Shown in pieces: positions 1-57,915 of a DNA stretch of 57,915 bases. Origin of the DNA: Deltaproteobacteria bacterium (GTDB lineage: Bacteria > Myxococcota > B64-G9); NCBI GenBank assembly GCA_019307065.1, contig JAFDKH010000005.1:1-57915 (forward strand), given 5' to 3'. Below the pieces are notes generated by a model. That model worked only from the letters and a program-made list of their open reading frames with translations. It was not told where the DNA came from and did no database searches. A program made the position numbers and the translations under genes. Numbering within the stretch: position 1 is the first letter of the stretch; the number at the start of each line of letters is the position of its first letter.

Positions 1-220
1 GAAAAGAAATCTGGTTGACCCATTCGATCAAGTAGCGAAACAAGATCGCGCCGTAACCCCCGGCCACGCCGACTAAAGCGGCAATCACCAAAAGCGAGAC
101 AGTCTTGCCACCCAGGACTCTGTCAAGCCAATGATCGATGCGCGGCCCGATCGGCCGCCGGGGCCCGACCTGTCTGGCGGGATCTTGTTGGTCGAGTGCA
201 GTGTCGTAGCTAGTAGTCAT
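1..220 (-). CDS. ClC-type chloride channel/antiporter, N-terminal part (runs off window)
   Basis: The first 73 codons are present and the gene continues beyond the window start. After a charged, Pro/Arg-rich cytoplasmic leader comes a hydrophobic segment, LLVIAALVGVAGGYGAILFR, followed by YLIEWVNQ. This matches the helix B start of ClC-family chloride channels and H+/Cl- antiporters, which typically read GLxxGxxAxLFRxLIE. The ATG overlaps the stop of the upstream SulP gene as ATGA, so the two are probably translationally coupled. Pairing of an anion channel with a sulfate permease is suggestive of anion balance, but that is inference. The family call rests on about 35 residues only. Confidence 0.7.
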   Translation of the reverse strand, partial: MTTSYDTALDQQDPARQVGPRRPIGPRIDHWLDRVLGGKTVSLLVIAALVGVAGGYGAILFRYLIEWVNQISF

Positions 221-2799
221 ACTTTTGCCCGATAGGCGGCGCGGATCTTTTTTACTAACTCATCTATATCACACGGCTTTTGCATGTAATCAAAGGCGCC
301 GTGTTTCATGGATTCGACTGCGGCATCGACCGTGCCGTGACCGGTCAACAGGATAACCGACAAATCGGGCCGAGCGTCGGTCAGCTTGACAAGGACATCG
401 TCCCCGCTTTCTCTTTCGAGGATCACATCCAGGATTACCACGGCGTAGTCGTTTTTGAGGGCTAGCTCGATAGCATCTGAGCCTGTGTAACAATAATCTA
501 CGTTCATACCGCGCAGGTTCAGGCGCTTAGAAAGCATGGCCACGAATTCTTTTTCGTCGTCGACCAACAGCACACGAATTTTCGCCTCGCCGATCTCTTC
601 TTCATCGAGTGGAACGACTTGCTTGAGCGGACAGACGATTTCGTCCGATCCCTCGTGGGTGGCAGCCCAGACTGCTTCGACCGCTTCAATCACGGTATTG
701 AACATGTGGTCTTCGCCGATCTTCTCGTACAGGTGCGTCCGCTGCAAAGTGTCTATGACGTGCTCGGGGAAGCCTGCGAAAAAGACATCGTAACCGCCCG
801 AACGGAGACGGTCGACCAGCAAAGACAGCACGTCCTCGCCTGAGGCATCGATCTGATTGATGCCGTCGGCTTTGAAGAGGATGCCTTTGAGCTCGGGCAT
901 GGACATAACCCGGTCGAGTACTTCGTCTTCTAAGAAACTGGTGTTGGCGAAGAACAAGGGCCCATCGAAACGAATCACTGCCAGGTGCTTGCACTGCTTT
1001 AGTCGACGACGCTCTGAGCTGTGCAGGTGTCCGTCGGTCCAGAGCGACAGCTCCGCGACGGCGGGCTTCATCTTGCGGTACAGGAAGACCCCCACCGACA
1101 AGGCAACGCCGATCAAGAGACCCTTGTCCAGGTGAGGAGCGAAAACAAGGGTTGCCGCGAACGAGATTATACTGATGATTCCGTCTGATTTCTTGACCTT
1201 GTAGGCGTGTATGACGCCCTTGAAGTTAATCAATCCGATGACCGCCATCATGATCACGGCCGCCAGCACAGATTGGGGAAGATCATACAGAAGCGGCGTA
1301 AAGAACAGAAGTACGATCACCACTATACCGCTGGTGAAAACACTGGAGAGTCCCGAAACTGCTCCCGCCTGAATGTTGACCGCCGACCGGGAAAACGATC
1401 CTGAGACGGCATAGCTCTGCCCGAAGGAACCGATAATATTGGCAAGACCCTGCCCGATCAGCTCCTGGTTGGGATCCAGTCTTTGGCCGGTGCGGGCTGC
1501 CATGGCCTTGGCAATCGAAATGGCTTCCATGAAACCGAGAATTGAAATAATGATGGCGGCCATGAACAATTGCCCGAAAATCGATGTGTCCCATTTCGGC
1601 AAGGACAACTTCGGCAGACCACTCGGAATCGTACCAACCACATTTCCACCACCGACAAAAGTCAGTTTGGCTAGATCTAGTGGGTTGTTGCCGACTTTCA
1701 AGTGCCAGACGTGGTCCCCATCCTCGTTGTCGAGTACAGGGACAAAGCGAAATCCACCATTCTCCTCGACTAGCCTGAATTCCAGTTGGCGCAACGACTT
1801 ACGTATCTCGGAGGTGTCTTCCTTGATTTGGAGAATCTGTTTGTCCAACAAGCCTGCCATAGCGTGAAGTTGCAGGGCTGTCTTGGGCTGGACTTCTGCT
1901 TCGATCTTGTCAGCTTCGCCCCTGAGCATGTTCAAATCGAGATCGTGACGTACGTGGCAGCTCTTGCACACGCTATGTTCTATCTCTTCGATTTTTTTCA
2001 CTTGCGGGCTGAGAATAGCCCGGGCTTCTGAAGCAATTTCTATATCACGCACGTCGGCGTTGAACTTCCGCACTTGATCAGAAACCTGCTCGGAATCGAC
2101 TTGGTCGAGACTGACAGTCTTGTTATTCTGAAACCCGACCCAGCTGGATATCAGAGTCGTCACAACGACCGCAGCTAAGACGTTGGGGATCTTCGGGTTC
2201 AATTTTCTCAGAAAGAACATTATTGCGAAGGCGAGCGCCCCAAGGAAAAATGTTGGCCAGTGAGTGTAATAGCAGGCTGCAACAATTACTCGCCAAATTG
2301 TTTCGTAATGGTGCTCGGCTTTGTCCACTGAAACGCCGAAAATCTTCGACAGCTGGCTGGTGGCGATGATGATGGCGGCGGCGTTGGTAAATCCGATCAC
2401 AACCGGGTGGGACAGGAAATTCACCACTACGCCCAGGCGTAGCACGCCCAGGGAGAACTGAAACAGACCGACCAAAAGTGCGAGAAAAATCGCATAGGCG
2501 ATGTATGCCTCTCCACCTGCCGTTGCCAAAGGTTCCAGGGTTGCAGCGGTCATGAGAGACACTACCGCCACGGGACCAGTAGCAAGCTGTCGGCTTGATC
2601 CGAAAAGTGCAGCCGTTATGGGCGGCAAGAAAGCGGCATACAAGCCGTAATAGGCCGGAAGCCCGGCCAGCTGGGCATAGGCCATGGATTGAGGAATCAA
2701 GACCAGCGCAACTGTCAGGCCCGAAAGAAAATCGATCCTGAGAGAACTGAATTTGTAGCCCTTGAACCATTTAATAAATGGAAATATTCTACCCAACAT
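217..2799 (-). CDS. SulP sulfate permease with extracytoplasmic CXXCH insertion, STAS and receiver domains
   Basis: This 860-residue protein starts like SulP/SLC26 anion transporters (IPQSMAYAQLAGLP, GLYAAFLPP, then GSFSRSAVN near residue 460), with a STAS domain at about 600-720 and a CheY-like receiver at about 738-860 (VLLVDDE, phosphoacceptor in VVILDVI, lysine in MQKP). Typical SulP proteins have about 550-600 residues. The extra length is the receiver plus an insertion at about 222-388, between predicted TM7 and TM8. With a cytoplasmic N terminus that loop faces the periplasm. It holds heptad-like helices and CKSCH at 278-282, a c-type heme motif. The likely role is sulfate uptake controlled by a phosphorelay and possibly by redox state. 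The Shine-Dalgarno site is weak; the first ATG is used because the conserved N terminus follows it. Confidence 0.9.
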   Translation of the reverse strand: MLGRIFPFIKWFKGYKFSSLRIDFLSGLTVALVLIPQSMAYAQLAGLPAYYGLYAAFLPPITAALFGSSRQLATGPVAVVSLMTAATLEPLATAGGEAYIAYAIFLALLVGLFQFSLGVLRLGVVVNFLSHPVVIGFTNAAAIIIATSQLSKIFGVSVDKAEHHYETIWRVIVAACYYTHWPTFFLGALAFAIMFFLRKLNPKIPNVLAAVVVTTLISSWVGFQNNKTVSLDQVDSEQVSDQVRKFNADVRDIEIASEARAILSPQVKKIEEIEHSVCKSCHVRHDLDLNMLRGEADKIEAEVQPKTALQLHAMAGLLDKQILQIKEDTSEIRKSLRQLEFRLVEENGGFRFVPVLDNEDGDHVWHLKVGNNPLDLAKLTFVGGGNVVGTIPSGLPKLSLPKWDTSIFGQLFMAAIIISILGFMEAISIAKAMAARTGQRLDPNQELIGQGLANIIGSFGQSYAVSGSFSRSAVNIQAGAVSGLSSVFTSGIVVIVLLFFTPLLYDLPQSVLAAVIMMAVIGLINFKGVIHAYKVKKSDGIISIISFAATLVFAPHLDKGLLIGVALSVGVFLYRKMKPAVAELSLWTDGHLHSSERRRLKQCKHLAVIRFDGPLFFANTSFLEDEVLDRVMSMPELKGILFKADGINQIDASGEDVLSLLVDRLRSGGYDVFFAGFPEHVIDTLQRTHLYEKIGEDHMFNTVIEAVEAVWAATHEGSDEIVCPLKQVVPLDEEEIGEAKIRVLLVDDEKEFVAMLSKRLNLRGMNVDYCYTGSDAIELALKNDYAVVILDVILERESGDDVLVKLTDARPDLSVILLTGHGTVDAAVESMKHGAFDYMQKPCDIDELVKKIRAAYRAKV

Positions 2800-2886
2800 C
2801 CAAACCGCCCATGCTCGCTCTATTTCAAACCTGGTCGAAAAAACCTTACCCGCCCGGAAAAGCTGTGGTACTATATCACACCGTAT

Positions 2887-2925
2887 CCGATTGAAAAGAC
2901 ATTCTTATTTGCGCTTTTCAATCGG
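2887..2925. repeat. Perfect 12-bp inverted repeat in divergent promoter region
   Basis: CCGATTGAAAAG at 2887-2898 and CTTTTCAATCGG at 2914-2925 are exact inverted copies around a 15-base AT-rich spacer. They lie in the 199-base gap between the divergent SulP gene and the receiver-fused kinase-like gene, so an operator shared by both transcripts, or a leader hairpin of the rightward operon, is plausible. No T-tract follows, which argues against a terminator. The rest of the gap shows no gene. Confidence 0.6.
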
Positions 2926-2998
2926 CGGGCACTGCAGGATATTATTTCTGTTGCGCATACGGCATGATAAACACAGACAGGAATGTGAGGCTGGTCCC

Positions 2999-4210
2999 TT
3001 GGCAATTATTTCACTGTTCAGCGCAGCCTTCTGTCATGGCGACGAGATTGCAGATGCGCTTGTCCGTGAACAAGGGCTGAGCCTGATCGACGCCAACCTG
3101 CTGGGCAAAGCGGCCCAACAATTTGGCACTCCGCAAGACAAGCTGCTGCGGGCCATGGAAGGCCCGCCTTTCGTTTTCAATAAGTTTACCCGTAAGCGTG
3201 AGCTGCTGCTTACCCAAATCAAGACCGCTTTGGCCGAAATGTTGTCCGACCGGCAGATTATTCACGGCTACGCCGCCCATCTGGTCCCGGCTAACATAAA
3301 ACACGTCCTGCGCGTCTGCCTGCTGGCCGATCCCGAGTGGCGCGCCGAGCAAATCGTTCACGAGAGAAATGCAAGCTTGCCGGATGCGCGTAACCTCGTT
3401 CGCGAAGAGGACCATAAACGCGCCCAGTGGACTCAACTGCTTTTCAAAGCACCACCCTGGGATAAGACATTGTACGACGTGAAGATTCCGTTGAATGCTA
3501 CGGGGATCGACGGGGCTGTAAAGTTGATCGCAGAGCACGCCGGCAAAGAAGTTCTGGCTTACTCCGAAGCAGCCCGGAATTCTTTGCAGGATTTCTCGAT
3601 TGCCGCCCGATCCGAGATGGCGCTGGTAAAAGCAAAACACTACCATACGGTTTCCTGCACTGAAGGCGTCGTCAACGTAATCGTGAACGAATACGTCATT
3701 TTACTCGAGCGGTTGGAATCCGACATTAAGCGGATTCTCAAAAAGGTGGAGGGAGTGAGCGAGGTTCGCGTGAAAACTGGCCCCAACTATCGACCATCTT
3801 CGGTCTTCGCCAACGTCGATTTCGAGCTTCCTGAAAAAGTGCTTCTGGTTGACGACGAGAAGGACTTCGTCATGACCCTTTCGGAGCGCCTTCAGATGCG
3901 CGACTTGCAGCCCGCCACGGCCTATAGCGGAGAGGATGCTCTAAACCTGATCAAGGAAGAGACTCCAGATGTAATAGTCCTCGACCTCAAGATGCCGGGA
4001 ATAGACGGCTTCGACGTCCTCAAGCAGGTCAAAACAGAACACCCGGAAGTGGAAGTGATCATCTTGACCGGGCACGGGAACGAAAAGGACAAAGAGCTCT
4101 GCATGGAACTGGGGGCCTTTGCCTACCTGGAAAAGCCGGTTGATATCGACGTACTTTCCGACGTGATAAAACGCGCCAATGAGTCCATCCGGGCCCACCG
4201 GGACCAATAA
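2999..4210 (+). CDS. Cytidylate kinase-like protein with degenerate P-loop, BON-like segment and receiver domain
   Basis: Residues 1-185 resemble the cytidylate-kinase-like family (PF13189 type): a beta strand, a loop, DEIADALVREQGLSLID and further conserved blocks. The usual nucleotide loop with SRxxGSGG is here LFSAAFCHG, so kinase activity is doubtful. Residues about 205-275 look like a BON-type alpha/beta segment (VEGVSEVRVKTG). Residues about 281-403 are a complete receiver (VLLVDDE, VLDLKMPG, TGHG, EKPVD). I chose the TTG at 2999, 8 bases after TGAGG, because the domain starts there; upstream in-frame sequence has no family similarity. It heads the run of kinases and receivers and is divergent from the sulfate permease, so a part in a sulfate-uptake phosphorelay is inferred. 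Confidence 0.72.
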   Translation: MAIISLFSAAFCHGDEIADALVREQGLSLIDANLLGKAAQQFGTPQDKLLRAMEGPPFVFNKFTRKRELLLTQIKTALAEMLSDRQIIHGYAAHLVPANIKHVLRVCLLADPEWRAEQIVHERNASLPDARNLVREEDHKRAQWTQLLFKAPPWDKTLYDVKIPLNATGIDGAVKLIAEHAGKEVLAYSEAARNSLQDFSIAARSEMALVKAKHYHTVSCTEGVVNVIVNEYVILLERLESDIKRILKKVEGVSEVRVKTGPNYRPSSVFANVDFELPEKVLLVDDEKDFVMTLSERLQMRDLQPATAYSGEDALNLIKEETPDVIVLDLKMPGIDGFDVLKQVKTEHPEVEVIILTGHGNEKDKELCMELGAFAYLEKPVDIDVLSDVIKRANESIRAHRDQ

Positions 4211-4223
4211 GGTGTCAAGTTAG

Positions 4224-5942
4224 ATGAACTGGTTTTCACGCCAGATTCAGAAGCTAATTTTTACCGAAGGACCTGCGCGCGAACCCGGTCATCCATCGCG
4301 TTACCGACGCATGTGGCGCAACACTGTCATCACCGTCGCCGCCGTAGCAATCATTCCATTATTGGGAATCACTTTCGTCAACTATTACCTCTACCATCAA
4401 TCCTTCCAGAAGGAACTCACCGAACCGATCCTTCGTATCACGTCGATCACCAAACGTTCTTTGGAATCCTTTCTCGAGGAAAGAATCGCTGCCGCCAAGT
4501 ACGTCTCTTCGCGAGAGAAGCCCGAAGACCTGTTCGATCAAAAGAAACTGGCAGGGATCTTCTCCAGGATGAGAAAATCCTTCGGCGGCATCGTGGATAT
4601 CGGGGTTATCGACTCCACAGGTATCATGCGAACATATGCGGGACCTTACGATCTGGCCGGCAAGAACTATCGCAACCAGGACTGGTTCGACAAGATGCTG
4701 GTTCGAGGCGTCTATGTATCGGATGTCTTCCTCGGTCACCGGCAACTTCCCCATTTTATCGTCGCTGTAAAAAACGAAGACGAACATGCCAAGCCGATAA
4801 TCTTCCGGGCAACTATCGATATGGAATGGATGGTCCGACAGATCCAGGTCGCTGGCCTCAAGCAAAATTGCGATGTGTTTCTACTGAATCAGTCAGGATC
4901 GTTGCAGACGCCATCCCGTCTATTTGGGGAAGCCTTGTCCCAATTCCCCGGCCGGCTTCCTCGGTATTCAGAAGATTCGGAGTTGATCGAGGAAGTCACA
5001 ATCCAGAAAGAAACCTATTTGATGGGGTATGCCTATATCGCTCAATCGCCATTTCTATTCGTAATTATCGCGAACAACCGTGACCTGAATAAAGGCTGGT
5101 TGTCTTATCAGAGAGAGATGCTGGCATTCCTGGCCATCAGCATTATTGCAATTGTGGCGATCATCATGGGCATTACTACCAATTGGGTAACGCGGATCAA
5201 AGAAGCCGACCAGCGCCGCGAAGCCAGCCTGCACAACATCGAACACCAGAACCGCATGGCATCCATTGGGAGGCTGGCTGCAGGTGTGGCGCATGAGATA
5301 AACAACCCAATGGCGATTATCAACGAAAAAGCCGGCCTGGTGAATGACTTGCTCAACCTTTCCGATGATGATTCTCCCCTGAAAGAAAAACTGCGCAAAC
5401 AGACCGATTCCATTATCAAGTCCGTCGCCCGTTGCAGTGAAATCACCCATCGCTTGCTGGGGTTCGCACGCCACATGGATGTGAAACACGAACCGGTTGC
5501 GGTGGACGCGCTGATTAGAGATGTACTGGGTTTTTTGGAGAAGGAAGCCGTTTACCGGGACATTCAAGTCGAAATGTCTGTGCCCGACTCGCTGCCGACC
5601 ATCCACAGCGACAAAGGGCAACTGCAGCAGCTTTTCCTCAACCTAATCAATAATGCTTTCGATGCGATGCACAGAAATGGACGCATCGATATCAGCGTGG
5701 TTAATCAAAAACCAGACAAAGTGGTTGTTGCGATTAGGGACAGCGGCGTGGGAATTCCGCAGGAACACTTGGATCGCATTTTCGAGCCTTTTTTCACGAC
5801 CAAGAAATCGAAAGGTACAGGCCTCGGATTATCCATTACTTATGGTATAGTCCAGAAGCTCCGCGGCTCTATTTCTGTCGAAAGCGAGATCGGCAAGGGA
5901 ACAACTTTCACGGTCACCTTGCCGGTAGGCGGTCCGGCCTGA
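4224..5942 (+). CDS. Membrane sensor histidine kinase with extracellular Cache domain
   Basis: A 572-residue class I histidine kinase. A membrane segment lies at about 32-54 and a second at about 297-320. The roughly 240 residues between them have dCache-like features (GVIDSTGIMRTYAGPY, NYRNQDWF), suggesting binding of a small ligand outside the membrane. The HisKA helix carries the phosphoacceptor H357 in AAGVAHEINNP. The ATPase domain has the N box (NLINNAFDAM), G1 (DSGVGIP), F box and G2 (GTGLGLSI). It starts 13 bases after the preceding stop behind an AAGGTG site, so it is in the same operon as the receiver-fused kinase-like protein and the receivers that follow, which are its probable partners. 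Confidence 0.93.
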   Translation: MNWFSRQIQKLIFTEGPAREPGHPSRYRRMWRNTVITVAAVAIIPLLGITFVNYYLYHQSFQKELTEPILRITSITKRSLESFLEERIAAAKYVSSREKPEDLFDQKKLAGIFSRMRKSFGGIVDIGVIDSTGIMRTYAGPYDLAGKNYRNQDWFDKMLVRGVYVSDVFLGHRQLPHFIVAVKNEDEHAKPIIFRATIDMEWMVRQIQVAGLKQNCDVFLLNQSGSLQTPSRLFGEALSQFPGRLPRYSEDSELIEEVTIQKETYLMGYAYIAQSPFLFVIIANNRDLNKGWLSYQREMLAFLAISIIAIVAIIMGITTNWVTRIKEADQRREASLHNIEHQNRMASIGRLAAGVAHEINNPMAIINEKAGLVNDLLNLSDDDSPLKEKLRKQTDSIIKSVARCSEITHRLLGFARHMDVKHEPVAVDALIRDVLGFLEKEAVYRDIQVEMSVPDSLPTIHSDKGQLQQLFLNLINNAFDAMHRNGRIDISVVNQKPDKVVVAIRDSGVGIPQEHLDRIFEPFFTTKKSKGTGLGLSITYGIVQKLRGSISVESEIGKGTTFTVTLPVGGPA

Positions 5943-5957
5943 GATAATGGGGGTATC

Positions 5958-6332
5958 ATGAAGGAATCGATGAAAGTCATGATCGTCGATGATGAAGAAG
6001 ACTTGATTACAACTCTTGTTGAGCGGCTTGAAATCAGGGGCTTCGACGTGGTCGGCCTACAAACTGGCCAGCAAGCCATCGAACAACTCAAGCAGCGTTC
6101 CTTCGATGTCGTCGTGCTGGATGTAAAACTCAAGGGAGAGGACGGTGTCGAGGTGATGAAGCTAATCAAGCATGACCACCCGACCCTGCCCGTCATTTTA
6201 TTATCCGGTCACATGTCCCAGGAGTCCAGCGAGGAAGGGTTCAGGGCCGGGGCGATTGACTACTTGATCAAACCGATCAACATCGAGGATCTAATCAAGA
6301 AGTTACAAGAAGCCGTTAAAGTGTACGGGTGA
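5958..6332 (+). CDS. Stand-alone response regulator receiver
   Basis: A 124-residue CheY-like receiver without an output domain. The acidic pair is at D11-D12 (IVDDEEDL), the phosphoacceptor is D55 in VVLDVKL, the switch Ser/Thr follows in LLSGH and the lysine lies in LIKPI. It begins 15 bases after the Cache kinase gene. Without an output domain it probably relays phosphate within this cluster, for example to the receivers fused to the permease or to the pseudokinase. Confidence 0.9.
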   Translation: MKESMKVMIVDDEEDLITTLVERLEIRGFDVVGLQTGQQAIEQLKQRSFDVVVLDVKLKGEDGVEVMKLIKHDHPTLPVILLSGHMSQESSEEGFRAGAIDYLIKPINIEDLIKKLQEAVKVYG

Positions 6333-6336
6333 GAGA

Positions 6337-7026
6337 ATGGGCGGAAATCAAGCAGTAGTCCCTGAGCTCGGCAACGGCGGGCTTGTTTTTTTTGGCCAAA
6401 TCATGGCCAATGTATCACACGACTTCAACAACGTCATTACGATTGTCGGCGAGTTGGCCGGACTGCTTCATGATCTTTCGAGTCTGGCGGAAGATGGACG
6501 TCCGATTCCGCTGGAGAAGCTGAAGTCCATCTCTGGAAACATCTCCAAATATATCCTGCGCGGCAAAGAAATAATCTCTCACATGAACAAGTTCTCCCAT
6601 AGCGTGGACGAACCGTACAAGGAATTCGACCTGCAAGAGCTGATCGAAAACATGCAAGCATTGACCCAACGAATTGTCGAGCGTCGCCAGATGAGTCTCT
6701 CTCTTGAACTGCCTGAAGAGAGCATTTCTGTTACCGGCGACCCATTCGAAATGCGTCGCGCTTTTTGGGCTTGCCTGGATCTGTTTTTGGAGTCATCATC
6801 GGCATCAGTTTCAGTCTCGCTGCGTCGGTCGGACAACGGTCGCGAATTGGAACTGGACATGGAAGGGGACATCGCTGAAGCAACACTCGAAGATCACGCT
6901 GTCTGGATCGTGTTAAAGGACCTTGTGTCGCGGTTGGGCGGCCGGTTGAGCAGGAATGATGTCGAAAACCGAACAGTGTTGCGCCTTACGATACCCGCGA
7001 AAGGAACCCGCTATGAGGAGCGCTAA
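6337..7026 (+). CDS. Degenerate histidine kinase / phosphotransferase-like protein
   Basis: This 229-residue protein keeps a HisKA-type phosphoacceptor helix with H28 in MANVSHDFNN, then a long second helix (SISGNISKYILRGKEIISHM). The following region has the length of a small ATPase domain, but I cannot find an N box, a DxGxG motif or a GxGLGL motif. It looks like a dimeric His-phosphotransfer protein or a kinase that has lost ATP binding. It starts four bases after the previous receiver stop and overlaps the next receiver by 14 bases, so it is made together with two receivers and could shuttle phosphate between them. Confidence 0.7.
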   Translation: MGGNQAVVPELGNGGLVFFGQIMANVSHDFNNVITIVGELAGLLHDLSSLAEDGRPIPLEKLKSISGNISKYILRGKEIISHMNKFSHSVDEPYKEFDLQELIENMQALTQRIVERRQMSLSLELPEESISVTGDPFEMRRAFWACLDLFLESSSASVSVSLRRSDNGRELELDMEGDIAEATLEDHAVWIVLKDLVSRLGGRLSRNDVENRTVLRLTIPAKGTRYEER

Positions 7027-7444
7027 AGTTCTTTTGGTTGACGATGAAAAGGGGTTCACGGAAACTCTATCGGAGCGTCTGCAACTTAGAAACTTGACGG
7101 TCTATACCGCCAGCTCAGGGCAAGAAGCCATCGAGCTAGCGAACCAACACCGCTTCGATGCGGTAATCCTCGACCTGCAAATGCCAGGCATGGACGGGAT
7201 CGACACCTTGAAGCAGCTACTGGGCAAAGACGCCGACCTGCAGGTTCTGATCCTTACGGGTCACGGCACGGTGACCAAGGGCGTCGAGGCGATCAAGGCC
7301 GGGGCAACTGAGTTTCTCGAAAAGCCCGTCGATATCCAGACCCTGACCGAGAAAATCGGCACGGCCGCCACTCAACGGGTAGTCTTGACCGAAGAACGCT
7401 CAGCCCAAGCAATCGACGATATTCTGAAACGAAAGGGCTGGTAG
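7013..7444 (+). CDS. Stand-alone response regulator receiver
   Basis: A 143-residue receiver: VLLVDDEKGF, phosphoacceptor D54 in VILDLQMPG, LTGHG and EKPVD, plus a C-terminal helical tail of about 25 residues. The start is the ATG at 7013, 7 bases after AAGGAA, inside the end of the degenerate kinase gene; a longer in-frame extension upstream has no family similarity. It is very similar to the receiver on the pseudokinase and to the one on the SulP fusion (shared pattern LSERLQLRxL), suggesting recent duplication inside this island. Confidence 0.9.
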   Translation: MRSAKVLLVDDEKGFTETLSERLQLRNLTVYTASSGQEAIELANQHRFDAVILDLQMPGMDGIDTLKQLLGKDADLQVLILTGHGTVTKGVEAIKAGATEFLEKPVDIQTLTEKIGTAATQRVVLTEERSAQAIDDILKRKGW

Positions 7445-7486
7445 ACAGTTTCTCTTACGCGATCACGGGATGAACCTCCAATCGAC

Positions 7487-9328
7487 ATGAAGATCCTGGA
7501 GCTATACTCGAAACGGAGTGAACAGCACAGGCAACTTCACAATGCTCTCGAGCGAAAATCCCGGCGCTACTCATTCGTGCGCCTGCTAATCGCTCTGGTG
7601 ATAATCGTTATGCTCTTTTTCGGTCTGTGGGATCTCGACCATATCAAGCTATGGATTCTGGGATTATGTGGTCTGGCCGTGATCGTTTTTCTCTGCGTGG
7701 CGAAGCTTCATGACGGTGTCATCCAGGAGTCCAGGCGGCACAAGCTACTTTTAAAAATCAACCAAGAGGCAGGCTTCAGGCTGGAACGCAAGTGGGACGT
7801 TATTCCGACAGCGGTCATCCCCCAGGACATTGCTGACCGTCAAGTTGCTTGTGACCTGGACCTGTTCCACATAGAAGAAAACCGGGCTTCCCTGGTTCGA
7901 CTGCTCGCTCGTCCTCAAACCACAATCGGGCAGGCAGTTTTGTATGATTGGCTGCTCAACCCAGCCGACCCCCAGACCATCCGCGAAAGGCAGGCCGCGG
8001 TGCAAGAGCTGGCCCCGATGCTTACCTGGCGTCAGGAGTTTGAACTCGCCGGCCAGAAACTTTACGAAAAGCCGCACGACCCTGAGCCGTTTCTCAAATG
8101 GGCCGAGGACGAACCCTGGCTAGTGAAACGAAGCTGGCTGATCTGGACGGCCCGGGTAGTGCCGTTCGTAACCTTCACTCTAATCGTACTGAATATAGTC
8201 GGCCTGCTGCCGGCCATTACCTGGATAGCCACGGCGGTCGCCAGCTTGATCTTCACTTCCGCCTGGGGTGGGAAAACAAGGAGCATCCTTGGAAGTGTCG
8301 ACTGGAGCAGTCGCTCGTTCAGTGTTTACGCAAATCTCTTTAAGGCTGTGACGGAGACAGCCTTTGATTCCAGGGCTCTCAAGCTTCTTAAGAAATCGAT
8401 GGAGGCCGAGGGGTTGGCAGCCGACCGGCAGATGAGGCGACTCAACCGGATCAACGCTTACGCCGAGGCCCGTTACTACATGATCCACTTCCTGCTGCAG
8501 GCCTTTTTTTTCTGGGATTTCCACGTCCTGAATGCACTCGAACGATGGCAGAGTAAGGCCGGTAAAAGTGCACGAAAGTGGCTCAGGGCTTTGGGTGAGC
8601 TGGAAGCCCTGAATGTACTCTCGGGCCTCGGGCACGACCACCCCAGCTGGGCGGTACCCAAGATCCGTAATGGAGACAATCCGCGTCTGCAGGCCGAAGG
8701 AATCGGACATCCATTGCTGCATCCAGATAACTGCACTTTAAATAACGTGAGCGTCGGTCCCCGGGGCACTTTTTTGTTGATAACCGGTTCGAACATGTCA
8801 GGCAAGAGCACTCTGCTCCGTGCCCTGGGGGTGAACGCAGTCCTGGCCCAGGCGGGTGGACCGGTCTGCGCCAAATCGTTCGAAATGAGTAGCCTGGTTC
8901 TGGGTTCCAGCTTTCGGATACATGACGTCTTAGAAGATGGAGTCTCCTACTTCATGGCCGAGCTTCTAAGGCTCAAGGAAATCGTGACTCGAGCGCGGAT
9001 TAGCAGAAAAAACAAAGAAAGAACCGTTCTGTTTCTACTCGACGAAATACTATTGGGTACCAACGTAACCGAGCGTCAGGTGGCAGTGCGGCGAGTGATA
9101 AAATATTTAATGGCTCATGGCTCGATCGGCGCAATCGCTACCCACGATCTCAGTCTGGCCGATGCCGAAGATCTATCAGAAGCTTGCCGACCGTTCTACT
9201 TCACCGAGTCTTTCACGGACTCAGAATCCGGCTCCCGGATGACCTTCGACTACAAGCTGAGGCCCGGAGTGTCACCAACAGTCAATGCCATAAAATTGCT
9301 AGAAATTATTGGACTTGACGCCTCTTAG
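7487..9328 (+). CDS. Membrane-anchored MutS-like ATPase
   Basis: 613 residues. The C-terminal 200 match the MutS ATPase domain: Walker A GSNMSGKST near residue 435, Walker B FLLDEI near 517 followed by LGTN, and a THD motif near 555. The N-terminal mismatch-recognition and connector domains of MutS are absent. Instead there are hydrophobic segments at about 33-72 and about 220-260, predicted to be in the membrane, and core and lever-like helices. Such MutS-related membrane proteins are widespread but of unknown function; mismatch repair is unlikely. It lies 42 bases after the receiver operon and may be cotranscribed, although no functional link is visible. Confidence 0.82.
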   Translation: MKILELYSKRSEQHRQLHNALERKSRRYSFVRLLIALVIIVMLFFGLWDLDHIKLWILGLCGLAVIVFLCVAKLHDGVIQESRRHKLLLKINQEAGFRLERKWDVIPTAVIPQDIADRQVACDLDLFHIEENRASLVRLLARPQTTIGQAVLYDWLLNPADPQTIRERQAAVQELAPMLTWRQEFELAGQKLYEKPHDPEPFLKWAEDEPWLVKRSWLIWTARVVPFVTFTLIVLNIVGLLPAITWIATAVASLIFTSAWGGKTRSILGSVDWSSRSFSVYANLFKAVTETAFDSRALKLLKKSMEAEGLAADRQMRRLNRINAYAEARYYMIHFLLQAFFFWDFHVLNALERWQSKAGKSARKWLRALGELEALNVLSGLGHDHPSWAVPKIRNGDNPRLQAEGIGHPLLHPDNCTLNNVSVGPRGTFLLITGSNMSGKSTLLRALGVNAVLAQAGGPVCAKSFEMSSLVLGSSFRIHDVLEDGVSYFMAELLRLKEIVTRARISRKNKERTVLFLLDEILLGTNVTERQVAVRRVIKYLMAHGSIGAIATHDLSLADAEDLSEACRPFYFTESFTDSESGSRMTFDYKLRPGVSPTVNAIKLLEIIGLDAS

Positions 9329-9422
9329 ATGAGTCGATTTTTGTAGATTTGAGACAGATATCCTGGTACTAATTCTTCTAGTATAGCCAAATGACACAGT
9401 GTGCTGAAAAGGCGGACTGAGC

Positions 9423-9974
9423 ATGAATAATCCCAATGCAATCAAGAGGATGGAATCCATCCGCATCGGCGATATCATGATTCAGTTGGCCGACTATCCC
9501 AAAGTCAATCCGGAACAAACCCTCAAAGAAGCCATTCACATAATGAAGGACAGTCGGCTCGTTATCGCCGGAGAAACGTCGTTGCCCCGAGTTCTTTTGG
9601 CTATCGATGATCAGGGCCGACTACGCGGCTCGGTCCGCCGGCGTGATATCATGCGCGGTCTTGAGCCCAAGTTCTTGGTCACTCAACCGCTGAATTACAG
9701 AAAAAAACTATTCGATGTAAGCGTTGATCCAAACCTGTCAGAAATGTCACACGAAAAACTCGTTGAGGGCATCAAGAAACAAGCCGAGATGAAAGTAAAA
9801 AAGGTCATGCGCCCGCTCAATATCTACGTTGATTTCGACGACCACATCATAAAAGGAATATATGAATGTGTTGGATACGGAATAACCATCCTGCCAGTCT
9901 TAAAAGACAAGCAGGTAGTTGGTATTGTCCGCTCGGTAGAGCTTTTCAGAGAATTGGCCAAAATAGTCGATTAG
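9423..9974 (+). CDS. Tandem CBS-domain protein
   Basis: 183 residues with two CBS motifs. The first covers about 12-85 (DIMIQLADYPKVNPEQTLKEA ... LLAIDDQGRLRGSVRRRDI) and the second about 118-180 (KVMRPLNIYVDFDDHI ... LPVLKDKQVVGIVRSVEL). CBS pairs usually bind adenine nucleotides or S-adenosyl ligands and regulate partner proteins. It is 32 bases upstream of a DASS-family anion transporter, so control of that transporter by cell energy state is a reasonable inference. No DNA-binding or enzyme domain is attached. Confidence 0.85.
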   Translation: MNNPNAIKRMESIRIGDIMIQLADYPKVNPEQTLKEAIHIMKDSRLVIAGETSLPRVLLAIDDQGRLRGSVRRRDIMRGLEPKFLVTQPLNYRKKLFDVSVDPNLSEMSHEKLVEGIKKQAEMKVKKVMRPLNIYVDFDDHIIKGIYECVGYGITILPVLKDKQVVGIVRSVELFRELAKIVD

Positions 9975-10006
9975 GCATCGATTGATCATTCAAAGGGTGT
10001 GCCCCA

Positions 10007-11557
10007 GTGTCTGATGACCCCCAAGTGATGGACGCCCCGCAGTGTGCTCCGGAAGCTCTCGAAGGCAACACCAAGCTGCCCGACAAGAAAAGTGATTTTG
10101 ATGTCAAGCGGGCGCTGTTTACGCTTTTGGGAGTTGCCCTGTTCTGTATTGTCTATTTCTCGCCCGATTGGCCGGCGGCTGTCGATCCCAAAGGAAAAGA
10201 ATTCATTCTGACGCATCAAGGCAAGGCAGCGATTGCGCTGTTTTTGTTGACGGTCACCTGGTGGGTGACCGAGGTCGTCCCGATCGGCGTTACTTCGATC
10301 GCGATCGGCGTCATTCAGGCCCTGTTCTTGATCCGCGATGCCCGGGTTGCTTTCACCGATTTCATGGCCCCTTCGGTCTGGTTTATTTTCGGGTCGTTGA
10401 TAATCGGGATGGTCTTCACAAAAACCGGGCTGACCCGTCGCCTGGCCTACAAAATGCTGGTTCTGGTCGGCGAACGCACCAGCATGATTTACTTGGGCTG
10501 CTTCGTGATGACTTCGGCCCTGACCCTGGTCATGGCGCACACCGCCGTGGCCGCGACAGTTTTTCCGCTCTTCTTAGCTATCCATGCCCTCTACTCCGAA
10601 GACGACAAGCCGACTCGTTTCGGCAAGGGCCTGTTCATGGGCATGGCCTTCGTGGCCGGGGCGGGCAGTATCATCACCCTCCTGGGGGCCGCCCGCGGCG
10701 CGGTTGCAATCGGTTTTTTCGCCAAACTAACCGGCAAGAGCATCAGTTTCTTCGAACTGTCCTACTACATGGCCCCAGTCGGTATTGTGATGACGCTCCT
10801 GTTGTGGGCCTATTTCATGATCTATTGCAAGCCCGAAAAGAAAACCATTCCCGGCCTGCGCGAGCGGGCCAAATCGCTCTATTCGAAACTAGGGCCGATC
10901 ACCGGCAAAGAAATCCTCACCGTAACAATTGTGATTGCGCTGATTGTCGTTTTGGGCCTGCGCTCTTTCTTTCCGGACGAGCTCGGCTTCTTGCATAAGA
11001 GCGCGGTGATCTTGACCGCAACCGTTTTGTTTTTCCTGCTGAAGATTTTAGATATCGACGATCTCGAGAAAATCCCCTGGAACATTATCCTGTTATTCGG
11101 GGGAGCGATGAGCATCGGCTTCTGTCTTTGGGATACTAAAGCGGCTGAATGGCTGGCCATTATGTGGCTGGGCATGTTCGAGACAGCCCCCGAGTTCGTC
11201 TTTATCATGGGTATCGCCTTTTTCGTGTTGGTCATGACCAACTTGATCATGAACGTAGCCGCCATAGCGATTTCGCTGCCGGTCGCCCTGGTCATCGCTC
11301 CCTACATCGGCGAATACGGAGTGTCGCACGAGGTAATTCTCTTCGCTTCGCTGGTCACGGCCGGCATGCCGTTTTTACTGCTGGTCGGCGCGGCACCCAA
11401 CGCAATCGCTTATGCCTCGAATCAGTTCACTACCAAACAGTTCTTTTGGGCCGGTATCCCGGCCAGCCTGCTGTTAATGGTTGTCTTGGGTGTTTTTGTC
11501 TGGTGGATTTGGCCGCTGATGGGCATGCCGATGTATCTCAATCCACCGCCTGGCTAA
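10007..11557 (+). CDS. DASS/SLC13-family sodium-coupled anion symporter (sulfate or dicarboxylate)
   Basis: A 516-residue polytopic membrane protein with about a dozen hydrophobic segments, of usual length for the divalent anion:sodium symporter family. Helical-hairpin-like blocks such as MAHTAVAATVFPLFLAIH and NLIMNVAAIAISLPVA occupy the places of the family Na+/anion motifs. The start is a GTG at 10007, after an AAAGGG site about ten bases away. Next to a sulfate permease, sensor proteins and sat, sulfate is the likeliest substrate, but dicarboxylates cannot be excluded. The gene ends at a terminator hairpin shared with the convergent sat operon. Confidence 0.85.
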   Translation: MSDDPQVMDAPQCAPEALEGNTKLPDKKSDFDVKRALFTLLGVALFCIVYFSPDWPAAVDPKGKEFILTHQGKAAIALFLLTVTWWVTEVVPIGVTSIAIGVIQALFLIRDARVAFTDFMAPSVWFIFGSLIIGMVFTKTGLTRRLAYKMLVLVGERTSMIYLGCFVMTSALTLVMAHTAVAATVFPLFLAIHALYSEDDKPTRFGKGLFMGMAFVAGAGSIITLLGAARGAVAIGFFAKLTGKSISFFELSYYMAPVGIVMTLLLWAYFMIYCKPEKKTIPGLRERAKSLYSKLGPITGKEILTVTIVIALIVVLGLRSFFPDELGFLHKSAVILTATVLFFLLKILDIDDLEKIPWNIILLFGGAMSIGFCLWDTKAAEWLAIMWLGMFETAPEFVFIMGIAFFVLVMTNLIMNVAAIAISLPVALVIAPYIGEYGVSHEVILFASLVTAGMPFLLLVGAAPNAIAYASNQFTTKQFFWAGIPASLLLMVVLGVFVWWIWPLMGMPMYLNPPPG

Positions 11558-11577
11558 ATAATTCCCATTGCCAAAAA

Positions 11578-11607
11578 AAAGCCCGGAGCCTGACGGCCCC
11601 GGGCTTT
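11578..11607. terminator. Bidirectional rho-independent terminator between the DASS gene and sat
   Basis: A 13-bp stem with one mismatch (AAAGCCCGGAGCC, loop TGAC, GGCCCCGGGCTTT) flanked by an A-run on the left and T-rich sequence on the right. It sits between two convergent genes, 20 bases past each stop, and would end transcription from both sides. Confidence 0.88.
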
Positions 11608-11628
11608 GTACTTTAATACTCTACGGGG

Positions 11629-12897
11629 TTACTTCTTATTGGCGTCACCGGTAGCGGCGCCGTGCAGCTTGACTTCGACCTTCTCGGTAAGCCCGGCATA
11701 ATACTCTTTGAGAACAGCCAACACTTCGGGCTTGGAGAACTCTTTGGGAATCGGTGCGTCTTCGCTCAGACCTTTTCTGAGCATGGTGCCTGACAGCATC
11801 AAGCGGGCCCCACTGACATACTCGCCTTTCTCGTCGATAACCGCTTTTTCCTCGTGCGGGCAAGTCTTCATCGAAGCCATCGAACCGCACTTGTAGCACC
11901 AGAAAGTCCAGTCCAGCGGCAGGGGCTTGAGCTCCAAGGCGCCGGCCGGAATCTCGTGGAAGATCTTCTGGGCATCGAAGGGACCGTAGTAATCACCCAC
12001 TCCGGCATGATCGCGACCGACGATCAAGTGGCTGCAGCCGAAGTTCTGGCGGAAGACGGCATGCAAGAGGGCCTCGCGGGGACCGGCATAGCGCATTTCC
12101 ATCGGGTAACCGCCCTGGACGACGCGTTCTTTGCGGAAATGGTTGTCTACCAAAGCGTTGATGGCCTTTACTCGAACCGAGGCAGGAATGTCGCCCGGTT
12201 TGAGCTTGCCGACCAGCTGGTGAATATAGACACCATCACAAACTTCAATGGCGATCCAGGCCAGGTAGGCATGCGAGTTGTGCATCGGGTTACGCAGCTG
12301 CAAGGCGGCTACGGTATCCCAACCGCGCTCTTTGAAGATCTCGCGGGATTCGGCCGGGCGTTGATAGATCTCTTTGAACTCTTCCGGATAGTATGATTCG
12401 GAAAGAACCTTGACCGGCCCGGCCAGATTGACATCGGCCTGGCCCATGACTTTTTTGACACCCGGGTGTTCCATATCGGTCGTGGTAAAGATCGCCTTAC
12501 ACTCGAACTCTTTGTCAATCGTGTATTTTTCGGTGACTTTCATCGTGCCCAAAATCGCTTCGGTTTCGGTGTCCCACAGGGCCACTTCCTCGCCGTCGCC
12601 GATCGAATCAGCCAGTTCCTTGGTGGCCGACAGAGTAATCGGGATCGGCCAGAAAAGACCTTTCAGCGAAGGCATGGTGAAGTTGTCGCAAATACTCTTC
12701 CAGTCTTCTTTGCCCATGAAGCCATCCAGCGGCGTGAAGGCGCCGATGCCCAGCATAATCAAGTCCGAGGCCTCCCTGGTCGTCATGGGAACCTTTTTGA
12801 GACCTTCAGCCTTCTTCATTTCGGCTTCACGTGCCGAGCCTTCCAACAACAAGACCTTTAGATCGCCACCACCATGGGGTTTTACCAGATTGCTCAT
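11629..12897 (-). CDS. sat: Sulfate adenylyltransferase (ATP sulfurylase)
   Basis: 422 residues, the usual length for the homo-oligomeric dissimilatory enzyme. It converts sulfate and ATP to adenosine 5'-phosphosulfate and pyrophosphate in the cytoplasm, the first step of sulfate respiration. Visible signatures are [13 protein letters not shown] (nucleotide-binding HxxH-like motif) and [14 protein letters not shown] Cys-rich site, [15 protein letters not shown], is the zinc-binding region found in many prokaryotic Sat proteins. The ATG follows a strong GGAGG site. It is the last gene of the aprBA-qmoABC-sat run, 48 bases after qmoC, and is followed by the shared terminator. Confidence 0.97.
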
Positions 12898-12945
12898 TTA
12901 CATCCTCCTTTGTTAAGTGAACCAGTTATCAGTTCGATTACGATT

Positions 12946-14049
12946 TTATTTCGACTCGACCATACGCTCGTGAATCATAGCCAGAGTACGATACACGAAA
13001 TGGGCGAACTTTGAGTAAGGAAATGTGGCAAACAAACTCATGACCGACGCCAGGTGTACGATATAGATCGAACAAGCCAGGCTGGGCTCTAAAGCAAAAC
13101 GACCGATCTCGGTAAAGACGCCGGTAAAAGTGACCAGTAAAATCATTGCCAGAAAAAAATTATCGTAGGCTGTAGAGATTCCCGCATTTGAATTCTCTTG
13201 CAATCTGTTGCCCAGAAGCAAAATGCAACCGACAACCAGGAATACGGCGGCGACATTTCCGACAATTTTGAACGGGTGGGTCAGCGGCAAAGGATACTCT
13301 TTGAGAATGTAGAGGGCCACAATTGCCAAGGTGGTTGCAATCACGGCCCCGACGAAACCCCACATCAGCGAAAAATGCCCCCAGCGCCGCGAGCCTGCCG
13401 CCTGACACTTGCCGAAGCGTTTGTGGGTGCCGATATCAAACATCACTTTGATAGTAGAGCCGATAAACGAGCCGCTGCGGTTTTGTGAGCCGCTTAGCAT
13501 CTTCCAGAACTTCCAGCCACTCAGCAACATCATCAGGCCGACCCCACCGGTAAGGGGAATGTAAACCAGGTAGATCAACCAATGCGGCACGAAATCATGA
13601 AATATCAGTGGGCTTTCGGGAATCGACAACCCGTTGAGCAAATACAAAACCGCAACCCAGAAAAGCAGCGGCAGCCCGAGCAACAGCGGCCAAGTCAAGC
13701 CCGCCTTGCCAACCAGGCGCCCGACGAAACCGGGTACGGCCAGCTTTTCGACCGCCAGCGATCTGACTACCTGCATGACGTCGCCCGGCTTGGCATCCCG
13801 CGGGCAGTGCAGGTTGCAATCATTGCACTGATGACACAACCAAACTCCCGGGTCGGCAATCATCATATCGGCCAGGCCCCACTGGGCCCACAACATCTGC
13901 CGCCTGGGAAACGGTTCCTTATCGGGGGCCAGCTCACAAACGCTGGAACAAGTTGCGCACTGATAGCAGCGCGCTACCGATCCTACCCCGCGCTGGATTA
14001 ATTCCTTTCTGAATTCTTCTGAAGAAATTATTGTATTTTGCGAGCCCAT
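12946..14049 (-). CDS. qmoC: Quinone-interacting membrane-bound oxidoreductase subunit C
   Basis: 367 residues: an HdrC-like N-terminal ferredoxin domain with two CxxCxxCxxxC clusters (CYQCATCSSVC and CHQCNDCNLHC) followed by a cytochrome b-type membrane domain of about six helices. QmoABC is held to pass electrons from menaquinol to AprBA. The ATG at 14049 is used because GGAGGTGT precedes it at correct spacing, 13 bases after the qmoB stop; a longer in-frame start would overlap qmoB and adds 17 residues without similarity. Confidence 0.95.
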   Translation of the reverse strand: MGSQNTIISSEEFRKELIQRGVGSVARCYQCATCSSVCELAPDKEPFPRRQMLWAQWGLADMMIADPGVWLCHQCNDCNLHCPRDAKPGDVMQVVRSLAVEKLAVPGFVGRLVGKAGLTWPLLLGLPLLFWVAVLYLLNGLSIPESPLIFHDFVPHWLIYLVYIPLTGGVGLMMLLSGWKFWKMLSGSQNRSGSFIGSTIKVMFDIGTHKRFGKCQAAGSRRWGHFSLMWGFVGAVIATTLAIVALYILKEYPLPLTHPFKIVGNVAAVFLVVGCILLLGNRLQENSNAGISTAYDNFFLAMILLVTFTGVFTEIGRFALEPSLACSIYIVHLASVMSLFATFPYSKFAHFVYRTLAMIHERMVESK

Positions 14050-14062
14050 GCTGACACCTCCG

Positions 14063-16306
14063 TTAGAAGCCCTTGTATGGGTTCGGACCAACTTCTTCAA
14101 TAACTTCTACGAAATCGTCGAAGATTTTTGGAATACGATCGAACTCGTTGCGGGCCAGCTCGTGCACCTGGACTCTTTCTGATTCCAGTGTCAGGCGGTC
14201 AAGAGTCTCCTGAACGTTCGCCATCCTCGTATTGGCCAGTTCTGAACCATGAATGTAATGGCATTGGTAGTCATCGCCGCGCTTGCAACCGATCATCAAC
14301 AGCCCGTCGATCCCGGCTGAGAGCGCATCGGCAATCCAGACCGTGTTCACGGCGCCCAGGCACCTGACCGGAATCACCCGCACCCACGGGTTCCACCGCA
14401 AACCGCGCGCGGCGGCCTCATCCAGAGCCGGCAATGCATCGTTTTCGCAGACGAAGGCTATGATTCTCGGTTTTTCTTCGTCCTCGTCGGGCACTTCAAT
14501 TTGTTTGATCATGCTCGATACGATTTCAACCGAGTATTCGGGGAAAGTAATGATCCGCTCGGGGCAGGCGCCTAAGCAGATACCGCACCGTCGACAACGC
14601 AACGGGCTGTATTCGGGCGTGCCCTTGGCATCTTCGTTGATCGCCCCGAAGGGACACTCTTCGGTGCAGCGCTTGCACTGAGTGCAGCGCTGTAAAAAGA
14701 AATCGGCAATCGAAACATCGCCGGCGCGCGGGTGGACCGCTTTGCCGTTCGTATTGGCAACGATGCTCTGAACCGCTTTCAGGGCGGCCCCGAACCCGTC
14801 TTCGGCCGCCTGAGCGGAATCCATCGGCGCCCGGACGGTGCCGGCCGCGTATATACCCGTCCGGCGAGTCTCGTAGGGAAAGCAAATGTAATGCGAGTCG
14901 GGAAAACTGTAACGCAACACGGGCAAATCCGGGCCCTGGCGGTATTCAAGGTTTAGAATCTCGGTCCCGCGGTGAGGCTCGAGTTTCTCAACTACTTTCT
15001 TGGCCTCGGCCACCTGGGTCTCGGATTCATTCTTCTCGATCCGCGCCTCGGCATCGACCAGTTCGCGAATCAATTCGCCATCGGCCGAGTTGGGAACCAT
15101 ACCGGTGGCCAAGACAACCAGGTCGGCTTCCAGCCCGACATCTTCGCCAAGCAAAGAGTCTTTGACCTGGACTTTCAATGCCCCCGAACTTTCGACTTCA
15201 ACTCCGCTCACCTCGCCACGGGCAAACATGGCCCCGGAATTCTCTTGAACTCCCAGGTAAAAATGCTCCAGCTGACCGGGTGTGCGCATGTCACGGTAAA
15301 TAACTACGGACTGGGTGTCGGGAAAGTCGCGCTTGATTCCGGCCACCTGCTTTAAGGTCGTTGCGCAGCACTCACTCGAGCAGTACGGCAAGTGATCTGC
15401 GTCACGCGAGCCGGCACACTGGACAAACAAAACCCGTTTGGGCACCTTTTGACTGGAGGGACAAACCAATTTACCGGCCTTGAGCATGGCTTCGACTTGC
15501 TGCCCGGTAACCACGTCTTCGGATTTACCGTAACCGAGATGTTCGAGCCGGCCGGCATCATAAGGACGGGCTCCGGTGGCTTGCACGATTGCACCCGCCT
15601 TGAAGGTTTCTCCGCTTTCCAACTCCACATCGAACTGGCCCGGCTGGCCATCGATTTTCTTAATCTTGGCCGAAGTATATACCTTGACTTGCTGGCTGCC
15701 TTCGACCTGACTAATCAATTCGGCAATCTTGTTGGGATGGGGTTTGTCATAAGGCGGAACTTCGGGCACCAAATCTTTGACACCATTCAGATAGCCGCCG
15801 AGCTTGTCTTCTTTTTCTACGATGACCACGGAATGTCCCAGGCCGGCCGCGGCCCTGGCTGCTTCCAGGCCGGCCAGTCCCCCGCCGACCACCATAACCG
15901 TCCGATCTATTTCTTCTTCAAGCGGCTTGGACAGGGCTACCCTGGAGGCACCCGCCAGGCCCATACGCAGCAAATCTTCAGCCAGCATCTGGGTGTCTTC
16001 TTCTTGCGGTTTCTGGCTCCAGGCGACTTGTTCGCGCAGGCTGATTCTGTACGAAGCCACCTTGGCAGGATCGAAGCGAAACTCGACGGCCTTTTCGCGA
16101 GAAGAACAGGCCGCTATCAAGACCGTGTCTATCTCTCCATCTGCAATCGCCTTGTGAATGAGTTCGACGCCTTCTTGGGAACACAAACACGGGTGTTCGA
16201 CATATTTAACGGCTCCGTTTTCAGTGGCCAGTTCTTCGAAACCTTCTAAGTTTATTGCCTGGCCGATTTCACACCCGCTGCACAGGAATAGGCCGACTTT
16301 TTCCAT
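14063..16306 (-). CDS. qmoB: Quinone-interacting membrane-bound oxidoreductase subunit B
   Basis: About 747 residues. An HdrA-like flavoprotein (VMVVGGGLAGLEAARAAA) carries extra modules: an N-terminal segment with SGCEIG and CLCSQEG, a double ferredoxin (CTQCKRCTEECPFG and CRRCGICLGACPE) near residues 535-580, and a C-terminal MvhD-like domain (VRCLGAVNTVWIADAL, IGCKRGDDYQCHY). This domain order is typical of QmoB. It works in the cytoplasm with QmoA and QmoC between menaquinol and AprBA. The ATG at 16306 shares a base with the qmoA stop (TGATG) and has AAGGAG six bases upstream; a GTG one codon earlier is also possible. Confidence 0.95.
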   Translation of the reverse strand: MEKVGLFLCSGCEIGQAINLEGFEELATENGAVKYVEHPCLCSQEGVELIHKAIADGEIDTVLIAACSSREKAVEFRFDPAKVASYRISLREQVAWSQKPQEEDTQMLAEDLLRMGLAGASRVALSKPLEEEIDRTVMVVGGGLAGLEAARAAAGLGHSVVIVEKEDKLGGYLNGVKDLVPEVPPYDKPHPNKIAELISQVEGSQQVKVYTSAKIKKIDGQPGQFDVELESGETFKAGAIVQATGARPYDAGRLEHLGYGKSEDVVTGQQVEAMLKAGKLVCPSSQKVPKRVLFVQCAGSRDADHLPYCSSECCATTLKQVAGIKRDFPDTQSVVIYRDMRTPGQLEHFYLGVQENSGAMFARGEVSGVEVESSGALKVQVKDSLLGEDVGLEADLVVLATGMVPNSADGELIRELVDAEARIEKNESETQVAEAKKVVEKLEPHRGTEILNLEYRQGPDLPVLRYSFPDSHYICFPYETRRTGIYAAGTVRAPMDSAQAAEDGFGAALKAVQSIVANTNGKAVHPRAGDVSIADFFLQRCTQCKRCTEECPFGAINEDAKGTPEYSPLRCRRCGICLGACPERIITFPEYSVEIVSSMIKQIEVPDEDEEKPRIIAFVCENDALPALDEAAARGLRWNPWVRVIPVRCLGAVNTVWIADALSAGIDGLLMIGCKRGDDYQCHYIHGSELANTRMANVQETLDRLTLESERVQVHELARNEFDRIPKIFDDFVEVIEEVGPNPYKGF

Positions 16307-17562
16307 CACGCACTCCTTATGGCAATCGCTGCCCTGGCAGCTGCGGCGGTGGCGTCTCGAACCGAGGCCGCCACATCTTCAGGTCGCTTCGAAACCCCCG
16401 CCACAAACAATTTGGCCTGGCTGTCATCCAACCCGAAACCATCCGAGTCTTTTGTAAGATCGAAAGGAAGCCTGCCGGCACTCAAGTTGGGCTGCATGCC
16501 GGTCGCCAAGACCACCAGGTCGGCGCCGGCGTCCAGAAGCTGGCCGGCTTCGACATCCTCGAGGCGCAGGGCCAGCTGACCGTCTTGGGCCTGGGTGATC
16601 TTTCCGACTTTGCCCTTAACCAGCTTGACGCCTTCGAGGCCGGCCACCCGAGTGAGCATGTCTTCATTGCGACCCGGGGTCCGGCGATCGATGTAATAAA
16701 TGACCACTTCACATTCGGGAAGCTGGTCCTTGACATAAATCGCTTGCTTCAAAGAAGCCATGCAACAAACTCCGGAACAATAAGCCAGGTGGTTTACATC
16801 GCGCGAACCGGCGCATTGAACGAAAGCTACCTTCTTGGGCGCCTCGTCATTGGAGGGTTTTAAAATTTTGCCATGGGTCGGTCCGGTTTCGGCCACCAGA
16901 CGCTCCATCTGCACGTTGGATATGACATCTTTTATCTGTCCGGCTCCGAACTGGTCGAGATTTTCAACTGCATAAGGTTTCCAGCCGGTGGCGACTATGA
17001 CCGCCGCGACTTCCAGGGTCTCTTCGGTCTCGGTCGCCTCGAGATCGATCGCCTCGTATTTACAGGCCGCCACCATAGCCTTGAGCTCTTCTTGGGAACA
17101 GGCATCTAGATCGAGTATGAACCTGCGCGGCCAGGCTTCGAGATGAGGCAGGCGAATCGCTAAGACTTCGTTCATCCCGAAATTGAACGGGTCAGCTACT
17201 TTGGTTGTACAAACCTTGGAGCAATCTCCGCAAGCCGTACATCGCTCATTGACGTACTTGGGAGCATGCGTCAGGGTTATCTTCCACCCAGCGCCATCAC
17301 GTTCGGCCTTGGATACTCGCGTACTGGTTATCACCCGAACCAACGGGTTGCGCTCCAGGCGGCGAATGTTAATTTCCATGCCGCAGGTCGGCGGACACAT
17401 TTTAGGGAAATAATTGTGGTTGCGTACCACTCTGCCGCCAATCGAAGGTTCGGACTCGACCAGTATGACTTGATAGCCGGTTTCGGCCGCCTCACAAGCA
17501 GCGGTCACACCGGCGATGCCTGCCCCAATTACCAGCAGGGGCCGCGGAGTCGACGTGTTCAT
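16306..17562 (-). CDS. qmoA: Quinone-interacting membrane-bound oxidoreductase subunit A
   Basis: 418 residues, an HdrA-related flavoprotein: FAD-binding VIGAGIAGVTAACEAAE at the N terminus, Cys pair region PKMCPPTCGMEINI, an Fe-S site CTACGDCSKVC, and a second FAD-related block (FVQCAGSRDVNHLAYCSGVCC). QmoA and QmoB form the cytoplasmic HdrA-like part of the Qmo complex. Its ATG overlaps the stop of the YkgJ-type gene by four bases, and its stop overlaps qmoB, so the three are translationally linked. Confidence 0.95.
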   Translation of the reverse strand: MNTSTPRPLLVIGAGIAGVTAACEAAETGYQVILVESEPSIGGRVVRNHNYFPKMCPPTCGMEINIRRLERNPLVRVITSTRVSKAERDGAGWKITLTHAPKYVNERCTACGDCSKVCTTKVADPFNFGMNEVLAIRLPHLEAWPRRFILDLDACSQEELKAMVAACKYEAIDLEATETEETLEVAAVIVATGWKPYAVENLDQFGAGQIKDVISNVQMERLVAETGPTHGKILKPSNDEAPKKVAFVQCAGSRDVNHLAYCSGVCCMASLKQAIYVKDQLPECEVVIYYIDRRTPGRNEDMLTRVAGLEGVKLVKGKVGKITQAQDGQLALRLEDVEAGQLLDAGADLVVLATGMQPNLSAGRLPFDLTKDSDGFGLDDSQAKLFVAGVSKRPEDVAASVRDATAAAARAAIAIRSA

Positions 17563-18374
17563 TGATTCCTCCCGGTCGCGGGTGCATCTTCGCGGACTGT
17601 CATGATCGGTTCGCCAAAAAGAGCAAAGCGCAGCCAGCGAAAGGCGAATTGCAAAAGGGCCTCATCATTGGTTCGCATTTGCTCAACGAGATCATCTTCA
17701 AGCTCGAATCTTTTCAAAAAGGTCGTATCGAAAACAAATCTACGAAAAGCATCCAGGTCGTAACAGGCCGTGTAGTACATATCCATACGTTTTAAGTCAA
17801 ACTGTCGTCCACCGATGAACCAGGGATGAGTGACTATGCCGGCATGCCCGGCCTCGATCTTTTCTCGCTCTACGACCGACTGGTTTTTGCGCCAGGAGTC
17901 AACTGTCCACTCGTTTGATTCTTTAGTGCCCTCACAAAAATCGTCTTCGAACAAAAAGTAAATCGGCTTAGGTTCTTCACCGGCCCGGGCCGGGGGCAGA
18001 CCCATACCCAGCGGATACATCCGGCAAGACCAGGGCCGCTCGTCGTAGACACTGCAGCCTTGCTCGCCGAGGAAAGGACATTTTTTATCGTCTTCGGAAC
18101 GCATTTTCAAAACCACGACCGGCAATTTCAACTCTTTAGTCATCGGGGTCAAGGTGTGCTGATTCAGAAAATCGGTCGTAGTCATGTTCGTCTTGCGCGA
18201 CAGACGTAAGACATCCAGCGGGGTGAGTAGAATATTTACGTCCGCACAACACTTTGTGAAGCAGGCCAGATCCTTGTGACAACCGAAACAGAATTTTTCG
18301 TCACCGGTCAGCTTTCGTTTGTCACCCAAGGCATAAGGAAGCCCGCCAGGCTCATTCGTTTTTGGATCGCTCAT
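17559..18374 (-). CDS. YkgJ-family cysteine-cluster protein in the apr-qmo operon
   Basis: 271 residues with an N-terminal cysteine cluster (CFGCHKDLACFTKCC) and a second set (CPFLGEQGCSVYDERPWSCRMYP). This matches the YkgJ zinc- or iron-chelating domain family (PF03692 type). The function is unknown. Homologous proteins lie near apr and qmo genes in sulfate reducers, so a role in Fe-S or metal handling for AprBA/Qmo is a fair guess. No signal peptide is seen, so the CFGCH is not expected to bind heme. The start MSDPK is preferred; a TTG two codons earlier is possible. It overlaps qmoA by four bases. Confidence 0.82.
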   Translation of the reverse strand: MSDPKTNEPGGLPYALGDKRKLTGDEKFCFGCHKDLACFTKCCADVNILLTPLDVLRLSRKTNMTTTDFLNQHTLTPMTKELKLPVVVLKMRSEDDKKCPFLGEQGCSVYDERPWSCRMYPLGMGLPPARAGEEPKPIYFLFEDDFCEGTKESNEWTVDSWRKNQSVVEREKIEAGHAGIVTHPWFIGGRQFDLKRMDMYYTACYDLDAFRRFVFDTTFLKRFELEDDLVEQMRTNDEALLQFAFRWLRFALFGEPIMTVREDAPATGRNQ

Positions 18375-18431
18375 TGTCAAATCCGCTCAAGTGAAAATGT
18401 TCAAGTTACGAAAAAAACCACCGTCACAATG

Positions 18432-18710
18432 TCAGGTCTTTTTTACAATGCAATCAAGTAAAGCCGAATCCGACCACACGGCAAGCGGAGAGGCTTGGCC
18501 TGAATCTGGATCCACCACCCGATAACGGTAAGAAACCTTTACCTCGTATTGGTTCCACATCCAGTCCCAGCCTTCGCGATAATAAGAACAGTCGTTGTTA
18601 AAACAAGCCCACTGCACTCGGTCATCCCAGCCGGAGGCCTCCGGCATTTCAAAGGCCTGCAGCTGCTGACCGCAATGAGGGCATATCAGGGTATCTTGTG
18701 TTTGGGGCAT
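18432..18710 (-). CDS. Small zinc-ribbon protein downstream of aprA
   Basis: 92 residues. The N terminus has CPHCGQQL and, 23 residues on, CFNNDC, giving a four-cysteine zinc-ribbon like those of ogr/Delta-type proteins. The middle is rich in aromatics (DCSYYREGWDWMWNQYEVKVSYRYRV). It lies between aprA and the YkgJ-type gene on the same strand, just past the aprA terminator hairpin, so its expression would depend on read-through. The role is unknown; a small accessory of APS reductase is possible only from position. Confidence 0.72.
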   Translation of the reverse strand: MPQTQDTLICPHCGQQLQAFEMPEASGWDDRVQWACFNNDCSYYREGWDWMWNQYEVKVSYRYRVVDPDSGQASPLAVWSDSALLDCIVKKT

Positions 18711-18732
18711 TTATTTTCCTGCCATTTAAGAC

Positions 18733-18764
18733 AAGCCCCAGACGCCTTTTGGCGCCTGGGGCTT
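18733..18764 (-). terminator. Stem-loop terminator or attenuator after aprA
   Basis: A 14-bp stem with one mismatch (AAGCCCCAGGCGCC, loop AAAA, GGCGTCTGGGGCTT on the minus strand) lies 37 bases after the aprA stop. The T-tract is weak, so it may give partial termination and raise aprBA transcript over the downstream qmo-sat genes, or protect the 3' end. Confidence 0.75.
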
Positions 18765-18801
18765 ATTGTTTCAAACATCCACTTTTTGTGAATCCCGGAA
18801 A

Positions 18802-20673
18802 TTAGAAGACGTGCTTGATCGGCACCTTCTTCAGTTCCCATTCACCGGTCTTGGCAGTGTAAGTGCAGTTCACGAAGCACTCCCAGTCTTTGTCCATGCT
18901 GGGTTTGTCGGACCGGAAATAGTAGCCGGGCCAACGAGTCTCTTCGCGGAACAAGATGGTGCGCACATGAGCTTCGGCCTGGAACATCCGGTGATAACTC
19001 TCCCAGCAACGCATCAAATCGTGCAAGTCTTTGGCACCCAGCTTTTCGGAGTCTTCCCTGAGCATGGCCAGCAACTCGAGGCACTTCTCCAGGTTTTTCT
19101 CTGAAGTCGTGAACTGGGCGGTCACGCCACCGGCGTACTCGTCCATCATTTTCTGCAAACGCATCATGAACATCTTGGGCAGAATGTAGTGCGGGTTGAC
19201 ATCTGCTTGGGTTGTCTTGCCGACATTCTCCTCGTAAACGACCATCGGCCTCAAGGCAATCTCTTTTATCTTGGCTATCTCGCCATCGTCGTAGTTACAA
19301 GCATCCTTGTTCTCACTGGCGAATTTGCACATAGCCTTGCCGGCGATCCGGCCTTCGGCGTGGGACCCGGAAGAGAACTTGTGCGAAGAGGCGCCCGAAG
19401 CGTCTCCGGCCGCAAACAAGCCCTTGATCGTGGTCATGTTGTCGTAGCCCCAGAAGTACCCATCCGGAGCAATATCCTTGGGACCACTGACCCATGCGCC
19501 GGAAGCACCCGAGTGTGAACCGATGAAGTACGGCTCGGCTGCGGCAATCTCGGAAGATCTCTCTTCGGGCTGGGTGTTAGTGGCGGCCCAAAGCAGGGCC
19601 TGCGAGATGGTCATATCCAGGAAGTCTTCCCAAGCTTCGTTTTCGAGTTCTTTCATTTTCTTCTTGAAGGCTTTGGGATCATCCTTGAACTCAGCCGCAA
19701 TCTTTCCAATTGCTTCTTCGGTGCGCATGTAGATCGGGCCTTTGCCTTCCATGACGTCGAGCATCATCAGCCAGTTGCGCAGGTTAGCCGGAACAGGTTT
19801 GACCTTGCCGTAGGGAAGCCATTTTTCGAGTTCGCTGGCGCGGGTCTGCATGTAGGCTTCGCCCAGGGCGTTGGTGGCCCGTGACTTGAACAACAGGAAC
19901 CAGGCCCCGACCGGACCGTAAGCGTCTTTGAAGCGAACCGGAATGAAGCGAACTTCCTGGCAGGTCATTTCGGCACCGGCCTCCAGAGTGAAGTAGGCCG
20001 ACGCGCCCGAGTTGAACGGCGGGTACCAGGCGCGACCGGCACCTTCGCCGGATGAACGCGGCTTGAACACACCAACCGCACCGCCCATGGCCGCCAGGGT
20101 GGCCTTGGCTTTGAACACGTAGAATTTGTTCTCGCGAACCGAGAAGCCAACCGCACCGGCGCAACGCTCACCGTCCATCAACGGACCGGTAATGAAGACG
20201 CGCTCGTAAATGTTGTCGATCCCCATGGCGTTCTTGGCCGCTTCGGCCACGATTACTTTGTAAGACTCGCCGTTGATCATTAACTGCCAGCGACCTTCGT
20301 GTACGTAACCGCCGTCTTTGTCTTTCCAGATCGGCAGGCCCCATTTTTCGAACAAGTGCACGGAAGAGTCAACGTGGCGGGCGATGTTGGCTACCAGATC
20401 TTCGCGGGTGACGCCCATCAAGTCGTTGCGGACGTAGCCCACGTAATCTTCCATAGTGTTCTCGCCGTCTTTCAGGCCGACATACTGGTTGATGGCGGAA
20501 AGGCCCATCGCAACGGCGCCGGAGCGATCCATGGCAGCTTTGTCTACCAGGGCTACCTTGAGGCCGAGCTTCTTGGCCCAGTGAGCCGTTTCGACGGCAG
20601 CCCCGCAGGCGGCCATACCGCCACCGAGGATGAGAACGTCAGTTTCAACTACGACGGTTTCAAAATCAGTCAT
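18802..20673 (-). CDS. aprA: Adenylylsulfate reductase alpha subunit
   Basis: 623 residues, the FAD-binding catalytic subunit that reduces adenosine 5'-phosphosulfate to sulfite and AMP in the cytoplasm. Seen: the dinucleotide fold VLILGGGMAACGAA, then MDRSGAVAMGLSAINQYVG, a conserved flavoenzyme block (FKPRSSGEGAGRAWYPPFNS) and the C-terminal EETRWPGYYFR. The start is the ATG at 20673 behind AAGGAGAG; an upstream in-frame start would run into aprB. It follows aprB after 14 bases and ends before a terminator-like hairpin. Confidence 0.97.
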   Translation of the reverse strand: MTDFETVVVETDVLILGGGMAACGAAVETAHWAKKLGLKVALVDKAAMDRSGAVAMGLSAINQYVGLKDGENTMEDYVGYVRNDLMGVTREDLVANIARHVDSSVHLFEKWGLPIWKDKDGGYVHEGRWQLMINGESYKVIVAEAAKNAMGIDNIYERVFITGPLMDGERCAGAVGFSVRENKFYVFKAKATLAAMGGAVGVFKPRSSGEGAGRAWYPPFNSGASAYFTLEAGAEMTCQEVRFIPVRFKDAYGPVGAWFLLFKSRATNALGEAYMQTRASELEKWLPYGKVKPVPANLRNWLMMLDVMEGKGPIYMRTEEAIGKIAAEFKDDPKAFKKKMKELENEAWEDFLDMTISQALLWAATNTQPEERSSEIAAAEPYFIGSHSGASGAWVSGPKDIAPDGYFWGYDNMTTIKGLFAAGDASGASSHKFSSGSHAEGRIAGKAMCKFASENKDACNYDDGEIAKIKEIALRPMVVYEENVGKTTQADVNPHYILPKMFMMRLQKMMDEYAGGVTAQFTTSEKNLEKCLELLAMLREDSEKLGAKDLHDLMRCWESYHRMFQAEAHVRTILFREETRWPGYYFRSDKPSMDKDWECFVNCTYTAKTGEWELKKVPIKHVF

Positions 20674-20687
20674 TGTTCTCTCCTTTC

Positions 20688-21122
20688 CTACTTGGTCCAA
20701 ACCTTGTCCATACCAATGGACTCTGGTTCGGTGAACAGTGCCGTGCCTTCAAGGTCCGGCTCGTTGGCCCAACCACCGGCCGGCTCGGCCTTGCCTTCAG
20801 GCGTGGTGCGAATGGGGAACTTGAAGCGCTTGATGGTTCCATTGCGGAACTTGACCGTCCACATGATATTGTCGGTCGACCGCATCGGGATAACCGAGGC
20901 ACCCATCGGAACGAAGTCGGCATAGCCGCGCACGTCCATCGCTTGGGTCGGGCACATTTTAACGCAACACATGCACTCCCAACATTGTTCGGGTTCCTGG
21001 TTGTAGGCTTTCATTGATTCCTTGTCCAGAACCATCAAGTCATTCGGACAAGCGTGTTGGCAGGCGGTCTTATCGAGCGCCTTGCACCCGTCACATTTTT
21101 CCGGGTTCACAAAACTTGGCAT
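20688..21122 (-). CDS. aprB: Adenylylsulfate reductase beta subunit
   Basis: 144 residues, the ferredoxin subunit with two [4Fe-4S] sites. Visible cysteines are in CDGCKALDKTACQHACP and CWECMCCVKMCP. The C-terminal half is the usual tail that wraps AprA (GYADFVPMGASVIPM). It delivers electrons from Qmo to the AprA flavin. A strong AGGAGGT site precedes the ATG. It is the first gene of the apr-qmo-sat run, with a 199-base upstream gap that should hold the promoter. Confidence 0.97.
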   Translation of the reverse strand: MPSFVNPEKCDGCKALDKTACQHACPNDLMVLDKESMKAYNQEPEQCWECMCCVKMCPTQAMDVRGYADFVPMGASVIPMRSTDNIMWTVKFRNGTIKRFKFPIRTTPEGKAEPAGGWANEPDLEGTALFTEPESIGMDKVWTK

Positions 21123-21232
21123 CCGTCACCTCCTAGGCCTTTATGGCCAATTATTAAGTTGTGTTGCCAAAAAAGTTATCGATCACACAGCACGATTACT
21201 TGATACTTTCACGAACCACCAGCAAGGGTTTT

Positions 21233-21245
21233 CCCCTTAAAGGGG
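21233..21245. promoter_or_regulatory. Palindrome upstream of aprB
   Basis: CCCCTT-A-AAGGGG at 21233-21245 is a perfect palindrome with a one-base centre, immediately followed by a GGGGCCCCC run. It lies in the 199-base gap between the LysR gene stop and aprB. It could be the lysR terminator core or an operator for the apr operon. A small GACGC-TAT-GCGTC palindrome (21318-21330) overlaps the lysR stop. No convincing -35/-10 pair was settled on. Confidence 0.4.
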
Positions 21246-21321
21246 CCCCCACTTATTCATTCTAAGGCGTCACTGTCAAGCCTATTTTTTGAATTGAAGT
21301 GATAAAAATATTTGATAGACG

Positions 21322-22257
21322 CTATGCGTCAGAATTCTCAGATTCCAGGCAGCCTTTCCAGGTGGAACCGTATTGGCGGAGCTCTTCTACAAAGGCCTCG
21401 GTTGCCTGACTCATTTCGAACTGTTTCCAGGTAACCAGCGCAATTCTGCGCATAATTGGGGGGCCGACATCGATTCGTGAAAGCGAGCCCTTGGGCCCGC
21501 CGGCGCAAGCAACTTCCGATCTGGTGACCATATCCGGCAAGAAGGCAGCTCCCAGGCCGATTTCAACCATCTTTTTGACGGTTTCGACATTGTCGGTCGA
21601 GGCGACCGATTTTACGCTAACACCCAGCCGGGCCAGAAGATCACTTACGATTCTTCCGGTCGGGCTATCCTGCGACAAGGAAATGAACGGCATTCCCTTC
21701 AGCTCTGAAGGGCGCACTACGTCGCGGCCGTAGAATGGGTGGGTCTGACCGCATACAAGTGACACTCGTTCTTCGATAATGGTCTCTTGTTGGAGTCGGC
21801 GATCTGCGCGTGGGTTGGCCACCAGAGCGAGATCAATCGAGTTCGAAAGCAGGGCTTCGAGAATCTCACTATTGTTACGGTAAAGGACGGTCGGGCTGGC
21901 AGTCGGATATATCTCACGCGTAATCCACAGAACTTGAGGCAGGAAATAGATCCCGACGCTATTGATCGTTCCGATCCGGATCTCGCCGGCAACTCCTTCG
22001 GCCAACTCCTCGACCGCTCGCCGGGCTTGCCTGACAGTCTCCATCACTTCCTTGGTGTGCTCGAACAGGACTCGACCGGCTTCTGTCGGGCTGACGCCCC
22101 GCGGGCGTCGATTGAACAGGCGAACTCCCAACTCTTGCTCGAGCTGCTTTATCTGGTAGGAAAGCGCCGGTTGAGTGATGTGCAGCCTTGTTGTCGCCCG
22201 ATTGAAGCCCCCCTCTTCGATAATGGCCATAAAACAACGTAATTGGTGCAGTTCCAC
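21322..22257 (-). CDS. LysR-family transcriptional regulator between apr and dsr operons
   Basis: 311 residues. The N terminus has the winged helix of LysR proteins (MELHQLRCFMAIIEEGGFNRAT, with HITQPALSYQIKQLEQELG), followed by a periplasmic-binding-like effector domain (EIRIGTINSVG, ALVANPRADRR, FISLSQDSPTGRI). It resembles the CysB/CbbR/Cbl-type branch by pattern only. It lies upstream of aprB on the same strand and is divergent from dsrA, an ideal position to control both core operons. The effector is unknown; APS, sulfite or a reduced sulfur compound are candidates. Confidence 0.93.
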   Translation of the reverse strand: MELHQLRCFMAIIEEGGFNRATTRLHITQPALSYQIKQLEQELGVRLFNRRPRGVSPTEAGRVLFEHTKEVMETVRQARRAVEELAEGVAGEIRIGTINSVGIYFLPQVLWITREIYPTASPTVLYRNNSEILEALLSNSIDLALVANPRADRRLQQETIIEERVSLVCGQTHPFYGRDVVRPSELKGMPFISLSQDSPTGRIVSDLLARLGVSVKSVASTDNVETVKKMVEIGLGAAFLPDMVTRSEVACAGGPKGSLSRIDVGPPIMRRIALVTWKQFEMSQATEAFVEELRQYGSTWKGCLESENSDA

Positions 22258-22537
22258 AGTTCCACTCCGACTAGCTCAACAAATTACCAGGCAACAGTTT
22301 AAAACCCGATGTTTTCATTCACTGATAAGCTGCTTCGATACCACTGTGTACCATTAGAAAAATTTTCCTATATAGATCTCGCTAACTATCTGCATCCAGT
22401 CATAATTCAACTCGTATTTCGGTTCAAAATGCCAGTTGGTTGCAAGGCCTCAAAAAACTATCATAAACTGGACGCGGGTATCAAATCATTTTATCAGCGG
22501 CATTCAAATTTTGACGCCACAGTTCGCCCAATAGTTA

Positions 22538-22566
22538 TTGACATCGGTATCGAGTGGTGGAACTAT
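22538..22566 (+). promoter_or_regulatory. Candidate sigma-70 promoter of dsrA
   Basis: A consensus -35 TTGACA at 22538-22543 is followed after 17 bases by AACTAT, a poor -10. If used, transcription would start near 22573 and give a leader of about 110 bases that includes the GC-rich hairpin. This is a by-eye guess. Confidence 0.3.
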
Positions 22567-22567
22567 C

Positions 22568-22604
22568 TCCCGGCGTCCCAGCCGGGACCCCTATAGATTG
22601 GGGG
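22568..22604 (+). promoter_or_regulatory. Stem-loop in dsrA upstream/leader region
   Basis: TCCCGGC, loop GTCCCA, GCCGGGA forms a perfect 7-bp stem at 22568-22587. It is followed by CCCC-TATAGATT-GGGG, able to form a second short stem to 22604. There is no T-tract. In otherwise AT-rich sequence these are likely RNA structures in the leader or an operator. Confidence 0.45.
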
Positions 22605-22685
22605 ATAAAACCCTGCTTGGGAACGGATTTGAAAACGATTGTTGGTTCTTTTTTCCACATCTATAGATATTGAAAGGAGTTGCTA

Positions 22686-23882
22686 ATGAGCGTGAAACTA
22701 AGGGAGACACCGCTTATTGATGAGCTCGAAAAGGGCCCCTGGCCAAGCTTCGTCAAGGAAATTAAATTGAGTGCGGTCGAGAACGAGGCATCAAATGATC
22801 TACTCGGCGTGCTCGAGCGCTCGTATCACGAAAAAATCGGTCACTGGAAACACGGCGGTATCGTCGGTGTGATGGGTTATGGCGGCGGAGTCATCGGCCG
22901 TTACAACGATTTGCCGGAAGAGTTCCCTCACGTAGCGCATTTCCACACCATCCGGGTCAACCAGCCGGCCGGCTGGTATTATACTTCGGACGTTCTGCGC
23001 AAGATCTGTGATATTTGGGAGAAACACGGGTCCGGTTTAACGAATATGCACGGATCTACCGGTGACATAATACTCTTGGGCTGCAGAACCGAAGCCTTAG
23101 AACCGGTCTTCGCCGAGTTGACCGCAATCGGGTTCGATCTGGGCGGCTCCGGGTCCGATGTGCGGACACCCAGTTGCTGCTGCGGCGAGTCTCGCTGCGA
23201 GTTTGCCTGCTACGACACAATGGCAGCCTGCCACGACATCACCAATCATTTCCAGGACGAGCTGCATCGCCCGGCCTTCCCCTATAAATGGAAATTCAAG
23301 TTCTCCGGTTGCGGTAACGACTGTGTGGCTTCGATTGCCCGTTCGGATATGTCGATCATCGGCCTGTGGCGCGACGAGATCAAGATTGATCAGGCCGAAG
23401 TCGCCAAATATGTAGCTGCCGGCAAGTTCGATATGTCGCGTGATGTTGTCGGCCGTTGTCCTTCGCACTGCATGAGCTGGGACGGCAAGACCCTATCGAT
23501 TGGAAACTCCGATTGCGTCAAGTGCATGCATTGCATCAACGTCATGCCCAAAGCGCTGCGCCCGGGCGACGATCGCGGCGCGGCCATCCTGCTCGGCGCC
23601 AAAGCCCCGATCATTGGTGGAGCTTTGTTGGCCGCCACCATGGTGCCCTTCATTAAGATGGAAGCCCCTTACGACGACATTAAAGAGCTATGTGAAGCCT
23701 GCTGGGACATCTGGGGCGAACACGGCAAGAACCGTGAGCGAATCGGCGAATTCATCCAGCGGGTAGGCCTGGGTAACTTCCTCGAGGAAATCGGCCTCGA
23801 TCCGATTCCCGAGATGGTTGTTCATCCGCGGACGAACCCTTACATCTTCTTCGAACTCGGCGAAGACGACGACGAAGAGTAA
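22686..23882 (+). CDS. dsrA: Dissimilatory sulfite reductase alpha subunit
   Basis: 398 residues, of normal length. DsrAB reduces sulfite with siroheme, yielding a trisulfide on DsrC. The cluster ligands for siroheme/[4Fe-4S] are in [11 protein letters not shown] and GCGNDC, and the inserted ferredoxin domain has CPSHCMSW and CVKCMHC. The ATG at 22686 is chosen because AAAGGAG lies six bases upstream; a TTG two codons earlier is in frame but inside the Shine-Dalgarno site. dsrB follows 43 bases on. Confidence 0.98.
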
Positions 23883-23925
23883 GTAGCCCAGTTCAATAAC
23901 CTAGGTCACCAAGGAGGATTTAAAT

Positions 23926-25002
23926 ATGGCTGAAAAAAGAATAACAGACATCGGCCCCCCTCATTATGAAAAATTCCTGCCCCCGATTATCAAAGAGAAC
24001 TACGGGAAATGGAAATACCATGAGATTCCAAAACCGGGCGTTTTGATGCACGTCAGTGAATCCGGCGCCAAGCTGTTCTCGGTCAGGGCAGCCACACCGC
24101 GACTGGCCAGCACCAAGACAATTCGCCTATTTGCCGACATCGCCGACGAGTTTTGCGACGGCCACCTGCGTTACACCAGCCGCAATAATGTCGAGTTCTT
24201 GATTTCCGATGAGAGCAAAGTCGACCCGTGTGTCGCCCGCCTGACGAAAGAAGGCTATCCGGTCGGCGGAACCGGCGCTTCGATTACTAATATCGTCCAC
24301 ACTCAGGGTTGGATACATTGCCACTCTTCGGCTTCGGACGCCTCCGGCGTGGTCAAGTCGGTCATGGACGATCTCTTCCCGTATTTCAACGAAAAAACCC
24401 TGCCGGCCAAGCTGCGCATCGCCTTTGCTTGTTGCCTGAACATGTGCGGCGCGGTGCACTGCTCGGACATCGCCATCCTGGCGGTTCACCGGCATGCGCC
24501 CGTGGTCGATCACGCGATGATGGCCAAACAGTGCGAGATTCCGTCGACGGTAGCCTCTTGTCCGACCGGAGCCATCAGAACCGCCACGGTCGACGGCCAT
24601 AAGTCAGTCGAGGTAATCGAAGAACAGTGCATGTTCTGCGCCAACTGTTTCTCGGTTTGCCCGGCCATGACTCTGAACGATCCCGAGACCGACGGTATTT
24701 CAATCTGGGTCGGCGGCAAGGTCAGCCAGGCGCGCCACGTGCCTATGTTCTCGAAGCTGGCTATTCCCTACTTGCCCAACACTCCGCCGCGTTGGCCCGA
24801 AGTAGTCGCGGCCGTCAGGAATCTGGTCGAAGTATATGCCGCCAATGCACAGCCATTCGAGCGCATGGGCGAATGGATTGAGCGAATCGGCTGGCCGAAG
24901 TTCTTTAAATTGGCCAAGCTTGATTTCACCAAGTACCACCTCGATGACTTCACTCACGCTGGTGAATATTACAACCGTTCGGCCCATAACAAACTTTCTT
25001 AG
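23926..25002 (+). CDS. dsrB: Dissimilatory sulfite reductase beta subunit
   Basis: 358 residues. Siroheme-cluster cysteines are visible in [12 protein letters not shown] and in CPTGA, and the ferredoxin insertion has [12 protein letters not shown]. It forms the alpha2beta2 enzyme with DsrA, in the cytoplasm. An AGGAGG site precedes the ATG. Only nine bases separate it from dsrD. The sequence looks like a reductive-type bacterial DsrB, an impression from neighbours (dsrD) rather than a tree. Confidence 0.98.
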
Positions 25003-25011
25003 GAGAAGGCC

Positions 25012-25248
25012 ATGAGCGATGTAACTGTTGAAGCAGTCGCCGAAGCCATGTTCGAAATGGTCACAGAGTACCATGGCAAAAAGAACCTGAAAGCCCTCGA
25101 CTTGGTCAAGGCAATGATTCAGAAGTATGGCGAAGACTCGATCGACAAGAAATTTTGCAAGAAGGCCATTCGGATCTTGATCGATTCGGGCCGCTGTACC
25201 TACTCTTACGTCGGCGGCAGCTATATAGTCTTGCCTCCGGACAGTTGA
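25012..25248 (+). CDS. dsrD: DsrD, winged-helix activator of DsrAB
   Basis: 78 residues with the family pattern KKNLKALDLVKAM and CTYSYVGGSYIVLP. DsrD is a small winged-helix-like protein that has been shown to increase DsrAB activity allosterically. It is a marker of the reductive direction. It is the third gene of dsrABD and is followed after nine bases by a strong terminator. A GGAGAAG site precedes its ATG. Confidence 0.96.
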   Translation: MSDVTVEAVAEAMFEMVTEYHGKKNLKALDLVKAMIQKYGEDSIDKKFCKKAIRILIDSGRCTYSYVGGSYIVLPPDS

Positions 25249-25256
25249 GGTCGATT

Positions 25257-25291
25257 AAGCCACTCGAGTCTCTTTGAGTCTCGAGTGGCTT
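25257..25291 (+). terminator. Rho-independent terminator after dsrABD
   Basis: AAGCCACTCGAG pairs perfectly with CTCGAGTGGCTT (12 bp), with an inner CTC/GAG pair in the loop region, and is followed by TTCTTTT. It separates dsrABD from the dsrL-to-dsrP run as transcription units. Confidence 0.92.
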
Positions 25292-25341
25292 TTCTTTTGC
25301 TCGCGTTTACTCGGGCAGGGACTCCACATTTGACTGACTTG

Positions 25342-25362
25342 GTTTCATCGGTGCCATGAAAC
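25342..25362. promoter_or_regulatory. Inverted repeat upstream of dsrL
   Basis: GTTTCAT-CGGTGCC-ATGAAAC, a perfect 7-bp dyad with a 7-base spacer, lies between the dsrD terminator and the dsrL start, where the promoter for the second dsr transcript should be. It may be an operator. An adjacent TTGACT at 25330-25335 could be a -35 element. Confidence 0.4.
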
Positions 25363-25387
25363 ACCTGGACAAAAAGGGCATAAAAGA

Positions 25388-27067
25388 ATGGGTCTGCTTA
25401 AGAAAAAAAAGAAAAAAGGTGGCTTAAGAATCGGCGGAGCAGCCGCAACTCAGCAATCCACCCTGCGGCCGGTCAGGCTTACCAAGCTGCCGCCCTGCAT
25501 CGAGCACTGCCCTTCGGGGACAGACATTCGTGGCTGGATCACAACCATCGCCCAGCGCGAGAAATTCGGGCTCAGCGACGAGGAAGCTTACAAACAAGCC
25601 TGGCTTACCCTGGTCGAGACCAATCCGTTCCCGTCTATGATGGGCCGGGTTTGTCCGCATCCCTGCGAAGATGAATGCAATCGCACCGCCAAGGAAGGGG
25701 CCGTATCGATCAACGCTCTTGAGCGAACCATCGGCGACTGGGCCCTGGAGAAAAAACTCAGCCTGCCGATTCTGGAAGAAGACAAAAAAGACGAATCGAT
25801 TGGCGTAATCGGCGCCGGCCCGGCCGGGCTGTCGTTTGCTTACCAGATGGCCCGCCGCGGTTATCCGGTCACGGTCTATGAAAAAACTTCAAAACCCGGC
25901 GGAATGGTTTTGTGGGGCATTCCGTTTTATCGTCAACCCGAAGATGTTCTGCAGAACGAAATCCAGCGCATTATCGATCTGGGCATCGAGCTCAAGCTCA
26001 ATACCACCGTCGGAAAAGACATCTCGATCGATGAACTCAAATCGAAGCACAAGGTAATCTTCCTGGGAATCGGGGCCGACAAGGGCCGCCTGCTGAGTGC
26101 CCCCGGTGAAGAAGGACCCGGCGTATTCACCGGAACAGAATACCTATACAAGGTCAATAACGGCGAGACGGTCGAGATCGGCAAGAAAGTGGCCGTGATC
26201 GGCGGCGGGGACACAGCCATCGACGCCGCCCGCGTCGCCCGCCGGGCCGGGGCCGAAGTTACCATCCTCTATCGTCGTACACGAACCGAAATGCCGGCTA
26301 TCGATTCTGAAGTCGAAGACGCAATTAAAGAAGACATCAAGATCGAGTTCTTGGTCGCTCCGATCGAAATCAAGCGCGCGGGCGACAAGGTTAGCGCGGT
26401 CGTCGTACAGAAAATGGAACTCGGCGAGCCGGATGACTCCGGACGGCGTCGACCGGTGCCTATCGAGGGTTCCGAATACGATGTTCCGATCGACTCGCTG
26501 ATCGCCGCCATTTCACAGCAGGCCGACTGGAGTCCGCTGGGCGAACTGGGCCCCGAAGGGAAATGGATCGAAGCCGATAAGCACGGCAAGGTTCGTGACG
26601 GCCTGTATTGCGGCGGCGACGCCTTGAATCTCGGGCTGGCCACGATCGCCATCGGCCAGGGTCGCCTGGCAGCTGAGGCTGCTGATGCCGCCCTGCGTGA
26701 AAAGCCGGAACCCAAATCTGAAGAAATCCCCAAGATCGGCAAAGATCGCATCAAGCTCGACTTTTACGATGAAAAAGCCAGGGTCGAGCGCAAACATCGT
26801 CCGACTGAAGAGTGGCTCAGCAAACCGGACGAAGAAATCGACTTGGGCATAACCAGCGAGCAGTTTCTCGAAGAAATCAATCGCTGCTTCTCGTGCGGGC
26901 TGTGCTTTGGCTGCGAACGCTGCTGGATGTATTGCACACCCTCGTGCTTTTCCAAAGTCGCCAAGTTGACACCCGGGCAACCTTTCTACGACATCAAGCT
27001 TGATACTTGCGATGGCTGTAAGAAGTGTGCCGACGAGTGTCCGTGCGGCTACATTGATATGCAATAG
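25388..27067 (+). CDS. dsrL: DsrL-type iron-sulfur flavoprotein, NAD(P)H:DsrAB oxidoreductase
   Basis: 559 residues built like the GltD-type small subunit of glutamate synthase: N-terminal Cys sites (CIEHCPSGTDIRGW, CPHPCEDEC), an FAD fold at about 140 (VIGAGPAGLSFAYQMARRG), an NAD(P) fold (VAVIGGGDTAIDAARVARR), and a C-terminal ferredoxin region (CGLCFGCERCWMYC, CDGCKKCADECPCG). DsrL of sulfur oxidisers links NAD(H) to DsrAB; DsrL-2 forms, found in lineages that may reduce sulfur compounds, prefer NADP(H). The short linker and dsrD nearby suggest a DsrL-2-like protein feeding DsrAB with NADPH, an inference. The Lys-rich N terminus (KKKKKKGG) is unusual. Confidence 0.85.
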   Translation: MGLLKKKKKKGGLRIGGAAATQQSTLRPVRLTKLPPCIEHCPSGTDIRGWITTIAQREKFGLSDEEAYKQAWLTLVETNPFPSMMGRVCPHPCEDECNRTAKEGAVSINALERTIGDWALEKKLSLPILEEDKKDESIGVIGAGPAGLSFAYQMARRGYPVTVYEKTSKPGGMVLWGIPFYRQPEDVLQNEIQRIIDLGIELKLNTTVGKDISIDELKSKHKVIFLGIGADKGRLLSAPGEEGPGVFTGTEYLYKVNNGETVEIGKKVAVIGGGDTAIDAARVARRAGAEVTILYRRTRTEMPAIDSEVEDAIKEDIKIEFLVAPIEIKRAGDKVSAVVVQKMELGEPDDSGRRRPVPIEGSEYDVPIDSLIAAISQQADWSPLGELGPEGKWIEADKHGKVRDGLYCGGDALNLGLATIAIGQGRLAAEAADAALREKPEPKSEEIPKIGKDRIKLDFYDEKARVERKHRPTEEWLSKPDEEIDLGITSEQFLEEINRCFSCGLCFGCERCWMYCTPSCFSKVAKLTPGQPFYDIKLDTCDGCKKCADECPCGYIDMQ

Positions 27068-27085
27068 ACTCATCGAGGCCCGGGC

Positions 27086-28486
27086 ATGGAGCAAGCGCTA
27101 CCAAGACTAGCGATTGTGGGTTTAGCCGGTGATACCGGCAAGACCCTGGTTTCGCTCGGCCTGGTGCGCGTATTGCGCAAACGCGGCCTCAAGGTCGCCC
27201 CCTTCAAGAAGGGGCCCGACTTCATTGACGCCGCCTGGCTGGGAGCGGCGGCCGGTGTGCCCGGCCACAACCTGGACACTTTCTTGATGCCCGAAGAGGC
27301 AATCCTCGGTTCACTATCCAAAGCCGCCCGCAACTTCGACATCGCCGTAATGGAAGGCAACCGCGGCTTGTTCGACGGGCTTGATGCCCAGGGCTCCCAC
27401 TCAACGGCCCAGCTGGCCAAACTAACCGGCACGCCGGTTGTGTTGGTACTGGATACAACCAAGGCCACCCGGACACTGGCCGCTCAGGTGTTGGGCTGTC
27501 AGAAACTCGATCCGCAGCTTGAACTTAAGGGAGTCATCCTCAACCGGGTCGGCACCAGCCGGCAAGAGATGGTGATTCGCGAGGCGATCGTCAAAGAAAC
27601 CGGACTTGAGGTTCTGGGGGCTATCCCGAGAGTCAAAGATCAGCACCTGCCCAGCCGGCACCTCGGCCTGGTGACGGCTCTGGAGCACCCCGGCACCGAA
27701 GATGCCCTCGAGAAAGTCGCTACGCTAATCGACCAGCACGTCGATGTTAACCGGTTAATAAAGATTGCCGGCCAGGCTAGGCTGCTTGATGTTGATCAGT
27801 CGAGTTCACAACTGAGCGCTCCCAAGTCGAGGGTCAAGATCGGTTTCTTGAAAGACCGCGCCTTTTCCTTTTATTACCCTGAAAACCTGGCTGCCTTAGA
27901 AGCTGCCGGGGCCGAGCTTTGGCCGATTTCGCCGATCGACGATACTGAACTTCCGCCAATCGACGGGCTTTATGCCGGCGGCGGTTTTCCCGAGGTTCAC
28001 GCCGACGTGTTGTCTGCCAATAGTTCATTTCGAAAGGCTTTAGCCGATCGAATTTCAAACGGCCTGCCGGTCTGGGCGGAATGCGGCGGCCTGATGTATC
28101 TTTCGCAGGCCCTGATTAAAGACGGCCAGACCTATCCGATGGTAGGCGCCCTGCCGATAGTCGTCGAACACACTCCCAAACCGCAGGGGCATGGCTACGT
28201 CAGAGCTCGAGTCGATGGCGCCAACCCGTTTCTGGCCGAAGGCACCGATGTCTGCGGGCACGAATTTCATTATTCACGCTTGCAAGACAACAGCCTGAAA
28301 ATCCAGACCGTTTTGAAATTGCAGCGCGGTGTCGGAGTCGGCCAGGGCCGTGACGGCATTCAAGTTGGCGGCGTGGTTGCGACTTACACCCACGTTCACG
28401 CCCTGGGCATGCCCGAGTGGGCCACCGGGCTCGTCGCGGCCACTCAAGGTTCAAGCAGCACACAAAACGCCGGAGGTTTGCATTGA
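27086..28486 (+). CDS. dsrN: DsrN, siroheme amidase (cobyrinate a,c-diamide synthase family)
   Basis: 466 residues, CobB/CbiA-type: a dethiobiotin-synthetase-like ATPase (LAGDTGKTLVSLGLVRVL with the P-loop) and a C-terminal glutamine-amidotransferase domain with catalytic C333 in WAECGGLMYL and GHEFHYSR. In dsr operons this protein is thought to amidate siroheme to siroamide for DsrAB. It starts 18 bases after dsrL. Cobyrinate amidation for B12 cannot be excluded by sequence, but no other cobalamin genes are near. Confidence 0.92.
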   Translation: MEQALPRLAIVGLAGDTGKTLVSLGLVRVLRKRGLKVAPFKKGPDFIDAAWLGAAAGVPGHNLDTFLMPEEAILGSLSKAARNFDIAVMEGNRGLFDGLDAQGSHSTAQLAKLTGTPVVLVLDTTKATRTLAAQVLGCQKLDPQLELKGVILNRVGTSRQEMVIREAIVKETGLEVLGAIPRVKDQHLPSRHLGLVTALEHPGTEDALEKVATLIDQHVDVNRLIKIAGQARLLDVDQSSSQLSAPKSRVKIGFLKDRAFSFYYPENLAALEAAGAELWPISPIDDTELPPIDGLYAGGGFPEVHADVLSANSSFRKALADRISNGLPVWAECGGLMYLSQALIKDGQTYPMVGALPIVVEHTPKPQGHGYVRARVDGANPFLAEGTDVCGHEFHYSRLQDNSLKIQTVLKLQRGVGVGQGRDGIQVGGVVATYTHVHALGMPEWATGLVAATQGSSSTQNAGGLH

Positions 28487-28962
28487 ACCTGCGTGAGCAA
28501 ATAAACGCAGCCGTATTAGGCGCTCATTTCGATCAACTCGAAGATCTGGTTGCCAAGGAAACCAAGGCGGTGCGCTATTTAATGGGAATGTCCTATCAGC
28601 CCGAGAACAATATCGCCGAAACCGCCGCTAAGGGAATCGGCCTGGCGGCCAGGTATCATCCCAAGCTGATTAAAAAGATTTTGCGCAGGCTAATCTGGGC
28701 CATGGACGAGCAATCGGGAACCAATTCTTATTCGGCCCCGCTTGTCCTGCAGGCCATTGCTCGCGAGCGGCCCGAGTTTTTACTGCCGATCGTGCCCGAT
28801 CTCGTCCGCTTGTCGATCAACGAGGCGTTGCACGATGGAATTGCGGATGCCCTGTGTATCGTTGTTCACTCATGCCCGGGCGGGCTTGGGGCAAGCCTCA
28901 CCAAGAGGCTCAACGAACGTATCGAGAAAGGCAAATGCTGTGATGGCTCCGGAAAAAACTAA
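28483..28962 (+). CDS. HEAT-like helical-repeat protein of the dsr operon (DVU0298-like)
   Basis: 159 residues, all-helical with HEAT-like pairs (AAKGIGLAARYHPKLIKKIL, LQAIARERPEFLLPIVPDL). It resembles the small DVU0298-type proteins known from sulfate reducers, a recognition by memory. The start is a TTG at 28483 that overlaps the dsrN stop (TTGA) and has GGAGG six bases upstream. No enzyme motif is seen; a scaffold or maturation role for Dsr proteins is a guess. CPGG and the C-terminal KCC hold the cysteines. Confidence 0.72.
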   Translation: MNLREQINAAVLGAHFDQLEDLVAKETKAVRYLMGMSYQPENNIAETAAKGIGLAARYHPKLIKKILRRLIWAMDEQSGTNSYSAPLVLQAIARERPEFLLPIVPDLVRLSINEALHDGIADALCIVVHSCPGGLGASLTKRLNERIEKGKCCDGSGKN

Positions 28963-29518
28963 GGCCGAAATAATTGAAAATCTCAGGAAAGAAACGTCTG
29001 ACAACCCGGATTCTGCAATGGCCCATTTAAAACTCGGAACTTTTTTGTTCAAGGCCGGCGAGTCCAAGGCAGCCGAAGCCGAGCTGCGGCGCGCAATCGA
29101 GCTGGATCCGACTACAATCGGAGCCTGGGTGAATCTTGGCGGAATTCTACTCGGTCGTTTCGACTTTGACGGTTGTATCGAAGCCAATCAGAAGGCGACT
29201 GAATGCCAACCGTCATTGACAATTGCCCATTACAACCAGGGGCTGGGCCATCTTTACAAAGGCGAAGCCGAAAATATGGTGGCTTGCTTTGAAAAAGTAG
29301 TCGAACTCGATCCAGACAGCCCGGGGGGCAACTATCACCTGGCTATCAGCTTGTATGCCATCGGAGACATCCAGCAATCCCTGGCCCACTACAAAAAAGC
29401 CATGGCCCTCGGTTTTACTGCGCAACCCGAATTCATTCGTGAGATGGAAAAGGTGCAAAGTGGCAAGATTACTACGATAGAAATCAAACCTGATTCGAAG
29501 GACAACTCGAAACAATAA
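28943..29518 (+). CDS. Tetratricopeptide-repeat protein of the dsr operon
   Basis: 191 residues with about four TPR units (AHLKLGTFLFKAGESKAAEA, LRRAIELDPTTIGAWVNLGG, ACFEKVVELDPDSPGGNYHL, AHYKKAMALG). No signal peptide, so cytoplasmic. The ATG at 28943 lies within the end of the HEAT-like gene (20-base overlap); a longer frame upstream is out of context. Together with its neighbour it gives two protein-interaction proteins just before dsrC, which may help assemble DsrAB-DsrC or DsrK. Confidence 0.82.
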   Translation: MAPEKTKAEIIENLRKETSDNPDSAMAHLKLGTFLFKAGESKAAEAELRRAIELDPTTIGAWVNLGGILLGRFDFDGCIEANQKATECQPSLTIAHYNQGLGHLYKGEAENMVACFEKVVELDPDSPGGNYHLAISLYAIGDIQQSLAHYKKAMALGFTAQPEFIREMEKVQSGKITTIEIKPDSKDNSKQ

Positions 29519-29539
29519 TCACTCAAAGGAGGCAGGACA

Positions 29540-29857
29540 ATGGCAGATTTTCAGGTTGGAGACGGCACAATCGAGGTTGATGAGGACGGATTCATCCAGG
29601 AACCGGACCTTTGGAACAAAGACGTTGCGGCAGCTCTTGGTAAAACCGAGGGAGTCGATGACATTACCGAAGAGCACTGGAAGGTAGTCAATTTTTTGCG
29701 TGAATACTACCTCGAGTTCGGTGTAGCCCCGATGATCCGCAAGCTCTGTAAGTCGACCGGGTTCAAACTGAACAAAATCTATGAATTGTTCCCGTCCGGG
29801 CCGGCCAAGGGTGCTTGTAAAATCGCCGGGCTTCCGAAGCCCACCGGCTGCGTCTAA
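29540..29857 (+). CDS. dsrC: DsrC sulfur carrier / DsrAB co-substrate
   Basis: 105 residues ending GACKIAGLPKPTGCV. The two redox cysteines of functional DsrC, C93 and C104, are both present in the flexible C-terminal arm. DsrC carries the sulfite-derived sulfur as a trisulfide from DsrAB to DsrMKJOP. It has a strong AAAGGAGG site. Hairpins follow it directly, which could increase its message relative to the downstream membrane genes. Confidence 0.97.
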   Translation: MADFQVGDGTIEVDEDGFIQEPDLWNKDVAAALGKTEGVDDITEEHWKVVNFLREYYLEFGVAPMIRKLCKSTGFKLNKIYELFPSGPAKGACKIAGLPKPTGCV

Positions 29858-29911
29858 GACGCAGACACCCGGTGTCTGGTTCGTCCGGCCGAGATCTTTT
29901 GGCCGGCGAAC
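29850..29911 (+). terminator. Cluster of three stem-loops after dsrC
   Basis: Three successive hairpins: GCGTCT-A-AGACGC (29850-29862, over the stop codon), CAGACAC-CCG-GTGTCTG (29862-29878) and GTTCG(T)CCGGCC ... GGCCGGCGAAC (29879-29911, one bulge). No clear T-run follows. They may terminate partly, or protect the dsrC 3' end after processing. Confidence 0.55.
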
Positions 29912-29943
29912 CGACGCCACGGGAAAATAGGAACAACATCGTG

Positions 29944-30474
29944 ATGACACTCGAAGATCTTTTGCTCGAAAAAAAGACCGCTATCACTGCCAAGTGGCTC
30001 GAAAAGACATTGGCCACTTATTCGCAAGACGCCTCGGTATTTTTCAAAAAAGTGAAGAACCAGTTTGCCAACCCGGTCGGCCAGACGTTATCTTCCGGGC
30101 TCGAGGCCATCTACAAAACGTTGCTCGAAAAAATGGACGCCGAAAAGCTGTGTTCGCACCTCGAAGAAGTCATCAAGGTTCGCTCGGTTCAGGACTTTAC
30201 GCCGTCCAGGGCCGTCGTTTTTATCTTTATGCTCAAAGAAGCCATCCGTGAAATCCTCAAAGACGAGCTCAAAGATCAAAAAGTATTGTCTCAACTTGCC
30301 GAGTTTGAACTCAAAATAGATCAATTGGCTTTATTTGCTTTTGATCTGTTCGTCAAAACCCGGGAAAAGATGTACGAACTTCGAGTCAACGAGGTCAAGC
30401 GGCAGGTTTCCACACTAATGAAGAGATCTGGTTATTTCGTTGGTGATTCGGAGCAGGACACAGATCACCAGTAG
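29944..30474 (+). CDS. RsbRD N-terminal-domain protein between dsrC and dsrM
   Basis: 176 residues, all-helical, fitting the globin-like RsbRD N-terminal sensor family (LLLEKKTAITAKWLEKTLAT, FTPSRAVVFIFMLKEAIREI). Proteins of this type stand just before dsrM in many sulfate reducers; their function is unknown, possibly sensing or binding near DsrM. The start is ATG 29944, or the GTG one codon before, after AGGA. There is no heme ligand pattern that I can name with certainty. Confidence 0.78.
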   Translation: MTLEDLLLEKKTAITAKWLEKTLATYSQDASVFFKKVKNQFANPVGQTLSSGLEAIYKTLLEKMDAEKLCSHLEEVIKVRSVQDFTPSRAVVFIFMLKEAIREILKDELKDQKVLSQLAEFELKIDQLALFAFDLFVKTREKMYELRVNEVKRQVSTLMKRSGYFVGDSEQDTDHQ

Positions 30475-30515
30475 AACGGTATTCGATACTCAAACACGTA
30501 GCGAGGTAGTCCTAA

Positions 30516-31556
30516 ATGAACGCCTTGTTATCTCTTGTCGTAGTCGGCATCCTGATAGTTGTGGCCGGTGTAGGAGTAAGCACGGCCGGCCTGCACAGTC
30601 TGTTCGGGGTGTTTCTCCCCTACATCGCCATCGCTCTGTTTCTGGGCGGTCTGATCTACCGTGTTTTCAGCTGGGCCAAGTCACCGGTGCCTTTTAGAAT
30701 ACCGACGACTTGCGGGCAACAAAAGTCACTCCCCTGGATCAAGTACAACAAGTTGGACAATCCGCATACAACCCTGGGAGTAATCGGCCGAATGTTGCTC
30801 GAGGTCCTGTTTTTCCGATCGCTGTTTCGAAACACCCGGACCGAACTGATAGAGGGCGAAAAAGTCACTTACGGACCAACCAAGTGGTTGTGGCTGGCCG
30901 GCCTGGCTTTCCACTGGACATTTCTGGTGATCTTCATAAGACACCTGAGGTTCTTCACCGAACCGGTCCCGTTTTTTGTCGACATTATTCAGAATGTCGA
31001 CGGGTTCTTTGAAATCGGGGTACCGGTCGTCTACGCAACCAGTCTAATATTTTTAGGCGCTTTGACGTTTTTAGTGTTGCGCAGATTGTATATTCCCCAG
31101 GTCCGCTACATATCCCTGATTAGCGACTACTTCCCGTTGTTTCTGATCCTGTCAATCGGCGGCAGCGGCGTCTTGTTGCGGCATTTCGTCAAAACCGATG
31201 TAGTCGGGATAAAGCAACTGACCATGGGGCTGCTCAGCTTCAGCCCGGTGGCGCCCGAGAATGTCCATTACCTGTTCTACATCCACTTGTTCTTAGTCTG
31301 CATGCTGATTGCCTATTTCCCTTTCAGCAAGCTGACCCACATGGCCGGGATTTTCATGAGCCCGACTCGGAACCTGGCCAACACCAACCGAGAAGTCAGG
31401 CATATCAATCCCTGGGACGCCCCGGTCAAGGTACACACTTATGAAGAGTACGAGGATGATTTCAGGGACAAGATGGTTGCCTGCGGCATTCCGGTCGACA
31501 AACAACCCGAGCCAAAACAAGACAAGCCTGAAGAAAAGACGGAAGGCAAGGAATAG
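30516..31556 (+). CDS. dsrM: DsrM, cytochrome b subunit of DsrMKJOP
   Basis: 346 residues, a NarI-like membrane protein with five or six helices (for example LFGVFLPYIAIALFLGGLIY near the N terminus) and His residues suited to two hemes b. It takes part in electron flow between menaquinol and DsrK. The soluble C-terminal tail is charged (EPKQDKPEEKTEGKE). It begins the dsrMKJOP block, with short gaps or overlaps to all partners. Confidence 0.95.
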   Translation: MNALLSLVVVGILIVVAGVGVSTAGLHSLFGVFLPYIAIALFLGGLIYRVFSWAKSPVPFRIPTTCGQQKSLPWIKYNKLDNPHTTLGVIGRMLLEVLFFRSLFRNTRTELIEGEKVTYGPTKWLWLAGLAFHWTFLVIFIRHLRFFTEPVPFFVDIIQNVDGFFEIGVPVVYATSLIFLGALTFLVLRRLYIPQVRYISLISDYFPLFLILSIGGSGVLLRHFVKTDVVGIKQLTMGLLSFSPVAPENVHYLFYIHLFLVCMLIAYFPFSKLTHMAGIFMSPTRNLANTNREVRHINPWDAPVKVHTYEEYEDDFRDKMVACGIPVDKQPEPKQDKPEEKTEGKE

Positions 31557-31558
31557 CC

Positions 31559-33199
31559 ATGGCTGAAGCAAAATTCGATCAGGTCGAGTATTACAAACAT
31601 GACGAGCTGCTCAAGCCGGACTACCAGCCGCCTAAGACTAACTGGATGGACACTCCGGTGGATTTCCGGCCGGGCTCGTGGATCTATCCCGGCAAGGCCA
31701 AGCATCTCGAATATCTAGGACTACCTAACCCCAGAGACTGGGCCGTCACCGACGACGACTGGAAGCTGCCCGAGAACTGGAAGGAAATCGTTCATACGGG
31801 TATGCGCGAACTGCTGGACAAATACCGGACTTTCAAGATCTTCATGGACATTTGTGTTCGTTGCGGGGCCTGCGCCGATAAATGTCACTTTTTCATCGGC
31901 GGTGGCGATCCTAAGAACATGCCGGTCCTGCGGGCCGAGTTGCTGCGTTCGGTTTATCGCAACGACTTTACTATGGCTGGAAAGATCCTGGGTAAATTTG
32001 CCGGGGCCAGGCCCTTGACCATCGATGTAATCAAGGAGTGGTTCTACTACTTCTTTCAGTGCACCGAGTGCCGGCGCTGTTCGGTCTTTTGTCCTTACGG
32101 AATCGACACGGCCGAGATCACCATGATGGGTCGCGACCTGCTGGGTCGCCTGGGGCTCCACGTCAACTGGATCATCGAGCCGGTGGCCAACTGTTTCCGC
32201 ACCGGAAACCATTTAGGTATTCAGCCCCACGGCCTCAAGGACACCCTGGAGTTCTTCGCCGAAGACATCGAAGAAGCCACCGGCGTCAAAGTCAAGATCC
32301 CGATCAACAAAAAGGGGGCCGAAGTTCTCTTCGTGACTCCTTCGGGCGACTTCTTGGCAGACCCCGGCACGTACACTTGCATGGGCTATATGGCCCTGTT
32401 CAACGAGATCGGGCTGGACTACACCTGGAGCACCTACGCCTCCGAGGGCGGCAATTTCGGACTGTTCACTTCGGCTGAAACCATCAAGAGACTCAACGCC
32501 AAGATTTACGCCGAGGCCAAGCGGCTGGGAGTCAAGTGGATCCTGGGCGGCGAGTGCGGCCACATGTGGCGGGTGATGCACCAATACATGGACACCCTCA
32601 ATGGGCCGGCCGATTTTTTGGAAGTGCCCAAATCGCCGATTACCGGTACGGTTTTCGAAAACGCCAAGTCAACCAAAATGGTACATCTCATGGAATTCAC
32701 CGCCGACTTGATAAAACACGGCAAGCTGAAACTGGATCCGAGTCGCAACGATCACATCCGGGTTACTTATCATGATTCCTGCAACCCCGCCCGGGGCATG
32801 GGAATCCTGGAAGAGCCCCGCTATGTCATCAAAAATGTATGTAACAACTTCTTTGAAATGCCCGAAAACACAATCCGCGAGCAAACCTTCTGCTGCGGTG
32901 GCGGGGCCGGGCTGGGCACCGATGAGAACATGGAAATGCGCCTGCGCGGAGGGTTGCCGCGCGGGAATGCCGTCAAGTATGTCCAGGACAAGTTCGGCGT
33001 GAATCAGCTGGCCTGCATATGTGCCATCGACCGGGCCACTTTGATAACTGTTTGTGATTATTGGGCCCCGGGTGTTGAAGTGACCGGCATCAGCGAACTG
33101 GTCGTAAATGCCATGATCCTCGAGGGAGAAAACGACCGTAAAATCAACTTGCGCCTCGAGCCCATCGGCGAAAAAAAGGAGGGCGCTGACGATGTATGA
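31559..33199 (+). CDS. dsrK: DsrK, HdrD-like catalytic iron-sulfur subunit
   Basis: 546 residues. Two ferredoxin motifs (CVRCGACADKCH and CTECRRCSVFCPYG) precede the CCG-type catalytic part: HDSCNPARGMG and FCCGGGAGLG. DsrK is held to reduce the DsrC trisulfide or disulfide on the cytoplasmic side using electrons from DsrM. The ATG is two bases after the dsrM stop. A second, related protein is encoded at 48314-49921. Confidence 0.96.
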   Translation: MAEAKFDQVEYYKHDELLKPDYQPPKTNWMDTPVDFRPGSWIYPGKAKHLEYLGLPNPRDWAVTDDDWKLPENWKEIVHTGMRELLDKYRTFKIFMDICVRCGACADKCHFFIGGGDPKNMPVLRAELLRSVYRNDFTMAGKILGKFAGARPLTIDVIKEWFYYFFQCTECRRCSVFCPYGIDTAEITMMGRDLLGRLGLHVNWIIEPVANCFRTGNHLGIQPHGLKDTLEFFAEDIEEATGVKVKIPINKKGAEVLFVTPSGDFLADPGTYTCMGYMALFNEIGLDYTWSTYASEGGNFGLFTSAETIKRLNAKIYAEAKRLGVKWILGGECGHMWRVMHQYMDTLNGPADFLEVPKSPITGTVFENAKSTKMVHLMEFTADLIKHGKLKLDPSRNDHIRVTYHDSCNPARGMGILEEPRYVIKNVCNNFFEMPENTIREQTFCCGGGAGLGTDENMEMRLRGGLPRGNAVKYVQDKFGVNQLACICAIDRATLITVCDYWAPGVEVTGISELVVNAMILEGENDRKINLRLEPIGEKKEGADDV

Positions 33200-33572
33200 T
33201 ACCGGAAAAGTTCTGGCCGGGTTGGGCATCTTTATCGCCTTTATTACCTTCCCGATCTGGTTCAGCCTGGCTTTCGGAGACGCCGACTATCGTCCCAATC
33301 CGCAAGCCCCCAAAGACGAGTCGAGCTGCATCGAGTCGAAGGAGTACATGAAGGCCTGGCACATGGATCTGCTCAATGACTGGAGAAACGCAGTTGTCCG
33401 TGACGGCCAACGCATATACGTCTCGACCGACGGCAAGAAGCACCCGATGAGTCTTTCCTTGAATTGCATGAAATGTCACCGCAACAAGGAAAAGTTCTGT
33501 GACCAGTGCCACAACTATATAGGCGTGGACCCATTTTGCTGGGACTGCCATGTTGAGCCGGAAGGGGAATGA
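33192..33572 (+). CDS. dsrJ: DsrJ, triheme cytochrome c
   Basis: 126 residues. An N-terminal membrane anchor (VLAGLGIFIAFITFPIWFSL) puts the rest in the periplasm. Three heme motifs are seen: CMKCH (92-96), CDQCH (103-107) and CWDCH (116-120). C46 in ESSCIESKEYM is at the place of the cysteine that ligates one heme in the studied DsrJ. It overlaps dsrK by eight bases. Confidence 0.96.
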   Translation: MYDTGKVLAGLGIFIAFITFPIWFSLAFGDADYRPNPQAPKDESSCIESKEYMKAWHMDLLNDWRNAVVRDGQRIYVSTDGKKHPMSLSLNCMKCHRNKEKFCDQCHNYIGVDPFCWDCHVEPEGE

Positions 33573-33575
33573 GCC

Positions 33576-34358
33576 ATGGACGAAAACAGAAGAAACTTTC
33601 TGAAAATTGCCGGGGCCTCGGCTGTCGGAGCGGCCTGGGGTATTCCGGTTGTTAGTGCCATCGCCAAGGCTTTAAAAACGGAGAAGCTACCCAGTGCCCG
33701 TACTGCTGAAAGATGGGCTTTAGTAGTCGACACCGAAAAATGCAGGGCCTCCGAGGTTCAGCGAGCCTGCAGCCAGGCTTGTCACATGATCCACAATGTC
33801 CCGACGATTGACAACAAGAACCATGAAGTCAAATGGATCTGGAACCAGAAATACTTTGAAGCGTTTCCCGACCAGACACATGAACACACCGCCGACCAGC
33901 TGAAAAACAGGGACGTCCTGGTTCTTTGTAACCACTGTAAAAACGCTCCTTGTGTTCGGGTTTGTCCGACCGGGGCGACTTTCAAGCGTTCCGACGGGGT
34001 GGTCATGATGGATCAGCATCGCTGCATCGGCTGCCGCTATTGCATGGCGGCTTGCCCGTACGGTGCCCGCAGTTTCAACTGGAAAGATCCGCGCGAGCAC
34101 ATCAAGAGTGTGACCGAGAACTTCCCGACCCGCACTAAGGGCGTTGTTGAGAAATGCAACTTGTGCGCCGAGCGGCTGGCTAAGGGCCTCGAACCCGCCT
34201 GTGTCGAGGCGGCTAATCGAATAGCCGGTCCTGAGGCCATGATCTTTGGTGATTTAGGCAAGCCCAACTCAGCTGTGGCCAGGGCGCTTCAAGCCAAACG
34301 TACCATTCAGAGAAAACCAGGCCTGGGCACTTCACCCAGCGTGTTCTACGTAGTGTGA
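33576..34358 (+). CDS. dsrO: DsrO, periplasmic ferredoxin subunit
   Basis: 260 residues. A Tat signal (RRNFLKIAGASAVGAAWG) directs it to the periplasm. Four ferredoxin cysteine sets follow, including CNHCKNAPCVRVCP, CIGCRYCMAACPYG and CNLCAERL. It is the four-cluster electron-transfer subunit between DsrJ and DsrP. It starts three bases after dsrJ. Confidence 0.95.
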   Translation: MDENRRNFLKIAGASAVGAAWGIPVVSAIAKALKTEKLPSARTAERWALVVDTEKCRASEVQRACSQACHMIHNVPTIDNKNHEVKWIWNQKYFEAFPDQTHEHTADQLKNRDVLVLCNHCKNAPCVRVCPTGATFKRSDGVVMMDQHRCIGCRYCMAACPYGARSFNWKDPREHIKSVTENFPTRTKGVVEKCNLCAERLAKGLEPACVEAANRIAGPEAMIFGDLGKPNSAVARALQAKRTIQRKPGLGTSPSVFYVV

Positions 34359-34365
34359 GGTCATC

Positions 34366-35532
34366 ATGCTAGAAAATGCGCTACAAGGCAGTCGAAAATA
34401 TTGGGCATGGATCGGATTTTTACTCGTGCTTATTCTGGGAGGCGCAATTGCCTATTTTTTCCAGATGCGCGACGGCCTGTCCGTTACGGGTTTGAGCCGA
34501 GACGTTTCCTGGGGTTTCTATATCTCCCAGTTCACGTTTCTAGTCGGCGTGGCCGCATCGGCGGTCATGGTTGTCCTGCCGTACTATCTGCACAACTACA
34601 AAGCCTTCGGTAAAATGGTCGTCATGGGAGAGCTACTGGCTATCCCGGCCGTATTCATGTGCATGCTGTTCATTGTGGTCGACATGGGCCAGCCCAGCCG
34701 GGTCGCCAATGTCTTTCTGCACCCGTCTCCCAGCTCGATGATGTTTTGGGACACGGTCGCCTTAATGGGCTACCTGTTGCTCAACGTCTTGATTTCCCAG
34801 ATCACTTTTGGGGCCGAGCGCCGTGGAGTCGCTCCGCCCAAGTGGATCAAACCGGTGATCATTCTGTCGATCCCCTGGGCGGTCAGCATTCATACCGTCA
34901 CGGCCTTCTTGTATGCCGGCCTCGAGGCTCGCTCGTTCTGGATGACCGCCATCTTGGCCCCCAGGTTCCTGGCTTCGGCCTTTGCCTCGGGTCCCAGCTT
35001 GCTGATTATTCTCTGCCTGCTGGTCAAGAAATTCACTAAGTTCGATCCCGGCAAACAAGCCATACAGAAGCTGGCCCAGATCGTGACTTACGCTCTGGCA
35101 ATCAACGTCTTCTTCGTGGCGGTCGAACTTTTCAGCGGAATCTATAGCGACATGCCGCACCATAAACACGCCTTCGAGTATCTGTTCTTCGGCCTGAATC
35201 ACGGCGAATTCTCAGCCCTGGTGCCGTTCATGTGGACCTCTCAGATCCTGGCCCTGGGTGCTTTGCTGCTGTTGCTATTTCCCAAGATCCGCGCCAAAGA
35301 GAGCGCTTTGGCACTTATCTGCCCGGCCGTAATCGTAGCGATCTGGATAGAAAAAGGCATGGGCATGATCGTGACCGGGTTCATTCCGTCACCGACCGGC
35401 CAGGTCACTGAATATGCACCAACCTTGATCGAGGGCGGTGTCACAATTGGTGTATACGCAATTGGAATATTGATACTGACAGTGCTCTACAAAATTGCAG
35501 TCTCGGTCAGGGAAGGAATAGCAGGCAAATAG
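34366..35532 (+). CDS. dsrP: DsrP, NrfD-type membrane subunit
   Basis: 388 residues, polytopic (about ten helices), of the NrfD/PsrC family that interacts with menaquinone and lacks heme. Typical are DVSWGFYISQFTFLVGVAAS near the N terminus and FLHPSPSSMMFWDT. It completes DsrMKJOP. Its start is seven bases after dsrO and no terminator is seen in the 129-base gap to the following oxidoreductase. Confidence 0.95.
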   Translation: MLENALQGSRKYWAWIGFLLVLILGGAIAYFFQMRDGLSVTGLSRDVSWGFYISQFTFLVGVAASAVMVVLPYYLHNYKAFGKMVVMGELLAIPAVFMCMLFIVVDMGQPSRVANVFLHPSPSSMMFWDTVALMGYLLLNVLISQITFGAERRGVAPPKWIKPVIILSIPWAVSIHTVTAFLYAGLEARSFWMTAILAPRFLASAFASGPSLLIILCLLVKKFTKFDPGKQAIQKLAQIVTYALAINVFFVAVELFSGIYSDMPHHKHAFEYLFFGLNHGEFSALVPFMWTSQILALGALLLLLFPKIRAKESALALICPAVIVAIWIEKGMGMIVTGFIPSPTGQVTEYAPTLIEGGVTIGVYAIGILILTVLYKIAVSVREGIAGK

Positions 35533-35661
35533 CAGTAGTCCCTGTACCGCATCTGCGGCTGTGTCTGCAGCCAAATTGCGAATTCAGCGCAGTTACTTAT
35601 CTGATCTAAAAAGCGAAACAAACCTGCCCGACAGCTCGACGATCTCTCAATGGAGAAAGAC

Positions 35662-37326
35662 ATGCACAACCAAAACCGAAGCATAGTTATCGTGGGGGCC
35701 TCGGCCGCAGGATTGCGCTGCGCCGCCAGGCTTGCACGCCTGGAACCAACTGTCCAAATTACCGTAATCGAACAGCGCGATTTGTTTTCCTATGCCGCCT
35801 GTGGTTTGCCATACGTACTTTCCGGAGACATCGAGTCGGCCGAGAACTTGCGCCGCACAGATGACGGAACCCTTCGCAACAAGGACTACTTCTCGGCAGT
35901 CAAGGGCGTCAACGTAATGTCCGCCTGCCGGGCCGTTGAGATCGATTTAAAAAACCATAAGCTAATAATCCAGACTGCCGCCGGGAATGATCAAATCAAT
36001 TGGGATGAACTGGTCCTGGCGACCGGTTCTCAGGCCAAGCGACTACCCGGCCAACCGGATCATCCCCGGGTAAAATCTTTCCATACTCTCGACGATCTTG
36101 CGGTGCTACACAACGGCCTGGTGCATGGAGAAATCCGGCGCGTGGCAATCGTCGGAGCCGGCCTGGTGGGCTGTGAACTGGCCGAGGCTTTTTCTGTCAT
36201 GTGGGGAGCCGAAGTTGTCTTGCTCGAAGCCGGACCGCATCCTCTGCCGATGGTGCTCGACGAAGAGACCGGCGCGATCGTTGCAAAAGTTCTTGGCGAC
36301 AATGAAGTCAGCTTACAAACCTCGGCCATGGTCGAACAGATCTCCGCCGACGACAAGGGAGCCGTCGTGGTTGCCGGGGGCAAATCTTTTTCGACCGACG
36401 TTGCAATTGTGGCCCTGGGAGTCTCCCCGGTTACCGACCTGGCCAGACAAGCCGGGCTAGCATTGGGAACAACCGGGGCCATCGAAGTAGATCAGCAGCT
36501 GGCCACTTCGGTTCCGCACATCTGGGCAGTCGGCGATTGCGTACAATTTCAACACAAAATCAGCCACAAACCCGTTTGCTTGCCGCTCGGATCATTAGCT
36601 AATCGCCAGGGCCGCACACTGGCCAACCTGCTGGCCGGCCGGCAAGATTTCTTTCCTGAACCGGTCGGCGCCATGGCAGTAAAAGTTTTCGATCTGAATG
36701 TGGCCGCGGTCGGCCTCAGCCGTACTCAGGCCCTGGCTCAGGGATACGATGCAAAAAGCGTATGGATTCATGCCCACGATCGGGCCGATTACTGGCCGGA
36801 GGCCAAGGATTTCGCCCTGCAACTCACCTATGCAACCGACTCGCTCAAGGTTCTCGGCGTTCAAGCGGCCGGTGAAGGCGAGGTCGCCAAGAGAATAGAT
36901 GTTGCCGCCCAACTGCTTGCCAATAACGGCGACCTGAGTGCTTTTACTCATCTGGAGCACGCCTATGCGCCACCCTACGCGCCGACCATCGACCCGCTGG
37001 CCGTGTCTGCATTCGTAGCTCTGAACCAACAAGACGGCGTCGAGGCTGTATCCCCGCTGACTTCACTCGCTGACAAAAAGATTTTAGATATTCGCAACCA
37101 GGAGGAGATCAAGGCGCTTCCGATTAGCGGAGCCCAGGTCGATACCATACCGCTAAATCAAATTCGCAGCCGGCTTGCTGAACTCGACCTGACCGGCTGG
37201 GTTGTGATATGTGCCCGAGGCACCCGCTCGGCGGAATTGTGTCGTTTATTGGCCGGGCAAGGTGTCATGGCCAGCTACCTTGGCGGCGGCGTGCGCTGGC
37301 ATATGCTCGCAGACCGGGCCAAATAA
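35662..37326 (+). CDS. CoA-disulfide/persulfide reductase-like flavoprotein with C-terminal rhodanese domain
   Basis: 554 residues. The N-terminal part is a pyridine-nucleotide disulfide oxidoreductase (IVIVGASAAGLRCAARLARL; second fold VAIVGAGLVGCELAEAFS) with the single active cysteine C47 in YAACGLPYVLSG, as in CoA-disulfide reductases. The C-terminal rhodanese domain carries the catalytic loop CARGTRS (C517). Relatives are NADH-dependent CoA-disulfide, persulfide or polysulfide reductases, so handling of zero-valent sulfur from sulfite reduction is likely. I use the second ATG (35662) because GGAG sits six bases before it; the first ATG (35650) lacks a site. Confidence 0.87.
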   Translation: MHNQNRSIVIVGASAAGLRCAARLARLEPTVQITVIEQRDLFSYAACGLPYVLSGDIESAENLRRTDDGTLRNKDYFSAVKGVNVMSACRAVEIDLKNHKLIIQTAAGNDQINWDELVLATGSQAKRLPGQPDHPRVKSFHTLDDLAVLHNGLVHGEIRRVAIVGAGLVGCELAEAFSVMWGAEVVLLEAGPHPLPMVLDEETGAIVAKVLGDNEVSLQTSAMVEQISADDKGAVVVAGGKSFSTDVAIVALGVSPVTDLARQAGLALGTTGAIEVDQQLATSVPHIWAVGDCVQFQHKISHKPVCLPLGSLANRQGRTLANLLAGRQDFFPEPVGAMAVKVFDLNVAAVGLSRTQALAQGYDAKSVWIHAHDRADYWPEAKDFALQLTYATDSLKVLGVQAAGEGEVAKRIDVAAQLLANNGDLSAFTHLEHAYAPPYAPTIDPLAVSAFVALNQQDGVEAVSPLTSLADKKILDIRNQEEIKALPISGAQVDTIPLNQIRSRLAELDLTGWVVICARGTRSAELCRLLAGQGVMASYLGGGVRWHMLADRAK

Positions 37327-37360
37327 GATCCCGGGTGAAGAGAAAGGCGAACAAACAAGC

Positions 37361-39178
37361 ATGTATCCAGTTATGCTCAATGTGCGCAATCGGCGCTGCC
37401 TGGTGGTCGGCGGCGGCGGAGTGGCGTTAAGAAAAATAGAAGGTCTGCTTTCCGATGGCGCCCTGGTAACCGTAATATCACCTGATCCAATCAAGCCACT
37501 TTCAGAACTAGCCAGCCAAGGCGCCATCGAATTAGTCGTGCGCAAGTATCTCAAAAAAGAAGCCGGTGGTTTTGTGCTGGTGTTTGCAGCTACGGACGAC
37601 AGCGAGGTAAATCAGCGGGTCTTCGAAGACGCCCAGCAGGCAGGCATCTGGGTAAATGTCGCCGATGACCCCAAGCTGTGCAGTTTTCATCTGCCGGCTC
37701 GCCTGAAACGCGGAGCGCTGCAGTTGGCGGTAGCTTCGGCCGGCGAGGCTCCGTTCGTGGTCAGGCGTTTGCGCAAGCTACTCGAGCATCGTTTCAGTTC
37801 CGAGTGGGCCGAGTGGGTCGAGGCGGCCGGGAGCTTTCGCAAATTAGTTCGTCAGCATAATTTGTCAGCTACTCAGCAGGAAAAAGCTTTTAACTCTTTC
37901 TTCGATTCGACCGTGGACAAACAAGCCATTACGGCCCGGGTCCCGTCGCCGACCGAGGAAATCAGCTGGCTGAATGACAGCACCCAGCAGACGAAACCCC
38001 GTAAAAATTATTCGAAACCGACCATCGACCCCAGAGCCAGCAAGCCGGCTTTTGGAAAACTTCGCGGCTTTGTTTCGCTGGTCGGCGGCGGACCGGGAGA
38101 TCCAGGCCTGCTGACTTTACGCGGCCGCCAGCGGTTGATGAGCGCCGACGCAGTTGTCTACGATCGCCTGGCCGCCACAGCCTTGCCCTGCGATCTGCCC
38201 GCGCGGGTCGAGTTACACGGCGTCGGCAAACAGGCCAAGCATCATCCCGTACCACAGAGCGAGATAACCAGTTTGCTGATCCGCCTGGCCCAACAAGGCA
38301 AGCAGGTCGTGCGTCTCAAAGGCGGCGATCCTTATGTTTTCGGGCGCGGCGGCGAAGAAGCCGAAGCCCTGGCCGAGGCCTCAATTCCATTCGAAGTTGT
38401 CCCGAGTGTGACGGCCGCGATAGCCGTCCCGGCCTATGCTGGAATCCCGGTCACTTACCGCAAACAAGTCGTCCGGGTAACCCTGGTGACGGCCCATGAA
38501 AGCATCAAGGCCGACGGCCCGCAAGTCCGCTGGGATTTACTGGCCGCCGATCCGCATGCAACTATTGTCGGCTATATGGGTGTAACCAGCCTGCCCCAAG
38601 TAGTCGAACAACTGCTGCAAGCCGGAATGAACTCTGCAACTCCGGCAGCCATGGTCGAACGCGGGACAACTTCGCGTCAGCGAGTTGTGCGCACTACGGT
38701 CGGCAAGCTGCCCGAGATGGTCAGGCTTCACCGAATTCGGCCTCCGGCCCTTTTCGTGATCGGTCCGTGTGTCGAGCATGCCGAAAAACTGGACTGGTAC
38801 TCCAGGCGCCCTTTAGTCGGTGAGCGAATCGTGATGGTGTCCCCGGGCGGAGACCTCGGCGAAGCATTGTCATTGCATGGTGTCGAAGTCGTTCAGGTAC
38901 CGCTTCCGGTCACTGAGGCTGCCCGAATCGTAATGGGCGCCCTGCCGCTGACCGGCTGCGTATTTCGCTCGCGGGATGAAGTCGATGCGCTCGATGAAGA
39001 ACGTGACGCACCCGGCTGGGAGCCGCGCATGATTGCCTGGTGCCTCGATTCGGCGACCGCCCAGCGGGCCGGTCAACTCGGCTGGACCAGGGTCAAAGAA
39101 ATCTCCGGGCCGGCCTTCGACCAAAACCTGATCACCGCCCTGGAGCTCAAATCACAAAGGCCAAAACACAAGCAATAA
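37361..39178 (+). CDS. cysG: CysG-type siroheme synthase with C-terminal HemD-like remnant
   Basis: 605 residues. First domain: precorrin-2 dehydrogenase/ferrochelatase (CLVVGGGGVALRK, FAATDDSEVN, NVADDPKLCSFHLPA). Second, from about 236: uroporphyrinogen-III methyltransferase (SLVGGGPGDPGLLTLRG, RLKGGDPYVFGRGGEE, VVPSVTAAIAVPAYAGIP). The last 125 residues look like a shortened uroporphyrinogen-III synthase (LVGERIVMVSPGGDLGEAL, VFRSRDEVDAL, DSATAQRAGQLGW) about half the normal length, probably inactive. It makes siroheme for DsrAB, which DsrN may amidate. The start ATG 37361 matches the family N terminus. Confidence 0.9.
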   Translation: MYPVMLNVRNRRCLVVGGGGVALRKIEGLLSDGALVTVISPDPIKPLSELASQGAIELVVRKYLKKEAGGFVLVFAATDDSEVNQRVFEDAQQAGIWVNVADDPKLCSFHLPARLKRGALQLAVASAGEAPFVVRRLRKLLEHRFSSEWAEWVEAAGSFRKLVRQHNLSATQQEKAFNSFFDSTVDKQAITARVPSPTEEISWLNDSTQQTKPRKNYSKPTIDPRASKPAFGKLRGFVSLVGGGPGDPGLLTLRGRQRLMSADAVVYDRLAATALPCDLPARVELHGVGKQAKHHPVPQSEITSLLIRLAQQGKQVVRLKGGDPYVFGRGGEEAEALAEASIPFEVVPSVTAAIAVPAYAGIPVTYRKQVVRVTLVTAHESIKADGPQVRWDLLAADPHATIVGYMGVTSLPQVVEQLLQAGMNSATPAAMVERGTTSRQRVVRTTVGKLPEMVRLHRIRPPALFVIGPCVEHAEKLDWYSRRPLVGERIVMVSPGGDLGEALSLHGVEVVQVPLPVTEAARIVMGALPLTGCVFRSRDEVDALDEERDAPGWEPRMIAWCLDSATAQRAGQLGWTRVKEISGPAFDQNLITALELKSQRPKHKQ

Positions 39179-39235
39179 TGATCTGACAAAGTGAGTGAGC
39201 GGTTAGCGGGACGTCGAGCTTAGAGTGCCAAGACG

Positions 39236-39583
39236 TCAATCGAACAGGCGACCGATCAGATGCAAGTTCATTTCGCTCAGATGGTAAATCAGAACGGCAT
39301 AGTAGACCATGAAGGCGACAAAAATTCCGATGACCGCCAGGGCGCGCTGCCGCAAGCGCCACAAGAGAATCGTCCCGAGAAACACCAGCGCCATTTTAAC
39401 ACTGATGAACAAGACCGGGTTGGCCTCAATCAATTGGGACATTAATGGGTTTGCCTCGGTGGCCCGCCCGGAAAAAACCCACATGATGGTCAGGATTCCA
39501 TCGATCACGTTGAGAATGATGGTTGTGGCTACTATGCCCTTGAGCCACTTGAAATGCTCTGGCGTTCCAATTTTCAACTTCAT
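39236..39583 (-). CDS. Small DUF5658-like membrane protein
   Basis: 115 residues with three or four hydrophobic segments. The pattern LNVIDGILTIMWVFSG ... ATEANPLM resembles the DUF5658 family of unknown function. It stands alone on the minus strand, convergent with the siroheme synthase, and has no obvious link to sulfur metabolism. Confidence 0.7.
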   Translation of the reverse strand: MKLKIGTPEHFKWLKGIVATTIILNVIDGILTIMWVFSGRATEANPLMSQLIEANPVLFISVKMALVFLGTILLWRLRQRALAVIGIFVAFMVYYAVLIYHLSEMNLHLIGRLFD

Positions 39584-39906
39584 TTGAGCTAGATTCTAGC
39601 GTCTGAGAACCAGACCGACAATTTCTATTTTAGACCGAAATAGGCCAGCCGAACTGTTTTTGATGCAGTGCGGCGAAAGACTGGTGAAAAAGTAAGCGGC
39701 GACTCAGCTGCTTCCCAAAAACACCCAAGCATAACGGCCTGTTAGCTGACAGATCGGAACGGATAAAAAATCTCATTTGGGCCTTGACCACGAAAAATTT
39801 AAGTAGGATATTAGGTGCGCATTGGGGGGGGGAAGTCCCTGAATTTCGAGGGACAAACGCAGCCTGAGCTGAGGCCGTTCGTTCGTGATTAGGAGAGGAA
39901 AAGCAA
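39584..39906. other. 323-base gap upstream of metF
   Basis: No gene is seen; an antisense open frame across metF is a shadow. The gap should hold the promoters of both divergent genes. Near metF there is a run of nine G (39824-39832) and the hairpin GTCCCT-GAATTTCG-AGGGAC (39835-39854), then a GGAGAGG ribosome site. Confidence 0.65.
39835..39854 (+). promoter_or_regulatory. Hairpin beside a G9 run in the metF leader
   Basis: A perfect 6-bp stem with an 8-base loop lies about 50 bases before metF, next to nine consecutive G residues. It may form in the leader RNA; whether it acts is unknown. Confidence 0.35.
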
Positions 39907-40881
39907 ATGAAATCAGGCGGTAATCTTGAAGCGCTGTTAACAGCCGGACATTTTGCCATCACCGGCGAACTGGGTCCTCCCCGCGGAACCAATGTGGAAG
40001 CAGTCAAGAAAAAAGCCGCCCATCTGGTAGGCATGGTCGATGCGGTCAATATCACCGACAACCAGACCGCCGTGGTACGCATGGCAAGTTGGGCGACATC
40101 TTTACTGGTAATGAAAGAAGGCCTCGAGCCCAACTACCAGATGGTCTGCCGCGATCGCAATCGCCTGGCCATGCAGGCTGACTTGCTTGGCGCAACTGCT
40201 CTGGGCATTCCCAACTTATTGTGCCTGTCCGGTGACCACCAGAAGTTCGGCGATCATCCCAAGTCGAAAGGCGTCTTCGATCTCGACTCTATTCAACAAG
40301 TCGCCATGATCAAGCGCATGCGCGATGAGGGAAAATTTCTGGCGGGTGAAGACATCGACGTGCCGCCCAAGATTTTCATCGGGGCGGCCGCCAACCCTTT
40401 CGGCGAGCCCTTCGAATGGCGCGTACATCGCCTGGCAAAAAAAATCGCGGCCGGGGCCGATTTCATTCAGACCCAATGCATCTACAATATGAAGAAGTTC
40501 AAGCAGTGGATCGATCAGGCCAACGACATGGGCCTGACTGAAAAGGTCTATATCCTGGCCGGGGTGACCCCCTTCAAGAGCATCGGAATGGCTCGCTACA
40601 TGCAGAAGAACGTACCCGGCATGGACGTTCCCGAGCACATGATAAAAAGACTCAAGGGCGCCGGCAAAGGCAAAGTAGCCAAAGAAGGCATCAAGATCAC
40701 CTGCGAGCAGATCGAAGAGTTCAAAGAGATGAAAGGTGTTGCCGGGGTGCACCTGATGGCCATCGAGTGGGAACACAAGGTGCCCGCGATTGTCGAGCAA
40801 GCCAAGCTGTTGCCCCGTCCGACTGTCGCAAAAGCAAGCCTGCCCGAAACACCAGCGCCGGACGGGCCCGAGGTTAAGTGA
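39907..40881 (+). CDS. metF: Methylenetetrahydrofolate reductase, catalytic subunit
   Basis: 324 residues, a TIM-barrel MetF: the N-terminal ITGELGPPRGTNVEAV, NITDNQTAVVRMASWA, then LCLSGDHQKFGDHP and DFIQTQCIYNMKKFKQWID. It interconverts 5,10-methylene- and 5-methyltetrahydrofolate in the cytoplasm. The partner MetV is encoded three genes on, the arrangement of Wood-Ljungdahl MetFV enzymes and not of methionine-only MetF. Between them are a cytochrome b and an Fe-S protein, suggesting membrane-linked electron transfer. The stop overlaps the next start (TGATG). Confidence 0.93.
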   Translation: MKSGGNLEALLTAGHFAITGELGPPRGTNVEAVKKKAAHLVGMVDAVNITDNQTAVVRMASWATSLLVMKEGLEPNYQMVCRDRNRLAMQADLLGATALGIPNLLCLSGDHQKFGDHPKSKGVFDLDSIQQVAMIKRMRDEGKFLAGEDIDVPPKIFIGAAANPFGEPFEWRVHRLAKKIAAGADFIQTQCIYNMKKFKQWIDQANDMGLTEKVYILAGVTPFKSIGMARYMQKNVPGMDVPEHMIKRLKGAGKGKVAKEGIKITCEQIEEFKEMKGVAGVHLMAIEWEHKVPAIVEQAKLLPRPTVAKASLPETPAPDGPEVK

Positions 40882-41594
40882 TGTACGAATTCATCAGCGG
40901 GCCGATGGTGTGGATCTCTCTGGCCATTTTCCTGGGAGGCCTGGCCTTTCAAACTGTTCGCTTTTTCAGCCTGACCCGCAAGAAAGAACCGGTCTATCTA
41001 CCGCACAAGAAAAAACTCGGGGTCAAGGGCAAAGGCAAGCAAAAACAAAAAAAAGGCAACATTATTTTACGCCTGGTCGACTGGTCCGACCGCCTGTTCA
41101 CCACCAGTTACGAATATTTCCGCACCAGCGTAATCGGCAACCACCTGGTCATGAGTGGAGTCACGATCGTCTTTCATGTACTCCTGTTTGCTGTGCCACT
41201 GTTGTTACTGGCCCACAATTCGCTGATCAGAGAATCTATCGGGTTCAGTCTGCCGAGCCTGCCCGAATTCATCTCAGACTTCTTGACCCTGATCTTTTTA
41301 ATGTGCACATTTTTCTTTCTGGCTCGCAGGATTTTCGTCCGGCGGGTACGGGCTATCAGCAGCTTGTATGACATTTTCGTGCTATTGGTCACAATGACGC
41401 CGTTCTTGACCGGCTTCATTGCTTACCACCAGTGGTTTGATTTCAAAATCGTCATGACTGCGCATATTTTTTCGGGCGAATTGATGTTGATTGTGATTCC
41501 TTTTACCAAGCTGGGGCACATGCTCTTTTTCTTCTTCTATCGGTTCTTGATTCCAAGCGAGCACAGCTTTGGACAGGGCAAACGGGCCTGGTAG
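40881..41594 (+). CDS. TmcC/HmcE-like cytochrome b in the metFV operon
   Basis: 237 residues with about five hydrophobic helices and several paired histidines, of the NarI-like family. The N terminus MYEFISGPMVWISLAIFLGG is nearly the same as that of the TmcC protein at 52900 (MYEFVRGPLVWVAFAIFFGG), so the two are paralogs. A Lys-rich loop (KKKLGVKGKGKQKQKKGN) is extra. It probably binds heme b and passes electrons between quinone and the Fe-S protein encoded next. ATG 40881 overlaps the metF stop; a GTG one codon earlier is possible. Confidence 0.85.
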   Translation: MYEFISGPMVWISLAIFLGGLAFQTVRFFSLTRKKEPVYLPHKKKLGVKGKGKQKQKKGNIILRLVDWSDRLFTTSYEYFRTSVIGNHLVMSGVTIVFHVLLFAVPLLLLAHNSLIRESIGFSLPSLPEFISDFLTLIFLMCTFFFLARRIFVRRVRAISSLYDIFVLLVTMTPFLTGFIAYHQWFDFKIVMTAHIFSGELMLIVIPFTKLGHMLFFFFYRFLIPSEHSFGQGKRAW

Positions 41595-41625
41595 TAAAAA
41601 GCCTGGCTAGCTAGGGAGACGATTC

Positions 41626-42030
41626 ATGGGTGCCCAACAAAATCAGCCGGTCAAGACAGACCAGATAAAACGGCTGCTTAAACGCCAAAAGGGCAAGATG
41701 AAGTTACAGCTCTCGCACTGTGCGCATTGCTCGCTATGTGCCGAGAGTTGTTTCTTGTTCATGGCCAACGACAAAGAACCCGAGTACATGCCCTCATATA
41801 AAGTTATCTACTCAGTCGGCGTACTCTACAAAAAACGGGGCAAAGTTGATCGAGCGTTTCTTGAAAAGATTAAAAAAATCGTCTGGAAGAACTGCGTTCT
41901 TTGTGGGCGCTGTTATTGCCCGATCGGCGTCGACATTCCGGGCATGATTGCTTTGGCCAGGTCGGTCTGCCGCTCCCAGGGAGTGCATCCTGATTTCGAA
42001 GACCCCAAAAACCCGGAAAGCTGGCTGTAG
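41626..42030 (+). CDS. Short two-cluster Fe-S protein, TmcB/HdrC-like N-terminal module only
   Basis: 134 residues, matching only the ferredoxin part of TmcB (53559-54932): C32, C35, C38, C42 in CAHCSLCAESC, and C90, C93, C96, C98 in CVLCGRCYCPIGVDIP. The second set has one residue, not three, before the last cysteine. The CCG catalytic half of HdrD/TmcB proteins is absent and no remnant follows; metV is next. It is most easily read as an electron wire from the cytochrome b to MetV/MetF. Confidence 0.85.
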   Translation: MGAQQNQPVKTDQIKRLLKRQKGKMKLQLSHCAHCSLCAESCFLFMANDKEPEYMPSYKVIYSVGVLYKKRGKVDRAFLEKIKKIVWKNCVLCGRCYCPIGVDIPGMIALARSVCRSQGVHPDFEDPKNPESWL

Positions 42031-42072
42031 TGGGCATAAAGTGTCGCAAAAACGTGTTTACGGAGAAAAGCA

Positions 42073-42747
42073 ATGATCGTCGCTGAGATAAAACCAATAG
42101 ATGAAATTTTTGAACCAATTCACGAACTCGACAAGATTCTGATAATCGGATGTGGTGGCTGTACCTCGATATGTCTGGCCGGCGGCCAGAAAGAAGTCGA
42201 TAGCCTGGCAAACGAGCTGCGCGAAAGGATCAAGACCGGCGGCGGCACGATCGAAATTGACGAGTTCACCATCGAGCGACAGTGCAACGCCGATTTCTTC
42301 ATCGATCTGGACGCCATGCTGCCCGATTACCAGGCGGTGATTTCGATGGCCTGCGGCGCCGGAGTTCAATTCGTAGCCGACCGTTACCCGGACAAGCCGA
42401 TCTATCCGGCCCTGAACACTTCCTTCGTCGGGGTGGATCGCAACGTGGGTTGGTACGAGGAAAACTGCCGGACTTGCGGCGATTGTGTACTCGGCGAGAC
42501 CGGCGGGATCTGTCCGGTCACCCGTTGCGCCAAGAGCCTCTTCAACGGTCCTTGCGGCGGAACCAGAGCCGACGGCTCTTGCGAAATCGATCAAGAGATT
42601 CCGTGTGCCTGGTTCGAGATCCACGAACGCCTCAAGGCTCAGAATCGGCTCGAGCTAATTACCAAGGTGCGACCGGCCAGGGAGTGGGTCAACCAGTCCC
42701 GCCGGACGATTATTCAAGAAGCCTATAAAGAAAGATATTCGAAGTAG
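42073..42747 (+). CDS. metV: MetV, methylenetetrahydrofolate reductase small subunit
   Basis: 224 residues. N-terminal cysteines C27, C30 and C34 in GCGGCTSICLAGGQ and a second cysteine-rich part (CRTCGDCVLGETGGICPVTRC, then GPCGG and GSCEI) match the MetV family (methylene-THF reductase C-terminal domain type), which binds metal and/or Fe-S clusters and joins MetF to electron donors in acetogens. Here it is followed by hmcB, not by hdrABC-mvhD. It has a good ribosome site (GGAGAAAAG). Confidence 0.9.
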   Translation: MIVAEIKPIDEIFEPIHELDKILIIGCGGCTSICLAGGQKEVDSLANELRERIKTGGGTIEIDEFTIERQCNADFFIDLDAMLPDYQAVISMACGAGVQFVADRYPDKPIYPALNTSFVGVDRNVGWYEENCRTCGDCVLGETGGICPVTRCAKSLFNGPCGGTRADGSCEIDQEIPCAWFEIHERLKAQNRLELITKVRPAREWVNQSRRTIIQEAYKERYSK

Positions 42748-42773
42748 AGTTGTTCGTTGAAGGAGGTGCACCA

Positions 42774-43841
42774 ATGAGTATCTCTCGCAGGGGGTTCCTG
42801 AAAGGAGCGGCGGTCGGCACTTTGGCGGCCTCGACGGCTAAAGCCGCCGGAGGAAAGCACTTCACCGGCTACCCGGGGCGCAACGGCTTGTTGCATGACA
42901 CAACACTATGCGTCGGCTGCCGTTCGTGTGAAGTCGCCTGTGCAGCGGTCAACGACAACCCGCCCCCCAAGGTCGAGATAGGAAATCAAAAGATTTTCGA
43001 TGAAAAGCGAAGAACCACAGAGAATGACTACACGGTAGTCAACCGCTACAAAAGAGCCGAGGGAAACAAGCCGGCGGTCTATCGCAAGCACCAGTGCATG
43101 CACTGCAACGAACCCTGCTGCGCTTCGGTTTGTTTCGTAGATGCCTTTACCAAAACACCCGAGGGGCCGGTCCTGTATGATCCCGAGCTTTGCGTCGGCT
43201 GCCGTTACTGTGTATTTGCCTGCCCTTACAACGCTCTGGCCTACGAGTACGAAGATCCGCTGACTCCCCGCGTAGTCCGTTGTACGATGTGTTATCCGCG
43301 TATTAAAAAGGGCCTCAACCCGGCTTGTGCGGATGCCTGCCCGACCGGGGCCATTGTGTACGGCAAGCGCAAAGACTTGATTCGCCTGGCCGACGAGCGT
43401 ATTCGCAAATACCCCGAGCGTTACATCAATCACATCTTCGGTGAGCACGAGTGGGGCGGAACAAGCTGGCTTACCCTGGCCGGCATCCCGCTCAAAGAGA
43501 TGGATCTGCCCCAAAATGCAGGCCCCGAGCCGCTGCCCAACTTGACCACCGGGTTCTTGTCGCTGGCCCCGATTGTGGCGGCACTCTTCCCGGGACTGTT
43601 GGCCGGTGTGTATGCGTTTTCCAAACGAACAGACAATCTCAACCAGGCCGAAAAAGACAGTCTTTTGAACGAGGCCAAGGCAACCGCCGATCAGCAGCTT
43701 AAAGACGAGCTTGCCGCGGCAGAACACAAAGCCCAAAGAGACCAAGAGTATGCGATTAGTCTGGCAGTCAAAGACGCACTTAGAGAAGCGAAAAAGGCAG
43801 AAAGCGTTGCAGACGGGCCCTCTAAGGAGGAACCCAAATGA
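42774..43841 (+). CDS. hmcB: HmcB-like ferredoxin subunit with C-terminal membrane helix (metFV operon)
   Basis: 355 residues. A Tat-type start (SRRGFLKGAAVGTLAAST), four ferredoxin cysteine sets (CVGCRSCEVAC, CMHCNEPCCASVC, CVGCRYCVFACPYN, CTMCYPRIKKG) and a membrane helix near residue 270 (LSLAPIVAALFPGLLAGVYA). After the helix comes a Lys/Ala/Glu-rich coiled-coil tail of about 70 residues that should lie in the cytoplasm. It is a close paralog of the gene at 56470. ATG 42774 follows AGGAGGTG. The stop overlaps hmcC (ATGA). Confidence 0.9.
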   Translation: MSISRRGFLKGAAVGTLAASTAKAAGGKHFTGYPGRNGLLHDTTLCVGCRSCEVACAAVNDNPPPKVEIGNQKIFDEKRRTTENDYTVVNRYKRAEGNKPAVYRKHQCMHCNEPCCASVCFVDAFTKTPEGPVLYDPELCVGCRYCVFACPYNALAYEYEDPLTPRVVRCTMCYPRIKKGLNPACADACPTGAIVYGKRKDLIRLADERIRKYPERYINHIFGEHEWGGTSWLTLAGIPLKEMDLPQNAGPEPLPNLTTGFLSLAPIVAALFPGLLAGVYAFSKRTDNLNQAEKDSLLNEAKATADQQLKDELAAAEHKAQRDQEYAISLAVKDALREAKKAESVADGPSKEEPK

Positions 43842-45001
43842 ACCTGGCACCTGAATCGAAAGCCCAGTTGCTTACACCTTTCAATATCGTTGCCGGGCTG
43901 ATTTTGCTCTTCGGGGGCACGATAGTGGTTTTACGTTTCGCCTATGGGTTGAGCTTTGCCACCAACCTCGATCACACTACTACCTGGGGCCTGTGGACCG
44001 GTTTCAAACTGGTATTCGTAGCCCTGGCGGCCAGCGGCTATGCTTTAACTACGGCCGTTTATTTATTCGGCATGCATGAATACCATCCCCTGGTGCGCCC
44101 GGCGGTCTTGAGCGGATTTATGGGCTACACTTTGTTTATTCTCATTCTGATTTTCGATCTCGGCCGGGCCTGGAGGATTTACTACCCGTTCCTGGTTCAG
44201 CCGGGAACTACATCGGCCTTGTTCGAAATTGCATTATGCGTGGGCTTGTACTACACAACCCAGTTTCTCGAATTGACTCCGATCGGGTTCGAATGGCTGG
44301 GCTGGAAACGCTGGCGCAAGGTCTTCATCGCCGGCACGGTCGGCATGACGGTCTTCGGCCTGCTGCTCTCGATCTTGCACCAGTCCACCCTGGGGGCCTT
44401 GTTCTTGACCGTGCCCGGCAAGCTTCACCCTTTGTGGTATTCACCCTATATCCCCCTGCATTTTTTCATGTCAAGCGCCATGGGCGGAATTTCGATGGTG
44501 ATCATAGTCGGCTTGATCTGCAAGAAAGTTTTTGGTCACAAAATGGAGATCAGCCCCGAAAAACTGGACAAGCTGACCATCGGCCTGGCCAAGGGCGGGG
44601 CGATTGCCCTGGCCGCCTATTTCGGCGTCAAGCTGGTAGACATATCGATTGCCAACAAGTGGGAGTACCTGCTGACACCCTGGGGCATGTGGTACCTGCT
44701 TGAAATGCTCGGTTTTGTCTTGCTGCCCTGTTTGCTGTATGCGCATGGCTTCAGGGAGAAAAAGCCGCGGCTGATACGCTACACGGCTTTACTGACAATC
44801 ATAGGTATTGTGCTAAATCGGTTGAACATCGCAGTCGTCGCTTTCAACTGGAATCTTCCCCTCGAGCAAAGATACTTCCCGCACTGGATGGAGTACGTAG
44901 TGGTTGCCTTCTTGATAACTGTAGGAATTGTGGTGTTCCGCTGGGTCGCCCAGCGCATGCCCGTCGTCTACGATCATCCCGACTACAAGAGCTCGCACTA
45001 G
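43838..45001 (+). CDS. hmcC: HmcC-like NrfD-type membrane subunit (metFV operon)
   Basis: 387 residues with about ten helices, NrfD/PsrC family (TPFNIVAGLILLFGG, NLDHTTTWGLWTGFK, YHPLVRPAVLSGFMGY). It probably contacts menaquinone and pairs with the HmcB-like ferredoxin upstream. The partial gene at 57516 is its paralog. Start overlaps the hmcB stop by four bases. Confidence 0.92.
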   Translation: MNLAPESKAQLLTPFNIVAGLILLFGGTIVVLRFAYGLSFATNLDHTTTWGLWTGFKLVFVALAASGYALTTAVYLFGMHEYHPLVRPAVLSGFMGYTLFILILIFDLGRAWRIYYPFLVQPGTTSALFEIALCVGLYYTTQFLELTPIGFEWLGWKRWRKVFIAGTVGMTVFGLLLSILHQSTLGALFLTVPGKLHPLWYSPYIPLHFFMSSAMGGISMVIIVGLICKKVFGHKMEISPEKLDKLTIGLAKGGAIALAAYFGVKLVDISIANKWEYLLTPWGMWYLLEMLGFVLLPCLLYAHGFREKKPRLIRYTALLTIIGIVLNRLNIAVVAFNWNLPLEQRYFPHWMEYVVVAFLITVGIVVFRWVAQRMPVVYDHPDYKSSH

Positions 45002-45016
45002 AGCAGGGAGCCAGAC

Positions 45017-45148
45017 ATGTATCATACCCTTCAGGATTTCACCGCAAATGCCAAGGGCGTCTCGTACTTGATGGCGGCCCTTATATTGTCGGCCTTCATT
45101 CCTTTCTGGTTTTTCCTGACCAAAAAAGTCACCCGCAAGAAGAAGTAG
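45017..45148 (+). CDS. hmcD: HmcD-like 43-residue single-span membrane protein
   Basis: A very short gene: MYHTLQDFTANAKGVSYLMA, then ALILSAFIPFWFFLT and a basic end KKVTRKKK. One membrane helix with a positive cytoplasmic tail, size and position fit HmcD of the Hmc complex (directly after hmcC). GGGAG precedes the ATG by six bases, and it starts 15 bases after hmcC. Function unknown, probably a stabilising subunit. Confidence 0.8.
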   Translation: MYHTLQDFTANAKGVSYLMAALILSAFIPFWFFLTKKVTRKKK

Positions 45149-45204
45149 GCCTTATTGGGCGCAGATGTTTTACTGAGCGATGGTTGTTCAGATAGTTGCC
45201 GAGA

Positions 45205-45558
45205 TCAGGCCAGGGCTTTTTCTACGGTTTTTACAAATTCCTCTGGATCGATGGGCTTGTCGAAGACAGCCACCGGTTCCTTGACTGCCAGATGCCGTCC
45301 GGCCAAACCACTCACGATAATAACCGGCGTCTTGCCCAATTCTTTGTCTTTTGACATTTTCCTGTAGAAGTCTGTGCCGGTTTGGTTCGGCATCTGCAGA
45401 TCGAGGATTACCAGATCCGGCTTCTCTTGCTTGGCAATCTCGAGGGCCTTTAAGCCATCCTCTGCAGTAACCGTTTGGTAGCCTTCCTTTTCGAGAACTG
45501 TTGTGAGGAATTTCCTGATATCTGCTTCATCATCTACGATGAGAATTTTTTTGCTCAT
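45205..45558 (-). CDS. Stand-alone response regulator receiver
   Basis: 117 residues: ILIVDDEADI, phosphoacceptor D53 in VILDLQMPN, VSG and FDKPID. The ATG at 45558 is chosen for the GGAGG site before it. It is the last gene of the minus-strand run that begins with the DsrM-like gene. It follows the PAS kinase by 60 bases and is similar to the receiver upstream of that kinase (47066); both have the unusual FDKPI ending. Confidence 0.9.
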   Translation of the reverse strand: MSKKILIVDDEADIRKFLTTVLEKEGYQTVTAEDGLKALEIAKQEKPDLVILDLQMPNQTGTDFYRKMSKDKELGKTPVIIVSGLAGRHLAVKEPVAVFDKPIDPEEFVKTVEKALA

Positions 45559-45618
45559 AGTTTCCTCCACAAGATTGAACCCGAATTTGTCGAAGCTAGC
45601 TTGCATTTCCAACGTTTG

Positions 45619-47064
45619 TCAAGCATCCGTCAGGTTTGGCGATCTGCTTTCCGGCACAGGTATGGTTACGCTGAACTTGGTCCCCTCGCCCGGCCGGGAC
45701 TCGAAGGCGACCCGGCCGCCATGTTCTTCGGCCACTTTTTGGACTACCAGCAGCCCGATTCCGGTTCCCTCGGTTCCCTTGGTGGAAAAGAAGTCTTCAA
45801 AAACCCTGTCGCTTATCTCTTCCGGTATACCGGCCCCGTTATCAGCCACTTCAAACACAATATCGCCTTCTTCCGTCTGCGAGCAACTCAGCAGTATGGC
45901 ATGAGACTGTTTGCCTTTCGCGGTATCAAACCGGCAAGCATCGATGGCATTGGCCACCAGATTAGAAAGTAGATTCTGAAGGCCCTCGGGGTCGAAGCTG
46001 CCGCAAGTCGGACGAGGACCAAGATCCAGCTCGAGAGCAATACCTGCCTCGACAGCACGCTCTTTGTACAATTCGTAAACCTGCTGCAAGACTTCATGGG
46101 GACAGACATCATTTACGAACTTCGGCTTGCGCTCCTTGGAGCAGTAGAGCAAGTCTTTGACCAGACGGGAAACTTTCGAAACATTTCTTTCGACCATCTC
46201 CCAACCCTCGTCCACGGTCTCACGATCATCGGTTTCCATCCCGGTGTTCACCACGAATATGCCACCCTCTAAGCCCATCAGAATATTCTTGGTACGGTGA
46301 GCCATACCGGCAACCGCTCGACCAATTAATGCAAGTTGCCGTTGCAAGCTCTTAACCTCGGTGATGTCGGTAAAAACTTCCATTACCGCAGATATTTCAC
46401 CTGATTCGTCTTTGATCGGCATCGAATGAACAACCAGGTCCAGCTTATTACCATGCCGAGTATTGAGTCTTTCTTCGCTGGAGTGACTTAGTCCATCGCT
46501 AAACGTTTTTTTCACCAAGCAGTCCGGACACTGGCTATTGCGACCTTTGCATGCCTCAAAGCAATGATCCCCAAGAGACATGTCAAAGTCCCGCTGATAA
46601 AGAGTATTGGCTTCCAGGATCTGCAGATCTCGGCTTAAAACACAAATATAGCCGGGCACCGCATCGAACAACCGCCGGAAATCCCTGCGGGTCTTGTACA
46701 ACTCGTGGCGCAGTGTCTTTATCTCGGTAATGTTGGTCGACATCTCGACAACTGAAACCACTTGCCCTTTTTTGTCGAACAAAGGCGCTGAAGTGACGAC
46801 TACGTTCTGGATTTCTCCGTTGCGACCAACAACCGTCTCTTCACTTGAATGAACTTGTCCATCTTTAAAAGTCAGCAGAACCGGGCATTCGGGGCAAGGA
46901 GCCTCATTATTCTTGTAGGCTTGATAGCAGTATTCGCCAATCCGATCCCCAAAATCGGAAACAAAGAGACGATTGGTCTCGACAATCTTCAGATCACTAT
47001 CCTGCACGGAAACATAGCAGGGGATCGCGTCCTGCCAGAGGAGGTCTTTAGTCTTGTTCTTCAC
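45619..47064 (-). CDS. Cytoplasmic PAS-PAS histidine kinase with duplicated cysteine motif
   Basis: 481 residues and no membrane segment. Two PAS domains (about 10-115 and 128-240) each hold the same cysteine spacing: C46/C57/C60 (CPEC) and C168/C179/C182 (CPDC), that is C-x10-CPxC. This suggests a metal, Fe-S or thiol-based sensor. The phosphoacceptor is H256 in GMAHRTKN; the ATPase domain has NLVANAIDACR, DNGAGIP and GTGIGL. It sits one base after a receiver and 60 bases before another. It probably reads cytoplasmic redox or sulfur state for the DsrMK-like operon. Confidence 0.92.
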   Translation of the reverse strand: MKNKTKDLLWQDAIPCYVSVQDSDLKIVETNRLFVSDFGDRIGEYCYQAYKNNEAPCPECPVLLTFKDGQVHSSEETVVGRNGEIQNVVVTSAPLFDKKGQVVSVVEMSTNITEIKTLRHELYKTRRDFRRLFDAVPGYICVLSRDLQILEANTLYQRDFDMSLGDHCFEACKGRNSQCPDCLVKKTFSDGLSHSSEERLNTRHGNKLDLVVHSMPIKDESGEISAVMEVFTDITEVKSLQRQLALIGRAVAGMAHRTKNILMGLEGGIFVVNTGMETDDRETVDEGWEMVERNVSKVSRLVKDLLYCSKERKPKFVNDVCPHEVLQQVYELYKERAVEAGIALELDLGPRPTCGSFDPEGLQNLLSNLVANAIDACRFDTAKGKQSHAILLSCSQTEEGDIVFEVADNGAGIPEEISDRVFEDFFSTKGTEGTGIGLLVVQKVAEEHGGRVAFESRPGEGTKFSVTIPVPESRSPNLTDA

Positions 47065-47065
47065 T

Positions 47066-47443
47066 TCACTCGCCCAACACTTCCTTTATTCGCTTTACGA
47101 AACTATCCCGCTCGATCGGCTTGTCGAAAATAGCCTCGGGCTTGCGAATGGTCCCGAGCTCATCTGAAAAGAAATCCTCCTGCTGTGCAAGGCCGGTAAG
47201 AATAATGATGGGGATCTCTTTGGTGCTTGGCGAAGTGCGAAGTTCTGTGTAGGCTTTCACACCGGACTTCTTAGGCATCAGGACATCCAGAGTAATTAAA
47301 TCGGGAAGGAATATGGCGGCTTTTTCCAGACCCTCATCTCCATTGGATGCCGATTCGATTTCGTAGCCCGCTTTACGCAACAAAGTGCTCAGGTAAACGC
47401 GCATGTCCTTCTCGTCATCGATAACTAAAATCTTTTTTGGCAT
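47066..47443 (-). CDS. Stand-alone response regulator receiver
   Basis: 125 residues: ILVIDDEKDM, phosphoacceptor D53 in ITLDVLMPK, LTG and FDKPIE. No output domain. It stands between the HEAT-repeat gene and the PAS kinase, adjoining the latter. In Desulfovibrio vulgaris the hmc operon ends with a receiver gene (rrf1) and rrf2; here a receiver and an Rrf2 gene flank a DsrMK-like pair near hmc genes, a similar association. Confidence 0.9.
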   Translation of the reverse strand: MPKKILVIDDEKDMRVYLSTLLRKAGYEIESASNGDEGLEKAAIFLPDLITLDVLMPKKSGVKAYTELRTSPSTKEIPIIILTGLAQQEDFFSDELGTIRKPEAIFDKPIERDSFVKRIKEVLGE

Positions 47444-47468
47444 GAGATCCCCCTTTTGGCATTCACTA

Positions 47469-48284
47469 CTATTCGTTCTCCGAATCGGATATCTGCGCGA
47501 GCGCTTCGCGCGCTTCGGGCGTCTCGATCTTTTTGAGCACCATCAGGATCGGCTCGCGTCTTTTTGAATCGTCCAGCGCCCGAACCAGACAGGCCACCAG
47601 ATCTGGATCAGAAATGCTGGTCAGCTCTTCGATCGCGCAGGCTTGCAGTTTGGGATTGGAAGTATCCAACGATCTGCACAAGTACTCCACGGCCAACTCA
47701 CCAGCTTCCCCGCCCTGGCGAGCGACCTTGCCCAGCGCGTGTAAAGCTTTTGGGCTACGTCGGAACCTGCCGATCGCCCTGACCATCCGCAGACCGCCGT
47801 AGGTCCGGCAAAGACCGTCAATGTCCAGTTCTTTGCCTCCCGGATCGTCGGGCTTCTCAGCGGCTTGATCCATGTCCGACAGATAGGACTCGTCGGCGAA
47901 TTGTTCGACCGCAATCCGCCGGGCTGTCGGGTTGTAACCCGTGTCTTCAGCAATGGATTCAAGGATACCTTTGTCGGTAATCCGCGAAAAACAAGCGCCC
48001 ATTAGCTGAAAGTTCTTGCGGGTCTTGATAATGTCGGCCAGAAGCTGCTGGGAAGAGATTCGCTCGACAACCGCCAGACGCACATCCAGCTCTGTTGCCT
48101 GCTTGGCAATTTCGGCCAAAGCCGCATCTCCCTCTACGCGCGCCGCAGCCGCCAGGCGCACTCGCGGAGAGTCGTCGCCACAGGCCACCTTGACAAGCTC
48201 GTCTTGATTCACCAATTTTGCGACTGCTTCCAGTCTAACCCGCGGATCCGAATGTCGATGGTCGCCTTTGCCGAATATGCCCAT
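47469..48284 (-). CDS. HEAT-repeat protein
   Basis: 271 residues made of helical repeats (RVRLEAVAKLVNQDELVKVA, RVRLAAAARVEGDAALAEIA, LDVRLAVVERISSQQLLADI, and later units near the end). Cytoplasmic, no signal. It follows the DsrK-like gene after 29 bases. A protein-protein interaction role is expected, perhaps linking the kinase or receivers to the DsrK-like enzyme. No more can be said. Confidence 0.8.
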   Translation of the reverse strand: MGIFGKGDHRHSDPRVRLEAVAKLVNQDELVKVACGDDSPRVRLAAAARVEGDAALAEIAKQATELDVRLAVVERISSQQLLADIIKTRKNFQLMGACFSRITDKGILESIAEDTGYNPTARRIAVEQFADESYLSDMDQAAEKPDDPGGKELDIDGLCRTYGGLRMVRAIGRFRRSPKALHALGKVARQGGEAGELAVEYLCRSLDTSNPKLQACAIEELTSISDPDLVACLVRALDDSKRREPILMVLKKIETPEAREALAQISDSENE

Positions 48285-48313
48285 GTCACAGCTCGTATCT
48301 CAAACAGTCAGGC

Positions 48314-49921
48314 CTAGTGAAATTCCCACTCGTGAAATCCCTCTTTTACGTCAACCATCGCATTGACGACCAACTCCACCAGGCCGCCGTACATGATCCG
48401 GGCCCGTTCCCAAGCCTTATAGTACGTCAAAAGATCTCGAATCTGTCCCTTGCAGTTGGAACATGGCGCACAAACATACTTGTTGATACTCGGATCGATG
48501 CTGTCCTGGAAGGCGTTTATGATCTGCTCGAATTTCTTACGACCTGCAATCCGCATGCGCCAATCGGGAAAGTTATTCGACTGCATGATAGCAAAGCCGC
48601 TTCCGCCGCCGCAACAGTAATTGTTTACCCCGTGGGGATGCATCTCCCTGAACTGGGGGCAAATCTTCTTGAGCACATTCCGCTGCGGCTGAACGATACC
48701 CATCGACCTGACCACGTTGCAGGGATCGTGCAGGGTGACCGGAAAATCGTTTCGCGACGGATCGACCATGACTTTTTCATTGCAAACCAGGTCTTCCATC
48801 AGAGTCAGCGCGCTCTCCCTGGGAATATTCGACTCGGCCACCCACATCCGGTCGCCGGTAGCCATAAAAGCTTTGTGGGCATGACCGCACTCGCCCATGA
48901 CGACTTTCTTGACTCCGAGTTTCTTGGCAACCTCAGCATGCTTCAAAGTAACCCGGGCGTACTGAATATCGTCGTAGAACAAACCGTAGTTGACCGAATC
49001 ATAGCCGACCAGATCGCTCGATATGGTCCAGCTCAAACCGGCGATCTCAAATAGTATCGCGAACGCCTCGAGATTCTCAGGCCATGAAAGAAACTCGCCG
49101 GCGTTGTGCATAATCAGAATATCGGCCCCGGCTTTGTCAATCGGAATCTTGATTTTCATCCCGATTCGGTCTTCTATATCTTCTTCAGCAAACTCGAGAA
49201 TATCCATCAAGGCGTGCGGATTAACGCCTGTCGAAGAACCAACTGAAATTTGCTTCACGGTTCCATCAGAATGCAGCTCATCGGGTGCGATTCCCATTTC
49301 TTGGCTGAACAATTTCCTTATTTCTCTGGTGATCAGAGCGTTGTCGATCCCCATCGGACAATGTTGGGCGCATCGCCGACACAAAGTACATCTATAAGCA
49401 AGGTCGGCCAGGCGCGCAACAGTTTCCCAAGTCACCTTGACATCGGCGCCGGTTAGTTTGCCAAACAGCCGGCTGATTGGAGAGCGCTGCCTCTGGGCTA
49501 TGCGCCGCAACAGATCAGCCCTGAAAAGCGGGCGGTAGATCTCCGCCCGACCGCTCGACTCGAAAACCGGACAGGCATCGGCGCAGGTGTTGCATTTGAC
49601 GCAGTTCTCAATTGAGAGCAAAAATGGCTGCAAGAATGTCCAGTTGTTTTCTTTAGAAAACAGTTTTTCCAGACCGGCCAGAAACTTCTGAACAAGTTCT
49701 TCCTTTTCCTGGTCTGTTTTGGGAATCGGAATTTTCACGCCGACTATACCATCCAGAGATGTCTCCAGCTTGGCGGCTTTCTCTTCGGGTATTTCCGAGA
49801 TTGGTTCATCTACCCAGTCTTCATAGGGCGGGGGCAACTTGGGGATATCGTTGACATCTAGATCAACCAACTTTTCCGCCGGGCGGCTGAGATCCGAAAT
49901 CGTGGTCAAACCGGCTTTCAT
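48314..49921 (-). CDS. DsrK/HdrD-like iron-sulfur oxidoreductase (second copy)
   Basis: 535 residues. Ferredoxin motifs CVKCNTCADACPVF and CTLCRRCAQHCPMG, then catalytic CCG-type parts HDPCNVVRSMG and YCCGGGSGF, and CAPCSNCKGQ. It is similar to DsrK (31559) along its length (GECGHAHKAFMA), but its N terminus is different and no dsrJOP partners follow. With the cytochrome b encoded just before it, it forms a DsrMK-like pair like those found in bacteria and archaea without DsrJOP. The substrate could be DsrC, another thiol protein or a small disulfide. Confidence 0.9.
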   Translation of the reverse strand: MKAGLTTISDLSRPAEKLVDLDVNDIPKLPPPYEDWVDEPISEIPEEKAAKLETSLDGIVGVKIPIPKTDQEKEELVQKFLAGLEKLFSKENNWTFLQPFLLSIENCVKCNTCADACPVFESSGRAEIYRPLFRADLLRRIAQRQRSPISRLFGKLTGADVKVTWETVARLADLAYRCTLCRRCAQHCPMGIDNALITREIRKLFSQEMGIAPDELHSDGTVKQISVGSSTGVNPHALMDILEFAEEDIEDRIGMKIKIPIDKAGADILIMHNAGEFLSWPENLEAFAILFEIAGLSWTISSDLVGYDSVNYGLFYDDIQYARVTLKHAEVAKKLGVKKVVMGECGHAHKAFMATGDRMWVAESNIPRESALTLMEDLVCNEKVMVDPSRNDFPVTLHDPCNVVRSMGIVQPQRNVLKKICPQFREMHPHGVNNYCCGGGSGFAIMQSNNFPDWRMRIAGRKKFEQIINAFQDSIDPSINKYVCAPCSNCKGQIRDLLTYYKAWERARIMYGGLVELVVNAMVDVKEGFHEWEFH

Positions 49922-50841
49922 TTCTCGACCTCCTTCTCCTGCTCAACATGTGTGCCTACATGTGCCCAGGACTTGCCGGTTTGGATATGCGGACCGGCCC
50001 ATTTCATCCGATACTCGAAAGCCTCTTTCAGCCGCGCCTCAATCTTGCCGCCCCTAAAATTCGGCTCGTCGGACCAGCGCACATCATGGTACAGAAAGTA
50101 CTTGGAAACAAAATGCGCCATGCGTGTCATTGGGATATAGGCGAACAACAATGAAGCCAGGATGATCTCAACCTGCATACCGGTCGACATGGGCATCGGC
50201 GCACTGAAAGTAAACAGAGAATAGATATACATGACCGGCATGCCGAACCAGGGGTCGGAGGATAGGTGGACTATCAGAGCTACTACCACAACCGACAGAA
50301 TCGCCAACAGATTGATGAACTCAAGCGGTACACTGTAACGTCGCAAGTCGGCATTCAGGGCCCGTCTGAATAATAGCCCCAGGCAGCCCAGGGCGGTCAG
50401 GCCCAGACCAGCGTAGCCCAGGCCGGCGGCCAGGTAGCGAATGAGGGTGCCGAAGCCTCCCCCCAGTGAGACACCAATTGCAGCCAGGAAAGCCGCCAAG
50501 GCCAACACCCCTAACCAGCCAATCAAAAGATAGAGCCCGAAGTGAAAAGGAAAAGAGACCCACCAAAGCGGACGATTGTGCTCGAAGACGCCTTTCAAAA
50601 AGATAATCTCCGTGAACATTACCTTTATTTCATTAATCCGGTCTTTTTGCCTGGGCTTGTTCCACCACTCAAACTCCTCAAAGTACGAACCACCGTAATC
50701 GGCCCGGCCCTTCTCGTGGGCTACCGGGTACAATTCCCAACGCAAGTGGATTGGTGTCTTGAGATATTTAACGACCCGCCCAATCACGAATCCCAGAAAT
50801 AACAAAAGACAGATGTATGTCAGAACCTGGATGGCTTCCAT
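49918..50841 (-). CDS. DsrM-like cytochrome b subunit (second copy)
   Basis: 307 residues with five or six helices, NarI/DsrM-like (LTYICLLLFLGFVIGRVVKY at the N terminus; PMPMSTGMQVEIILASLLFA near the end) and histidines suited to heme b. It is translationally coupled to the DsrK-like gene (ATGA overlap), so both should form one menaquinol-linked complex. It starts 40 bases after the Rrf2 gene on the same strand. Confidence 0.9.
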   Translation of the reverse strand: MEAIQVLTYICLLLFLGFVIGRVVKYLKTPIHLRWELYPVAHEKGRADYGGSYFEEFEWWNKPRQKDRINEIKVMFTEIIFLKGVFEHNRPLWWVSFPFHFGLYLLIGWLGVLALAAFLAAIGVSLGGGFGTLIRYLAAGLGYAGLGLTALGCLGLLFRRALNADLRRYSVPLEFINLLAILSVVVVALIVHLSSDPWFGMPVMYIYSLFTFSAPMPMSTGMQVEIILASLLFAYIPMTRMAHFVSKYFLYHDVRWSDEPNFRGGKIEARLKEAFEYRMKWAGPHIQTGKSWAHVGTHVEQEKEVEK

Positions 50842-50881
50842 TTCCTAACAACCTTCCTTTCCATGATTTTATAAGTTTTTA

Positions 50882-51328
50882 TCATTTTATTTTTTTCAAT
50901 TCGTCACGAACTCTTTTGGGCCATTTGTTGTCTATGATGTCGGCCAGTGAGTACTCATCGAGCACCTGGTTGATTTTGTGATTGATTAACGACCATAGTC
51001 CCTGGCAGTTACAAAAGTCTGAATTTATACAGGTTTCTGGCTCAACTGCACATTCGGTAACGGCAATCGGGCCGATAGCTGCCTCAATTATATCACCAAT
51101 CTTGATTTCGTCTGCGCTTCGGGCGAGCGTATACCCACCGCCGCGACCGGAGAGTGCTCGCAATAATCTTGCGTTCCGCAGAGAACCAACCAGCTGCTCC
51201 AGGTATCCTTTCGAGACACCGCATTGCTTAGAAACATCTCCCAAACCAACATGAACTCCATCTGATGATAGCTTGGCAATGGCCATCATCATGCGCATGG
51301 AGTACCTGGCCCGTGTGCGCAACTTCAC
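50882..51328 (-). CDS. Rrf2/IscR-family regulator with Fe-S-type cysteines
   Basis: 148 residues. Winged helix at the N terminus (RYSMRMMMAIAKL, SKGYLEQLVGSLRNARLL, GRGGGYTLAR) and cysteines C93, C100, C106 and C108, close to the IscR cluster site (Cys-Cys-Cys-His). It probably senses Fe-S or redox state. The family was named after the repressor linked with the hmc operon of Desulfovibrio vulgaris, and here it lies between a DsrMK-like operon and a Tmc/Hmc operon. A large dyad just upstream is a candidate operator. Confidence 0.92.
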   Translation of the reverse strand: MKLRTRARYSMRMMMAIAKLSSDGVHVGLGDVSKQCGVSKGYLEQLVGSLRNARLLRALSGRGGGYTLARSADEIKIGDIIEAAIGPIAVTECAVEPETCINSDFCNCQGLWSLINHKINQVLDEYSLADIIDNKWPKRVRDELKKIK

Positions 51329-51362
51329 TTTTTCTCCTTTAGTAAGATCAACTTGCTTGCTT

Positions 51363-51410
51363 ATTACTTAGAAGTCATATAAATCTAATAAGCTTTATAT
51401 GTCAAGTAAT
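51363..51410. promoter_or_regulatory. Nested dyad (candidate Rrf2 operator) upstream of the rrf2-like gene
   Basis: Two nested perfect inverted repeats: CATATAAA (51376-51383) with TTTATATG (51394-51401), and outside them ATTACTT (51363-51369) with AAGTAAT (51404-51410). The region is AT-rich and lies 35-82 bases before the Rrf2-type start, where autoregulation would act, and about 210 bases before tmcD on the other strand. Confidence 0.6.
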
Positions 51411-51430
51411 ACCTAGCCTAAGCGGAGCGA

Positions 51431-51516
51431 GTGGAACACATCATGAATATTCCACTTTCTTCCCTGGGCCTTTTACCGTATTTGCGTTATATTACAGATG
51501 CTTGAGCTGTGTTCCA
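51431..51516. repeat. Inverted repeats in the tmcD upstream region
   Basis: GTGGAA (51431-51436) and TTCCAC (51450-51455) form a dyad with 13-base spacing. A longer pair, TGGAACACA (51432-51440) and TGTGTTCCA (51508-51516), is a perfect 9-bp inverted repeat 67 bases apart. They may be sites of an activator or repressor of tmcD. Confidence 0.45.
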
Positions 51517-51616
51517 GTTTCGTGACAGGTCGGTTTTACACAAGTGCTTGCCGCTAGTTTTTTTTTCAGATATTTAACAACCTCAGTACATCGATAGACA
51601 ACCAAGGAGTGTCCAG

Positions 51617-52885
51617 ATGTCAGGCCAGAAAGATTGGAACTGGGAAGCCGGAAAGAAGGAAGTTGCCAATTTGGCTCTCCTAAAAGACCAGTTTTTTGCC
51701 GTTCACGAGTTCGCTGTCAGCCCTGACGGCGAAAAAATCGCTGTTCCCGTCCAGAAGGCCGAAGAGACCTGTAACGTCTGGGTTAACGACAAGCTTTGGG
51801 AAGAAGAGATGGAACGGGCCTGGAACCTGCGCTTCACCAGGGACGGTCGCCTGATCGCCCTTGTTCGGGTTGACGACGCCTGGACAGTCGCAATCGATGG
51901 TAAGCGCTGGGAGAACGAGTATGATTTCGTCTGGGATCTGAAACTAAGTCTCGACGAGAAAGTGATCGCTGTTTTAGCAAAACGAGGCATGGAATACATC
52001 GTGCTGGCCAACGACAAAGCCTGGGAAAACGGCTTCATCTCCATGCGCGACTACGTCCTCAGTGATGACGGCCGGAAAATTGCCGCAACCGTCCAGGTTG
52101 AAAAACTGGCCGAAGGCGACATATTCAAATTCGCCGAAGGAACCTGGAGTGTGGCCCAAGACGGTATTGCCTGGGACCAGAAATTTATCAATGTTTACTC
52201 TCCAAGATTCACTCCCGACGGGTCCCATCTGGCGGCCCAGGTTCGCACTGACATCTGCGAATACACCGTTGCCCAGGACGGAGAACCCTGGAAAAACAAA
52301 TTCGGCAGCACCTGGGAACCGCTCTATCGCTCGAACGACAAGGGCCCGCTCGTGCCCGTGCGTATCGGCGGAGCCTGGACCCTGGCCGAGAACGGAAGCC
52401 CCATATGGGCCGGTCGTTATGTTCAACTGTGGCACCAGAAAGTAAGCCCGGACAAGCAGCATATTGCCGCCGTGGTCGCCACGGGTTTCGGCCGCTGGAC
52501 GATCGCCGTCGACGACACCCCCTGGGCGGTCACTTTCGAAGACCTGGTGCTCCCGCCTGTTTTTTCGCCGGACGGCAAGCGCCTGGCAACGATCGGCAAG
52601 AACGGCGAGGAATGGTTTGTTGTCGTAGATGGGCAGCAGTGGTCACTTCCGTTCGACATGGCCTGGAACCCTGTTTTCAGTCCGGACGGCAAAACAGTCG
52701 CGGCCAAAGTCGAACGCGAGGGATGCCTAGCCTACGCACTCAACGGCAGACTCTGGAGCCCGAAGTTCGAAATGCTGTGGGATCCGATATTCAGTCCCGA
52801 CGGCAAGCAGCTGCTGATTCGGGGTGTTGAAAATGGCAAATACTACCGACAGGTAGTGCCTTTGGACAAAATCAAGAACGGCTGA
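51617..52885 (+). CDS. tmcD: TmcD-like tryptophan-rich beta-propeller protein
   Basis: 422 residues built of about nine repeats of the type FSPDGKxxA followed by a W-x-V-x-x-D-x-x-x-W strand pattern, which suggests a WD40-like propeller. Tryptophans are very frequent. No signal peptide, so cytoplasmic. The Tmc complex of Desulfovibrio includes a tryptophan-rich subunit TmcD of this sort, role unknown. AAGGAG precedes the ATG. It is the first gene of the tmcDCB-hmcABC run. Confidence 0.85.
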   Translation: MSGQKDWNWEAGKKEVANLALLKDQFFAVHEFAVSPDGEKIAVPVQKAEETCNVWVNDKLWEEEMERAWNLRFTRDGRLIALVRVDDAWTVAIDGKRWENEYDFVWDLKLSLDEKVIAVLAKRGMEYIVLANDKAWENGFISMRDYVLSDDGRKIAATVQVEKLAEGDIFKFAEGTWSVAQDGIAWDQKFINVYSPRFTPDGSHLAAQVRTDICEYTVAQDGEPWKNKFGSTWEPLYRSNDKGPLVPVRIGGAWTLAENGSPIWAGRYVQLWHQKVSPDKQHIAAVVATGFGRWTIAVDDTPWAVTFEDLVLPPVFSPDGKRLATIGKNGEEWFVVVDGQQWSLPFDMAWNPVFSPDGKTVAAKVEREGCLAYALNGRLWSPKFEMLWDPIFSPDGKQLLIRGVENGKYYRQVVPLDKIKNG

Positions 52886-52899
52886 GTGAGGGTAACCGC

Positions 52900-53547
52900 A
52901 TGTATGAATTCGTTCGAGGTCCGCTGGTCTGGGTGGCCTTCGCCATTTTCTTCGGTGGCTGCCTGTACAAACTCATAACCATGTTTATCGGAGCCCATAA
53001 GGAAAAATCCGTTCTTCCAACCTGGAACGCTAAATACGGATTTCGCTCACTGCTGTACTGGATGATTCCTTTCTTGAGTCGCAACACCAGGCTGCATCCG
53101 GTAATGACAATGGTTTCGTATGTCTTTCACTTGTGTCTCCTGCTTACGCCATTGTTCGTCATGGGTCACGCCGTTTTGTGGCAAGAGTCCTGGGGCATCA
53201 GCTGGTGGAGCCTGCCTCCCTGGCTGGCAGATGTCACCACCCTGGTAGTTATTGGCGGGGCCTTGTTCTTTGCCCTGCGACGGATCGCCGCCCCCGAGGT
53301 TAGAAATGTTACAACCTGGAAAGACTTCTTGCTTCTGATAATCGTAGTAGCACCTTTTGTTACCGGGCTGATGGCCCACCAGCACTGGCTGCCATACAAG
53401 ACGATTGTGATCGTACACATCGTCACCGGGGTCGTGTGGTTGATAGCCATTCCTTTTACCTGGCTGTCACACATGTTCTGGTTCGTTTTCACGCGCTCAT
53501 ACATGGGCAGTGAGTTCGGCGCGGTACGCAATGCAAGAGATTGGTGA
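52900..53547 (+). CDS. tmcC: TmcC/HmcE-like cytochrome b
   Basis: 215 residues with about five helices and histidines in membrane segments (HPVMTMVSYVFHLCLL, HIVTGVVWLIAIPFTWLSHM), NarI-like. It would carry heme b and link the periplasmic cytochrome and/or quinone to TmcB. The N terminus is almost shared with the protein at 40881. It starts 14 bases after tmcD. Confidence 0.9.
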   Translation: MYEFVRGPLVWVAFAIFFGGCLYKLITMFIGAHKEKSVLPTWNAKYGFRSLLYWMIPFLSRNTRLHPVMTMVSYVFHLCLLLTPLFVMGHAVLWQESWGISWWSLPPWLADVTTLVVIGGALFFALRRIAAPEVRNVTTWKDFLLLIIVVAPFVTGLMAHQHWLPYKTIVIVHIVTGVVWLIAIPFTWLSHMFWFVFTRSYMGSEFGAVRNARDW

Positions 53548-53558
53548 GGGAAAACAGC

Positions 53559-54932
53559 ATGGCTGATTTAGCAGACGCTCAGGTAGTCGATCCCGGCATT
53601 GATGAGACAATCAAGAAACTCACTCCGGAGCGAATCGAAGAAGTCATCAACCAGGTTTTAACGAAGGAAACCGCTGCCCGCTTCAAGGTCTATTTACAGA
53701 CATGTGTTCACTGTGGTCTGTGTTCCGACGCTTGTCATACATATCTGTCACGCGACAAGGATCCGGATTTTGCTCCGGTCGCCAAGGTCAAAGACACTAT
53801 TTGGGAAATGATCAAGCGCAAGGGTAAAGTCGATGGCGAGTTCATCAAGAAATGCGCGCGGATCGCCTTTACCGAATGCGGTGTCTGCCGGCGTTGCAGC
53901 ATGTATTGCCCCTTCGGGATCGACATCGCATATCTGATGATGACCGTCCGGCGTATTTGCAGTCTGCTGGGAGTTGTTCCGCAATACCTTCAGGATACAA
54001 CCAACAGTCACGCCGCCACTATGAACCAGATGTGGGTCCAGCAAGACGACTGGATCGACACTCTGATATGGCAGGAGGAAGATGCCCGCGACGAGCTGGA
54101 AGGCGTCCGCATTCCGTTAGACCGTGAAGGGGCCGAGATAATGTACTCGGTGATTGGTCCCGAGCCCAAGATTCTGGCCCAGCTGATCGCCAACATGGCC
54201 ATTATTTTCAAGGTCGCCAAGGCCGACTGGACAATGCCAAGTCTCGACGGCTGGGACAACAGCAATATGGCCATGTACTCTGGGGATTTCGAAGTAATGG
54301 GCCGGGTCGAGCGGCTGCACTGGGATCGCGCCGTGCAGCTCAAGGTCAAGAAAGTAGTCATGGGCGAATGCGGCCACGCCTTTCGGGGTGCTGTCTACGA
54401 CGGCCCCAAGTGGCTGGGCTGGAAGAGACCTCCGATTAAAATGGTTCACGCCGTGGAGTACTATTACGAACTTTTAAAATCCGGCCGGATCAAGATAACC
54501 AACAAGGTTAAAGAACCGGTTACAGTTCAAGATCCCTGCAACATCGTTCGCGGCCGGGGCTTGCATCAGAAGCTGCGCTACATCATGAATGAACTATGCG
54601 AGGATTTCCGTGATGTAGATCCCAGGTTCGAACACAACTATTGTTGCGCAGCCGGGGGCGGTGTAATCAATTGCGGCCCGCCCTGGAAGCTATCACGCAT
54701 GAAGAGCATCCGGGTCAAGGCCGAACAATTCGCCGAAACCGGCGCCGACTTGATCGTAACTCCGTGTCACAACTGTCACAGTGGAATCGAAGATATCGTT
54801 GGGCATTACAAACTGGGTATGCACGTCAAATTCATTAGTGAACTTCTTGTAAAAGCAATCGATCTGGGTCAGGACAAGCAAGAAGCTGCAGAAAATAGCA
54901 TAAAGCAGCCCAGCGCAGAGGTGCCGGCATGA
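53559..54932 (+). CDS. tmcB: TmcB/HmcF-like HdrD-type iron-sulfur protein
   Basis: 457 residues. C49, C52, C55, C59 in CVHCGLCSDACH and the second ferredoxin set CGVCRRCSMYCPFG are followed by the CCG catalytic region (QDPCNIVRGRGL, YCCAAGGGVI, CHNCHSGI). It sits on the cytoplasmic side and should reduce or oxidise a disulfide-type partner, possibly DsrC-like, by analogy with HdrD and DsrK. ATG 53559 has GAGGG upstream; a GTG six codons earlier would overlap tmcC. The stop overlaps the next start. Confidence 0.93.
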   Translation: MADLADAQVVDPGIDETIKKLTPERIEEVINQVLTKETAARFKVYLQTCVHCGLCSDACHTYLSRDKDPDFAPVAKVKDTIWEMIKRKGKVDGEFIKKCARIAFTECGVCRRCSMYCPFGIDIAYLMMTVRRICSLLGVVPQYLQDTTNSHAATMNQMWVQQDDWIDTLIWQEEDARDELEGVRIPLDREGAEIMYSVIGPEPKILAQLIANMAIIFKVAKADWTMPSLDGWDNSNMAMYSGDFEVMGRVERLHWDRAVQLKVKKVVMGECGHAFRGAVYDGPKWLGWKRPPIKMVHAVEYYYELLKSGRIKITNKVKEPVTVQDPCNIVRGRGLHQKLRYIMNELCEDFRDVDPRFEHNYCCAAGGGVINCGPPWKLSRMKSIRVKAEQFAETGADLIVTPCHNCHSGIEDIVGHYKLGMHVKFISELLVKAIDLGQDKQEAAENSIKQPSAEVPA

Positions 54933-56473
54933 CATCCTCTACCCGAAAAGAAATCGTACTACGTTTTGGCCTGGCATTCATTGTAGTGCTGTTCGCGGTC
55001 GTGCTGAGAATGGGCTGTATCATTATGCCTGAAGAAGAAACGGCAATCGCTGGTGCGGGTACTATTTCATTGAAACTACCAGACGAAATCAACCAGTTCC
55101 CGGCCCAATACAACGATCTCAGGCGCCCCCCGGTAAGGTTCGATCATGCTGACCACGTTGAAGCCTTCGCAGACGAAGGCTGCCAGAAGTGTCATCTTTT
55201 CGACAATGCAAAAAATTTGATCCCCAAGTTCATGAGGTCCAATGATGATCTAGATCGAGATGCACTGACCGAGCACTACCACTCCAAGTGCCTCGATTGC
55301 CACAAGCAGGCCCAAAAAGAGGCCCCGCAGGCTTGCGGCGAGTGTCATCTCTACTGGACCGAACCACCTTCTAACTGGATTGAGATATCCTTCGACTATT
55401 CTCTCCATCACCGACACGTATCGGCCATGAACAAAGAATGTCAGGCCTGTCACCATGTCTATGACGAAAAAGAAAAGAAACTCATTTACAAAAAAGAGAC
55501 CGAGTCGGCTTGCAGCGATTGCCACGGCCAGCAGGACGAGGATAAGAACCTTTCTTTACGCAATGCTGCTCACACGAATTGCATAACTTGTCATCTGAAA
55601 CGCTCACAAGCAAAGCAAACGGCCGGCCCCATGTTGTGCACGGGTTGTCACGCTGCCGAAAAGCAAAAAACCATCGAGATCTTGGCCTACACCCCGCGCC
55701 TTGAACGCGGTCAGCCTGACACAACCTGGATACAGTCTCCCGAAGCCAAATCCCGGCTTGTACCATTCAACCACAAGCTCCATGAGCTCGCCTCGTCCTC
55801 CTGCTCGAGCTGTCACCACAAGACTCTTAAAGCTTGCGCCGAGTGTCATAAGCTGGCTGTGACCGGAGAAGACGGGGCGGTAACCCTGGAAAGGGCTTAC
55901 CACCAGGCCTCCTCAGAACACAGTTGTGTGGGCTGTCACAAGACCACGACCGACTCGAAAACCTGCGCGGGCTGCCATTCCAGCATGATGCCGCCGCCCG
56001 GGCAGACCGCCTGTAATATCTGCCATAGCGGACCGTTGCCCGAAAAGAATAAAGAGCCGATTGCAGCGCCGGTCGCAGTCGAGATGGAACATGACGAACT
56101 ACCGGCCTCTTCGGATGATTTTCCCGAGGAAGTCCTGATCGACTTTCTGGCCAAAGAATACGAGCCGGCAAAGTTTCCCCATAGGAAAATTGTCACTCAG
56201 CTCGACAAGCTGGCCCGCGACAGCCGGCTGGCTCGCCGGTTCCACTCCTACCCCGATACATTGTGTGCCGGCTGCCACCATCGCAGCCCGGTGGGCACCC
56301 GCCCTGCACCGTGCAGTTCTTGTCACGACCAGGAGGGTCTGGCCACCCAGGACAAACCGGATCTCTTCAGCGCCTATCACCGGCAATGTCTTGGCTGTCA
56401 TCAACAGATGGGCCTGAGCCAGCAGGGCTGCACCGACTGCCACGCTGAGACATCAAGGGCGGTGTCCAAATGA
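54929..56473 (+). CDS. hmcA: HmcA-like sixteen-heme cytochrome c
   Basis: 514 residues with exactly sixteen CXXCH motifs, from CQKCH (85-89) to CTDCH near the C terminus, the number known for HmcA of Desulfovibrio. An N-terminal hydrophobic stretch (IVLRFGLAFIVVLFAVVLR) exports or anchors it in the periplasm. The residues before the cysteine at 30 do not form a good lipobox. It would collect electrons from periplasmic cytochromes, hydrogenases or formate dehydrogenases and hand them to the HmcB/HmcC subunits encoded next. It overlaps tmcB by four bases. Confidence 0.93.
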   Translation: MTSSTRKEIVLRFGLAFIVVLFAVVLRMGCIIMPEEETAIAGAGTISLKLPDEINQFPAQYNDLRRPPVRFDHADHVEAFADEGCQKCHLFDNAKNLIPKFMRSNDDLDRDALTEHYHSKCLDCHKQAQKEAPQACGECHLYWTEPPSNWIEISFDYSLHHRHVSAMNKECQACHHVYDEKEKKLIYKKETESACSDCHGQQDEDKNLSLRNAAHTNCITCHLKRSQAKQTAGPMLCTGCHAAEKQKTIEILAYTPRLERGQPDTTWIQSPEAKSRLVPFNHKLHELASSSCSSCHHKTLKACAECHKLAVTGEDGAVTLERAYHQASSEHSCVGCHKTTTDSKTCAGCHSSMMPPPGQTACNICHSGPLPEKNKEPIAAPVAVEMEHDELPASSDDFPEEVLIDFLAKEYEPAKFPHRKIVTQLDKLARDSRLARRFHSYPDTLCAGCHHRSPVGTRPAPCSSCHDQEGLATQDKPDLFSAYHRQCLGCHQQMGLSQQGCTDCHAETSRAVSK

Positions 56474-57519
56474 GCTTCTCCAGAAGAGGTTTCATAAAAG
56501 GGATTGCTGCGGGAACTCTGGCCGCCGGCTCGGCCAAGGCCGCCGGGGGTTATCATGAGTTCGCCGGATATCCCGACGGCTATGGCTTGCTGCACGACAC
56601 TACTCTGTGCGTGGGCTGTAGATCTTGTGAGGTCGCCTGTAAACAAGTGAACGATCTGCCCCCGCCCGAAGTCCCGCTGCACGATAAGTCGATCTTCGAA
56701 AATAAACGCAGGCCGACAAAAGACGATTACACCGTCGTCAATCGCTACAAGCCGGCCACAGAAGATCAGCCGGCCGTATTTCGCAAACTACAATGCATGC
56801 ACTGTCAAGAACCGGCTTGCGCAACAGTTTGTTTTGTAAACGCGTTTACAAAAACGCCCGAAGGGCCGGTGCTTTACGATCCCAGCGTTTGCGTAGGCTG
56901 TCGCTACTGTGTGATGGCATGTCCCTACTATGCCCTGAGCTACGAGTACGACAAACCATTCGAGCCCCGAGTCGTGCGCTGCACGATGTGCTATCCGCGC
57001 ATCAAGAAAGGGCTCAAGCCCGGATGTGCCGCCGCCTGCCCGATGGGCGCAATCAAGTACGGTAAGCGCAAGGACTTGATCAAGTTGGCCCGTGAGCGAA
57101 TTCGCAAGCAGCCTCAACGTTACATCAACCATGTCTACGGCGAACATGAATTCGGCGGCACCAGTTGGCTGGTGATTGGAGGAACGTCCTTCAAAGAACT
57201 CGGCCTGTTCGAAGGAGTCACCTCCAAGTCGATGCCGGAAATGGGTAGCGGTTTCTTGTCGGTGGTTCCGTTGGTTGTCACCATCTATCCTGGTCTCTTG
57301 GCCGGGTTCTACGCTTTTTCCAAGCGCAAAGAAAAACTCGCCAAAAACGAAAAGGAATCTGCTGTCAATGATGCTTTGACAAAAGCCGACGAGGAAACCA
57401 AGAAGAAACTTTCCGAGGCAGCCGGCAAGGCCAAAAAGGACAAGGAAAAAGCGATTGCTCAGGCTGTCAAGAAAGCACTCGATGAGGCCCAGCAAGCCGG
57501 AAAGGAGGAAACCAAATGA
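56470..57519 (+). CDS. hmcB: HmcB-like ferredoxin subunit with C-terminal membrane helix (tmc/hmc operon)
   Basis: 349 residues. Tat-type start (SRRGFIKGIAAGTLAAGS), four ferredoxin sets (CVGCRSCEVAC, CMHCQEPACATVC, CVGCRYCVMACPYY, CTMCYPRIKKG), a membrane helix (FLSVVPLVVTIYPGLLAGFY) and a highly charged coiled-coil tail (KEKLAKNEKESAV ... AKKDKEKAI). Nearly the same as the gene at 42774. It should pass electrons from the 16-heme cytochrome to HmcC. Start and stop both overlap neighbours by four bases. Confidence 0.93.
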   Translation: MSFSRRGFIKGIAAGTLAAGSAKAAGGYHEFAGYPDGYGLLHDTTLCVGCRSCEVACKQVNDLPPPEVPLHDKSIFENKRRPTKDDYTVVNRYKPATEDQPAVFRKLQCMHCQEPACATVCFVNAFTKTPEGPVLYDPSVCVGCRYCVMACPYYALSYEYDKPFEPRVVRCTMCYPRIKKGLKPGCAAACPMGAIKYGKRKDLIKLARERIRKQPQRYINHVYGEHEFGGTSWLVIGGTSFKELGLFEGVTSKSMPEMGSGFLSVVPLVVTIYPGLLAGFYAFSKRKEKLAKNEKESAVNDALTKADEETKKKLSEAAGKAKKDKEKAIAQAVKKALDEAQQAGKEETK

Positions 57520-57915
57520 GTCAGTCTCCTGCGGCATCGAATCGTCTGTTTACTCCTTTCAATGTCATCGCCGGTATTATTCTGGCCGGCGGTGCAGTCA
57601 TTGGCCTGATGCGCTTTACCCTCGGTCTGGGCGCCACCACTAATCTGACCGACAACACGCCCTGGGGGCTGTGGATCGGCTTCGACGTAATGACCGGGGT
57701 AGCCCTGGCCGCCGGAGGCTTTGTGATTTCTTCGGCTGTCTATCTGTTTGGAATGAAAGAGTACAAACCGATTGTCAGACCGGCTATCTTGACCGGTTTC
57801 CTGGGATACGCCCTGGTGGTCGTAGGATTGCTGGTAGACCTGGGTCGCCCCTGGCGTCTGCCTTATCCTTTTATTGTTCAGGCGGGGCCATCTTCTGCCT
57901 TGTTCGAAATGGCTC
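57516..57915 (+). CDS. hmcC: HmcC-like NrfD-type membrane subunit, N-terminal part (runs off window)
   Basis: The first 133 codons are present: SQSPAASNRLFTPFNVIAG, a first helix, NLTDNTPWGLWIGFD, then YKPIVRPAILTGFLGYALVV and LVDLGRPWRLPYPFI. This matches the N-terminal third of the HmcC-like protein at 43838. GGAGG lies before the ATG, which overlaps the hmcB stop. The reading frame is still open at the window end. Confidence 0.92.
   Translation, partial: MSQSPAASNRLFTPFNVIAGIILAGGAVIGLMRFTLGLGATTNLTDNTPWGLWIGFDVMTGVALAAGGFVISSAVYLFGMKEYKPIVRPAILTGFLGYALVVVGLLVDLGRPWRLPYPFIVQAGPSSALFEMA

Follow-up and report, generated by a model that had tools for sequence, protein, structure and literature searches.

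A conserved operon that probably encodes a membrane-anchored methylene-tetrahydrofolate reductase with MetFV as head of a Tmc-type complex

Introduction

The methyl-tetrahydrofolate (methyl-THF) couple, with an E0' of about -200 mV, is too positive for NAD+ according to the consulted sections of PMC6895022 and PMC9430772. Among the described methylene-THF reductases (MTHFRs), the type II MetVF of acetogens was purified from the cytoplasm and takes reduced ferredoxin as donor in vitro (consulted sections of PMC8760232). The type IV enzyme, MetVF-HdrCBA-MvhD, is found in Moorella thermoacetica and Sporomusa ovata (a similar cluster exists in Thermacetogenium phaeum) and is proposed to be energy-conserving; its relay consists of HdrCBA and MvhD, and the consulted sections identify no membrane-integral partner (PMC9430772, PMC6895022). 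The S. ovata MetVF with HdrCBA-MvhD was partly on the membrane (PMC9430772, sections consulted), so that the initial annotation of the locus described here was too strict in treating the known partners of MetFV as soluble.

This locus shares the MetF and MetV core with the type II enzyme (same protein families, genes lying together) but places it in one operon with genes for a TmcB-type Fe-S protein and a cytochrome b. As in type IV, MetVF appears tied to an Hdr-type electron relay, whereas the relay here would be the stump of a TmcB, with a putative membrane partner, the TmcC-like protein, encoded in the operon itself. With the Tmc complex (TmcABCD) of sulfate reducers it has in common a cytochrome b homologous to TmcC, the Fe-S part of TmcB and, in most relatives read, a TmcA-like tetraheme cytochrome; it differs in lacking the CCG (HdrD-like) half and TmcD, in having MetFV as the putative cytoplasmic head, and in that its own lineage carries HmcA or nothing instead of TmcA. 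The Hmc complex (HmcABCDEF) shares the HmcB-, HmcC- and HmcD-like proteins, and its HmcE and HmcF are related to the cytochrome b and the Fe-S protein; here, in contrast, HmcF is reduced to its Fe-S part, HmcA is absent and MetFV is added. We consider it likely that the operon specifies a Wood-Ljungdahl methylene-THF reductase that is anchored in the membrane and in which MetFV would be the cytoplasmic head of a Tmc-type complex. The literature searched (supplements and most subscription journals lay outside the search) contained no description of this gene set, and an earlier description is possible.

Gene content of the MetFV operon

The operon occupies positions 39907-45148 (+ strand) of the window, i.e. 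the whole 57,915-nucleotide stretch of DNA analysed, which comes from a sulfate-reducing bacterium. All seven genes of the initial annotation were confirmed, on one strand with overlaps or short gaps. They are metF for the catalytic subunit of methylene-THF reductase (39907..40881; PF02219, 128 bits, cut-off 24), a gene for a TmcC-like cytochrome b membrane subunit (40878..41594; GTG start, 4-bp overlap with metF), a gene for a short Fe-S protein with two Cys motifs (41626..42030), metV for the second reductase subunit (42073..42747; PF12225, 119 bits, cut-off 23), an hmcB-like gene for a 4Fe-4S subunit (42774..43841; NF045715, Fer4_11), an hmcC-like gene for an NrfD-type membrane subunit (43838..45001, overlapping the hmcB-like gene by 4 bp; NF045714, and PF03916 NrfD with 53 bits) and an hmcD-like gene (45017..45148) for a 43-aa protein that has one hydrophobic segment by hydropathy and no Pfam match. 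All matches to Tmc/Hmc families in the operon fall below the curated equivalog cut-offs, including those to HmcB, HmcC, HmcE and HmcF (404, 474, 146 and 103 bits vs 420, 550, 275 and 750). Both neighbouring genes (a DUF5658 gene at 39236-39580 and a response regulator at 45205-45612) are on the opposite strand, so the operon stands alone. No RNA family reaches its gathering score in the window.

A second cluster on the same strand, tmcD-tmcC-tmcB-hmcA-hmcB-hmcC (51617..57914, hmcC cut by the window end), has the layout noted initially and shares it with the MetFV operon, but contains a complete TmcB (716 bits) and a multiheme HmcA (461 bits). These scores come from an NCBIfam scan of tmcC, tmcB, hmcA and hmcB; tmcD and hmcC were named by position and sequence. 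No tmcD-like ORF is seen in the ORF list of 39907-45148.

The short Fe-S protein and the cytochrome b

The short Fe-S protein (134 aa) aligns to positions 38-154 of 457 of the HmcF model (NF045711) and to 22-137 of 430 of the TmcB model (NF045724); the Fe-S part alone is matched and the CCG (HdrD-like) half is absent, in agreement with the initial reading of a TmcB homolog cut down to its ferredoxin part. Its second motif, CxxCxRCYC, is present in 81/81 module Fe-S proteins and in 0/9 TmcB/DsrK/HdrD-type controls, all nine of which have CxxCxxCxxxCP instead. By these sequence features the protein corresponds to an N-terminal TmcB segment from which the HdrD-like half is gone, with a signature of its own, and for this reason the unit that is conserved resembles a Tmc complex with a MetFV head. 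In passing, we noticed no fusion of the Fe-S protein with MetV. Matches of about 140 bits in frames of 450-500 aa were considered as such fusions, but reading six of these loci (L159-L163, L166) showed tmcC, a full-length tmcB and a tetraheme gene, and the idea was rejected for these six. One further short Fe-S frame (G459) was discarded, as its contig ends inside a tmcB. Predicted structures of MetV and the Fe-S protein (single chains) were of mediocre confidence (mean pLDDT 73-74) and gave no Foldseek match in PDB at E <= 0.001.

The TmcC-like protein scores 174 bits with TmcC (NF045723, cut-off 240), matches HmcE (NF045716) less well, and has a weak match to NarI (E 0.0025). Histidines H100, H113, H196 and H214 are found in at least 78 of 79 module TmcC-like proteins and in 7/7 canonical TmcC. 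In a tree built from every second locus plus the window, 36 module rows split from 9 canonical TmcC with support 98.

MetF and MetV

With MetF (PF02219) and MetV (PF12225, i.e. DUF5981, 'Methylene-tetrahydrofolate reductase C terminal') in one operon, the locus has the gene content of a MetVF-type MTHFR. It contains neither the RnfC2 of type III (MetVF-RnfC2; none of the six genes with family matches is RnfC-like, and the seventh encodes 43 aa) nor, within 39907-45148, the hdrCBA and mvhD of type IV. According to the literature MetV holds Fe-S centres and zinc, and 13 cysteines are invariant across 40 aligned module MetV; its tail motif EWxNQ was tried as a module signature and rejected, being present in just 34/79. 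MetF shares 77-86% identity with its counterparts from the same operon of four relatives, and 57-58% with the MetF of the two other clusters in this genome. In the MetF tree, 54 linked and 16 other rows separate from the 8 rows that represent other MetF (SH-aLRT 100), after 30 of 32 'other' MetF-like ORFs (<40% identity) had been left out beforehand. Judged by eye, another metVF cluster of this genome, on contig C52, resembles type IV.

Conservation across genomes

With the short Fe-S protein as query, a scan of genome contigs found 116 relatives, so the set is not peculiar to this genome; we analysed the best 80 loci, for whose selection only this protein was used. Among these, tmcC is within 2 kb of the Fe-S gene in 78, metV within 2.5 kb in 79, and a multiheme cytochrome c within 4.5 kb in 72. 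A metF of at least 60% identity lies within 3.5 kb in 54 (once on the other strand) and is absent from that distance in 26; 19 loci have MetF-like ORFs below 60% identity within 3.5 kb. Where the locus lacks metF, a module-type MetF (74-78% identical) was found outside the fetched flank in 8 of 9 tested genomes; in G064, no MetF anywhere in the genome exceeds 60% identity. As metV lies no more than 2.5 kb away in 79 of the 80 loci selected by the Fe-S protein, and does so in a variety of gene orders, the linkage of metV and the Fe-S gene is more than chance. We also rejected an assembly artefact, since the set recurs in independent assemblies including isolates and two complete chromosomes (L054, L105). 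Cultured sulfate reducers with the module include Desulfoluna species, Desulfosarcina widdelii, Desulfosarcina cetonica and Desulfocicer vacuolatum.

Co-regulation alone could bring such genes together: MetFV would then be a soluble enzyme, as it is in clostridia, and the unit of TmcC, Fe-S protein and cytochrome would feed or drain a separate soluble carrier, e.g. ferredoxin. Soluble MetVF enzymes do accept reduced ferredoxin in vitro (PMC8760232, sections consulted), and metF can be unlinked. We regard this explanation as unlikely, because metV remains linked to the genes for the Fe-S protein and cytochrome b at nearly all 80 loci despite several rearrangements, the Fe-S proteins at these loci are short and without the TmcB catalytic half, and MetF, TmcC and the Fe-S protein are each of a module-specific type.

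Multiheme cytochromes and HmcBCD

No gene for a cytochrome c is part of the window copy. With 26 bp between metV and hmcB it lacks hmcA, as the initial annotation stated, but the absence is confined to this copy: all six fetched relatives with the same arrangement (L022-L025, L032, L043) carry a multiheme hmcA after metV, in one case cut by the contig end. No TmcA tetraheme ORF is present in the window operon either. A stretch 78% identical to the hmcD-like gene is found downstream of hmcC in L022/L029. The hmcB-like subunit, whose TAT_signal match (PF10518, 22.4 bits) is slightly under the cut-off of 22.7, is probably periplasmic.

The hmcBCD part of the initial annotation does not generalise to the best 80 loci: an hmcB hit is near the module in 11 (one a fragment) and hmcC in 7, with some other loci ending at a contig edge, and one fragment hit apart these genes occur with 16/17-heme types only. 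Thus hmcBCD is a feature of a few branches and no part of the common core. A tetraheme cytochrome gene is found in 58/80 loci instead, with TmcA as the best NCBIfam match in 8/8 tested (one above cut-off); 8/80 loci have no multiheme cytochrome gene, some of them at contig ends, but at least L093, L094 and L106 not. Since hmcB/hmcC are limited to the 16/17-heme types while a tetraheme cytochrome is encoded at 58/80 loci, a periplasmic cytochrome c looks to be the conserved electron partner, with menaquinone possible. The hmcC-like NrfD-type subunit is a possible menaquinone site.

Menaquinone might itself be the partner, reduced at TmcC or HmcC by methyl-THF oxidation, with the cytochrome as a side entry. 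The window copy, with its NrfD-type HmcC and without a cytochrome gene, fits this; transfer from methyl-THF (-200 mV) to menaquinone (-74 mV; PMC8578096, sections consulted) would be downhill, and T. phaeum oxidises methyl-THF with a quinone analogue at a low rate of 4-24 mU/mg (PMC6895022, sections consulted). The few loci with hmcB or hmcC, against 72/80 with a multiheme cytochrome, make this a tentative alternative that we hold to be less probable than a cytochrome partner.

Proposed electron path

In the complex that we propose, MetF would hold the flavin and react with methyl-/methylene-THF, MetV would accept electrons via its own Fe-S centres, and the short Fe-S protein, as a TmcB remnant, would bridge MetV to the cytochrome b TmcC, from which electrons would cross the membrane and reach a multiheme cytochrome c in the periplasm (4 hemes and TmcA-like in most members, 16 hemes and HmcA in the relatives of the window copy). 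In branches bearing hmcBC, electrons may also go to HmcB/HmcC and perhaps to menaquinone. The path would be reversible, with methyl-THF oxidation during acetyl-CoA oxidation and methylene-THF reduction during CO2 fixation; in the latter direction electrons might come from periplasmic H2 or formate, with charge moved inward and energy conserved. We infer the single complex, the order of the electron carriers and the reversibility.

The head swap suggested initially, in which the Fe-S part of TmcB is kept and MetFV takes the place of the HdrD half, gains support from the conservation in many genomes, the Fe-S signature, the module-specific MetF and TmcC groups and the CODH/ACS linkage. On balance, these sequence comparisons lead us to favour an undescribed fifth MTHFR class, a membrane-integral methyl-THF:periplasmic cytochrome c (or menaquinone) oxidoreductase with MetFV replacing the HdrD-like head on a Tmc-type conduit, which would be widely used by Wood-Ljungdahl sulfate reducers and their relatives. 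If so, the methyl-THF step would serve as a coupling site for both acetate oxidation and autotrophy: complete oxidisers would have a route to shed the methyl-THF electrons poorly taken by NAD+, and the autotrophic direction would gain an energy-conserving option. The candidate membrane partner is encoded beside MetFV and conserved, cultured sulfate reducers included.

Linkage to CODH/ACS genes

Wood-Ljungdahl genes, whose absence would have counted against the initial reading, are present in this genome: contig C345 carries cooS, acsB, acsC, acsD, an acsE-like gene (226 bits, cut-off 259) and folD together. As to the tracking with CODH/ACS that the initial annotation proposed to check, ACS is present in 29/32 genomes with the Fe-S gene (absent from 3) vs 223/363 without it (Fisher p = 8e-4, kinship uncorrected); as 61% of the module-free genomes have ACS, the module is not required for the pathway. 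In 13/80 loci acs genes are in the flank, directly upstream in several; in L040, acsE ends 120 bp before metF.

The position of several loci directly after acsE would also suit a membrane unit that serves another Wood-Ljungdahl protein, e.g. in reductive activation of the corrinoid protein, with MetV as an adaptor; one genome (G322, L164) has a divergent tmcC-fdx pair after acsC- and acsE-like genes, and the 11-kb stretch there gives no match to MetV. We find this very improbable, given a single divergent case against metV at 79/80 loci.

The MetF–TmcC operon of the window

The operon, on the forward strand, comprises metF (39907-40881), a TmcC-like cytochrome b gene (40878-41594), a gene for a 134-aa Fe-S protein (41626-42030), metV (42073-42747), hmcB-like (42774-43841) and hmcC-like (43838-45001) genes, all with assignments confirmed by NCBIfam/Pfam scans, and a 43-aa hmcD-like gene (45017-45148). 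Coordinates and family scans confirm the initial annotation, which had placed this set on one strand with overlaps or short gaps: there are two 4-bp overlaps and otherwise gaps of 15-42 bp, and the genes on either side lie on the opposite strand. Every Tmc/Hmc match of the operon is below the curated equivalog cut-off (NCBIfam, Pfam). It had also been right that this copy lacks hmcA (26 bp separate metV from hmcB) and that its TmcB homolog is reduced to the ferredoxin part, as the TmcB and HmcF models match over their N-terminal positions only. Another cluster of the window, tmcD-tmcC-tmcB-hmcA-hmcB-hmcC (51617-57914), is arranged likewise but encodes a complete TmcB; it is a Tmc/Hmc hybrid in which, after tmcD-tmcC-tmcB, tmcA is replaced by multiheme hmcA and hmcB-hmcC.

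Occurrence and gene order

Among 58 genomes, a search with the TmcC-like protein matched six at E ≤ 0.001 (own genome included), with matches above 200 bits in four genomes besides the window's own. All four close relatives have the order metF-tmcC-fdx-metV-hmcA (fdx, the Fe-S gene), and hmcB and hmcC come next where the contig extends that far. When 195 genomes of this phylum were searched with the Fe-S profile, 5 scored above 200 bits, and they were the same five.

For a wide survey, an alignment of five Fe-S proteins was scanned against genome_contigs (84,980 species with one genome each, according to its description; genome sets are mostly draft), giving 116 confirmed relatives. The best 80 were kept and all annotated by BLAST of ORFs against the window proteins. 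Because these loci were selected by the Fe-S protein alone, the companion genes are independent evidence; the loci themselves are related to one another and are not independent samples. Of these best 80, 78 have tmcC within 2 kb and 79 have metV within 2.5 kb. A metF of at least 60% identity occurs within 3.5 kb in 54, with L039 carrying it on the opposite strand, and 72 have a protein with at least three CxxCH motifs within 4.5 kb. The latter contain four motifs in 58 loci, 16 in nine, 17 in two, and 5, 6 and 7 in single loci (the seven-motif one being truncated where its contig stops). Eight of the 80 have no multiheme protein within 4.5 kb; a contig end explains some, and L093, L094 and L106 have room for one. 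The commonest order is metF-tmcC-fdx-cyt4-metV (23; cyt4, the tetraheme cytochrome gene), followed by cyt4-metV-tmcC-fdx-metF (16), tmcC-fdx-cyt4-metV (9), cyt4-metV-tmcC-fdx (8) and rarer orders. TmcA is the best NCBIfam match of all eight tetraheme proteins tested, one above cut-off. Of the ordered set proposed initially, metF-tmcC-ferredoxin-metV-hmcBCD, the first four genes recur together in many genomes, in varying order; hmcB/hmcC-like genes are confined to the 16/17-heme types, one fragment match in L099 excepted. In L032, the module's hmcD is followed by relatives of an HdrD-like/DsrM-like pair of the window.

Signatures of the Fe-S protein and TmcC

The Fe-S protein has CxxCxRCYC as its second cysteine motif in 81/81 sequences (P follows in 79 and not in 2), two residues shorter than the CxxCxxCxxxCP present in 9/9 TmcB, DsrK and HdrD-type controls. 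At least 78 of 79 module TmcC proteins retain four histidines, a number that would match the pair of heme sites in NarI-type cytochromes. In a quick TmcC tree of 47 rows, the module proteins (36 rows, the window plus every second locus within the length filter) separate from nine canonical TmcC with an SH-aLRT of 98, a split that also includes the divergent tmcC that genome G322 carries next to acs-like genes. Six canonical Tmc loci examined as a comparison gave no MetV match. At the sequence level, these features appear as signs of an altered TmcB with an intact TmcC. Structure models, single chains only, were of middling confidence and uninformative. The G322 stretch (L164, G322:C34, 1464-5187) has acsC- and acsE-like genes (by eye), then the divergent tmcC and a short Fe-S gene, and lacks a MetV match.

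MetF copies

Thirteen genomes were searched for MetF, nine of which have loci without an adjoining metF. In eight of these nine the best MetF, outside the fetched flank, is 74–78% identical to the window's; the ninth (G064) has none above 60%. The two other MetF of the window genome are 57–58% identical to it. A quick tree placed 54 linked rows ("linked" being defined by the 60% limit) and 16 further rows (four of which duplicate linked genes) against eight rows, including those two other MetF, with an SH-aLRT of 100, in a data set without 30 MetF-like ORFs below 40% identity, some near the module. Second, distant MetF-like ORFs (~34–38% identical to the window MetF) lie within 3.5 kb of the module in L031, L033-L035, L038, L040, L041, L044, L057 and L071, mostly Syntrophaceae-type loci. 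The window genome has two more metFV pairs, L004 (G000:C52, 2037-10032) and L005 (G000:C203, 2732-7993); by eye, one is beside long HdrA-like, HdrB-, HdrC- and MvhD-like genes, and the other beside glycolate-oxidase-like FAD and Fe-S genes.

Association with Wood-Ljungdahl genes

The window's organism has Wood-Ljungdahl genes on contig C345 (cooS, acsB, acsC, acsD, acsE-like and folD). The fetched flank contains acs genes in 13 of the best 80 loci, although in five of them (L038, L041, L044, L057 and L071) the acsB/acsC relatives are just 38–44% identical; in L033, L037 and L040 acsE ends 78–122 bp upstream of the module metF frame. A sample of 395 genomes from the phylum to which Desulfosarcina widdelii belongs includes 32 with the Fe-S gene (by profile E ≤ 1e-55 alone). 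ACS is present in 29 of these 32 as compared to 223 of the 363 others (Fisher p = 8e-4, uncorrected for kinship); in the three exceptions (G073, G236 and G237) a second model did not find ACS either. In the window's own family, ACS is found in 4/4 genomes with the module and 2/5 without it; it is also present in G020 and 11/11 further module genomes. A second, short CdhC-like ORF (L007, G000:C71:6922-7281; 261 aa, 43 bits) lies apart from the ACS operon, and several module genomes have comparable short matches.

Proposed electron route

Electrons would probably pass from the MetF flavin via the MetV Fe-S centres and the Fe-S protein to the TmcC hemes and a periplasmic cytochrome c, and the path may also run in reverse. 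PMC9430772 gives E0' values of -200 mV for methylene-/methyl-THF, -320 mV for NAD+ and -414 mV for H2, so that NAD+ is a poor acceptor and H2 a good donor; PMC8578096 gives -74 mV for menaquinone. In the oxidative direction, electrons could reach menaquinone or, helped by the membrane potential, periplasmic cytochromes; in the reductive direction, they would move inward from periplasmic H2 oxidation, which would build a proton gradient. Our guess is that the window copy, with HmcBC and no cytochrome of its own, uses the neighbouring cluster's HmcA or menaquinone.

Enzyme classes described in PMC8760232 and PMC9430772 are MetF alone, MetVF, MetVF-RnfC2 and MetVF-HdrCBA-MvhD; for S. ovata, PMC9430772 states that the membrane-integral partner 'could not be identified'. 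PMC10553843 describes a metF-HdrABC in SRB partners of ANME. The main text of PMC11887813, a comparison of 43 Desulfobacteraceae genomes, contains neither 'methylene' nor 'MetV'. Extra Tmc copies are listed in the publications on D. autotrophicum and D. multivorans.

Other genes in the window

By eye, from ORF sequences, the remaining window looks like a sulfate-reducer core (sat, aprBA, qmoABC, dsrAB, dsrMKJOP). On the reverse strand, 48314-50841 encodes an HdrD-like protein (535 aa) overlapping a DsrM/HmeC-like membrane protein (307 aa), adjoined by an apparent Rrf2-type regulator (50882-51328). Going by sequence alone, a SulP-type sulfate permease (217-2799, reverse strand) has a STAS part and an apparent C-terminal response-regulator receiver domain, and beside it are another putative receiver-domain protein (2762-4210) and sensor kinases.
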